Shown here piece after piece: positions 1 through 64,000 of a stretch of 64,000 bases of DNA. Below the pieces are notes generated by a model. That model was not told the origin of the DNA. It saw only the letters and a program-made list of their open reading frames with translations, and searched no databases. This stretch comes from Malus domestica (Eukaryota > Streptophyta > Magnoliopsida > Rosales > Rosaceae). The position numbers were made by a program, and so were the translations under genes. The stretch covers positions 377,001 to 441,000 of the forward strand of contig NC_091662.1 in assembly GCF_042453785.1 (NCBI RefSeq), written 5' to 3'. Numbering within the stretch: position 1 is the first letter of the stretch; every line of letters starts with the position of its first letter.

Positions 1-124
1 CTCTGTCATAACATGGTTGTATTGTCTACTTGCTACCATTAATTTTTTTCAAAAGCTTTCTGCATCTGTAGTCTTCTTCACTACATGCAAATTTTCAGTC
101 AATCTTAATGTATTGCTGTACTAG

Positions 125-718
125 GAAGATGAAATTAAAAAGGGAGAACTGGAGAAGGATACCGATAGAATGATGAGAGAATACAGAGCTCAACTGGATG
201 CTGAAAGGGCTCGCAAGCTTGCCAACGGAAGAAACCACTCTAGCAGTAAGTCTGATCGCAAAAAAGGTGGGTGTCATGGACATGGAATGTAGACACAAAC
301 TATTCCTTGTCTCTACTAGCCTCTTTTCTGAAGGTGAATATGTGTCCTACTCCTCGCAGATAGCAAGGATAAAGATTTAAAGAAACGCAGCAGCAGCAGA
401 AAGAGAAGGGTGCCCACTGCCTACAATTTTGTGTTTTTGTAGTTTTGCTTGTTTAATTGGTTTAATATTTTCCTCCTTTTACTTTGTGCTTTGTAGCATT
501 CAAGAAGGAGATCTTCAGAGTCTAGCTCCTCGAGCTCATCCTCAGATTCTTCCAGCAGTGAAGATGAAGACCGAGAATCGAGACGATCCAAGTCCAGGTC
601 CAAGAGAACAAAGAAGGAAAAGAAGCACAGGTCAAAGACCAAACACTCGAGCAGTGGCGATGACGAGGCTGATGGTCCCGTGCCACTTTCAAGATTCTTC
701 GGGAATGCGAAGACCTAA
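125..718 (+). CDS. FAM133-like Ser/Arg/Lys-rich nuclear protein, 3' end (partial)
   Basis: Only the last three exons are in the window: 125-266, 360-409 and 497-718, joined by clean AG/GT sites in one frame. The product has an acidic/basic helical stretch (EIKKGELEKDTDRMMREYRA), then a Ser-rich and Lys/Arg-rich tail of SSSS-DSSSSEDED and RSKSRSKRTKK type, and ends in a conserved-looking PVPLSRFFGNAKT. From memory this matches plant proteins annotated FAM133-like, about 200 residues, whose role is not established; the RS-rich tail suggests a nuclear, possibly splicing-linked, role. The 5' exons lie outside the window. What is seen is the frame, splice sites and composition; the family name is recall and the function is inference. 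Confidence 0.65.
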
Positions 719-1392
719 CGGGATCATATGAGCTATTGTTGTGTTTGTATCTTCGTACAGTAGGAGATTAGTTTGAGATGAGTTTGTTCTTTATTGTCTT
801 CTTCTTGCCTACCACAATCCCCTTGTTTTCGCTAACACGATATATTTAGTTGCCTCAGCAGTTGGCACTGGTGAGGTTTCTTTGGTAGAGGAGGTAAGTT
901 TCGTTTTATTCATCTCATTCGGTATATTCACGTTTTCGAAAAGAATTCGTGTTGCCCTTTTTGTTATATATTCATCTCATTCGGCTCATAAACGGATGTG
1001 CAACTTCTGGCATTCCGGCTTCGTCCTACACAGACCTATGTGCAATCCAGGTCGAAGGGAATGCCAGCACAGATTTACGGCTGGAAATGGAAAAGAAAAA
1101 TGAAGGCACATGAATACAATCAGAAGAAACAACAGAGATCGGAGATCTTTATTGATTCTCAAGCTTTCGGAAATGTGTTCCAAGAAAATATTAATTCATC
1201 AGCATTATGCTCAATTCCATAATTAGACAAACAGAAATCAAAACTAGCCGATACAGATAATCAATCATTCGAATCTAGAACCTTCCACTCTCGGATGGAA
1301 CATATTTACATGAAAAATCAATCCCGATCACTGAACAGATGGAACCTCGAGATCACATATATGAAATCCACGTGAATAAAATAGCAAATTCC
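719..1392. other. Intergenic: converging 3' UTRs
   Basis: This stretch lies between the stop of the FAM133-like gene (+) and the stop of MPK6 (-). It probably holds both 3' untranslated regions. The small open frames here overlap each other on both strands and have no recognisable protein features, so no gene is called. Confidence 0.5.
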
Positions 1393-4749
<3,357 letters not shown>

Positions 4750-5824
4750 TTCTGAAATCGAGTCCTCTTCTCTGCTTTATGTTTTCTGAGATTTTGTCGT
4801 TGGGTTCGTTGTAGTAATGGCTCTTGAGAAGCTCAGGCCCTCAGCCCTAATTAGTTAACAAGAAGAAGAAGAAAGGGAAAGAGAGAGAGAGAGAGAGTAA
4901 TTTTGATTTTATGGGAGCTTGACTTGTGGAATTAAATCCAACAGTTTTTATTGGTTATGTGTTCATGTTTGTGTCTGTCTTCTGTTGGTTTTGTTTTTTT
5001 ATTTTTTATGTTGTGTTGTATCCATTTTGTCAAACAGATCTTAACGAAATCTCTAATTTTCAACATTTATCTAGAATCATGCAACAAAATAGTATGTCTT
5101 CCGTCGAATCGATTGTTAATTGAGTTTAATTAACGTCTATTTGAAGGACAATAATTGAATGTAATTATTTTTTTGTTTGAAAAATGGGTTTGCCCATACT
5201 AAACTAATCAACATTAAATCCAGACCGGGACATCTGAAGTCGATTTTCATGGAAAAAAACAATTGAACAAAGAGGATGTCAAAGTAAAATGTGCCTAAAT
5301 CCATTAAAACTATAGTTCGTCAAACTATCCATCATAAAATTCTTTTCTCGACCGAATATTACATTGTCAAAATCTTAAATATAACTCACTACATGCCAAA
5401 ACAAGGGGATCTATAAAATAATTGTAGCCAGCAACTGCAACACGAATTGAATTGTTAGTGTTGAGTCTGATTCCAATAGCAATTGATCAATCTATAATCT
5501 CTAATGAACTTTATCAAGTTGGCATGTCGCTCAAATCTTATTTACATTAATTTAGTGCAAATTATTCCATCGTTTCTCTTTATAATTTTCCGTAGTACTA
5601 CACTATCTCAACATCAAAAAAGGAAAAAAAATTCAAATGAAGAGACATTAATCTCCATTAAACAAGAAGTCATGATTTATTTACAAATAAGTAGTTGTCT
5701 CGTTCTCTTTGTTTGGCCATTTGTTCCTTGCATTTGTGCATGCTTTGTCGTTTTTATGGTTATGGAGCTCATGTAGCTTGTTCTTCCGTAAGCCCTACTT
5801 GTCCTAATCATACTTCTGCTCGGT
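4750..5824. other. Intergenic, MPK6 upstream region
   Basis: AT-rich sequence upstream of MPK6. A GAAGAA and GA run at about 4860-4897 probably lies in the MPK6 5' UTR or core promoter. Several short open frames at 4926-5776 show no protein family features and are read as chance. Confidence 0.4.
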
Positions 5825-6103
5825 ATGGAAGTTTTGCGTGCTGTTGGAGATTATGGAAGTGCCTGTTATCCATATACCGCAGCCGCAGCCGCAGCCGCCG
5901 CAAACTTATACAGCCGCCGCAAACTTATAACCACCCTCATTATCCATATATATTCCGGTTATGGTGCCCCTGCCCCGCCTTGTGTTTACGGTTGTGGTTA
6001 TGATGACGGGGAAAGCTATATTGAACAATCAGACTACGGCCAGGCACATGCAGGATCTTCATATGCAATAGATGCTTTAGCTTCAATTTTTAATTCCAAA
6101 TAA
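5768..6103 (+). pseudogene. Possible HIPP-type (heavy-metal-associated isoprenylated protein) tail relic
   Basis: An open frame at 5825-6103 codes 92 residues, but a better protein-like reading switches frame. One frame has a PQPQPQPPQTYT run (CCGCAG repeats near 5880). After a local duplication of about 19 bases (CAGCCGCCGCAAACTTATA) another frame reads PHYPYIYSGYGAPAPP and SSYAIDALASIF before the stop. A Pro/Tyr-rich tail ending in SSYAxDALASIF resembles the C-terminal half of plant HIPPs, which normally ends in a CaaX prenylation box; here the frame ends in FNSK with no cysteine. No metal-binding CxxC domain is visible upstream. I read it as a truncated, frame-shifted relic; a small lineage-specific gene is the alternative. 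Confidence 0.3.
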
Positions 6104-6154
6104 TTTAATGACAAAAGTAATTTTATGGTACTAATAAGCACGTGGATACAAGAT

Positions 6155-6225
6155 TTGTAGCTCAAACCGTTAAGGAGACATTACTTTTAAACTTGAGGTT
6201 TTAGGTTCGAATCTCCAACAAAACG
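6155..6225 (+). repeat. tRNA-derived SINE head (RNA polymerase III box A and box B)
   Basis: The sequence GTAGCTCAAACCGTTA at about 6157 resembles box A, and GGTTCGAATCT at 6203-6213 matches box B (GGTTCGANTCC) at a usual spacing. No cloverleaf can be folded, so it is not a tRNA gene. It looks like the 5' part of a plant SINE with a degraded tail. Confidence 0.45.
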
Positions 6226-6329
6226 TGCGCCCTATCAAATATTGGAAATAGAATTGGTAGCTCAAAAGGAAGGAAGACTGACAAACAATTCCAAAGTGCG
6301 CTACTTAATTTCAGAAAGAAAGAAAGAAA

Positions 6330-6969
6330 CTATTCAGATGGCTCTTGGATAGGCTTCCCTTTGTCTCTTAGTTTGGCCACAGATTGTTTCATGGCCTCCT
6401 TCCTCTTTTTGCTTGCTAGCACTTTTGCTAAAACACCGCTCACATTAGGGTCCCTTTTCTCCTTCTCCTCCGCCGGAGGCGGCGGAGGCCTCCTGGCTGC
6501 CGCATTTGCACTTGAATTTGGGTTACTCACATTGAAGCTCAGAGCAGCAGCCGCCAAACCCAAACCCACAGTCCTGCACCATAAACCCCACATCACACTA
6601 GCTTGTCACGAAAACATATTCATATCAAAAATACCCAACTCTTTTAAATGTAATAAGAAGTCATTTTCTTTGTAGACAAATCCTAAATTTGACGTGATTT
6701 TAACGAGTTAGGATTGCATTTTTGTCAAACTGTTATTTCCATATAAATGTACATTATCCATAGATGGTGGCATGAATGTATAATCAAATACCTAACCTGC
6801 GGTTAACGAGATTATTTTTCGCGGCATGAGGGTCATCGGAAGCTTGATGGGAAGCACTGACATTTCGGAAACCAACCGACCGGTAACGGGTAGTCTTGTT
6901 AGTTGCCGCCGTTGAGATTGTTGCTGCTGCGGCGGTGGTAGGTGGCGGTGACGCAAGTGGATGCGCCAT
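6330..6969 (-). CDS. Small plastid protein, predicted thylakoid-lumen (Tat-type) targeting
   Basis: Two exons, 6969-6797 and 6573-6330, join in frame with GT-AG ends to give 138 residues. An in-frame ATG further upstream at 7011 would add 14. The N-terminus is Ala/Ser/Thr-rich and lacks acidic residues at first, like a chloroplast transit peptide. It is followed by NRR, a hydrophobic stretch TVGLGLAAAALSF, and an ANAAA site, which is the layout of a twin-arginine lumen signal. The mature part is small and basic: Pro-rich, then DPNVSGVLAKVLASKKRKEA. I do not recognise the family. Lumen location is inferred from the signal; the hydrophobic stretch could instead be a membrane anchor. Confidence 0.7.
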
Positions 6970-7011
6970 AATCTCCGTCACTCGTAAAATATGTTGTACT
7001 CTTGTTGTCAA

Positions 7012-8216
7012 TAGTGAAGATGTGGGGAAAATCTCATGCGGAAATATGAAGATTTAGGTGTGATTGAGAATACAAGACCATTGGTTGGCACTAGATAAGG
7101 TTTTGTGGGCCCACCACCTCTATAGGGTGGCTGATTTGCTGCCTTTCATCAACACCATCTCTTCCCTTTCTTTGTTTCGTAAGCCAAAACGTGAACTTCA
7201 TCTGTGACACTATTGACTCAACTGAGTCCACAATCGCATCAAAGATACGGGAATACGGCATATGCCATTCCTCCGTGGGTTTTTCTAGTATGAACCAAAA
7301 TATAATACGCACCAGAAAATATTATTGGATTCTAAGCCTTTAGAAACCTGGCCGTACATGGCCGATCCATTCACCTAGTCCAAGTTATGAGAAAGAAAAG
7401 CCTATCCAAAAACCATCTGAATAGGTGAATCGGATCAGTTGTACCTAGGACTAGGTGAATGAACCAAAATACAGATTGCCGCTTCTTTGAGCTTTTGATG
7501 CCAAACTCGAATTCAGATTCTCTCTACATTTCTGCGCCCTAAGCCGACGGATGAAGAAATTTAAACCACTCAATTTCCTGTAGCCCTTATTAGTCCACCT
7601 CACGCAAAACCAACCCTTGAATAATGGCGCAAATCTCTCTCTTGAATGGTCGGGATTCCCTAGCCCGTAGGCTCTCTTCCAACTAAAAACCACAAAAATT
7701 GCGAGTTATTCCAACCCCACTGGATATAGATCCAAGATCCATTCAATAACTATTTCGTTTCTAGTTTTGTGTAAAATACAGCTTTGGTCACAATCTACAT
7801 GACCATTTTTCCATGTCAATTAGGACTATCAAACAGGACCTAATTGTTCGGGAACAAGTTGAGGATAGCTCACTAATTAAGAAATGAAGGCAAGAGAAAA
7901 TAAAACCACATAAGCATAAAATTCATGGTTTTAAAAGAAAATACACTTAAGCTTTATATCCCCACTACCACGCTACCAAAAAAAAAAAAAAAAAAAGGCA
8001 ATACAAGGTTTGGTAACTAGAAAAGTTGGATAGCCAAAACAAAATATAACTTTCATAACATTGTCAAAACTTTAGTAGCGCTTCTAACTCGAACCTCGAA
8101 ACAAGAAACATATTCTTCAAATGTCTGAATTATAAAGATAGAAGATTATATCGAGAATAATTAAACAGATGTCCTACGCGGGGGAAACAAACTAGAGCAC
8201 AAATACCATTAAATGC
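7012..8216. other. Intergenic
   Basis: The region lies between the small plastid gene and the RPL5 stop. It contains an A-run at about 7979-7996 and likely the RPL5 3' UTR near 8100-8216. The minus-strand frame at 7451-7693 (80 codons) has no family features and is not called. Confidence 0.4.
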
Positions 8217-10896
<2,680 letters not shown>

Positions 10897-10956
10897 TGTC
10901 GAGGATGAGCGGCCGAACGAAGGGAGAGCAAGTGAGAGACAAGGCTCGGCTAGGGC

Positions 10957-11085
10957 TAGGGTTTTTGTAAACAGACAATGTGGAGGGCATTTTAGTCGTT
11001 TACACGTTTGAGTTGAGCCCTGTGGGTTGGATGGGGCTAGTTCGTGGCCCAAATTCAAATAATATATGGGCTGAGTTGAAGCCAC
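10957..11085 (-). promoter_or_regulatory. Telo-box and site II motifs in the RPL5 promoter
   Basis: On the minus strand AAACCCTA (10964-10957) lies about 60 bases upstream of the RPL5 ATG. Further up there are GGCCCA/TGGGCT motifs near 11045-11080. Telo-box plus site II (TGGGCC/T) pairs are known in plant ribosomal-protein promoters, where TCP and telomere-repeat-binding-type factors act. The sequence shows the motifs; their use here is inferred. Confidence 0.6.
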
Positions 11086-12230
11086 AGTTGGGCTTTGGGT
11101 ATGCCTGCTAATAGCTAACTTGCTAATTTCCTCATATTTCTAAGTTATATTTAAGCAGGATTGTCGTGCTTTTTATTCAGGATTTTGAATACGTTGGGAC
11201 TTCACTGTAACATAAAGATTGAAGACTTGGTTTGTAAATAGCTACTATTGCCTATTGTATGTATATTTAAAACTTTCTACATAGTTTATACAATTTTAGT
11301 TTAGGACTGCAACACAAATATGGGTAATACTAAAAAGATTAAATTTGTAGACTAAAGTTTAAAAACTAAAGAATATGGAAGTTGATGATTGATTTATTAC
11401 TTAATCGATGATAAACATATTCATTCTTATTAGTGACACATCATTTAATTTGTAAATTTGTCTTCAAATTTAGTTTTCTTAACATTACCCCACAAATATT
11501 ATCTTTGTTAGAAATTATATATTATAATATAAAATGTTGTAATATATAATTTTAATAATTGAATGAAAAATAATGTTAACCGTTTTTTCAGAAGGGTTAT
11601 TTACTTTGAATTTAATTGGTGTTATCCAGTGGCTTTCAGTTTGTGCAAATACCTCTTCAATTAAAAAGGGGTAGGTGCATTCCCTAACTTAAAGGTGTCA
11701 GATGGTTTATAACCACTCGACACATATAATTTATCAAAGGGTGCCATGAGTTGTATATAAACTCAGGCACTTCGTTCGCAGGATAAGTTTTTTTTTTATT
11801 AGTCTTCATAAGTAGAAAATAACATAGTTAAATACTCTTCAGAAATAGGGTTTATCCACACTATTTCTCTCATTTTTCGTTTATCTTCCGAGTTGTGTTT
11901 TGAGGGTACAAAATATATAAAGTTCGCCAGAGTTCGAAGATTGAAATGTTTTGACTTCGGATTATAGATTGTTGAATCCTAGGAGATGGATGCCTACCGA
12001 ACTACAAGCACAAGAGTAGGGGCGAAATTCGGTCTTTGGGACATTGCATTTATGCAAGCCTGAATCTCCAAGTTTGTCAATTTTTCTAACTTTATCTCTA
12101 GTTGTTTATATTAATCTCATATATAATTAATGTTGTGAATTTCTTTATTATTATTATCATTAGAATTATATTGTTTTTCCCATATTTTCTAATATTGCTC
12201 CAACAATTTTGTGGGATAGTCAGTCAAATT
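11086..12230. other. Intergenic, AT-rich
   Basis: AT-rich sequence between the RPL5 promoter and the tandem repeats. I see no gene, RNA gene or clear element in it. Confidence 0.4.
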
Positions 12231-12715
12231 GTTGCAACTTATGATTCACGAGCGTGCCCTGTAAATGCATTATTGGAATTTTTAAAACCACGGAAGTCAG
12301 CACAAGTGTGCCAGCGAATGCATTGTTGGAATTTTAAAAACTTCGAACATCAGCAAAGTGATCACGAATCCCAACCCAATAATGCTCAAAGACCTCATGA
12401 GTTTTGAATAATATCAAAGAAATATTTGTTGATATTATTTTGTGCAACTTATGATTCATGAGTGTCCCTGCAAGCAAATGCATTGTTGTATTTTAAAAAC
12501 TACGAACATCAGCGCAGGTAATCAGGACTGCAAGTCTGCAACACAAATATTATTTTGTTGGTGCAACTTATGATCCACGAGTCTACCCTTCGAATGCATT
12601 ATTGTATTTTAAAAACTACGAATAGCAGCAAAGTGATCAGGACTGCAGGTCCGCAACACAAATATTATTTTGTGCAACTTATGGTCAACGAGTGTGCCCT
12701 GTAAATGAATTGTTG
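12231..12715 (+). repeat. Degenerate tandem repeat, about 115-bp unit, four to five copies
   Basis: The phrase GCAACTTATGATTCACGAG recurs with changes near 12231, 12443, 12564 and 12675. Each copy is followed by AATGCATTNTTGTATTTTAAAAACTACGAA, and some by a TCAGGACTGCAGGTC-type stretch. Copies differ in length and have drifted. The array ends less than 200 bases upstream of the dioxygenase start codon. Confidence 0.75.
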
Positions 12716-12800
12716 TAGACTGATAGTATAATACCACTTGACACGCTTAATAATCTTTTGCGGATATTAGGTAGGTGATGACCAGGCTGCCGCTGATCTT

Positions 12801-12806
12801 TATAAA
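12801..12806 (+). promoter_or_regulatory. Probable TATA box of the dioxygenase gene
   Basis: TATAAA lies 90 bases upstream of the ATG at 12891, a plausible distance for a short 5' UTR. No other strong TATA match is seen between the tandem array and the gene. Confidence 0.45.
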
Positions 12807-12890
12807 CGGCAACACCATGAAATGCATCTCACAGTAGCTCGCTTTGTGTGAAAAGAAAAAAATACACATAATTAAGTAGCTAATCACACC

Positions 12891-14311
12891 ATGTGTAAGC
12901 AATCGGAGAACGGGATTCCGGTGATCGATTTCTCCAAGGAGGAGGCGTTGAAGCCGGGGTCGAGTTCTTGGCTAGGGATACGTGAAGATGTTATCCGTGC
13001 ACTCGAAGGAACGGGCTGCTTCATTGCATTAGTTGGCAACAAGGTCCGCCAAGAGCTTCGCAGCACCATGTTGGAGGCTTTCAAAGAGTTGATGGATTTC
13101 CCCCGTGAAGCCAAGATGAAGGTCAAGAGCAAGAACAAGAAGACCTTGGGTGCATATCACAACACCACTCAGATCCACGAAAGCCTGGCAATGGACGACG
13201 CCGCAGATGCTGCTGAGTGCCAGAAGTTCAGCAATCTCTTCTGGCCCAACGGAAATGAAAATTTCACGTAATTCTCTAACTAAATTTTTAATGAAATACT
13301 TTAAACTGCAGATAAGTTATCTATGTTGTCGATGTTTATTGATATTGTTGATACTTCGATCTTACAGTTTTTTATAAGATCAATAAACTTACAGTTGCTG
13401 ATATGCATGCATATAGATATTAACTTGTTTGTTGGTTAACTAGTCGAAGTTCGAACGAGTATGCAACGCAAATGATGAACTTAGACTGGATAGTGACGAG
13501 GATGATATTCGAAAGCTATGGTGTTGACAACTACCATGATACACATATTAACACCAACACTCACCACATGTCGTTCCTCAAGTACGAGCGATCGGAGGAA
13601 ATTGAAACCGACGTGGGTGTTTTTATTCACACCGACAAGAACTTCACCACGGTGCTGCATCAGGTGAACGACAGCCATGGCTTGGAGGTGCAGAACAAGA
13701 ACGGGGACTGGGTGCTCTGTCAACCACCGCCATCGTCCTTCACTTTCATCGCAGGCGATATTTTGCAGGTGCTACTATTGTATACGGCAATATACAATAA
13801 TTAATTCACTCAAGCTCTATAAATAGACAAAAATACGCAATATAATTAATAAATTTTTCTGCAACATGAGAAATGCTAAGGAGATTATCTCAAAAGTCAG
13901 AGTTTTCATGAACTCTTTGTCACCTCGTAATTTTTTTTAATGTTTTATAATGTTGGGTTGAGAATTTGGTTAAACTGTCAGGTGACAGAGAATTCATGGA
14001 AAGTTCCGCATATTCAAATATTTTTTTTTGTATATAACATGACAAATATTTTTTGGTAGGTTTGGAGCAATGATAAAATACAAGCTTGCAAACACAGAGT
14101 GACAATAAGCAAAGACACGCAAAGGTTCGTTTTGGCTCTGTTTCTGTTCAAGAGTGGCAAGTTCCAGACGCCGCAAGAGTTGATTGACGAGGAGCATCCC
14201 GTCCGCTACAAACCGATTGATCAATCTGAATATTTTGCCGCCGTTATGAACAACGCAATAAATGGAGGAATTAGTTACACTGTCAAAGACCACTGTGGCA
14301 TTACAGTTTGA
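12891..14311 (+). CDS. 2-oxoglutarate/Fe(II)-dependent dioxygenase, AOP-like
   Basis: Three exons, 12891-13267, 13444-13768 and 14060-14311, total 954 nt and 317 residues, the usual size for this family. The N-terminal IPVIDFSKE is the family start. The iron ligands are visible as HTD (His188, Asp190) and the distal His246 in CKHRV. The expected 2-oxoglutarate-binding R-x-S reads R-F-V at about 256-258, so the usual serine is replaced. By pattern it fits the plant group annotated probable 2-oxoglutarate-dependent dioxygenase AOP1, cytosolic enzymes of specialised metabolism. The substrate cannot be told from sequence. Splice sites and phase are clean and no break is seen. Confidence 0.88.
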
Positions 14312-15698
14312 TCATCACTAATGCATCCAATCAGCACCGTCGATCTCTGTGTGAGTTAATCAAGTGAAACCAACCACGTAATTTTATGCATCCATAAATC
14401 CTCTGTGATACAATAAATCAAGGATATATGGGGCTTCGGTTTCTGGCTAGAAGATATAGGGCAGTTTAGTATTCCTTTGATTTAAAAAAAAAAAAAAACT
14501 ACTTTTGTTGTGGTGTGAGGATAAATTGCTATAAGATAAAGTTGTTAAGTGTTTGATAAACTTTTGTTGTAAACGTGCTTTTAACAAAAGAAAAAAATGT
14601 TTGAGCGTTGGATAAACTTCTATCTAAAACTGTTGTGTCTATGTTAAATGATTAAAACGGATACGGTGTTATTGTAATATAATAAATGAAAGGGCAAAAG
14701 TTGTTGTTTTGAAACATATACGGGTGTACTTGTATTTAAAAAATTCATTAAATGAGGATTGTTCACTTGGAAGCTTTAGAAAAAGAAAAAAAAAGGTTTT
14801 TTTATGTGCTGAGTTGAGACTATGGTGCCTTTAAAGTGTAGATTAATAAGACAACTCAAAATGTAAATGGGTAGGGGCATGTATATACTTAAGCATCAAA
14901 TTAAACTTTGATTTCAATTGCAAAAATAAAGAAAAGAAAAACTAAATTCCATCAAGCAATTGGGTGGCTCAACTGATCACAAATGGTCCTTGAAATTGAC
15001 TCATATAATTAAGATGATTTCTGAAATTGAAAATCAATCAATGTAGTCCCTGAAAATAAGTGTCACAGATCAATGTGGTTCTTCCATTTAGTCGAAAATT
15101 CTATTGTGTGTTGTTGTGGCGTGGGTCAATTGTGGTAAAATGATCATACTGAATTGTGACACCTATTTTCAAAGATTACATTAATTGATTTTCAATTTCC
15201 GGGACCATCATCTTACTGGTATGGGCCAATTTCATAAACCATTTGTAATAATAAAACCCCAAAAATTTTTTGAGACCCATATATGTGCCAAAAATTAGCA
15301 TATAACATGATTTTTTACAAAGTTGCGATGGAATGAGCACATTAATTCGAGCACATTAATTTGTGACACCTCTTTTTCATGAACTCCATTAATTGATTTT
15401 CAATTCCAAAGACACCAAACAATTAAGTTTAAAAAGTTCTTTGGCTCCAAATACAGACTAAGGTCTTGAACAAACAGATCTCATCAGATTCTCGCACAAT
15501 AAAGACAGACGTGTTTCTGATTTCCTAGCTCTATTGATATATATAGTCTCAACCAAAACGAAAAAAACTACAGGGACAATTTTCCATCAACGAATGATTA
15601 CAACAAATATGAATGGGGGAATACACAACCACAAAATCGATCAAAAACCAATCCCCAAGGCACAAAACCCCTCGTGCTTCGCTGTGTATAACGCTACT
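14312..15698. other. Intergenic between dioxygenase and SAC9, with a MITE
   Basis: The convergent genes end at 14311 (+) and 15699 (-). Between them is AT-rich sequence with an A-run at about 14485 and one clear inverted-repeat element (14969-15252, listed separately). The last few hundred bases probably hold the SAC9 3' UTR. Confidence 0.4.
14969..15252. mobile_element. MITE with long inverted arms
   Basis: The left arm (about 14969-15080; ACAAATGGTCCTTGAAATTG, AATGTAGTCCCTGAAAATAA) matches the reverse complement of the right arm (about 15140-15252; TTTCATAAACCATTTGTAAT and AATTTCCGGGACCATCATC) with scattered differences. It has no coding capacity. The arms cover most of the element, as in foldback-type MITEs. 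Confidence 0.7.
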
Positions 15699-18600
15699 TC
15701 AAACGGCCGAGAGGCTTGCCCATTTTCCAAGTTCGTATGGATCGGCGTAGTAATACAACTTAATTTTATTGGCCAACGACAACCCCGCAGCCACAGGTAC
15801 CACTCTGGAACCGGCATCATCCTGCTCTGTTGGGTCATCGGCAAATGCTGTAATATCTCCAAGAAGTTTAAATATAATTGTGCGGGTTTGTATCTCTCGA
15901 GGGAAATCAAAGTACATGGCTGTTCCAGACTTGGCCTCTGGCAAACGATATTCTGCAATCGTTACCGTGCTTTGGGGTTCCTGTAATAATGTCTCCAATA
16001 AGTTATCTTAAAAACACCGTAATCAATATGGATTTTCACACCGCACTAATTAAGCCACATCGAACTACTGTCGCTAACCAACCCCATAATAATAAAGCAG
16101 GTCTAGTAAGTACCTGGACAACAGATACTTGTATATACAGAACGGCTGGAGAGATGTGTCTCTCGTCTACTAGTGTGGCTGACGTATCCCAGACCAGTGT
16201 ATTTGAAGAGGGTGAATGGGTAACCAGAGGCTTTATTGCACCAAAAGCATCAAGACGAAATCCAGCAAGCAAAGGTGATGCAGGAGAAAGATATTGCTCC
16301 AAAACAATATCATTGTCCAACAGCCTCTCGGCCTCAATGGGAACCTGAAAGAACAATATATGACTATAAACGAATCTGCACGTGATAAAAATTCAATAAC
16401 GAATAAAAAATTATTATTTTTTTAAATGAATAAAGCATAGAAGCGTGAATTTTTTTACCCTAAATCTATTCAGTGGTGGACCTCTCTCCAGCCAGCCTTT
16501 CAGATTCATCTGATCGTAGCTTTGTGATGTATCTTCCATCTCTTTTTTCACCGGGCTTCCGACTACCAGTATCCTTTTGGCATGAATACAGGGGTCTCTT
16601 TCAACTTCTCCTCCAAAAGAAGAACGCCGAGTTACTTCTGCAAATGGATTTTCATCGAGAGACAATAGATTCAAGTTGTCCAAATTAAGAGATTTTGAAC
16701 CAGGTCGCTGAAGGCGTAATGTTATCCAAATAATGCGGCATCGAACTGGATTCCTAAATTCAAACTTCACATGCCTCGGTACTTCATTTTCTCTAACCGA
16801 ATTTTCATGTCCATAATATTCTGAGGAAGCCGTGATCTGGGACTGCAAATCCCATTTTCCCATGCATGACCTTTCTTCCTTGTGTATTTTATTGCTGGCC
16901 CAGATTTGCACCTGTGCGAGCAGGTGAATTAGTCAAAATAAAATGTACAGAAGGAATCAATGTTTGTGCAGCACAAAAGGTGTAAAATTCAACAATTTAG
17001 GAACAAAAAGCTAGATATACTACAAAGCAAGATTTTCGACGACTTCAAATTTACCAAATAAAATAAAAATAAAAGAGAGTATGTATAGAGGCCGACTTAC
17101 GGTGGGTGCATCAGCCTCAGAATAACCACATGGACTAATAAGCAAAACAACCCCACTAACATCAGAAAGGGTGCCAAGAACAATAATGAACTCAACACTG
17201 GTGGTACTAGGAGGAGCTTTCCAGTATGAATGGCGTGATCCAGATTCAAGAGGAGCAAGCAATGACAAGAATGGTGCTGAATCTGCTCCCGTTTCAACCT
17301 ACAATGGTCACAATAAACATGTATAATACCGCAACCCATACGAAGATAGAGATGGAAATAAGACAATAATCTACTGCGGGAACCCTGAAACAAGAAAGTA
17401 ATATAAGCCAAAAAATTACCGAGTGTAAAAAGCTGGCAAATGGAAACTCGGCTAGCGATTCCTCTCTGCCAAGTAATTTCTGCAGAACTTTAATAGTTCT
17501 CTTTCTATCCGGAGACTGTTTCCTTTCATAAAGACAATTCCTTACTGAATATCCAATCACCTGGTTCAAGGCCTCATGGGCAGCAGAATCAGCACGTGTA
17601 CTTCTCCTCATGCTTATCAAGACCCTGACGTAGTCCAAGATCAATGCATCAAGCACAATATCATGGCAGCATCTTTTACAAATAACACTATCCAGCACTA
17701 CTGTACGATTTGTAGAGACGTCAACCTGGAAACCATGGCCTGATCCCCCCTGATTTACCACACCATTGTAACTCATGGCGTCCCTTGACCCATAGCCTGC
17801 AACCAGAAGGGCCCCTCTACCAGCACAGCAAACTTTACAAACTTTCCTTTCACATTGGGAACATAACAAGAGAGACGGGGAAACTTCGCCTGATTCCAAA
17901 AAGGAAGGACGTGTAGGTGCATTAGTTTCAGCACGAACCTCACACGTGCCACCATAACAGCAGTCACCAAATCTAGTTATATTCCAAAAATCTATCTCAT
18001 TATCATCAGTAGTCTCAAGACCAACAGCAGATGTAATTTTGTCTTCCAAGGATGCTTGTCCAAGCAGTGCCAGGGAGTTTGCAACTCTGCACAATCTTCC
18101 CATGTATCGTTCATCAAGTAAAACATTAGGGTTTATAGTAGCAGGATCAGTTCCTATAGATAACAAAGCTCTATCCCTTTCAGCAGCAGAAATGTTCAGC
18201 CTGAGGCGTTCAATTTCAAGTTTCATGGCTTCCATGAAGTTTAGTTTCTTTTTCTGCAGACAATAGGATTCATCAATTGTGGTTCAACGAAAGATTTTAA
18301 AGGACTTCCTCTTTGTAAGGATAAACCACATAATAGCATAGTGGTTCAAAGAAACAATAGAAGAGTTAGTAACATACCATATGTGGCCCAGCAACAGATT
18401 TCAAACAATCAATGTACTGCTGGGAACTGCTATCTGAAGGTTTTCCATCATGTGATTTATGATCAGTTTCAGCATCATGATATTCAACAATAGCTTGGTC
18501 CAAGAAATCAAGAAGGTCACCTCCCTTGTCCTCAACATTTCCTATCACTGGCGCAGCAATGTGTTCTGAAAGCACCATCTCTCCAGTCAATAGGTCAACT

Positions 18601-21600
18601 AAATTGTTTGCAGACGCACTTGGTTGCACTGGTGGCAGCACATTTTCAGTAAATGAAGCACCAGAAAATGGATTGGTTTTTGACCCAGAGGAAAAATGAA
18701 TGTTTTCATTCTGAAGGTTTTTAGCATGTTCAGGTAGTCTTGCACCAGGGCCTTCGTTAGTAAATACACCCCTCCAAGGAAGAGAAACTCCAAGGACTTC
18801 TATCTGCAAACAAATTCACAAAAGAATTATCATCCACTTGGGGGTTCTGCAACACCCATCCTCTCAATATCATGTGCCAAAAAATTCAAATGGCATTAGC
18901 TTCAACCAAGCTAGAGTTTCAAATCAGAACCTAAATAACCAACTGAAAAGTCACAAATCAAGGACAATGACATATAAATTAATAATTACACAAGTTGCTT
19001 TCTACCTCACCAAGAGTGATAGGGCTCTTTCCAGAGACAGCAGGATAAAATGTAAGGGCAACTACACGAGTAAGGAAGTCAAGTTCTCCTTCCAGTTCTT
19101 CAAAATCATACAATAATGGAAGGGTAGATGTATCTTGAGCATGAAGACGGGAACCAGCTCCTGTTATAGCCATATCCTCTGGACTAACTGCTCCTGTTAA
19201 GGGTATCAAGAGGTTTGTTCCATGTATACATTGAGGTATTGAAGCACCCTGTCATCAGAATCCACTAAAAGATTAGAAACTACGGGAGATATCAGAAATT
19301 ATTGTAACTTAACACAAGTAGATTAGCAACATATGTACAACAATACATGAAACTAACAAAAAATTACCAAAACCAGAGTCATGAACTTCTTTTGTATTCT
19401 AAATATTTAAGTTTTTGCAACTAGGTCCCTTGCATTTCATGGCTTAGCCTAGTTGTTAGTCTTTACATCAGATAGGAACTAAAAGGATCCTCATCTTGTT
19501 TTAGCTGGATTCCTGGGACCATCAATTCTAATAAAGTTCAAAGAAAATTAAAGTTGTAGGAGAAGTGGAAGAAAGATTACAGACCTCCAAGACAAGTTTT
19601 AGCCCATCTAAAGAGCGTCCTGTCCTAACATCAACTGTTGATGGATATGTTGAATCATCTGCACCATGGGATATTGTGAGAAGAAGCTGACAAACATGGC
19701 AAGGTTCACCAAGATAGATAAACAGTTCAACAACATCTGCGGCCTGTGGGCAAACCTGTGTGATAAAAACTATTCCAAATAAGAGACATAAAAGGATTCT
19801 GCAGAAAAGACCACCATGGTACAGTCAAATGTTCCATACAATGAAAACTGAAAGAAAAAGTACCCAGACTAGATCCTTTCTCTTGAAACTCAGAAGACTG
19901 GCTCCACCTTTGGAACTTGGAAACATGTTAGCAACTGGCTTAAGGAAGAAACCAGATGGTCGAGAGACTACCTGCAAAATCACAATGCTTGGATGAGAGA
20001 CTTGATGCCATTACATTATATGAAAAAACAAACAGAAAAAAAAAATCATTTATGACTTCAAGAAAAGATCCGACAATTCAATGTAGAGAAATAGCCATAA
20101 CACAAGCGAACACCATACAATGCAATTACTAAATAAAAATTACATGCAATCAATACATAAATCATGGAAGCCAGAATCTATGGAACTCAAAATGCAAAGG
20201 TATTAAACTGTGATCAGATCTAAAACCAAGAATCAAAGGAATTTCCAGGGAAGCCAACATTTTGGAAACAGACACCACTGTGAAGTCTAAATCTGATGCC
20301 AAACTCAAAACCACCGTTACGTGTTACAAGTAACAAAAGGGCCTTCCAATATGCAGCTGGTGATTCCATACCATTTGTAGGCGGCACTGGGAATGAAAAG
20401 CCTAAATGGTTTATACACTTATACTAACTTAGAACAACTTTTAAATTAAAGGAAAACTAATGAAAAGGGCTTGAAAACTTTGAGTTTTAATGATAAGGAC
20501 AAAATAAAGGGTAAAGTGAATAGTACCAGGATTGACTTTTTAGTGTAAAAATGTGGTTTTTCGTTAAAGTGAACAGTACCGGGTGCTTTTCGTTAAAATT
20601 CCCTTAAATTAACCTATGGCAGTTAAAACTACTTGTTGCAACTTGTTAGATGAACCTAGCACAAAAAGAAGCATAGAAATTAATGAAATTATTATCACTA
20701 CAACTGATCCAGAGCAGTCCCAGAATAACATACATTAAGAGGGTGAAAAGAAACTGATGGAAGATGCTTGAATAGTCTCATTCCAAGAAATATCTCAAGT
20801 TGCTTTTGACGAGAGCTGTCTACAACTGCATTTTTATATCTCCTCTGCAAAGTAATTTTCATATTCTGTGCTGCAGAAAATTGTTTGAATTTTCCTGCAT
20901 CATCATTGAAGATGCTGAGGATTTGGCTATGCATAGCTTTCGAACCGGTATAAAGTGTTGCATGAATATCACCCGCAAGCAGAAAAATATCAGCAAGCTG
21001 GGATACTGGTGATAAAATTGTTGACCTCTTGAACTCCTCAAATGCCATATCAAATCTCTTCCAAGGTTCATCAGGACACGGATGCGTCCATGTTGTGGTC
21101 CTAGTATTGTGATCAATATAAAAAGTTTTCCCTGTTACTGCATCAGATCTCTTCTCCCAGCCTGGTGGCAGAGGAGCTGTATAGCCACCATAAGTACTCA
21201 TTGACTGGTAACCAAATGCCAAATCACTATCAAGTGATATACAAAGCCGCCTACACTGCTCCACAAAAACCTGGAGGGAGCCAAAATAACTTGCAGCATT
21301 TGTCCTATCCAAAGAATCAGCACAGTTCAAACGTATCACACCATTTTGACGTGATCTTAAGCAGAAAGCACCTTCAAAGTCATCATTGTAGATAATTTCT
21401 CCTCTGCAGTCCTTAATTCTTTCTCGTGAAGGCAAAAAATCTCCTTCAGAAATGCCTATGGAAATAGTGGGTGCTTTTAGATGTTTCCATAATCCTTCGA
21501 TGGTTTGCTGTTCACCTCTTAACTTTATACTGGCATGCCAGTCATAATTTATCAATTGAATTCGAGTATAAGGAAGTTTTCCAGTTGACTTTATGTAGTT

Positions 21601-23984
21601 TAAAGATTTCTCAAAATGTTGAACTAAAATACATTCTGACTTTCCTTCTCCACTCCTAAGCAAGTTGATGCATACAATTGGAACAAACGCCTTTCTATTC
21701 TGACTCCCCCCAACAGCTACGTCAAAATTTCGTGCATCATACCTCTTACTCAACCTCTGGTAGTACTCCGAACTTCCTTTATAAGGATCGCGATCCGAAA
21801 CGTATATTTCTGCTTCTGCAGCAGTAATCTTTAACTCTGCACCCCACCAAATTGGAATTGTACCCCGTCGCCACACGTATGTGTTAAAAGGAACAGTTTG
21901 ACCAGCCCTTCTAGGGATCCATACAAGTTGCTCACACTCCACTTCATTTCCTGTCAGACTTGCCATCTTCATAAGTATGAAAAGTTCACTTAAAACATAA
22001 AGTAAGAGGAGAATATTTTTCATTTAGAATGTAAATTCGTACTCCTAAATGAGAAGAATACAAAATACAAGATGAAGCCATCTAAGCAAAACAAAAATGA
22101 AATAATACAAACAAAACGAAAAAGAAATACTGTAGATTAATGAATTTCATAAAAAAAAATATCAATATGTTGTTTTCTAAATTACTTTCTGTCCTCAATG
22201 TTCTGAGAAACTCCACTGGAAATCAATAACAAAAATGACACAACCATGGGTATCTTCAAAGATTAAAAGTTTGAGAGTTGTTAATAACTTAATAGGTCAG
22301 GTTACCTGTGCTAAAACATGAATTCAATCCCCTAGCCAAGTACCGAGTACCAGGATGCAGCCTGCTACGACGAGCTATGAGAGCAACAATTCCTTTCACC
22401 TTCCCTAAGGTTCCAAAACTTCGACACTCTGCAAAACCCTGCACATTAATATCAAGTAAGAGAACGGTATGAAAGGGTTAAATTTACATCTAATCACATA
22501 ATTCCATATGCTATCTTCAAATCTTAACAACAATTTAACTTCTTTTGTCAGTCATATTCAATGAAGGCAAAATTGAGCACCTAATGCATAGATAAGTTCA
22601 ACAACTTGTTTCCTAATACAACAGTTATGAAATCTTTACCATTATCAGTGGTAAAATATATACTCAAAGAGTTGCACATAAATATAAGTACATGTAAATG
22701 CAGAGTTAAACCAGTTGGATATAATGAGCATATCGTGCATAGGCTCGAACAATCATCATCACTAAATCGAGGTGGTAGGCTAAGAAATCAGATGGTTAAA
22801 GATAAGGATCAGGTGAAAGAAGATAATAGTCAGCTGAGCACCAATTTGATGATACCAAGAATGAAGCAAAACCTGAAGAAGAGTGACACAATGCTGCGGC
22901 AGCCCAATGTTTTTGAAAGGCATCGAGAACCAGGCGTTCCAAACAAATTCATCATCGGGCTCACGCAAGCACATACGGCTAGGAAATGGTCGAGTGATAT
23001 CCCTTGCGTCACAAAAGTAGTGCTTCCCATTAATGTCAAGATCAGTTAATTCATTAACATTCTTTTCTTCTCCTTTCCCTTGTGGTTGTGGATTCTGAAG
23101 TTGAATCTTGATCCATTGGCTCTCAGTCACCGTATAAATGCACCCTCCACCAGGCAATTTCGGAACACTAGCAGTCAACTTGGTAGCCACGAGAAGCAAA
23201 CCAATGCTGCCCAAAGCAGCATAACCCAATATTGCACGTGCATAGGTCGTATTCTTACACAACCAGGGTGATCCGTTCGTAACGTATTCCAATGCTTCCT
23301 TTTCGGATTTGAAAACATCAAATCCTGGCTTTGCATTGTAGCGAAGCACTCCGGTTGTGGGATCAACATGTATAACCTGAGTGTCGAGCCTGGAAGACAA
23401 ACTTGCAATTATATATACTTCACCAGGGTCCAACGTCACAACTACAACAGATGTCTCCCTTATACCACCACCTGTAATGTATTTAATATAAAACAGAAAG
23501 CATAAGCAACCTTGCAAAGAAAGCGAACATGTATGATGTATGACTCTACGCACCATCACAATATACATACGAGTAAGCGTGTGCGTGTGCGTATATAGGG
23601 CGCTGTTATTAGCACTCCAAAATAGTCATCGTGCACTCTTCCATAACAAAAGGTCGAAAACAACTCTTTATATTTATGCAACAACAGCAGCAATAATAAG
23701 AATTCAATGTCAATTTAACAGACAAAATTGACAGTGTTCAAGGTGTTTAAGTTATCAGAATCCGATTCGAAATGCAACAAACAAACAGACATGAAATGCA
23801 TAGCTCGCAAGGAAAGAACGAAAACTAAGAGCATATAATCTACACACGCATACTCTCGAACAGAAAATAATTTGCAAGCTGAAAGAGAAAGAAATGATAG
23901 AGGTCGCATTCGAAGTTGAAAAGCTCTAGATCGCATCGCATATCAGAGAATTGAAGGTTGAAGAAGATTACCAGCTGATTCCAT
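15699..23984 (-). CDS. SAC9: SAC9-type phosphoinositide phosphatase with WW domain
   Basis: Thirteen exons in gene order: 23984-23972, 23471-22873, 22438-22306, 21950-20734, 19971-19864, 19755-19585, 19248-19006, 18803-18378, 18253-17420, 17298-17101, 16911-16459, 16344-16114 and 15980-15699. They total 4,908 nt, 1,635 residues, against about 1,630 in Arabidopsis SAC9. The SAC catalytic motif Cx5RT is CADSLDRT at about 458-465. A WW domain follows at about 509-538 ([24 protein letters not shown]). The long C-terminal half has Cys pairs ([18 protein letters not shown]) and a coiled segment ([20 protein letters not shown]). SAC9 is known to act on PtdIns(4,5)P2 in endocytic membrane traffic and stress. 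The first coding exon is only 13 nt. Introns carry an apple-type MITE (20446-20607). No break is seen. Confidence 0.95.
20446..20607. mobile_element. Short MITE in a SAC9 intron (apple-type)
   Basis: The ends are inverted: TTAAAGGAAAACTAATGAAA at the left, and the complement of TTTTCGTTAAAATTCCCTTAA at the right. The inside has GTGAATAGTACCAGGATTGA and GTGAACAGTACCGGGTGC. From memory this family is among the most repeated short elements of Malus genomes. It sits between the exons ending at 20734 and 19971 and should not affect coding. Confidence 0.7.
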
Positions 23985-25436
23985 GCGATATCTCTCTCTT
24001 TTGTTACTGCGCGATGCAGGCGGAGTTCGATCTGACGGAGAGAGGAATGATATTATTGAAGGCGCCGGAGAACTGGAAGGGCAGGCATCGAAGGACGTCG
24101 GTTGGACCCGTTCCACTCAGCAGAACTCACCGCTTCTCCGGTCTTACAGATTTGGCATCGGAAAATATGAAGTGATACTCGGCAGGAGCAGCGCGAGATA
24201 ATAAACGATGACTTGTTTTTTTTTTTTTTCTGTACTTTTTACTGTTTTTGGTTAATGGTTGTTTATTTATTTATATTTTGGTACTAATTTGTTCTTATTA
24301 AAAACATCGAAAAAAAAACTTTTGTGTTTCCTTATTTGTTAAAAAGAACAAGATTGTTTTGTGTGTTTGTCATTAAACAACAAATAGGATTGGAATAAAT
24401 ACAATTTTTCAATTTGTAAGAATGTCACAATTTTGATTATGGTTAATCTTTCTTAATTTCTTACGTAGCACGTCTTAAAAATAAAAATAAAAACTACTTG
24501 TTTGATTAAAAGCGTATTTGATAATTAGTAATTGTTTTTTAATTTTTAGTATAAAGATAAAAATTAAAATCGGACAATTAAATTTCAAAAACTCACAAAA
24601 TTAACTTTTATTAATAAGTAAAAAATTGACTTAATAAAATTATTATCAAATAACTCCTACTTTAATGTTTTTAAAATTTAGCTTGGTTTTGATTTTCAAT
24701 TGCCATTAAAGTTTTCAATTTAAAAAAAAAATTAAGAATGTAATTAAAATGGTTATCAAACGAGCTCTTAATAAAACTTAAAATTTGCTTTTGTTCAAAA
24801 ACACCACAATAGACTCTTAAAACCAACACAAAATATGATTTATTTTTTATGGTATTGGAACAAGAGTCAGTACACCACATGTTATAATATAAATAGATGA
24901 ATAATTAAAAAAATAAATTATCTTCAATTATATTATAACATGTAGTGTATTAATTCGTGTTTTTGGCACATGAAAAAATCTCTGCCAAATTACATACATT
25001 ACTTCCAAGTAGAGAAATCGTGAAACGTATAAAAATCCGTAAATCGAGTATTTTATTTTTTATTATGTGAAAAATTAAAAATAAAATGTAAAATGGCCAA
25101 AACTCGCGGGAAGGAAAACTGAATACATAAAAGTAGAGGGACGTTGAGCCCAAACCCCCGCAAGAACGCCTGAAACAAGCACATGTCCCCACCGCAGAAA
25201 CGAGAGGCAAAGAAGAAGTTATCTATATTCTTTCACTGGATGATTTTCCCCGTCATATCATCATATATATATATATCTCTATATTCTTTCATTCAACGAT
25301 TCCTTCACAAAATTGAAAACCCACTTTTCAGATGCTTGATGCAATTTAATGTTAGTTTAGGCTTATTTTAGCAAAGTGTTGGTGGAATTTGATTGTGTTT
25401 GTTGCTGAATAATTGAGTTTTGGTCGGCGGGTTGAT
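23985..25436. other. Intergenic between SAC9 and the rhodanese-like gene
   Basis: A divergent promoter region of about 1.45 kb. The part next to SAC9 (to about 24200) is its 5' UTR and promoter; short plus-strand frames there are antisense or chance. The middle is very AT-rich. A hairpin of about 90 bases at 24866-24957 has arms like CACATGTTATAATATAAAT and may be a small MITE. TA repeats occur at 25264-25275. Confidence 0.45.
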
Positions 25437-28400
25437 ATGGCCATGCTGCCTGTTTGCTCAGCCACTTCAAGCTGGTCTTCCCTTTCTCAGGTAAGATCTT
25501 GCATGCTCCTCAAAGACTGACCCTTCACTGTGATTTTTCTTATAATTTCTTGGCATGCAAAGCAAGCTGCTTTAAAGGGTCCTTTAATTTATACTGATGT
25601 GCCGACGTGAGTTAAGTTAATTGGTTGGTATGTGGTCGGCTTGTTTATTCAAATTCGCTTTCATGCAAATTAGAGTATTCTAGAATATCGTAATTTCAGA
25701 AGAAAGACGAGTTTTTTACCTATAAGTCCTACGTAATATTAAACTTTAGAAGAAAAACACTTCAAACAGTTTGAATATTTCAGAAGAAAAATTTAATATG
25801 AGAAACGGATCAATGAGGTGTTTTTCGATGCGGTTGAACTCTTGAAGTGTTTTTGTAGTTTGTACGTAATGAAGCATGTTATGATCATCTTGTGTTATTT
25901 TCTGGGAATTTGAAACAAGTAATTTAGTTTGGCATCATGTCATATTTGTGTAACATTTTGGTCAAAGTTTTTATGATATTCCGAATTTGGAATGTACATG
26001 TATGCAAATGGATGTCACAGGTTTACTTACATGGAGGGTTGCATGCCAGTTCCCAATTCCTGAAGGATTTTGAGGCCAGGTGCATTGCGGAATGCAGGGG
26101 CTCCCTAGGCTTGTCAAATGCAATGCATTTTCAAAGAGGTTCCTTTAAAGCACATGCTACAAAGTCTTTGTATCCGAACTTCGTGAAAAGCGCAGAACAA
26201 TCCGTCTCCGTGGATTTTGTTTACAGGAGTTCCTGCTCAAATGAATCAGACCATCTTAAGTGCCAGTATTCAGACATGTGGAGTTCCTCTACTAGAACCA
26301 TGTATGAACAACACCTGCCGGGAAGGGTGGAACTGAAATTTGTAGACACCTCTAGCCTATTGGCTCCTGATGAGGGACTCGTTGACTTTACTAATCCGTC
26401 GACTGAAAATGAAAGTATCTTATCGGCACCCATAGAACCTGAAAGCATATCAGCAACTGATTTAACACCAGGGAATCCCACCTCTGTATCCGACTCCTTA
26501 GACATGGATAGTGATAAATTATCCAGTGTGAAAACTAGTATTGAGGACTTCTTTGATGGGGTTAGCAAGTCTTTCAGTGCTTCGCTTGATAAGGGAGAAT
26601 ATACTGTTAAAACGTCACTAGATACAATCACTTCATCAACAACAACTGTTGTTAAAAGTGCAACTGAAGCAGTGGATAATACTGTTGGCGGATTGTTTTC
26701 AACGGTGGATCAAGTGGGACAATATGGTGGTAGTAAAACGACAAATTTTTCAAGCGACTTTAAGGAAGCCACAAGTAAAGGAGCTGTTTTTGCTATTGAT
26801 GTCTTGAGACGTTCAATTGTTGTGGTGGAGGATTCTCTATCAAATGGGGCTTCCTTTTCTGTTAGTTCTTACCAGTCTGCCAAGGACTTTCTTCCTCCTG
26901 ACATCAGTGATGCGCTAAATTTGTCTGAAAAGAGATTTGTAGAGCTCTTGGGGCCTGCCAAAACTGCTTTTCAACAGGTATTAATATTACACTTCCAGTC
27001 TATAGAGCCTTTTGGTTGAGCTGTAAAAGAAAAAAGATTGCGGTTTGCAGAGTTGTAAGTTATTCTAAATAATTTGTAAGTTTCAAACTGGTTCTCTGGA
27101 AAAAAAAGAGCAGGTTAGTTGATTTCGGTTGGATGCTTTTTTTTTTTCCAAACCATCAGCCCCACTTTGTTATAGTTTCCTGTATATTCTGTTTGACAAC
27201 TTACGCTAGAAGGTAAACTTTCCGTTTTACGCTTAAACTATACATTCAATCATTTATATCCTCAGTTTGCCGCTGTTGTAATGACAGTTTTTTGAGTAAT
27301 ATTGTCAGCTGAATCTGAATCTGTGAAAGCAGGTTTATATTTCGATTGAGGGGTTGGAGGAAAATCTTGGGTTGGACCCTAATGATCCAATCGTTCCATT
27401 TGTTCTATTTCTTGGCACCTCAGCCATTTTATGGTATGGGTATCCTTTTGTTCTAATGAAGACTGTTTTTAAGTTTCTATTGTCCTGCTGTGTGAGAAAT
27501 TTATATTTCTTATCAGATACGCTGCAGGGTCATTTATCGGGTGTGGATATACAGTGGTTACGCTGGAGATTTATCTCCTCAGTCGACATTGGAGCTCTTG
27601 ACAGGGAAAGAGAATGCTGTGCTCATTGATGTCCGACCTGAGGCAAGATATTGCTTACTTTTGGCCTTTATATTTAGTTGCGCTAATACTATTATAAGAC
27701 TTTAAATACTGTTGCTAAGTGTTTGCTTCTCAAATTTGCCAATGATTGGTTCTGGAATTTCCTTTATGAAGGTTCTGAGAGAAAGAGGGGGTATTCCTGA
27801 TCTTCGACGAGCAGCTCGCTTTCGCTATGCAAGTGTGGCTCTACCTGAGGTTGGCTTTATAATTAGATTGCAATTTGAAGATATGAATGACGTAATCGTA
27901 TTACAGATTTGCTAGGGTGAAAGCAGTCATATCCTTTCTCTCCATATACTTTTTGTGCCTTTGTTCTGAACTTGTTGAACAAAAAACTTCAGGCTGATGG
28001 CGCTGTATGGAAATTAGTGAAGAGTGGAAGGGATCTTAATGACACCTTAACTGCTGCTGTTATTTGGAACTTGAAGATTGTTCAGGTAAGCAGTTTCAGG
28101 CATTTATATATCTTAAACTATACCAATTTGAAGCTTACTAAAAGTTCATAGGAAGATCTTGGACTGGGACCTATTAATTATCCGTTCTTTAGTGATAGTA
28201 CCATATTTGGTGACCATGGACGCCTGAAAGTGTCTCACATTCTCCACCTAAAGAACTTCAATCACAATTTTTTGGCCTGCAAAAATATGAGAAAGGAAAT
28301 TCTTTAGGCTAAAAATCATTCAAATTCAAGTTTTAGCACTGCCCTGGTGACCTTAGGTATATTGTTATATATGTCCAAGGACTTGAATGGGGTTGTATGC

Positions 28401-30120
28401 TCGTAACAAGTTGTTCACATCTAACAGCAGGATCTCCTGTCTAAAACTATGGGAAAGTGTGATGATTAGCATCTGCTTGAGTAATGAATAATGAGTTCTA
28501 TACTGTTTTGTACTCTTTGTAGGGCAGGTCCAAGGTCATAGTTATGGATGTTGATGGCACTCTTTCCAAAGGTATTGAAAGATCCTTGAGAAAGCTTGGG
28601 CTCAAGGCAAGTACATAATGCAAGATAAAGATTCATATTTTAATTAATAAAAATCATTAGCACTTTTCTTATGGATACTGGTATGTATCTTAAGAAAACA
28701 GCTCAATGCATCATAAATTTTTGGTATTTCTGGAATTGCTGAGCAATTTCGTAGATACTAATACCTAGAGATGTTTAAATGACAGAAACCGTACTTGGTT
28801 CAAGGTGGCTTTCAATCTTGGGTGAAATATGGTCTCCGTATTAAGGAACTCAAACCTGAGACAACATTTACCATACTCAATGAGGTATTTATCTCTTTGA
28901 AGCTGGTTATTCTTGTAAGTTACTATAAATACAGAGATGATAATATATGCTGGTTGGTGAATTTCTACGAATGGCATCTGATTCCCTTGATAATAACCGA
29001 TGTGATTACTTTCTTTTCAAAACGTTGTTGGATTGCAGTGGCTGAGGTTCTCTTGTATATGTAACGTGGAGTTGGGGACCCATTTTTTTTAGCTTTGTTG
29101 AAAAAGAGGTGAACGAGATAAATATGTTTGACAACCAGAGCAATAATCATGACTGCATTCAACACAGAGATTATTGCTGTTTTCCCCCTTTCTGCCGCAT
29201 TTTTACAGAATTGTAAGACCAGATTTGAGCTTTTCACTTATGCACAATTGCAAAAAATTGTATCATTTTAGGATGCTGAGGCAATTCTGGAGGATATCAG
29301 TCCTTCTCCGGTGCAAGTTCTTGGGTCTGGTGTGGTAAGACAAATTGTCTTCATTAGTTTCTACTTTATATTGATCCGTCTTTTGTTATTACGAAAACTT
29401 GATTTTGTTTTGTGTGTTGTAGAAATGTTTAGTTGCCATGCAATTTCAAGTGCATCATTCGCTAACTTACGCAACTACCTTCTGTGCAGGGATTGATTGC
29501 AGCATTGTATGCACTACTAGGTGTGTATATGTGCCTTAAATTTCTCTCTAAAAAGAAATTGGATTACCTAATTGTTTTCCACTCAAGTCTGTACAGTTCT
29601 AATTTCACCATATATACAGTTAAATTTTGCTAGTGAATTGTGCCGGATTTCTTCATCTCTAATCAGCATGATTCATTGGATACGGAGTGGGAGAAGACGT
29701 TACAACTGATTGGTGTTGTTGGCGTTGGTCAGGTATTATAATCTTCCTAGAATGAGTGCTGTACTTTTTTCTTCTTCCCCTTTCTCATTGCTCTTTTCTT
29801 CAATTCCACCAGACCATTTATCGGTGGGTGGCATCTTATGACACCGCAGAAGATTTTAAACAAGACGTGAGGTAAAGCTAACTACATTAGGCCCAGTAGA
29901 TTGTGTCTTTCACCGTGCTGTTGGAGTCAAACAACCAAACACCACATTATTTAGATTGTGCTGATTCGATGTCGTTTTATTGTCGTCTCTATGTTATGTT
30001 CCATGAAGGCTGCTGCTTGCTCCTGTTAGACTGGGCGCTCAGGCATTTTCATGGACTGCTGGAAAATTGGAATCGAACGGCATTGGACTGCCAACATCTC
30101 CTTCATCCTCAGATGTTTAA
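25437..30120 (+). CDS. Plastid rhodanese-like domain protein (At3g59780-like)
   Basis: Thirteen exons: 25437-25490, 26021-26977, 27333-27433, 27528-27642, 27772-27849, 27993-28085, 28523-28606, 28786-28884, 29272-29334, 29490-29522, 29667-29732, 29813-29871 and 30009-30120, giving 637 residues. The N-terminus looks like a transit peptide. A long Ser/Thr-rich region is followed by a membrane segment (about 359-375, FVLFLGTSAILWVIYRVWI). Then comes a rhodanese fold (LIDVRPE, GIPDLRRAARF, PYLVQGGFQSW). The usual active-site Cys loop reads VMDVDGTLSKG, so no catalytic cysteine is seen, as in the thylakoid proteins CAS and TROL. Two introns start with GC. The donor of exon 10 is ambiguous (29520 or 29522); 29522 keeps the frame. 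A TAA at 30118-30120 ends the frame 41 codons before a second stop. Confidence 0.85.
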
Positions 30121-30243
30121 AACCGAGTATTGCAGGCTGCTGCAAAGCATCAATCTCAACCGTCTGATACGGAAGGCATCCAAGATCCATCTCCTGACTC
30201 AACACTTACAATCAAGGAGAATGTCGATCTATCAGAAGCATAA
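30121..30243 (+). other. In-frame tail downstream of the early stop of the rhodanese-like gene
   Basis: After the TAA at 30118-30120 the same frame stays open to a TAA at 30241-30243. It reads like protein (NRVLQAAAKHQSQPSD, then PSPDSTLTIKENVDLSEA). The stop sits where a CAA (Gln) would continue the sequence. It probably was the last part of the coding region and now acts as 3' UTR. Confidence 0.6.
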
Positions 30244-30759
30244 AGGTTGATATTTTCTTGCAGTAGGCATCTCCTGACTCGTGTTCTAGCTCGAAAGTTG
30301 ATCTGAGCTGTATTAGCAAATCAAGGAAGGTTAATGAAGCTAAATAAGTGATAATTCTGTAACAATGTGCACTCAAGTTGGCTCTCTCAAGTTTCCTCCT
30401 TATACAAGCCAACTCTCCACCCCTTATTTTAATATACAAACAACGTGATTTTAAGCTCAATTAGCCATCGATGTCGTCATCATCACATTTACGTGAGTTG
30501 AATGTGAGAGCTACTCCAATTAGACAGAGCCGAACATGAGCCGAACATGAGCCGAACGTGACACCTCTTCCAGTGACGAGATGAATATATCTACCAATGG
30601 ACTTCCAACGTCAATTGATAGCTGATAATTGACACATATTTCCCCCAAAATTTAAAAGATTTTAGCTTAAGAGATTTTGCTTGGGGACAAAAAACACATA
30701 AACAGAAAGGTCTCTCCTTTTTTGTTCGAAACGGAAAGCTTTCTGGAGATGACGTATCC
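30244..30759. other. Intergenic, 3' flank of the rhodanese-like gene
   Basis: Probable 3' UTR and spacer. It includes a short tandem GAGCCGAACATGA (three copies, about 30526-30562). No gene is seen. Confidence 0.4.
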
Positions 30760-31720
30760 TACTGTGTGAGAAATTTATATTTCTTATCAGAGATGCTGCA
30801 GGGTCATTTATCGGGTGTGACATACAGTGATTATGCTGGAGATTTATCTCCTCAGTCGACATTGGAGCTCTTGACAAGGAAGGAGAATGCTGTGTCATTG
30901 ATGTCCGACCTGAGGCAATATATATATTGCTTACTTTTTGGCCAGACCCTTATATTTGGCCAAAAAGGGAGACCCGAAGCCAACAGAGCTCCCCGCTTTG
31001 GTGGCGCTGATAATTTATCAAAATTTTGCCTAAGTGGGGCTGAAAAGACCAAGAATCCTTTTAATTGCCTAAAGTAAAACATAGTATGAGAGAGGAAATT
31101 CTAAGGATAAAAATCATTCAATTTCAAGTCTTTCACATCTAATTAACAGCAGGATCTTATGCCTAAAACTATGGGAAAGTACGTTGGTTAGCATATATGC
31201 CGTGAGTAATGAATAATGAGTTCTATATATTGTTTTGTACTGTGTGTAGGACAGGTCCAAGGTCATAGTTATGGATGCTGACGGCATTCGTTCCTAAGGT
31301 ATCGCTAGATCCTTGAGAAAGCTTGTTGTGTATAATACATCTTTTAATTAATAAATTCATTAGGACTTTTCTTAGTTGAGACCACTCATTTGACATTCCT
31401 CAGGAATAAAGAGAAGAGTGGATAGAGTGAGAAATTGGCTAGTTATGGATGCTGATGGCACTCGTTCCAAAGGTATCATCGCAAGATTCTTAAGAAAGCT
31501 TGGGGCTCAAGGCAAGTACATAATGCAAGATAAAGGTTCATATTTTAAATAAAAAAAAACATTAGGACATTTCTTATGGAAACTGGTATGTATCTTAAGA
31601 AAACCACTTAGTTCATCATAATTTTTTGGTTGGTATTTCGGGAATTGCTGAGCAACATCGTGGATGCTAACACCTTGAGATGTTTAAATGACAGAAACCG
31701 TACTTGGTTGTTATATGTAC
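30760..31720 (+). pseudogene. Truncated duplicate of the rhodanese-like gene (exons 4, 7, 7', 8)
   Basis: The part 30766-30935 repeats the end of intron 3 and exon 4 of the gene at 27490-27650, with small changes and lost bases. Copies of exon 7 occur twice, at about 31249-31325 and 31440-31520 (TCATAGTTATGGATGCTGA). The intron 7/exon 8 junction (GATGTTTAAATGACAGAAAC) follows near 31678-31710. The exons in between are missing and the frame is broken. It is a partial tandem duplicate of a host gene, about 3 kb downstream of its source, with no intact product. Confidence 0.85.
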
Positions 31721-31920
31721 AGTATAGAGTAGCTTGCGTCATTCATAGGAGGCATTTTCGTTAATTATAGTTAACTTGCTGTAATCATCTTTTGGTGTAT
31801 TGTATTTCCGCCTATATATGGCAGTGGTGATATTTAATGTTGCCGTGATCCTGATTACATCTACCCGATTCAGTGCAGTATACCGATGCTCTTAAGCTTC
31901 CAACTATCAAACTTTGACGT

Positions 31921-32045
31921 GCCTGGTACTGGTACGATGATGAGCAGGAAGAGAGCACTTGAAGAAGCCTTTAGTAGCATTTGGAACTTTTTCTTCTTGT
32001 TCATGGAAACATAATTGTACAATCATCATGATTTATTACTCGTGA
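31921..32045 (+). pseudogene. MAT1 3'-end fragment, copy 1
   Basis: The sequence GATGAGCAGGAAGAGAGCAC, coding MSRKRALEEAFSSIW, matches the C-terminus of plant MAT1 (recalled as SKRRALEEAFGSIW). The following 3' UTR-like text TTCATGGAAACATAATTGTA and ATTACTCGTGAAATGATCAT recurs at about 38030-38090 and 46400-46450. Only the tail of the gene is present. Confidence 0.65.
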
Positions 32046-32321
32046 AATGATCATTATTAAAAAGAGTAATGCCTTTTTTGCGCTTTATTCCATTTATTTA
32101 TGCATGCATGTGTTGTTGGAGTATGTGGCCGAGTGGCCAACTTTTGGCTATAAAAATTATAAAGGAAAGAAAAAAGGTGGACAACATCCTTCCTTGTTTT
32201 GGGGAGGAAAAAAGGAAAAAAGACAATATAATTATGTCCCTTCCATGTTTTGGGGAGGAAAATATGGCACCTTGTCTAAAGTGAATTGTTTTGGCCATAA
32301 CACCCGTGACTTTGGTTCTTA

Positions 32322-33028
32322 GAGCAACTCCAGCGTAGGAGCCCTCCCCCCAGGCTATTCACTATTTAATCCACCTAATGAACAGTAACTGCCCTTAATG
32401 AACAGTAATTGCCGTGGCAATTGCCTTTCGCATCTCCACCCCTGCACTGAATAGCCCTGGCAATTGATAATAAAATATTATTATTATTATATTTATAATT
32501 AATATTATATTATTTAATTTGTATAAATTAATATTATATATTCCTCATTCTTCCTTTTCTCTACGGATCCAGGGCCAATAGTCCAAAACTCATCCATCTG
32601 CAGGTAAAAACTCAGTCTCCTCCAAAAGCTAGCTCTGATTATAATGTCTGAACTCCATTTTTCACCGATGGTCATAAACAAAAGTTGAAGAAAAATAAAG
32701 TAAAACCCATCTATGTTCCCACTGATGCACAGGATCGGACTCCGATGTCGTGGATGACTCCCACTGCTTCTTCCAAATCTTCATCTTCTTCTTCGTCTTC
32801 TGCAACTTCCCAGAAATACAAAGGATTCATACCGTCCGCCTAAAAAAAGCGGGTGACGTCGCCCTGACGTCACACCCACTCGGGCTCTCGGGCTGGCACG
32901 AGTTGCCAGGCCTCTCCCTCAGGCTGGGCCTGTCCCTCTGGCTGCCACACGCTGGACCTCTCCCGTCGGGCTCTATGGCACTGTTCAACCCACTGTCCCC
33001 CGAGTTATAGCTCCCGCTGGAGCTGCTC
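32322..33028. mobile_element. PIF/Harbinger-type MITE, 707 bp, TTA target duplication
   Basis: The ends are GAGCAACTCCAGC and GCTGGAGCTGCTC, near-perfect inverted repeats. They are flanked by TTA at 32319-32321 and 33029-33031, the target duplication typical of PIF/Harbinger elements. Inside are AATGAACAGTAA repeats, an ATT microsatellite at about 32475, and a GC-rich right part. No transposase frame is present, so it is non-autonomous. Confidence 0.8.
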
Positions 33029-33031
33029 TTA

Positions 33032-33693
33032 ATAATTGTGAGGTTGGTTGCCTTTGGGAGTAATTGTGAGAAAGAGAAGCAGCCCATTTTCGGTTTTGAA
33101 GAGAGGGAGATAGAGAGCATCAGAAAATAAAGGGTGCTGCATCTCCTATTTGAAGGGAAGAAGAAAGTGCTCCTCTTCAATTGGTTAGTAATCATCCACC
33201 AAAGTAGTTGTTGTTGTAATAGCTTTGAGCTATATGTATAGAGAAGAAATTATTCATTATATTTCTTTCTCTATTTGTATCTTTGGTGTATGAGAGCTAT
33301 TAGGTGTATTGGGCTTTTGGGTTGTGAGATTGCCAATACTTTGTAAATTCCCATTTGGTTGATAGTGGATTATTGGGTGAGCTCCTATTGCTCCGAGGAC
33401 GTACTCCAATTACACTGACTATGGAGGAACCTCGTTAAAATCTTGGTGTCTTTAATATTTTGTTCTTGCATTTCCATTTGATAAATTTCCTGTGGGTTAG
33501 CTTGAGTTGGTTTCAACAGGTTTGGTGCTCTCCTAGCACAACAGCATGCATGCGAAGTCACTCCCAACCGTTGGATTAAATAACAAATTGTTTTTGGGTT
33601 TTTCCTGTATGTACCCTTTAACACGCAAAAGCCCCAAACCGACCGAAAATTGTAAAAGAGAAACAAAGAAAATTAGGGTTTGAGGGCAGAGAG
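33032..33693. other. Upstream region of the Kelch-like gene
   Basis: Spacer and promoter. TTAGGGTTT (a reverse telo-box) lies at 33673-33681, about 13 bases before the ATG. Nothing else is called; a T/A-rich stretch at 33200-33300 has no gene. Confidence 0.4.
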
Positions 33694-35029
33694 ATGGAGG
33701 AGCCGCAGACTCAGAACGTGAAACGACGGAGGGTGGAGTCTGAGGAGTGTCGGTCTTTGTATCTCTGCACGGAACAGGTTGCGGAGGATAGCCTTCGTTA
33801 CAATGTCCACGCCATCAATCTCGCAGATTTGTTATCATGCTCCTGTAAGATTCACGTTCAACTTCCTACTGTTGACGGCGGCGATGAGCTCGTGACAACC
33901 AAAGTATGCGACCTTTGTTCCTCCGGTGCCGGTCAATTGCCCTTGCTGAGGGATTTGGCTTCCATACGTGACGAGAATCTTTGCCACTGGTCTGGCTGCG
34001 GCGTCTTCGGCTCCCAAATCATTTTTGCCGGCGGCTTGGAGACCTCTGAAAGACCCCCAGCACCCTCAAGGACCGCAAGTAAGAAGATTTATGTGTTTGA
34101 GACAGATTCTAGTGTCGATTCAAATCCTTCCATTAAGCCCCTTTCTGAAAGCAGCCGCAGAATTATACCCGAGGAATTCATTGGCAACAAAACCCAACCG
34201 TTTATGGTTGAGTTCAACGGGGACGACGGGAAAAAGGATCTCTATGCTCTCTCCGGTTTTCCCTTTCCTGTGTGTATCCCTCCCACTTTTGAGGTACTTT
34301 ACGGGACATCCAAGAAATGGGTTGCTCTGCCGGATGTTCCATTCTTCGACTGTCAATGTCCTTATTTTTCTTATGCTGTTGTGGGCACTAAGATATTGGT
34401 CTCCAGCCTCGATACTCCGGTGTTCTGCTTTGATGTGGCCGAGAAGGAACCCAAACGGCAACACTGGAGGCAACTGTCCTTCTTCAATGGCAAGGACTTT
34501 CCCTTCGCGGGCACGGCTTTAGTCCTCGACTTGGATGATAGTGACGATGAAAAGCTAATGTTTGCGTATCAAGAGACTACCGAAGAATATTCTCTTTGGA
34601 ATCTAGCTGCTTACCGTGTGTGTATGACGGAAAAAAATGAATCTGTTGAGCTGCTTGGCTTTAATCTGATCCCCCCTGATCAGTTGCCTTTGCAATTTCG
34701 CTATAATGTATTCCGCCGGTATAAGTTGCTGGATTTAGGCGGTGGAAATGTGTGCCTTGTCGTAGGCTCCGACAGGCCACCAAGGGACGATGCCCTACCA
34801 AAGGGACGAATACACTTACGGGCAGCTCTCCGAGATGCGTTTTCTTGTCATAAGATTTCACTTTTCCTTTTCGAGGCAGAACAATACTATCTCCATCGAC
34901 ATCCTGGCGTCTCGCATCTTTGAATACGATTTCTCTTGCTACACTGTCATTGCTCAAATGTTTGGTTGCTTTCTGATAGCCAACCCAACCTTAGAGAGCG
35001 AGTGCCATCCATGGACTCGTGAACGATGA
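33694..35029 (+). CDS. Kelch-like protein of unknown role, frame break near the C-terminus
   Basis: One intronless frame runs 33694-34923 (409 codons). It begins MEEPQTQNVKRRRVE, a nuclear-localisation-like start, then shows beta-propeller-like pieces such as GVFGSQIIFAGGLE, KIYVFET, KDLYALSGFPFPV and VVGTKILVSSLDTPVFCFDV. Around 34790 the protein-like reading passes into the next frame. That frame gives DEYTYGQLSEMRFLVIRFHF and then ILASRIFEYDFSCY, up to a stop at 35027-35029, while the first frame ends in an odd His/Arg-rich tail. A one-base change, or a sequencing error, is likely. I recognise it only as a plant-specific Kelch/F-box-kelch-like type; no F-box is seen. Confidence 0.65.
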
Positions 35030-35715
35030 TTGACCACTCACGCTCCAGTTCTGGGTTGCTTCTGGTTTGTGCTGTAAGTAAGTAGTCCCTTTACCTTTTC
35101 CAGTATCTTCGATCATGCATATTTACCGCATGATCTAATTGCTAATGTTATTGATTGTGTGGCAAGATTTATTTGTGAGTATTGGATGTGCATAGGTGTG
35201 ACCACTGAATCAATACCTGTTATTATCGGGCTGGTGGTCCTTGATGAGTATTAGCAAGTATATACTAACCCTACATATGTATATGTAGGCAGGCGACAAG
35301 AAGTACAAGTAAAACTTAATACTGTTGTCATTTGTGCCCTTGATCATCATGTAAGACAAAGAGGATTCGGATTACTGGTACTGATATAAATCTTAAACTT
35401 GACTGGATCATTCATTCTTGTGCAGCAAGCCAATTGAATCGAAACATTATTGGACTTCCAAAGTGAATGTACAGGTGTCGTTGTGTTATAGGTTGTGGTA
35501 TGACACGTATATTTTGTTTGGGTTTGGGACAACAATATTTTCCTGGAGAAATAAAATAAGTCATACGATTGGTTACCTTATAATTGGGTACTAAACTTAC
35601 TATATCATTGAGTCGAATTTAATTATTTAAGACGTTCCACTTGAAATTAGAGAGTAACAACACTCAATCGTGCTAATGGCTCAAAAGGGAGCAATTAAGC
35701 TTGGGAAATGATGAC
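35030..35715. other. Intergenic, 3' flank of the Kelch-like gene
   Basis: Probable 3' UTR followed by spacer. No gene or clear repeat is seen. Confidence 0.4.
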
Positions 35716-36112
35716 CACTTACTATTTTTGGCTTTTTAGCCAAAAATAGTGATTGAAATTTGCATAACTTCTCATTTTGTTCCCTAAGATTTGAAATCAA
35801 TAGAATTGGTTCATGAGTTTGTCCACAATTAATCATTTTAATCATTCCATGAAAAAAAATCCATAAAATAAGGATACAATGACAAAAATACCCTTAATTT
35901 TTTTCAAATCATTTTGGCCCATTGTTTATTATATTGAGGGTAATTTTGTCATTTTGATCTTTATTTAACATAATTTTTCATTCAATGACCAATATGATTG
36001 ATGGTGGATAATCTCATAAACCACTTGTATTGATTTCAAATCTCAGGGACCAAAATGATTAGTTATACAAATCTCAGGGATCATTTTGGCTAAAAAGCCC
36101 ACTATTTTTTAG
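35716..36112. mobile_element. MITE with inverted arms
   Basis: The left arm (ATAACTTCTCATTTTGTTCC, then GATTTGAAATCAATAGAATT) pairs with the right arm at about 36000-36075 (TTGATTTCAAATCTCAGGGA, then ATGATTAGTTATAC). Outer ends share CTTTTTAGCCAAAA. It is about 0.4 kb with no coding capacity. Its GATTTGAAATCAAT arm resembles other Rosaceae foldback MITEs. Confidence 0.7.
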
Positions 36113-37837
36113 AGATAATCAGATATAATACCAATTACATAGCTAATAATTTAATCCTACATATTTTTATTATCAACTGAGGTCGGTTTACATTTGAGTT
36201 TTGAACCTGCTCAATAATTTTCCTATTTTGTGATTATGAGTTAGTTTATTATTTTATGTGAAGCTCAATGAATTTGGATTGAGAATTTATGTGTTTGGAG
36301 TTGGACTGAGAAGCTTATTATTTCAAAACTAAGATCATCTCCAACCGAAAGGGTTATGTATAGCCATGTCTAGAATTATAGCTATGTAAGAAATTATTTT
36401 TAATAAATAGCGGTAGACCATATTAATATATCATCTCCAATCGAAAGAGTTAAATATAGTCCTTAAATAATTTATTAGTTTTAAGTGTACTCTTCAAATT
36501 TATTAAGTACTACTTATATCATGTGAAAATAATATTATCGAGACATGATTTTTTTAAGGTCGATAGAAAGTGAGAAAATAGATTAAAATGAGTCGAGATA
36601 GTAAGGATTAAGTAGAATCATATTTTTAAAAATGGGGTCACAAATATAATCCAATTCTAAAGGCTCCGCATCTTTTTTCAATTAGAATCCCTATAATTTG
36701 CGGTCTATATTTGAACTTTTCCAAAACATGTTTTCTGATCAAGTAAAATATGGCCAAATCAGGCCCCTTTTTTTTTTTTTTGAAAAGAAATCAGGCCATG
36801 TTTTTGTCTAAACATAAAAGCATGATTTTCCTCATGGGTTTTTGAGCTATATGCGTCCACTCAGCTGTCAAGAAACCCAAAAAGGAGTTGGTGATGGGCT
36901 CCACAATCGGGCTGTTGGGTGGGCTCAGCAGGAATTGGATCCTTTCTGAGCAAATGGTGGGAATCCTCATGACCCACTAACAGGGTCCAACGGTTACAAT
37001 TATTATAAATTTAGAGGGATCCTGTTTGTAACCGTTTGATCAAAATCTAACAGCCCGTGTTAGTGGGTCATGAGGATCCCCACCATTTGCTCAGGAGGGG
37101 ATCCAATTTCGGCTCAACATACTCAGCCTGATAGCCTTTTGGCTATGGTGGGTCCCAATTTTTTTAGCTTAACTCCCCATTGGAGTTGGAGTTGAATTTT
37201 GTGGCATTTCGAGCTATAGCTTGATTTATGACCCTATAACTATCTCCATTATAGTTCACCTAACAAGTACCTCATCAATCCAATACTAATAGGGTCCTAG
37301 TATAACATCTTATTCACAAATTAAGCCAAGATACGTAGAACCATAATATGATGAATGATGAAAAATAGAAATTGATTCAGCTCACACTCGCTAACCTCAT
37401 ATTCTTGTTTGATTGAGATTAATCTCTTCACTAGAAGCTTGAACTCAAGTCTCAGAGTATGAGCGTTGAATTGAATTGATTGCTATATGTACCAGAATTT
37501 CGTATTAATTCTATTAAGTTGCCACTAAACTGTATATTATTATTGTTTAGATAACTATCAAACTGTTTTTTATTGTATAATCTAAACAATAACATAACTG
37601 AGAATAATAAAAATAAGAGTTTTTTAACTTTAATCCTTGAAGAAGATTGAAATTAATAAAAACCTGATGTTAGATTATATATTGATTATAACCCCTTGAT
37701 GTGTCCTTAATTCAAATTAATTGATGTGTATTTTATTCAATGCCTCCCATTAAAATATTTAAATTTATTAATATACACATTTTAATTTATTTTTTAACCA
37801 AGAAAAAAGTTTTATTAATTTATTAATTTGGTTGTCA
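36113..37837. other. Intergenic, AT-rich, with nested short elements
   Basis: AT-rich spacer. The stretch 36331-37190 starts with CATCTCCAACCGAAAGGG and ends with CCATTGGAGTTGGAGTTG, and may be a larger decayed MITE enclosing the one at 36933-37108. The evidence for the outer element is weak. Confidence 0.35.
36933..37108. mobile_element. Palindromic MITE, 176 bp
   Basis: AATTGGATCC at the left end and GGATCCAATT at the right end are perfect inverted repeats. The arms continue as GAGCAAATGGTGGGAATCCT and its complement (ATCCCCACCATTTGCTC), then ATGACCCACTAACA and CGGTTACAA. The whole element is a near-palindrome with a loop of about 30 bases. Confidence 0.8.
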
Positions 37838-37883
37838 CTAACTCATTGCCACCGTCAACAGCAGGAGGAAGAGAGCAATTTTT
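37838..37883 (-). pseudogene. Short inverted fragment of the Kelch-like gene
   Basis: On the minus strand this reads PPAVDGGNELVTTK, matching LPTVDGGDELVTTK of the gene at 33694. Only about 45 bases are recognisable. It lies directly before a MAT1 tail fragment. Confidence 0.5.
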
Positions 37884-37920
37884 TAAGGTGCCCCTCTTAG
37901 TTAAATTTTTGATGATTTCG

Positions 37921-38090
37921 CCTCTGACGATGATGAGCAGGAAGAGAGCACTTGAAGAAGCCTTTGAGTTGCATTTGGATTTGTTAGGATCATAACTTTT
38001 CTTCAAGTCTGTAATTCTTTTTGTTCATGGAAGCAAAATTGTACAATCATCATGATCTATTACTTGTGAAATGATCATTATTAAAAATTA
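37921..38090 (+). pseudogene. MAT1 3'-end fragment, copy 2
   Basis: GATGAGCAGGAAGAGAGCAC followed by TTGAAGAAGCCTTTGAGTTG matches the copy at 31921 and the MAT1 pseudogene at 46300. The 3' UTR-like tail (TTGTACAATCATCATGATCT, TTGTGAAATGATCATTATTA) is also shared. No more of the gene is present. Confidence 0.6.
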
Positions 38091-38879
38091 TGTATTGAGA
38101 ATTTATATTTTGGATAATTGTTTCTCTTTTGGAGCTTAGAAATTCATAGAATCCTGCTCTTTCTCTTGCCATGGACCTCCTTGACGCCGTTACCACTTAT
38201 CGCGCGCCTAATGGTATTTTTCTAAACCAACCATTTGTAACTCACCAGGAGTTTCAACTTTTACTCCGACTAATTAAGAGTTTGATATCTAATTCCCGTC
38301 CTCCTTTTCCTAGTGTCTCGTTCGGGTGTAACCAAAATACAAACCAATTTTAAGTATCGCACCATGTAGTTTTTTAGTGACCCTAATTTGAGCCTGTTAA
38401 CAAAGAGAAGACTGAGTACCGTTAGACTAATTGATCACGTGTACATATGTGAATGACACCTTTTTGTTGATAGCAGATAATTACATTGTCGAAATGAAGA
38501 GCACGTGTTATACTTCATGAGCTAGCTACCTTTCTTATTTGTCTTTTCCTATCTACCTATCTTACTCATCACTTGACACATGTTATAGGATTTTTAGGTA
38601 CATGCGCAAAGAGGTTAAAATCACACAAAATACTTGCAAGATAACAAGGTTATTGTTGTATAAACAGCTCAAGCAAGATCGTTTTCCGCATAAATTATTT
38701 AAAACAATTTATGAAAAACCAAAATTTTAGTTAATTATTTAAAAACAAAAATGAAAAAAGGGTGATTTAATTACCTAAATTTAGAAAAACGAAATTAATT
38801 AAAAAGGTTATTAAAATCTACAATTTTTAGAAAAAGAAAAAGGAAACAATTTTTAGAATTCAAAATGAGAAAATACTAG
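38091..38879. other. Intergenic
   Basis: AT-rich spacer. The short frames 38171-38353 (starts MDLLDAVTTYRAPNGIF) and 38539-38730 have no recognised family and are not called as genes. Confidence 0.35.
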
Positions 38880-41800
38880 GGTTCTGCCGTCACCCTAACA
38901 ATCTTACGTAGTTCTTTTAATTCCTTATGAATTACACATGCATATTTTGAAGGTTAGATTTTCCTAAAGTATGCCCTACTTGGAACCTTCAATATAGAAC
39001 GTATATCTAACATGTAACACGTCTGTGACGTCCAGATCGAATATGAACATGCAAAACTTATTAAGTTTTGTGAAAACCTTTTGAAAAACCATATAACTCC
39101 TAAGACGTGTCGTCCATCCTAAGTAGCTACACATATTAACCACACGAAGCCTTAGTAAATTTTAAAGACAATCCTTCGCCCAAATTGCATCAAATTACTT
39201 TTATAAATATCTTAATGGTCGCGAATCACTAAGACAAATACATAGTTTAAAGCACAGTGATTAACAATCCAAAACTTGCATGCATAAATTTATAAGAAAA
39301 TTAAAAAGAAACTACATATTCTTGCTAAGGATCATGGTTTCACCCTAACAAAAAGAATTAGTTACGCATATTCATAATTAAAATCAAAAGAATTGTATTA
39401 AACTAGAAAAAGAATGAAAACACCTTGTAGAATAAAGTTTGAAAATATCTAAGCTCTAGCCAATATCTTATTCTCAAATCTTGCGTACCTTCCCCCCAGG
39501 GCTGGCCAAAAAGGCTTATGTATACTACTCAAATTAAAATCCTCATAGTAAAAGGTATTAGAATAAAACTAAGAAACCTAATAAATTGAAATAAATAGGA
39601 AACATAATCTTAAATTAAGTTGGTAAATTCGTCCAAAAATCTGCACAGCCACGTTTTGGACCCAATTCAGCTCCAAACCTGGCCCAAAAGAGATGGATTT
39701 AAAGCTTGAACTGTTATGAACACTTCTCTAGTAGGCCACAAACCCATTTGAGGTCATATTGAGCTCAAAAAACGCAATTTAAGCCCAAAAACGTCACTTT
39801 CCAGTAACGCGCACTGCTTCTTTCTTTGATTGCGAGAAAATAACCACTTAGTAGAAAAATCCCAAATTTTGACACAAACAAGCCAAGAGACACACGAACG
39901 TCCTCCAATTTGAATCACTCCAAAATTCGTCCATTTTATCATGTTTTAATTCAGAGGAAATCGAATGTCCTATATTGAAAATATAAAGCAAAGTATCAAA
40001 ATTCTACCAAAATAATTACGAAATTATACTAAGAATGGGGTAAAATATATAATATAATATTGACTCATCAAAATACCTCCAAACTTAGCTTTTTGCTTGT
40101 CCTCAAGCAAAACCAAACTAGAAAACAAAAATAAAAGCTAACAAACTAGAAACTAAACTAAAACTAAATGACAAAAAATTTCACCTTCAAAGTTGCAATT
40201 TGTAGAAAACGTTAAACATCATAACATCTTTTCAAAAGTTCCAGCCAATCCCATTACAGAGTCGAAGCCATTTAGAATCGATTAGAAAAGAATTCACAAA
40301 CTTCCTTCGGTGTAAAGTGAACCAACATAACTTGAAACATAACTATCATATTTTTTTTCTTCTTTTTGATTTTTTCTCTCTCTTTTTTTATTTTTTATTT
40401 TTAGTAATAGTAGTGGTTGTGCAATGTCAGTTCACTTAAGTTTTCGATCCAACCCATATATCGAGCTTTAGGTTAATGACTCCAAAACCACTAAGGCTTT
40501 AGGGCACTAGGTGTATAACACCCTTAAGGACATATTAACTCGAGTTGGAAAGGCTACGAAACCAACTAACCACCCTGCCTCATGCCAAAACTCTACCATT
40601 TAACGCGAAAATCATTGCTGATTAGGTAGAACTGGCCCGGTTACTAGACAAAGCCTTGGGTGGAACAATTATTACTTTATTCATAATAATAACTAGAACA
40701 ATAATTTAAAATACACTTAGACTAAAAGTAAATGTTTCAATCTCACTCCACACAAATCATGTTGGTGTGAATGTGCAAATTTTCAAAGTATAACTTATGA
40801 ATTAGTGTCTAAGCAATGATAAATAGAAAAGACTCAAATGTGGGATTAACCTTAACCATGTCCATTTGTTTTAACGTTTAAAATAATCTATGGATATTAA
40901 CTTAAAAAGAATGAAAATTTTATTTGACTCAAAATTAAAATTCTAAAATTATACCTTCCCACCCCCAAACTTATTTCACGCTTTGTCCTCAAGATACGAA
41001 AAACAATAATAGATCAAAGACACCAAAGAAACCTAACTAAACGAACAAAGAAACGAAAAAAAACTAAATAACACGAAAAACAAAAATGAGATCAAAGACA
41101 CCAAAGAAACCTAACTAAACGAACAAAGAAACGAAAAAAAAAGAAAAAAAAGAAATACAAGATAGGAGAGCACCTGGATTTAAAAATTTGGACTTTGGCA
41201 CGGGTCATGGGGCCTGATGCAAAAGAACATGGAGCACGATTGGCAGCCCTGGGAACCAAAAGAATCTGGGCCCTGAAAAGATCCATGAACAGATTGTGAA
41301 AACTAACCCTTTGGCACACGTATACCGCACACGTGCACCAAAACCTAGCTGTTTGTGACCAAGCTTTGGATGCTCTGCATGCATTTGTCTCGAGCCCAGA
41401 GCGGCTCTCTCTCCCTCTCATTCAAACCGGTTCTCCTCGGGTAGCACGGAGGCTCAGAATGCGCACACGTGTCGTGCATCAGGAATGGGAGCTCCCTAGG
41501 ATTCCAATTGAAAGGCTAGATCTCTCTCCCAGTTCTGAATGCTTTATAGAACCCTAGGTCTCTCTCTCATTTCTCTAAAGATGAGGGATATCTCTCAAGA
41601 AAATCACAGAAACCGCTCTCTCTAATTCTCGAGAAAAACCATAGCTACTCCTTCATTCTTCAAACCCAGCAATCCGTGTCTCGCCCTCTTCAAGAACGAG
41701 GCAGAACCACTCCCAAACTCATTTACTGCTGCAAAAGACAAAGGAATCTAACATCCATTCATTTTCTGAGTTAAAATGTGCGTAGACTGCTCACGGATCT

Positions 41801-42260
41801 GTCGCCGGAAAAATAGAAATCGGGAGCAAATCGTCTCAGAACCACAGATCCGAGCATAAGAAAGGTAAAAACTCATGTCGTGAAATGTTCAGCTCCGTAT
41901 GGCTAAGAATGGTTCAATGTCACTGCATAGCTCAAATGTCCATCTCTCTGTGCATGTAGGTGGCTCGGATCGAGTGGAAATCCGAGAAAAAGAATCCTCA
42001 AGCTGCAAATGTAGTTGACAAAATGGCAAAGCAAATCTCGAAGTCGCCGCGACCTTGGATCTGAAAGGTATAAACACCCATCTCTGCTGGAACCATGTTT
42101 GTTGGATGTGGAAACTTTTTGTAAATGAGTATGCCTGTATTATCTTCTCCCCGTAATAAACCTATTGAAAACCTGATCACCCCAAAACATATATATACCC
42201 ATGTGGACTCGAACCGTGTTGAGGACAGAGAATGAACCAACCCCCAAACTTAAATACTGG
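38880..42260 (-). mobile_element. Fossil LTR-retroelement zone (Ty3/Gypsy Tat/Athila-like, tentative)
   Basis: Read on the minus strand, three places have a polypurine-tract-like text such as AAGTTTGGGGG (about 42255, 40970 and, as AAGTTTGGAGG, 40080). The last two are preceded by CTTGAGGACAAGC-like sequence. This combination is typical of the 3' ends of plant Tat/Athila-type elements just before the LTR. No gag or pol reading can be recognised, so the element or elements are old, incomplete and probably nested. Outer limits are approximate. Confidence 0.35.
41012..41141 (+). repeat. Local direct duplication, 79-base offset
   Basis: A stretch of about 50 bases (GATCAAAGACACCAAAGAAA, then CCTAACTAAACGAACAAAGA) occurs at 41012-41062 and again at 41091-41141, nearly identical. 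Confidence 0.8.
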
Positions 42261-42610
42261 CATCCTTGGCACTTTTGAATGTAAAAAGAGATGGATCCCA
42301 GAAATATCCTACATTTGCTGATATATGATCATGACCACTGTAACTCGTACACTTGATTGCTGTGTTGCAGGAAAGACCCCAGATTGGCAACGACACATTT
42401 GGCTGACCAAACTATCGGCCTACAATGAAGAATGGCCGCGTAGCAAAATAGAGAGGTATAACATCCCATCCCTGCTATGTGAATCACAGATGTGGTTGAT
42501 GTTGATGTAGTTATGCGACTGGATGCATGATTCAGTCTAAAATTAATTGTATTTATATTTTCTGAGACAGTGGCAGAAGAAAAGTAATAACAAAACCTTG
42601 GTTGAGGCAA

Positions 42611-45261
42611 AACGGCTAAAACATCAATTTCTCAACATTGACAAAGACATCAATAGAACAAGCTGGAATTTAAGGAAACTAGAAGCATAACCATAAATAA
42701 AACGAAATGAGTAGCAAAAAAATTCTCATATTCAAAACAATAAGAAAGAAAACTAGTAGGAAGTGGAATAAACCATGAAAAGCAGCATGAAATGTTCATA
42801 TAAATGGACATTAATAAATAAAATTAGAAGAATATAGCAAACAATCCGTATTACCTCCTACGCTTGAAGAAGCTCAAGCTAACATTAAACTTCACGAACA
42901 TGACAAACACCATAATCAACAAGTCGGGAAAAACTGAACTCAATTTGGCTTCCAACATCATTTTCTTCTCCAGGAGTTGTTCTTTCATGTGTCGTGCAAA
43001 ATTTATTTTATTATTACTAATTTTATAACAGTAAGTTTTGTATGACATTCATGTAGAGATCAATAAAATAAATTAAGTAAAGGTTGCACATATACACGTA
43101 GGGTTCTGATTTTTGTTCTCATAAAAGTGCATGACTATCGCCCTTGAGAAATTAAGCGCTCCAACCATATTATTTCTAAAGGAACCTTGGATCACTTTAA
43201 AATGTCATATGTATAGATAAACTTGATTGAGGCCACCTAGTTTTAAGGGCTGTTTCTATTCTCTAAGATTTCTAATTGAATTAAGGCCTGACATGATTTC
43301 AGCGGGAAGGTAAAACCTCTCGCAGCTAGACTGGAGAAGTGGATGATACCACAAGTCCATGGTATCACGCCTATTAACAACTAAATGGATAATATGAAGT
43401 TGAATTGATGGAAATTTTTATTTTTTTTATTAAATAGAAATAATTTCACTTAAGCACAAAGTTAAAACCAGTGAACAATAAGTCCACTAGAAGACATACA
43501 CATAAAATAGAATTAACAGAGCCCTACAGTAGCCCCATTGGCATTAACACTTGAAGTCATAACCTCATGCAACCAAAGTGATATTAGGCGGTTCATGACC
43601 AAAATCCTAAGCAACATCGCACCGGTTGTATTAATAAAGAAAAAGATAACATGAAGTTTATTAGATAGTGGTTTTTCATTCTTTATTGAAAAGAATAATT
43701 TTACCACCTTACAAGAAAGTTGAAGGAGAGAGGATCGGAGGCGTAGGTAGTGTCGGAAATAAAGATATCGAGGTTTTTGTAGAAGTCTCTCAGCTGGGGT
43801 CATCTAACACGCCTTTTATTGGGTAACATATAGAGGGTGTGTAGTAGTAAATGATTTCGGCGGCGGCTTGATAAGCAATGAGCCATTTATAACCTTAACT
43901 GTATCATCATTTAGCAGACTGCGCTTGATTTTGGGTCGATTGAAGGTTGAACCCAAAATCAAGCGCAGTTTGTTAAATGATAATACATTTAAGATTATAA
44001 ATGACTAATTGCTTATGGAGCCGCATTCGAAATCATCTACTGCTACACTCCCTCTGTTACACAATTGTAGGTGTGTGTGAAAGGTATACTTGGGGACGAT
44101 GATGGATGACCCGAGTTGATAGACTTATACAAAAACCCCGATATCTTTATTTCTAATGCTATCTCCTTCCCCAGTTCTCTCTCCTTCAACTTTCTTGTCA
44201 GGTAGTAAAATTGTTTCATTTTAATAAAGAATGAAAAATTTACTATCTATTAAACTTTATGTTATTTTTTTCTTTGTTAATACTATTGGTGCGATGTTGA
44301 TTTAAGATTTTTGTCATGAACCGCCTAATATCAATTTGCATGTATTATAGGTTATGACTTCAAGCATTAATGTCAATGGGGCCACCGTAGGGTTTTTTTA
44401 ATTATATTTTATGTGTCTTCTGGTGTACTTATTGTTCACTTGTTTTAACTCTGTGCTTCAGTGAAATTATTTTTATTTAATAAAGAAAAAATCTCTATCG
44501 ATTCAACTTTATATTATCTATTTCGTTGTTAATAGGTGTGATATCATTGACTTGTGGTATTATTCACTTCTCCAGTCTAGTTGCAAGAGGTTTTATTTCC
44601 CCGCTGAAATTCTATCATGCCTTAATTTAATTAGAAATCTTAGAGAATAGAAACAGCCATTGAGATAGAATGGCCTCTATCAAGTCGATAAAATCATCTA
44701 TAGGTGAGATTTTGAAGTGATCCAAGGTTCCTTTATGGTGGGAGCGCTTAATTTCTTAAGGATGGTAGTCATGCACTTTTATAAGAATCAGAACCCTACT
44801 TGTGGTATGTGCAACCCTTTCTTAATTTATTTTATTGATCTCTACATTAATGTTATACAAAACTTACTGTAATAAATTTTGCACGACCCTTTTAACATAA
44901 AAAAACAACTCCTGGAGAAGAAAATGAAGTTGGAAGCTAAATTGAGTTCAGTTTTTTCCCGACTTGTTGATTATGGTGTTTGGCATGTTCGTGAGGTTTA
45001 ATGTTAGCTTGAGCTTCCTCAAGCGTAGGAGGTAATATGGGTTGTTTGCTATATTCTTCTAAATTTATTTTTTAATGTCATTTATATAAACATTTCATCG
45101 TTTATTCCACTTCCTCCTAGGTTTTTTTCTTATTGCACATTTGAATTTTATGCCACTCATTTCTTTTTGTTTATGCTTCTAGTTCCTTTTGTTTTCCTTA
45201 AATTCCCAGCTTGTTCTATTGATGTCTTTGTCAATATTGAGAAATTTATGTCTTAGCTGTT
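42611..45261. mobile_element. Large palindrome (foldback-type), 1.3-kb arms
   Basis: The left arm (42611-43936) is the reverse complement of the right arm (43951-45261), with a 14-base spacer. Matching pairs include TTGATTTTGGGT/ACCCAAAATCAA at the centre, CTCCTACGCTTGA near 42856 with its complement near 45020, and CTTGTTCTATTGATGTCTTT near 45210 with its complement near 42645. Arms differ by many substitutions and small indels, so they have been separate for some time. No transposase frame is seen. Long arms with almost no loop fit a foldback element, a long-TIR element that lost its middle, or an inverted duplication. Confidence 0.85.
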
Positions 45262-45299
45262 CATAACAGGTGGAACACATAACTTAAGATATCATTGAT

Positions 45300-46450
45300 G
45301 TGCAAGAAGGCTGAAGGGGTAATAAAAATTACCAATTCTAATCCCCAGAACATGGAGGTTGTTGTTAGGAAGAGGATTGCAAGCATGTAACTCTCTCTAT
45401 GTGCATAATTTTTCAGCTTGACTGTTACTTACGGTTATATATTGATGATAAGTTAGTCCGACAAAGAGAAGAATCATTTTCTAGCATTTGACTTGATGGA
45501 AGGAATAAATGTTCATGCTATTGAAGCGAAAATTGCGAAGTACCAGGAAGAAAATGCTGAACAAATAATGATTAACAAAGCTCGTAAGATAGTTCAAAAT
45601 AAGATCGCCGTGTTTTTTACCCTTAGTACCTGCTGATTTTGTTTAATGGGAAAAGATGATCCTAATGCCGGCAAAGTGGCAATATTTGAACTCTTAAATG
45701 TTTTTTGCTTAGTTTATGACATGGTTCTAATGCTGATTTTGTATAATGGGAAAAGAGGATCCTAATGCCGGCAATATTTGAACTCTTTAATTGTTTTTAG
45801 CTTTGTTTATGACATGGTTCTAATGCTGGTGTTTTCAATCGAATAGGCTGGAGAGCTTGCTGCAGCTCTAGCAGCAAGCAAGGGACATCCTCTACAGAAT
45901 GAAACTGATGCGGTAAGAGTGGTTTAGGGATTGTTACTTGTATGCATTCTCTTATGTTTTCTTTAGATGACCTTGCACATTTTAAATGTTGAAACAATTC
46001 AAAGAGATTTTGTTAACTGATCTGATGGGTTTATTGATAGGGTGTGAGTCAAGGCTCTCAAGCAGGATTTGGTGCTGGCAGACAAGGGGCAGTATGCTCC
46101 CTACAGTTTCAGGGCAACTAAAGACCAACTGGCGGCATGGGTCCACAACCACCACCACTTGGAGGAGGGGGGCATGATATGCACGGATACACTTTTGACG
46201 ATATAGAAATGATGAAGGTGCGAGCAGAGAGAGGTGGTAGGGCAGGAGGGTGGAGCGGAGAGATGAGCAGGAAGAGGGCGGTAGGGCAGGGGGGTGGAGT
46301 GGAGAGATAAGCAGGAAGAGGGCACTTGAAGAAGCCTATAGTAGCGTTTGGATTTGTTAGCTCTGTAATTGTAAGAGCAGAAACATGCCTTTTTTTTCAT
46401 GGAAACAAAATTGTACAATCATCATTAGTTATTACTTATACAATGATCAT
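45300..46450 (+). pseudogene. MAT1 (CDK-activating-kinase assembly factor) pseudogene
   Basis: Exon-like pieces in order: KITNSNPQNMEVVVRKRIAS (about 45330-45390), NKREESF then FDLMEGINVHAIEAKIAKYQ and EENAEQIMINKARK (about 45460-45590), AGELAAALAASKGHPLQNET (45846-45905), GVSQGSQAGFGAGRQG (from 46040), GGGGHDMHGYTFDDIEMMKV (46160-46220), and the tail SRKRALEEA. This is the plant MAT1 plan (At4g30820 type), a subunit that links CDKD and cyclin H. The N-terminal RING part is absent, the FPSLREYNDYLEEVEDMT region is missing, stops occur between pieces, and a stretch of about 45 bases is duplicated at 46228-46315. It lies directly right of a large palindrome. No product is expected. Confidence 0.8.
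46228..46316 (+). repeat. Tandem duplication of about 45 bases in the MAT1 pseudogene
   Basis: GGTAGGGCAGGAGGGTGGAG ... GATGAGCAGGAAGAGGGC is followed by a second copy with a few changes. It shifts the frame before the final ALEEA part. Confidence 0.75.
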
Positions 46451-46663
46451 TGTTTAGGACTCTTCTTATGGAAATTGGTATGTCTCAACGAGGTATTGAA
46501 AAGATGTTTCGTTTTATTTTTTGCTTTTTATAAAAAAGGGATAACTGGTGATAAATTATTGTTATTCATCTCTTTCGGGCCCGGAATTGGCTAGTTGGGA
46601 ATTCGCCACTCCTTTAGGGCCAAGAGGAGGCTAGTTGGGAATTGTATCATCCTCGTGGCCACA

Positions 46664-47126
46664 ATCAAGCTTAAAGAATGCTGGATTAGAGCCTGATGAA
46701 ACAACTTACTGTTCAATGATTGAAGGTTGGGGTCGAGCTGACAATTATAAGAAAGCAGAACGGTACTATAAAGAGCTCAAGCGGTTGGGGTACAAACCTA
46801 ATTCGTCTAACCTGTACACTCTAATAAACTTGCAAGCCAAGCATGATCATGAAGAGGGGGCCATCAGGACTCTTGACGATATGCTGACAATGGGGTGCCA
46901 ATATTCCTCGATTCTTGATACTATTCTGCAAGCATATGAGAAGGCAGGAAGGATTGATAAAGTGCCTCGCCTTTTGAGAGGTTCTTTCTATCAACACTTT
47001 CTTGTCAGCCAGACTTCTTGTTCCATTCTTGTCATGGCTTATGTAAAACACTGCTTGGTCGATGATACTATGAAAGTGCTGAGGACAAAACTGTGGAAGG
47101 ACCCTCCTTTTGAAGATAAATTATAA
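46664..47126 (+). pseudogene. PPR gene (At4g30825-like) fragment A
   Basis: The open frame from 46635 contains clear PPR units: AGLEPDETTYCSMIEGWGRA, YKELKRLGYKPNSSNLYTLI, GAIRTLDDMLTMGCQYSSIL. It corresponds to the middle of the chloroplast PPR protein At4g30825 (BFA2 from memory). The 5' half of the gene is absent, and the match stops at 47125 in FEDKL where unrelated DNA begins. It follows the MAT1 pseudogene, as At4g30825 follows At4g30820 in Arabidopsis. A truncated frame of this kind is not expected to work. Confidence 0.85.
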
Positions 47127-48039
47127 TGGCATGTTAAAGGTAATTTGGGGTGTATTTTAATTTTTTTAAAAAAAGCTTCTGAAGTCGAAATTGTCTTTGC
47201 ATGTTAAAGGTGGTTGCTGCCTTGCTGGGAGATTTATCCAATCTTAGAAAGAATTACTTCGGTTTGTCGAATTCCAGGAAATAAAATACGCCTAACTTCT
47301 AGTGTACTGTTATCTATATAATTAAAAAGAAGCCCGCGCTTCAATGCCAGTATTGAAACTATAACCACAATTTAACACACATATCTCTAAACAATTCAGA
47401 AATCGTTTAAAGCAGCTAAAGCCACATGGTATAAATAAGGTTTTCAATTTGCATTTGTATTCTATTAATTTACATTAAATACTTATGTACAACTAAAATG
47501 ATAGATTTGTATGTACCAATCACAAAGAGAAAATAAATTGTTCCCCTTCATCAGTTTGCACCCAAATGATAACAGAGAAGTTAACGTTGTAAGTAAATGG
47601 ACAGGTGTTGCGTTTTTAAAGAAACCACAGAGAGGCCAGGGCTTTTATTAGGTACAGAAGATTTGCAGAATTATTGTGTCATGCAGAAGATTTCAGTCCT
47701 TGCATAATTATGTGTTCCCAACCAACCATCCTTGCAGAATTATATGTTCCCAACCAACCGTCCTTGCATAATTATGTGTTCCCAACCAACCGTCCTTGCA
47801 GAATTATATGTTCCCAACCAACCGTCCTTGCAGAATTATATGTTCCCAACCAACCGTTGGATCAACTCCCCTTAAACTGATAACTTGTGCCTTGGCAAGA
47901 AAATAAAACTTGTGCAAATTCTTAGTCTTCCCTCTTCTCTCCCCTCTGTCCTCACCTTTCCTTCTGTGCATTTTCATCCTTCCAGGGCTCCTTGCTTTTC
48001 TACGTGACACTCTTTTGCTATCCATTTTATTTTCTGGGT
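47127..48039. other. Spacer between PPR fragment A and the large palindrome
   Basis: This contains GCATGTTAAAGGT twice (47131 and 47201), a possible Helitron-like start at 47313 (TCTATATAATTAAAAAGAAG), and the 32-bp tandem array listed next. No gene is seen. Confidence 0.4.
47698..47862 (+). repeat. 32-bp tandem repeat, five copies
   Basis: The unit CCTTGCAGAATTATATGTTC + CCAACCAACCGT repeats five times. Copies alternate between CATAATTATGTG and CAGAATTATATG variants, which suggests growth by doubled units. Confidence 0.85.
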
Positions 48040-48890
48040 TTTCCCTTTTTTTTATATTATTTTCTCCTTATTGGTTTCTTTGTAGTTGATATGCTCATTT
48101 TGTTTTTTGGGTTTTTTCCCCCAGTTTTACGTAGTTCCTGAGCTTTTGCCTTGTTTGAGTGAAGTGGTTTTTTTTCATCATAAAAATAAAAATCTTGCTC
48201 CTTTTGCTCTTTGGTTTTTTTTTTTCTCTCCTTGTTGGTTTCTTGTAGTTGCTGGACTCTCGTCTCATCTGGTTTGAATAAAGTGCTGTCTTGAATATTA
48301 AAAAAAATAATATGTTTTTCCAACTCATTTTGTTTTCTGAGGTTTTTTCCAATCTACTTTACGTTATTTTTCTACTTGTTGATTTGTTTGTAGTTGTTGT
48401 GCTCATTTTGTTTTGTGGGCTTTTTTTTTTCTTTCGTTTTGATGTAATTTTCCTCCTGGTTGAAGTTGCTGGACTTTCCCTTGTTTGAGTGAAGTGTTTT
48501 TTTTTAATAATAATAAAAAAATATTTTTCCTGCTCATTTTTCTGGGTTTTTTTTTCAAATTTATTTTCCCTATTTTCCTCCTTTTTGGTTTCTTTATAGT
48601 TGCTGGCCTTTTCCATTGTTTGAGTGAAGTATTTTTTTGAATGATAAAAAAAAAGATGTTTTTCCTGCCCATTTTGTTTTGTGGGGTTTTTTTTTTCCAA
48701 TTTTTTTAAAATTATTTTTCTACTTGTTGTTTTCTTTGTAGTTGTTGTGCTCATTTTGTTTTCTGTGTTTTTATTTTCCGTTTTTTCAATATTATTTTCC
48801 TCATTGTTGGTTTCTTATAGTTGTTGCGTTTTGCATTGTTTGAATGAAGTGTTTCTTTGAATAATAAATAAAAAATATTTTTGTGTAATT
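48040..48890. repeat. T-rich tandem array in the left outer arm
   Basis: Units of roughly 180 bases repeat the order TGCTCATTTTGTTTTCTGGG, a T-run, TTTCCTCCTTGTTGGTTTCT, GTAGTTGCTGGACTTTGCC, TTGTTTGAGTGAAGTG, and an A/T run. About four to five copies are present, with their complement at 52340-53380. Lys-rich open frames on the minus strand here come only from this composition. Confidence 0.7.
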
Positions 48891-48898
48891 TATTTTGC

Positions 48899-49053
48899 AG
48901 GTAGAGAATGAGCAATATTCAATTTGGGAATTTGGGATTATTGATGACGCTGACCTTAAGCCAATCCTAGATTCGAAGTTGTGGGGTGACTGGAGCAATA
49001 TAAAGATATGGAATAAGGCTCTTCTCCACGAGCTTAAAATTTTTATCAGGTAA
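48899..49053 (+). other. Exon-like block in the left arm (unknown protein)
   Basis: After TTTTGCAG an open stretch reads IIDDADLKPILDSKLWGDWS, then NIKIWNKALLHELK, and ends at CAG/GTAATA, so it has splice-like ends. The mirrored copy at 52163-52322 (minus) reads IIDAADLKPTLDSKLWGDWS with KALLHSELKNVIR. Both keep the same protein-like reading apart from an 8-base length difference near the start. The family is not recognised. It may be a host exon captured by the element. Confidence 0.4.
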
Positions 49054-49547
49054 TAAGGGTGTTCTTCATACCTTAAAAATTTTGTGCCTTTTTAAAATTT
49101 AATTAAGTTGATTTGACAAGTAACTACTTTAGCATTTTTTTGTTTACTTAAATTACATGTCATTATTAAAATACTAAGAGAGCTTTTTTTTTTCACTATG
49201 AATATGATGATATATTTGCATATTTTATTCTCATTTTAAATTTTGAAATAAGCTTGGTTCATCTCCTCTTTGTTCATGTTTCATTATTTTTGACTTTTTT
49301 TTTTACGGAGGCTGGTACAAGTTAGTTAGGTTGGTTGGTAACAATTAATTATTTTTTAGGGATTCATAATGTACCATCATATTAGTATGTATTAAAATAA
49401 ACATTTCATAGCGTACCAACATATTGATACATATCAAAATAGACATTTCATAGCATACCAACATATTGGTATGTACTAAAATAAGGTACATCGAAATTCA
49501 GATACTTATTGTTCATCAATCCTTCCATATTTATTCCCTGGTAATTA

Positions 49548-49680
49548 GTACTAGGGTCTAATGGTATTTCTCTTCACTTGTAAGTTAGAGGTCTTAGGTT
49601 CGATTCTTCTCAAGGCAAATTTGAAGCTAAGTCCACCATATTCCTTTTAGTATAGATAACGGTGTTTGTTCAAAAAAAAA
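49548..49680 (+). repeat. SINE in the left palindrome arm
   Basis: Box A-like GTCTAATGGTATTTC, box B GGTTCGATTC (49597-49606), and an A-run at 49670-49680. A diverged mirror copy lies in the right arm. Confidence 0.6.
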
Positions 49681-50031
49681 AAGTGGGGTAATTCAAATTG
49701 TATATATTATTTTTCAGATCAATTATCGTTCTGATTATAAAATCAAAGAAAAAAGGACAGATGCATGGTTGATTAAAAAAATGATAATATCAGACTTGAT
49801 GACAATTCAATTGGATTAATCAAATTCCATTGAACAATCTGAGGGTTGAGTTCAAGCTGTTGGTAGACCGACCGATTTCAGTCAAAGTCGGAGATGATGT
49901 TAACTTGGTTGAGTTAACTCAGTTCCTTCACCTCATCAGTCTTCATCTGCCACTGTAAGAAATATATATTGCTTTATATTTAAGTCAAATTACGTTTTTT
50001 AAGGTTAAATTTAATTTTAATACTTAGTTAT

Positions 50032-50235
50032 TTGTTAATTAGGGAATATTTTGCCTCTCTCTTTTACCACTCAATTATGTTATCGATGGAGGAGAGATTT
50101 CATGGTCCATTTTATGTGGTCATGGATTCACGTCTCATGGCTATCTATAATTTTTTGGAGAAAAATATATCAAACTGTGCTAGGAGAAAAAGTGTATTGA
50201 TATCAAGGAATATGTCGAAAACAATGGAACGATAA
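50032..50235 (+). other. Protein-like block in the left arm (unknown)
   Basis: A 67-codon frame with ERFHGPFYVVMDSRLMAIYN and FLEKNIS. The mirror copy (about 51030-51240) keeps much of this wording. Family not recognised. A second block, VEFKLLVDRP and VKVGDDVNLVELTQFLHLIS, lies at about 49845-49960. Confidence 0.3.
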
Positions 50236-50411
50236 AGAGCATACTTAAGTATAGTGTAGAAAAGGGTGATCATTATGACAATGAAACATAAACATATTTC
50301 AGAATCAGTTCTATTACACAAATAAATTTAAACTAAAGATTCAACTATTTCACTTTACAACATATAAAAGCTTATCGTGTGTCATAGAACATCGGGATAA
50401 ATTCTCTAGCC

Positions 50412-50633
50412 TTAGCCTGTGCGTCTTCCTCGGAACGGAACCTCAAATTCTGCGGTCACATTGGTAGCACAGTTTTCGCCGATATGGTCGAAAGCAATTT
50501 GGTATTCCACCTTCTGCCCTTGGACGAGTTGTGGTTCATAGCCTTCCTCAGTCACTACATACTTCTTCTTCACTTTTATTAATGAGCCATCTGGTTGGCT
50601 TATAATTCCACAACTATGGACTACATCCAACAA
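50412..50633 (-). other. Protein-like block near the palindrome centre, cold-shock-like
   Basis: The minus-strand frame of 73 codons has CGIISQPDGSLIKV, EEGYEPQLVQGQKVEYQIAF and ATNVTAEFEV. The order G-x-I-x-x-PDGS, then GY-x-x-L-x-x-GQKVEY, then ATNVTA is like a cold-shock/OB-fold domain, but the RNA-binding aromatic motifs are not clear. A degraded mirror copy is at about 50650-50830 (+). It may be a captured host exon. Confidence 0.35.
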
Positions 50634-51542
50634 TCTTTCAAAACGTTACCAGACGGTTCATTAATAAAAGTGAAGAAGAAGGATGTAGTGACTGAGGAAG
50701 GTTATGAACCGCAACTCGCCCAAGAGTAGAAGGTGGAATACCAAATTGCTTTCAACCACACTGGCGAAAAGTGTGCTACCAATGTGACCGCATAATTTGA
50801 GGTTCTGCTCCAAGGAAGATGCATAGGCTAATGTTAGAGAATTTATCCCAATGTTCTACAACACACAATGAACTTTTATATGTTGTAAAGTGAAATAATT
50901 GAATCTTTAGTTTAAATTTATTTGTGTAATGGAACTGATTCTAAATATATTTACGTTTCATTGTCATAATGATCACCATTTTCTACACTGTACTTAAGTA
51001 TCCTCTTATCGTTCCATTGTTTTCGACACACTCCTTGATGTCAATACACTTTTCTCCTAGCACATATTGATATATTTTTCTCCAAAAAATTATAGCTAGC
51101 CATGAGACGTGAATCCGTGACTGCATAAAATGGACCATGAAATCTCTCCTCCACCGATAACAGAATCGGGTGGTAAAAGAGAGGCAAAATATTCCCTAAT
51201 TAACAAATAATTAAGTATTAAAATTAAATTTAACCTAAAAAAATGTAATTTGACTTAAATATAAAGCAATATAAATTTCTTATAGTGGCAGATGAAGGCT
51301 GATGAGGTGACTCAACCAAGTTAACATCATCTCCGACTTTGACTGAAATCAGTCGGTCTACCAACAGCTTGAACTCAACCCTCAGATTGTTCAATTGGTT
51401 GTGATGTGAGGTAGGGAATTTGATTAATCCAATTGAATTGCCATCAAGTCTGATATTATCATTTTCTAATCAACCATGCATATGTCATTTTTTCTCTGAT
51501 TTTATAATCAGAACGATATCTGAAAAATAATAAATACAATTT

Positions 51543-51690
51543 TAATTACCCCACATTTTATTTTGAACAAACGATATTATCTACACTAAAGAGGAAGGTG
51601 GACTTACCTTCATATCTGTCTTTGGTGAAAATCGAACCTAAGACCTATCATTTACAAGTGAAGAGGAATATCATTAGACCATAGTAATAA
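51543..51690 (-). repeat. SINE in the right palindrome arm (mirror copy)
   Basis: The reverse complement reads GGTCTAATGATATTCCTCTT and AGGTCTTAGGTTCGATTTTC, matching the left-arm SINE with many changes. It indicates that the SINE was present before the arms became separate copies. Confidence 0.6.
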
Positions 51691-53599
51691 GTGTCAATTA
51701 TCCCAAAGAATAAATATGGAAGGATAGATGAACAATAAGTATTTGAATTTTAATGTACCTTATTTTAGTACATACCAATATGTTGGTATGCTATGAAATG
51801 TCTATTTTGATACGTATCAATATGTTTGTACGCTATGAAATGTTTATTTTAATACGTACTAATATGATGGTACGTTATGAATCCCTAAAAAATAATTAAT
51901 TGTTACCAACTAACTTGTACCAGCCTCTCTAAAAAAGAAGTCGAAAATAATGAAACATGAACAAAGAAGAGGTGAACTAAGCTTATTTCAAAATTTAAAA
52001 TGAGAATAAAAATATGCAAATCTATCATCATATTCATAGTGAAAAAAAGCTCTCTTAATATTTTAATAATGACATGTAATTTAAGTAAACAGAAAAATGC
52101 TAAAGTGGTTCAAAGCAACTTAATTAAATCTTAAAAAGGCACAAAATTTTTAAGGTATGAAGAACACCTTATTACCTGATAACATTTTTAAGCTCAGAGT
52201 GGAGAAGAGCCTTATCCCATATCTTTATATTGCTCCAGTCACCCCACAACTTCGAATCTAGGGTTGGCTTAAGGTCAGCAGCATCAATAATCCCAAATTG
52301 AATATTGCTCACTCTTTGCCTGCAGAATAAATTACACAAAAATATTTTTTATTTATTATTCAAAGAAACACTTATTCAAACAACAAAACGCAACAACTAT
52401 AAGAAACCAACAATGAGGAAAATAATTTTGGAAAAAAAAGGAAAATAAAAACACAGAAAACAAAATGACCACAACAATTACAAAGAAAACAACAAGTAGA
52501 AAAATAATTTTAAAAAAAATTGGCAAAAAACCCCAAAATAGAAAATGGGTAGGAAAAACATTTTGTTTTTTATTATTAAAAAAAAACACTTCACTCACAC
52601 AACGGAAAAGCCCATCAACTATAAAGAAACCAACAAAGAGGAAAATAGCCAAAAATATTTGAAAAAAAACCCAGAAAAAAATGAGCAGGAATTTTTTTAT
52701 ATTATTATTAAAAAAAAACACTTCACCTAAACTCAAACAAGGAAGAGTCCAGCAACTTCAAGAAACCAACCAGGAGGAAAATTACATCAAAACTGAAGAA
52801 GAAGAAAAGCTCAGAAAACAAAATGAGCACAACAGCTACAAACAAATCAACAAGTAGAAAAATAATGTAAAAAAGATTGGAAAAAACCCCAGAAAACAAA
52901 ATAAGCTGGAAAAACATATATATATATTTTTATATTCAAGACAACACTTCATTCAAACAAGACAAGAAGCCACCAACTACAAGAAACCAAAAAGGAGGAA
53001 AATAACTTTGTAAAAACCGAAAAAAAAAAACATAGAAAACAAAATGAGTACAACAACTACAGAGAAATCAACGAGGAGAAAAATAACTTACAAAAAATTG
53101 GAAAAAAAAACCCAAAAAAACAAAATGAGCAGGAAAAACATCTTTTTTTAATATTATTATTAAAAAAAAGGAGGGAAATAAAGTTAAAAATTGAAAAAAA
53201 AAACCAGAAAACAAAATAAGCAGAAAAACAATTTTTTTTTTATGAAAAAAAAAAAAAACACTCATTCAAACAAGGCAAAAACTCAGCAACTACATAAAAA
53301 CTGGGAAAAAAAACCGAGAAAACAAAATAAGTATATCAACTTCAAAGAAACGAGAAAATAACGTTAAAAAAGGGAAACTAAGACGGGAGAATTGCAGGTT
53401 ACAATTGCAGGGCTTGCACCTCTCAAAAGTACGATCGGCCCCTGCACCAGACGGGGGAATTCTGTATTTCTGTTTAGCATATTGTAGGACCTACTATATA
53501 CAGAAAACTAAGATAATTCAGTATCAAGTATATGAGTTCTCTGTCTAACACAGTTGGTGCCAACATTCATGCGGTTCCCAGTTTTGAGCAAGGCTTCAG

Positions 53600-53905
53600 G
53601 AACACTAATTCTAAGTGTTTGCTACTCGAATTTGCCAATGATTGGTTCTGGTATTCATGATCTTGGATGAGCAGCTTGCTTTCGCTATGCAAGTTTGCTT
53701 TACCTGAGGTTGGTTTATTACTAGAATGCTATTTGAAGGTTTGAATAACATTATTGTATTACAAATTTTATGCGGTGAAAGAAGTCATATCCTACTTCTC
53801 TTTGTTGCTAGATGGGCATTTGGGTTATGCTAAAACTATTGTAATGATGTACTACTGGAACTCAGCTCCACATACTTTCTGCAACTTTGTTCTAACCATG
53901 ACATT
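53600..53905 (+). pseudogene. Fragment of the rhodanese-like gene (intron 4 to intron 5)
   Basis: This repeats 27715-27985: TTTGCCAATGATTGGTTCTG, then GAGCAGCTTGCTTTCGCTAT, the exon 5 end CTACCTGAGGTTGG-like, and the intron 5 text ACTTTCTGCAACTTTGTTCT. Part of exon 5 is missing and an extra stretch of about 60 bases is inserted. It lies about 26 kb from the source gene. Confidence 0.75.
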
Positions 53906-53913
53906 CTTGTAAA

Positions 53914-55110
53914 GTGCCTTACCTTTTGAGAGGTTCTTTCTATCAGCACATTCTTGTCAGCCAGACTTCTTGTTCCATTCTTGTCATGGTTTATGTAAAT
54001 ACTGCTTGGTCGACGATACTATCAAAGTGTTGGGGGTAAAACTGTGGAAGGGTCCGCCCTTTGAAGATAACTTGTATTTTAATTTGCTCACGTAAAGAGT
54101 TGGGTCGTCTTGAAGATGCTGTGAAAATATATCATGTGCACAATGATTGACACCTATAGCATCATAGGTCTGTTAATAGAAGCGGAAAAACTTTATTTCA
54201 AGTTAAAATCTTCTGGAATCGTTTGTATGTAAAGCTGCTTCTTTGGAAGATGCTTGCTCTGTTCTAGACGCAATGGAAAAACAGGAGGGAATTGTGTGTT
54301 CCAGACATCTACATGTTCCGTGATATGCTCCGGATTTATCAACGATGTGGCAGGCTTGATAAGTTGAAGGACCTGTTCTATAAACTCTTCAAAAGTGGAG
54401 CGACATGGGATCAGGAAATGTACAACTGTGTCATAAACTGCTCTTCTCCTGCTTTGCCAGTCAATGAGATCTCAGAGACTTCAACGTGGTTTTGTCCCTA
54501 ATAACATAACCTTCAATGTCATGCTCAATGTATACGGGAAAGCAAAGCTTCTGAACAAAGCTAGGGAGTTGTTCAGGATGGCTCAAAAGTGCGTTTGGTT
54601 GACATGATCTCTTACAATTCTATTATAGCTGCTTACGGGCGAAATAAAGATTTCAGAAGTATGACTTCAACATTTGAAGAGATGCAGTTCAAAGGATTTT
54701 CGGTTTCCCTGGAAGCCTACAATACCATGTTGGATGCTTATTGGAAAGAAAGCCAAATGGAAAGTTTTAGAAGTGTTTTGCAGGGAATGAAAAAAAAAAA
54801 AACTCGCTTCTGACCATTACACTTACAACAATACTATGGAGAGCAAGGATGGATTGATGAAGTTGCCAGTGTGACTGAGTTGAAAGAATGCGGACTTGGA
54901 CCTGATCTGTGCAGCCATAACACGTTGATTAAGGCGTATGGAATTGCAGGAATGGTCGAAAATGCTGTCCATCTGGTCAAGGAAATGAGAGAAAATGGTT
55001 TAGAACCTGATAGGATAACCTATATCAATCTTATCGCTGCACTGCGAAGAAACGATGAATATTTGGAGGCTGTAAAATGGTCCCTGTGGATGAAGCAGAT
55101 GGGGTTGTAA
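53914..55110 (+). pseudogene. PPR gene (At4g30825-like) fragment B
   Basis: The first 160 bases repeat the end of fragment A (about 90 percent alike by eye). The sequence then runs on to the gene's 3' end. Readable pieces: MFRDMLRIYQRCGRLDKLKD, WDQEMYNCVINC, VDMISYNSIIAAYGRNKDF, GFSVSLEAYNTMLDAYWKES, CGLGPDLCSHNTLIKAYGIA, LRRNDEYLEAVKWSLWMKQM and the stop at 55110. They are spread over different frames with stops between, so it is a pseudogene. The end matches the At4g30825 C-terminus from memory. The overlap with fragment A shows two copies rather than one gene simply split. Confidence 0.85.
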
Positions 55111-56013
55111 AGTTTACAATGCTGATGTGAGCCTCCCAACTCCTGATTAAGATCTGGCTCATAAATAAATGAAACCTGCTTTTGTTGATTTGAGATATTT
55201 CTTCAGCATTCTTACAACTTTACAAGCAGTGAGGTTTTAAGGGGTAGCATATTTTTCTTCTGTATCTCCTTAGGGTTCTGGTCAAAACTCAAATGAAGTG
55301 AACGGTCCTCTCTCGGAGGCCTGTTCTGTATGTGCAGGACAATCTTTGCTTAACAACAGCCAAGTATCGCTACTGCCGGTGCTGGAGAAACTTATGCTTG
55401 TACTCAGTAATACAAAGTGATGCGCAAAATACGACTCCAAACACGATGAACCGAACTATTGATAAATTTATTTCATTTCTTTACAGCTCTTGCTCACAAA
55501 TTTGCAAGAACTTCCATTGGCAAAGTGTACATGTATCATGTATGTCTAAAGAATGATCTTTTCTCCTCCTACTCTGATACCGATAAAACATATGTTAATA
55601 TGTTATACGTTGGAATACAATGAAAAGAAGCATACGTGACTTGAGCACCACTAAGATGACCTCCTACGCTGGCTGCTGCTTCGTATCTGCTTCTCTTGAC
55701 TTCTATATCAGAGAATACAACCTTGAATTTCTGTAGAAGAGTCGCGCTTTCTGTACATGGGTAAAATGAACCAGATCGTTAACACTGCAGATGATCGATA
55801 CCCATGAGAATCGTGTAGACTCGCTGATCGTGGGAAATCAAAGTTTGTCCTTCGTCTTTCACAAAAGCAACCTTAGGTTTTCGTTTCCCACTTCACGTTT
55901 AAATGCATACACGAATGAACTCTTACTACAGCTTCTCGGTCATTCCAGGAGTGGCATCTGATACGTGTGGCAATGTTTTTCGAACATCGTTATCACTGCT
56001 TGCTGCTCACGTT
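55111..56013. other. Spacer: 3' flank of PPR fragment B and RPOTp 3' UTR
   Basis: The left part is probably the old PPR 3' UTR and the right part the RPOTp 3' UTR (minus). Short frames at 55332-55556 and 55903-56103 have no family features; the latter is antisense to the last RPOTp exon. Confidence 0.45.
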
Positions 56014-59000
56014 TCAGTTGAAAAAGTATGGAGATTCCAGAACCTCTTGCAAGTCGAAGTCACCTCTTTCTGGGAGGGGAGGGAATGTCAACGCTGGATA
56101 TGATGCTTGGAAGCTTTCTAGCAACTGGGAACAGGCAGAGTTATTATGAAGTCAATGGAAATAAACATGCAATTTAATTCAGGATGGGCTGCTGAGAGGA
56201 AAGTTTCTACTTACATTTTCAAGTATCGGCATGCTATAGAGCTCTATAAACTTTTCCCGAAGTATCTCGTTCATTTGGTCTACGTCACATGCATGAGTCC
56301 AGAAGGAGTCATGTACCCCTACAAACATTTTTTTAACATGCATGTGAGAACTTAAACATATTTCAACATGTGAGTGAGAAGTAAACCAGTAGAGTTAAAG
56401 ACCAGACTACTGAGACAAACCTGCAAAACGCAGGCCCGCGTCCCTGCAGGCAAGTGCAGTCATCATCATGTGTGAACCGTCAAGTGAGTGAACAAAATTT
56501 GGAGGAAATGCAGTCCTTTGTTTTCTAACATCTATCTGTAATAGACAAATGTTAACTCTGCAACAATTCATATAACATTTAAGGAAAGAGAACATTGAGT
56601 AAGCAGCGCTTACCAAGTTACTCTCCCGCTGCAAGGCTAAAACCTGAAGGGATGTTCTTATCTGCAACTCCAAGGAGGGATTAGTTACTAAATTGTCACT
56701 ACAAAATTAATAAATTAAAACTTTAGCCCCATCAGTAGCAACATGGAAAGAAGAAACGATGCATGAATGCAATAGTAGATGCAATCATGCAACATATCCT
56801 GACATTCTGTACTAAACAATTTCATCTGAAATGGAATTTTTCCAGATAATGGTTTGCGGTGTTTGCCTGTTGATGTAAATTTAATATTTAACTAAGCTGC
56901 CAAACTTACAAGATGTCGTTCATTTTTACAGTAGGGTTGCACAACAGGAAGACCTAGAGGAGTAGTCCAACGCACAGGTTGATTTTCTGAAGCAATCACC
57001 TGCAAAAGTTTGATGACTCAACTTATCTACCAGGCCTATCATTTAGCGTCCAGAACATGACCCAAGAAAAAAAGTAACCGCACCTTGGCACAATCACCGA
57101 GCCAGCCCATTATACCACGTGCAGCTTGGAATATCTCACCAAGGGCAGCCAAAGTAACCTGTGGAAAATATGAAAAATTAGAAGGTATGATCTAGATACA
57201 AAAGTTAATGTTTTTCTTTATAAGAAAGCAGCTTATGTTTTTCTTTAGAACCTAAACTGGCCAAGGAGAATAACATGAGGTAATCATCTTTAAATCTAAC
57301 ATATTAAATCGGCAAACCATGCATTGCATTTGCATGTTAATTATCAATTAATTATCCAAATGAGGAAATCAAAGAAACGTCTATACGGTTAAATCTTGAT
57401 CCACAAATATTTGGTCGCAGGTACACTAAGGTGGCTATTTGCTTACTTTAGCAGCATAGCAAGCTGCAGTGAAAAGTAGTCTATCGTCTGTAATAAGACC
57501 CTTCTCCTCTAATCTTCTTTTTATTTGTTCGCGTGCCCCAACGTAAGTAACTCCATACACTGAAGTCATGACAGTCTGTTTCACCAATTTCCGGTCAATC
57601 TGAAAGATTCCAAAACCATAGATTGTTAATTTCATAAATATGCAATTATGCATACAGACTTTTATAATCTATAAGCACTATATACATTCTCGCATGCAGA
57701 ATTACATAACTAAAGAAATCCACATTTAATAAGTAGAAAAACTCATTTAGACAGCATATTGCAACTTTGAACTCCAGAGGAAGCAAGGAAGATCAACCTG
57801 ATTAACTAAGACTCGGGCTAATAAAGCATTTGGGCTTGTAGTCGGATCCTTATTGCTGTCTCTTTCCATAATCTCATGTACCCTGACAACATATAGATAT
57901 AGAAGATAAGTGTTAGTCATGTTACCTCTTCATCTAATATTTTTTCACCTCGTGGCACTATTCTCTCGTATTTTTATGCTTGTCGCACATCTAAAAGGAA
58001 GAAAAACCTAATGAGTAAAATGTGGAAATTTAATATACCTTGCAGCAATTTCTGAGTAAACATCGGCAGGTTTCTCTCCAGCTACTAAGTTGACTGCAGC
58101 TGCTTCCAACTGAGAATATCACAGCAATTCAAATCAACAACAAAGCAAAACTTTTACATAAAATAAAAGTAAGAAAATAAGTTCCTATATTATATTATAT
58201 ATAACAGAACACTGAATGTTTCGACCCCAGAACAAATAGTAAATGAGGAAAACTTAAGAAAATCTGCATGTAAAAAGCCCTTTACAATCAAATTTTCTAG
58301 ATAATGACGTCTATAGTTCATTTACTACAAAAGTAGAATAAATAAGCAGAACAAATAATGGAGTACAAGAAAATTAGAGTGCAGTAACATGAAGATGTAA
58401 ACAGAAAACTTATATCAATGAGGATAAAGCCAACTTACACTATCTCTTCCCAAGGCTGCATAGTGCTGTAAGCCATTGCATGAACCATCCTAGAAAATTG
58501 AAAGCTCATCAATGAAATATAAATGGAAAAATTAAAAATAAATTATCATTTGACCCACACAAATAGGTTAAAAAATTCTTATCATTTGCATAAACTTTTG
58601 AAAATATATGGTTTTGAGTATTAGATAATCCTAAACAAACTTGCATAAACTACGGTATATCTTTTTGCCACTCTAACGACTAAGAAAGCAATTTACCTGG
58701 TGGATGGGCAAATGAGAAATGACAGTATGTGGTGATGGGCTATTTAACGCTTCTGACAGATTGATACAAGCCGCTAGGCACTGTAAAGGATCTTCAGCTG
58801 TTAACCACCATCGGTTTCCATTTACAGGGTTTGTTGCTGAATCAAATATATCATCAATGTGATGATCCACAAATGCATGCCGTTCCTCATACGAAAGCTT
58901 TTCAACACCGCCCGCATAAAGGTTTGCTAAATGAATCTTCAGCCAACGTAAACCAGACTTCCCTAATGGTCGTCCTTCAGCAAATTCAAGGACTCCTCGA

Positions 59001-62000
59001 CAGAGATCAGAACTCAAATGATTTAAATGTGGATGCATTGGGTATGCTCGGCCTCGAAAATCAAGATTGTGAGGATAATAAAAGCCTTCCTCATCCTTCA
59101 TCTTGCGAGCAACCTATTTCAGAATCAGTTCACTCAATATTATTTCTCACAAAGTGAAATCTAAAGGTGGTGACCATATAAAATTGCAAAATAACACAAT
59201 AAAATATCATAAACATTTTATCAATAAATAAAATACTATCTAATCAGATGGGGACCTTACAGAGAGCTTAAGTTCTGTGTCACATCGCAGAGAATGCCTT
59301 TCTTGGTTAATCTTCTTTGCTTTTCTTACACTCCATTTCCATTCCTGAATTTCTGTTAAACCCTCAAGCGGTGGTTTATCTGGCACTGGAACCTACAATC
59401 CCATAAGGATATTTAAGCCAGATGAAATTTAAAAGCAAAATCCAAACAAAATGATGTCAACAAACCCAAAATATGTTGCTGTAACGAAAATCCACCAACA
59501 AAACCAGTAAACTCTACTGACAAGGGAAGTAACTACATTATTCTAACTCTAGTTTCTTTCTTTTTCTTGGATCATTGTAGCTCGAGGCAGATATATCAGG
59601 ACTAATTTGTTATTTGACAGAAAGTTATACATCATCCAATTAAGTTACGCTAAAATTTTCACAAAAGAGAAACAAGAGCTATCCCACATTGGGGTCCTGG
59701 CACCGTATAGGTGCTCATACTTTATACTAATGCTATGGCCGTTAGATTCATAGGTTTATCTCTGGACAATATAGTAACACAAAGGTAGAATAAAAGGTAG
59801 AATACAAACAAGTTCTTAATAAATTCAAGAGATCATTATGTGCTCACATCTTCACGATCAACCAGGCCTGCAATGTTGCCACCTCTAGCCCAGATGCTCT
59901 CCACCACGTTAAGTACTTTTTTATTCACCCTCCATTTGGTACTTCCAAGCATATCTAGGGCCTGCACATGCCATCAAAAGTGAATATCATTTTCACATGT
60001 GTAAGAGAAAGTACATGTTAAAGAACTAGAATAGATCATTGTTTGCCTCTATGCACAGGGAAAGTTCAGTTCATGATCTATTGTTCCATCACAGATAACT
60101 ACTAATGGTTGCACCCAGTATTCTCGGTCACTAATCCATCAGAAAGGGGCAGTGACAGGAACAATGAGAATGGAACTCTAATTTAGCATCTCACCAAGTC
60201 TTAACTAGATAACTGAGCAAAAGCTCTGGTCTTGACCTATTATACAAGGGAAACATAGAATGGAACTCTAATTTATGTACCTCGAATACTTTCTGCATCT
60301 GCTTTCCAGAAATATTCCTCATTGTATCTACCTGCTTCCTAGATCCATGAGTACGCATGACATAAGAAGGTAGGAACAAGTGACCACCCTTATCATACCT
60401 GCAAAGATTTAGATTTTATGGGCATCTGAGTGCAGGCTTCTGATTTGTTTGACATTTTACTAGCCAAAAGTCAACTTGAATAAGATTTCGATTATTTCTT
60501 AACCGCATTCCTGCTAAAGAAACAAAACGAGAACATGCTAAATGAATTTCATATACTGTATCTCATACCCTTTCCACTTTCTGGGAGGCACCAACATTGG
60601 CACATAAGGAATCAACATATGTTTAGCCTGTAAAGAAACAAAGGCATAAATAGCTGGAGCGCACAGATATGTCCAATGTAAAAATGTAAAGAAACAAGTT
60701 GCAAACTGATTTCAAGTGTACTGAACAAGTAAACAGAAACAAAGGAAATATATCTCAACTTACAGTTTTATCAAGCCCAGTAAGAACTAGGGGATCACAT
60801 TCTATAACTCCATAATTCTTCACAAGTTTCTGCCTATAAGGACCAAAAGAAGTTACATTATAACAAAGGAATAGTGGTAGAGTTTAAGGTATATGAATGG
60901 TTATCCTTTACGAAAATACATAGGTGTCCATATCACCACAAAAGTTCTTCATATTCGGATACTTCAACTAGTTGCAGAGGCAAATACCATGATAAAGTCT
61001 TACCCTGGAGTTTTTGCTGCAGCCTTAAATCTGTGCCTAAAGGCCGGTCTAACATCAGGTGGACCATCAGCCAACTGGTTAAGTGGAGGTTGTACGTAAG
61101 CTGTTTCTGTTAATAATTCTATCAGACGACTTCCCAGCTGCAAAATCACATTGCATAAAAAACCCAAAAATAAAAATGGGCACCCACAATATATTATGTA
61201 ATCTAAAATATAAAAAACGCTTCCTCATACTGAGAAAAAAAAATTCTGAAAGCAACAAACCTTAGCCTGTGTATCACGACCCCAGGGTTTAAATTCTTCT
61301 TTTACCAAGAGTTTTTGCACCTCCCTCAGTCTTTTTCTTTTAATTAAAACATTAACACGTTTCCGCAGTATCTCCTTCTCCTTAATCAGACTGTCTTCAT
61401 CAGCAACGGCAGTCTTCTTTCTCTGGAAATTTTTGGTTTTCTCCAAGAAACTGTGAATCCTAACCTGAATTGTAAGGTAACAATATATGATATTTCAACT
61501 TTAATTCCGTGATATCGTTGACAGTGATTACAAACAAGGAAATTTTGATGAAAAGCTATTGCATGAAATTTGCAAAAGGTTCCCTTTCTCTTAACTGAAG
61601 TTCCTCAATTACAAGTCTTAATAAAACAGCTGAGCAAAGTCATTTTCTTTTCAAAACAAATCAATAAATGAGCTAATCAGTATGCTTAATTCCAAAACTT
61701 GTCCATACATAAACAAGAAATCCCGATTATCATAACAACATTTCATGAGTGTAATATCCTTAAAGTTTAAACCTTTAGCTTTTATAGTGCACATCATCTC
61801 GCATTAACTTAGGGTGCATTTGAAAACCAATACATATCATATCATCATCGAAAATTCGAAACACACACAAAAGATTAGGAATTAGAACTCACCTCCTGCT
61901 CAATGGCCATCCCAATATGAACAGCAGCTTGAACAACCTGCACACACCCATCTTGATTCCCCACCATAACCAAGCCCATCATCTTATGCATAACAATCAG

Positions 62001-62666
62001 CGCCATCTTATCCGGCGGGAGCAAATCAATGTGCGGCGCAAACGCCGCCTTGTGCTTCTTCGTTTGCTGCACCTGCTGCTCCCTCGCAATCGCCTCCCTC
62101 AGCGGCTCAAACCACCCCAAAAACAAGGTCTTCACGTACGGCAAGCTCGGAGCCAGCTTCTTCTCCCGCATTACTCGCTCCAAATCCTTGTACTCCTCCA
62201 CCATTCTCTCCCACGCCTCCGTCTCCGCCTTTATCTGCCGCCGCCGAAGCAAATTATACTTCCGCCGGTCGATTTCCTTCGACTCCAATTTCAACTCCTG
62301 GTTGGCCTTCTTGTACATGCCTTTCAGAAAGAGTGCGGCAATCCACGGCGGGTCCTGGATAAAAATCCTGGGCGCCGATTCCTCGGGCGTAATTAGGTGA
62401 AATTCTCTGATGGGTAGCTGTAAATTCATCGAATTTTCGACGAGATTGTCTTGGACGGAGTCTCGGACCAGGTGGGAGAGGACCGGTTCGGGAGGGGGCT
62501 TGAGGCTGAGGGGGAAAGGAGTGGAGGAAGAGAGCGAGGGCTTGAAGAAGAGGCGGTTGGAGGCTGAGCTGAAGAGGAACTTGTGGCTCAGCTTCGGCGG
62601 TTTCCGCCATGTGGAGCTGTACGTTTGAGCCTGCGGGCTTGGAGAGAAGGAGGCTGTGGAAGCCAT
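56014..62666 (-). CDS. RPOT3: Plastid phage-type RNA polymerase RPOTp (RpoT;3)
   Basis: Nineteen exons in gene order: 62666-61893, 61464-61261, 61137-61004, 60833-60764, 60627-60569, 60398-60281, 59961-59848, 59392-59261, 59113-58697, 58489-58439, 58109-58039, 57882-57798, 57599-57447, 57158-57084, 56999-56910, 56661-56614, 56535-56421, 56318-56215 and 56124-56014. They total 2,925 nt, 974 residues, against about 993 in Arabidopsis RPOTp. T7-type palm and finger motifs are present: [79 protein letters not shown], and the family end SPYFFN. The Ser/Pro-rich N-terminus fits a plastid transit peptide. It transcribes plastid housekeeping genes as the nuclear-encoded polymerase. The gene is intact. 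Confidence 0.94.
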
Positions 62667-63469
62667 TTTTGAGAGAGAGAGAGTGAGAGCGAGACGCTGC
62701 TCTGGAAGAAGATGAAACCTCGCTTAAACCTTTCTGTTGTCCATTTTCGGGATATTTTACCCAACAAAAATAAAGTACGTTAATATTTTGGTGGCAAAAA
62801 AAAAAAAAAAAGTCCGCCCAATACCTTTAGAAGCCCAAAAGGCCCACGCACCGATAATTTGAAAAGCTCAAAAGGCCCATATTCCATACATGCGGACTGG
62901 GCCCAGACTTGAAGTCAACAAACATAATATGAGGACATGTTTGAGAAGCATTAGTTCGAACGAAGTTTCCCACGATTTAATGATTACTCTACTTAACCAT
63001 CTGTACAAAGATTAGTCGAGTAATTAACGTCTTAATCAAATCTGGCTTTGTCTAAAACCAGACCGAACTCCATTAACCAACTTGCTTGTGTGCCAACCAC
63101 CGAGACAGATTTGATGGTCGTTGCTACTTTCCGATCAGGTAAAGTTTGGAACTCGGGGTACTTGAGTTACAAGCTTTGTCTAAAACCTCATACTACAAAT
63201 GCTTCAAAGAATGTCTTTGATCACTCATAAAATCAGTAGGTCTAGCGACACTCGTCTTCGCTTGGTTTGAAGTACATGATTCAGCTCACATGAATGCGAG
63301 GATAATATATACATTGAGTTCGATATTAAGGTGTGGCTGAATTTATAAGCACATATCTTTGTATATATTTTGACACAAGAAGAGAGAGAGATATATATCA
63401 ACATAACTTTTTTATAAATTTTCAACAAAAAATTAAAAAAAATCACCAAAAAGACACTAGTTAAAACAT
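62667..63469. other. RPOTp promoter and spacer
   Basis: GGCCCA (TGGGCC on the gene strand) occurs at 62841-62846 and 62874-62879, and GGGCCC near 62899. Such site II motifs are common in plant genes for organelle and ribosome proteins. A GA run lies just upstream of the ATG (62671-62684) and an A-run at 62798-62812. The rest shows no gene. Confidence 0.5.
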
Positions 63470-63755
63470 GTTTTTATTGGCTGTTAAGTGGCGTTTTAGT
63501 CAAAATTGGTTAAGGTTGTTTGGACATGTAAATCGAAGACTTACAGATGCTCCGGTTAGAAAATGCGATTATGAGACAGAGGTCAAGGCAAAACGGGTAG
63601 AGGAAAAACTAGAAAGACTTAGAAAGAGACTTTAAGAAAAAACATGGAATTCTTGGAGCTAACAGAAGATCTGTCACAAAATTGAATGCGATGGCGTTCT
63701 AGGATTCATACAGTCGACCCCACTTAGTGAGAAAAGGCTTGTTGTTGTTGTACTA
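63470..63755 (+). mobile_element. 3' end of an L1-type LINE
   Basis: The reading RWFGHV-type text (LFGHVNRRLTDAPVRKCDYE) and then TEVKAKRVEEKLERLRKRL is the usual C-terminus of plant LINE reverse-transcriptase ORF2 (GHVxRRPTDAPVRRCDY). It is followed by a HIADPTQWGK-like remnant (TCGACCCCACTTAGTGAGAA) and the TTGTTGTTGTTG tail typical of these elements. Stops and length changes interrupt it. It is a 5'-truncated, inactive copy. Confidence 0.8.
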
Positions 63756-64000
63756 AAGTTATGTGTTTCTATGTATGTATTAATATCATATACCCTTTGA
63801 TGTCGTCGAACCAAGTGAAAAATATGCTTAAACAGGTAGTTTGTGTACGGCTTCTTGTCTGTTTAGTCTAGTTACCACGCTGGTTGCATATTTGTAGAAA
63901 CTTTTGAGTTGTTTATTTGTGTTGGTGGCATCCTGCTGCCTGCGTGTTAAATATGCTGTATAAATGCATCACCCAAACACGTACTTAACACATCAGCTTC
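63756..64000. other. Sequence after the LINE tail
   Basis: AT-rich sequence to the window end. No gene is seen. Confidence 0.4.

What the first reader, a model, noticed from the sequence alone, without database searches (positions are those of the whole stretch)
48040..53380. A 5.3-kb near-perfect palindrome with exon-like cargo
The two arms of 2.6-2.7 kb mirror each other around a loop of about 52 bases and both contain the same blocks: T/A-rich tandem arrays at the outer ends, an exon-like block with splice-like borders, a SINE, and protein-like blocks. Arms have diverged by many substitutions and indels, so it is a real, aged structure and not an assembly fold. No transposase is recognised. 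If transcribed it would give a very long hairpin RNA, a natural source of small RNAs. I know of no named element with this cargo; novelty is inference.
Basis: partly seen in the sequence, partly recalled or inferred. Interest (0 to 1): 0.8.

Follow-up and report, generated by a model that had tools for sequence, protein, structure and literature searches.

The report
Aged single-copy palindrome in broken gene
A 5.3-kb inverted repeat sits inside a piece of extra DNA that interrupts one of two duplicate plant genes; it looks like an old scar of DNA repair rather than a mobile element or a gene, and it is of modest interest as a possible source of small RNAs.

Summary
The palindrome is real: 48219-50595 mirrors 53005-50648 at 87.8% around a 52-base spacer, and T/A-rich arrays extend the mirror to 48040-53377. 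No second copy was found in 651 Mb: arrays, 'exon' and centre match only themselves. 'Exon' and 'protein' labels are unsupported: no significant Pfam, PDB or other genomic match; frame lengths are near chance. The duplicate segment on C15 gives the empty site: its PPR gene reads straight through, while on C2 the same exon is interrupted by about 6.8 kb (47121-53907), flanked by a direct copy of about 160 bp of that exon. The insert also holds short pieces resembling loci 26 and 69 kb upstream. No transposon that I can recall leaves a 160-bp target duplication; break repair with filler synthesis can. I read it as a repair insertion made after the genome duplication, with an inverted duplication formed in or with it, now decaying with a methylation-like mutation pattern. 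The divergences do not give one date: exon copies and pieces look older than the arm core. Hairpin siRNAs are possible but untested.

The parts
46669..47120 (+). PPR gene exon (truncated copy on C2), left of the insert
   Evidence: 93.8% identical to C15:10955492-10955942; PPR in Pfam, E 1.5e-13, for 46635-47126
46964..47120 (+). left copy of the ~160-bp target duplication
   Evidence: 17 differences in 156 aligned bases to 53908-54071; both correspond to the one stretch C15:10955781-10955945
47121..53907 (.). ~6.8-kb insert absent from the duplicate segment on C15
   Evidence: C15 PPR frame runs through uninterrupted
47205..47571 (.). two adjoining dispersed repeats inside the insert (47205-47323 and about 47311-47571)
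   Evidence: many places at 73-91% identity; 40 of 111 candidates scored, so counts are lower bounds
47696..47857 (+). 32-bp tandem array, 5.1 copies
48013..48880 (+). T-rich diverged tandem array, left; 48013-48039 has no mirror partner at the right end
   Evidence: no other place found in the genome
48040..50595 (+). left arm of the palindrome
48889..49050 (+). open frame called exon-like; no relative found
49251..49484 (+). stretch with 42-bp tandem units, distant relatives on C3 and C10
   Evidence: 76-79% identity to two places 5 kb apart on C3 and two on C10
49545..49625 (+). dispersed short repeat (SINE-like), present in both arms
   Evidence: 90-94% in the three loci compared
50415..50645 (-). 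open frame called protein-like; no significant relative found
50596..50647 (.). spacer of the palindrome (52 bases)
50648..53377 (-). right arm of the palindrome, with A-rich array about 52340-53377
53397..53530 (-). fragment A, resembling C2:361175-361307 beside an FH2 (formin) frame, about 69 kb upstream
   Evidence: 77%
53549..53602 (+). fragment B, resembling C2:360935-360988, which lies within an FH2 (formin) frame
   Evidence: 90.7%; FH2 in Pfam, E 3.3e-46, for the source frame C2:360501-361070
53601..53801 (+). fragments C and D, resembling window 27715-27755 and 27790-27941, about 26 kb upstream
   Evidence: 95% and 83%
53908..54071 (+). right copy of the target duplication
42611..45261 (.). 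second single-copy palindrome nearby, 1.3-kb arms (not part of the insert)

Best explanation
The palindrome is part of a ~6.8-kb filler insertion made when a break in a PPR exon on C2 was repaired after the genome duplication. Shown: the empty site on C15, the ~160-bp exon duplication at both borders, pieces resembling nearby C2 loci, and no second copy found. Inferred: staggered ends were filled in, which doubled the exon segment, and the repair polymerase copied from several templates; the inverted arms arose when the growing strand turned back and copied itself, either then or in a later event inside the insert. It has no evident function now: the C2 PPR copy is broken, the arms drift, and they carry the mutation pattern of methylated DNA. 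If read through by a polymerase it would fold into a hairpin with a stem of about 2.4 kb and could feed siRNA-directed methylation of itself.
For: A PPR frame on C15 runs uninterrupted through the site (PPR in Pfam for 529 aa, E 4.8e-70). The same C15 stretch, 10955781-10955945, matches both borders of the insert; of 156 compared sites the two C2 copies share 3 changes against C15, with 5 left-only, 11 right-only and 1 where all differ. Fragments A-D resemble C2 loci 26 and 69 kb away and overlap by 2 bases at two joins. No second copy of the arms, array or frames. Arm core: 34 transversions in 1641 sites (0.021) against 0.032-0.055 in five C2-C15 stretches, in line with an origin after the duplication. 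C/T change: CG 25 of 100 and CHG 13 of 123 in the arm core against 111 of 742 and 64 of 1509 in four flank stretches (Fisher p 0.014 and 0.006). Tandem duplication through patch repair is described in rice (PMC7971508, passages read).
Against: The dates do not agree. The exon copies (K2P 0.120, s.e. about 0.025) and the fragments are more diverged than the arm core (0.072, s.e. 0.006), so the palindrome is younger than its surroundings, or its arms were homogenised, or the fragments came from other sources. Arm-core K2P equals the lowest of the five C2-C15 stretches (0.072-0.105); the arm array has 29 transversions in 659 (0.044), inside the C2-C15 range, and the short-repeat region of the arms K2P 0.17 (131 sites). 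C2 origin of the fragments is only weakly favoured (24 sites shared with the C2 source against 13 with C15). In rice, tandem duplications fall from 70% of insertions to 5% by 200 bp, and the passages describe plain tandem duplications, not copies parted by 6.8 kb of filler. No source was found for the arm sequence. Two-base overlaps can be chance, and one of the two is seen only in the C15 match.
Confidence: 0.6

Rival explanations
1. A degenerate, orphaned foldback (long-TIR, Mutator-like) transposon: the arms are terminal inverted repeats with internal subrepeats, moved by a transposase from elsewhere.
For: Long arms with tandem subrepeats towards the outer ends, as in foldback elements (Tm1, passages of PMC3169594). 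The fragments and exon copies look older than the arm core, as a later insertion into an existing insert would. CG and CHG decay is also usual for silenced transposons (recalled).
Against: No other copy of arms or array units was found. In 100-base windows at both ends no exact 8-mer or longer is shared; the 4 hits reported lie at one place, at best a 10-mer with one mismatch, 28 and over 50 bases outside the ends, about what I would expect by chance (estimate mine). The left array runs on past the point mirrored by the right end.
Confidence: 0.2
2. A working hairpin-RNA locus: the arms are transcribed as one long stem-loop and diced to 21-24-nt siRNAs with a regulatory role, like Arabidopsis IR71 and IR2039.
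For: Arms of about 2.4 kb at 88% with a 52-base loop. Such loci exist: endoIR-siRNAs come from very long stem-loops (PMC4687873, passages read). CG and CHG decay fits a methylated locus.
Against: No expression data here. The arms drift, with 23 gap events in the core. Most of the arm has no other genomic match, so no target was found apart from the dispersed repeats. CHH change, expected with RNA-directed methylation, is not raised in raw terms (40 of 822 against 237 of 5317, p 0.59).
Confidence: 0.12
3. Assembly artefact (fold-back of one arm).
For: None beyond palindromes being prone to it.
Against: Arms differ by 12% including many indels; both borders carry separately diverged copies of the exon.
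Confidence: 0.02

Closest known systems
Patch-mediated double-strand-break repair insertions / filler DNA in plants (Vaughn and Bennetzen 2014, seen only as a reference; rice follow-up PMC7971508, passages read)
   Same: Insertion with a direct copy of the target and no transposon behind it
   Different: The copies are parted by 6.8 kb of filler, with a long palindrome inside it; the rice passages describe plain tandem duplications
Endogenous inverted-repeat siRNA loci of Arabidopsis (IR71, IR2039; PMC4687873, passages read)
   Same: Long inverted repeat able to form a very long stem-loop
   Different: No transcript or siRNA shown here; arms 88% alike with many indels
Foldback transposons (FARE and Tnr8 seen in a reference list; SoFT recalled; Tm1 in PMC3169594, passages read)
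   Same: Long inverted arms with tandem subrepeats towards the ends
   Different: No family found, no short target duplication, no transposase, ends not equivalent

Membership tests
Break-repair filler insertion | Empty site in a comparable segment | tested here: met
   C15 exon is uninterrupted
Break-repair filler insertion | Direct copy of target sequence at both borders, longer than a transposase leaves | tested here: met
   ~160 bp, 46964-47120 and 53908-54071
Break-repair filler insertion | Filler copied from identifiable templates | tested here: inconclusive
   53397-53801 resembles C2:361k and window 27.7 kb, but divergence is high; no source found for the arms or for 53802-53907
Break-repair filler insertion | Microhomology at joins | tested here: inconclusive
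   2-base overlaps at two joins, one seen only in the C15 match; within chance
Foldback transposon | Long inverted arms with internal subrepeats | tested here: met
Foldback transposon | Short (about 8-11 bp) target-site duplication at the element ends | tested here: not met
   7-14-mers scanned in 100-base windows at both ends; 4 overlapping hits at one place, not at the ends. A decayed duplication with two or more mismatches would be missed
Foldback transposon | Dispersed family of related copies | tested here: not met
   Array patterns with 2-3 mismatches: 3 hits in each, all inside this palindrome (the reversed control gave 1 hit, 0 in 56); arms match only here. More diverged relatives would be missed
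Foldback transposon | Transposase in this or a related copy | tested here: not met
   No significant Pfam match in the 5 palindrome frames scanned; no related copy was found to look in
Endogenous IR-siRNA locus | Long stem-loop in one transcript | tested here: inconclusive
   DNA arms present; transcription unknown
Endogenous IR-siRNA locus | 21-24-nt siRNAs from the arms | not testable with these tools
   no small-RNA data
Gene-fragment capture (Pack-type transposon) | Cargo with a recognisable donor gene | tested here: not met
   For the palindrome's two frames only self and mirror match in this genome

The most novel reading that the evidence does not exclude
Break repair in a redundant duplicate gene can build multi-kilobase palindromes from copied templates, and such palindromes then become self-methylating hairpin loci. 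Two of them lie within 11 kb here, which would make this segment a snapshot of how plant hairpin-siRNA loci are born without a transposon or a parent gene.
Probability: 0.2. Interest if true: 0.55.

Novelty: new member of a known kind. Interest (0 to 1): 0.3.

Why it matters
If the repair reading holds, it gives a naturally fixed example in which a long palindrome lies inside a repair insertion, with an intact duplicate gene as control. That bears on how endogenous hairpin loci originate in plants. As a feature in itself it is most likely an inert, decaying scar.

Tried and rejected
Transposon family: searched arm blocks, array, inner part and two array-unit patterns over the whole genome; nothing but self and mirror, apart from the dispersed stretches. 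The patterns hit only 3 units each even inside the array, so strongly diverged relatives are not excluded.

Coding cargo: Pfam, PDB and genome searches gave nothing significant. The longest stop-free run in the arm (83 codons) is reached in 213 of 500 first-order Markov resamplings and the one in the inner block (77) in 289 of 1000. In the 211-base exon block the longest run (70) is reached in only 27 of 1000, but it is the opposite-strand frame, not the 54-codon exon frame.

RNA families: no match at gathering scores in the window.

'One event, one date' was dropped because exon copies, fragments and arms differ in divergence. The five C2-C15 stretches used as yardstick include coding exons, so they understate neutral distance; 60700-61568 has the most transversions (47 of 862). 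In the methylation test four of the five were pooled (57702-59143 was left out).

Palindrome frequency was looked at only in 204 kb already held, not a random sample: two palindromes with arms of 1 kb or more, both in this window; a cluster with shorter arms on C15, one on C10 and several small ones.

Literature: 8 searches (the last found 0 papers). No study of a nuclear apple palindrome appears in the 12 and 10 titles listed; those calls matched 494 and 72 papers, so this does not show that none is in print.
Full report
What is there. The window is C2:377001-441000 of a 651-Mb genome in 19 contigs. No tool names it; apple or a near relative is my inference from size, contig number and the C2/C15 pairing (recalled). 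The palindrome is confirmed: 48219-50595 mirrors 53005-50648 at 87.8% over 2433 columns, spacer 50596-50647, with the arrays extending the mirror to 48040 and 53377. The left array continues to about 48013 without a partner at the right end.

Copy number. The block 48882-50600 finds itself, its mirror, four distant places for the 42-bp-unit stretch and 35 reported places for the short dispersed repeat (40 of 1427 candidates scored, so counts are lower bounds). The array region, the two open frames and 49780-50660 find only themselves and their mirror. Because that search skips simple repeats, I also ran two array-unit patterns with 2 and 3 mismatches: 3 hits each, all inside this palindrome; more diverged relatives would escape these patterns.

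Cargo. The exon-like frame (54 aa) and the central frame (77 aa) have no significant Pfam or PDB match; the best are DUF7619 at E 0.2 and a PDB chain at E 0.14, both for the central frame. Stop-free runs of this length are ordinary for the arm and for the centre. Differences between arms in the exon block (9 of 151) are about as frequent as in the whole core (112 of 1641), and one arm has an 8-base gap in it, so no constraint is seen.

Empty site. C15 aligns to the window in blocks in the same order on both sides of the site, with a few out of order. C15:10955492-10955942 matches window 46669-47119, and C15:10955781-10956008 matches 53910-54131. One C15 stretch thus matches both borders, and the C15 frame continues through it for 529 aa of PPR repeats. 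On C2 the left copy runs into a stop at the border, and the right copy has frame-shifting gaps. So about 6.8 kb (47121-53907) was inserted and about 160 bp of exon was doubled.

Inside the insert but outside the palindrome: two dispersed repeats (47205-47571), a 32-bp tandem array (47696-47857), and on the right four short fragments resembling C2:361307-361175 (reverse), C2:360935-360988 (within a formin FH2 frame), window 27715-27755 and window 27790-27941. Neighbouring fragments overlap by 2 bases at two joins, one of them only by the C15 match. For 53802-53907 no source was found in the sequence held.

Age. Arm core K2P 0.072, array 0.082; five C2-C15 stretches 0.072-0.105. Transversions: 0.021 in the arm core and 0.044 in the array, against 0.032-0.055. 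The core thus points to an origin after the C2-C15 duplication, at roughly 0.4-0.65 of its age if rates are equal; the array, of simple composition and hard to align, does not separate. That the insert postdates the duplication rests mainly on the empty site. The exon copies (0.120) and the fragments (41 fragment-only changes; 24 sites shared with the C2 source, 13 with C15) are more diverged than the core. Either the palindrome formed or arrived later inside an existing insert, or the arms exchange sequence, or the fragments came from lost paralogs. I cannot separate these.

Methylation footprint. Transitions make up 78 of 112 differences in the arm core against 464 of 864 in the five C2-C15 stretches (Fisher p 0.0016). 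C/T change is raised in CG (25/100) and CHG (13/123) against 111/742 and 64/1509 in four flank stretches; CHH is not raised in raw terms (40/822 against 237/5317, p 0.59). This fits a silenced, methylated locus, as a transposon or a hairpin locus alike would be.

Verdict. Foldback-transposon membership fails on family, short duplication and transposase, within the sensitivity stated. The exon duplication and the C15 control favour a repair insertion; the closest described kind that I saw is patch repair in rice (PMC7971508, passages). It could act like an endogenous hairpin locus (PMC4687873, passages), which is untested. A second single-copy palindrome at 42611-45261 with more diverged arms (K2P 0.119) suggests that this decaying stretch of C2 gathers such structures.

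Noticed in passing
window 42611-45261: Second long palindrome, arms about 1.3 kb, spacer at most about 26 bases, K2P 0.119, no other copy found in the genome; C/T changes raised in CHG (10 of 85 against 64 of 1509) and CHH (66 of 653 against 237 of 5317). It ends about 40 bases before a decayed MAT1-like gene copy.
   Followed up: partly
window 35730-36099 and C15:10953681-10954039: Short palindromic repeat (arms about 180 bp) with a relative on C15 in a non-collinear place; perhaps a palindromic MITE.
   Followed up: no
L034:4541-7437 (C15:10909541-10912437): Cluster of nested, overlapping palindromes with arms up to about 0.7 kb over 2.9 kb.
   Followed up: no
L043 (C3:33148104-33148521 and 33153047-33153459): LTR-like direct repeats (423 columns, 88%) 4.9 kb apart that resemble the 42-bp-unit stretch of the palindrome arms.
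   Followed up: partly
window 45304-46360: MAT1-like gene copy (Pfam MAT1, E 4.5e-6) that lacks an exon seen at C15:10952416-10952601.
   Followed up: partly
window 27483-31709: Partial local duplication: 27483-27666 with 30757-30943 and 28422-28800 with 31144-31709, both matching one C15 region.
   Followed up: no
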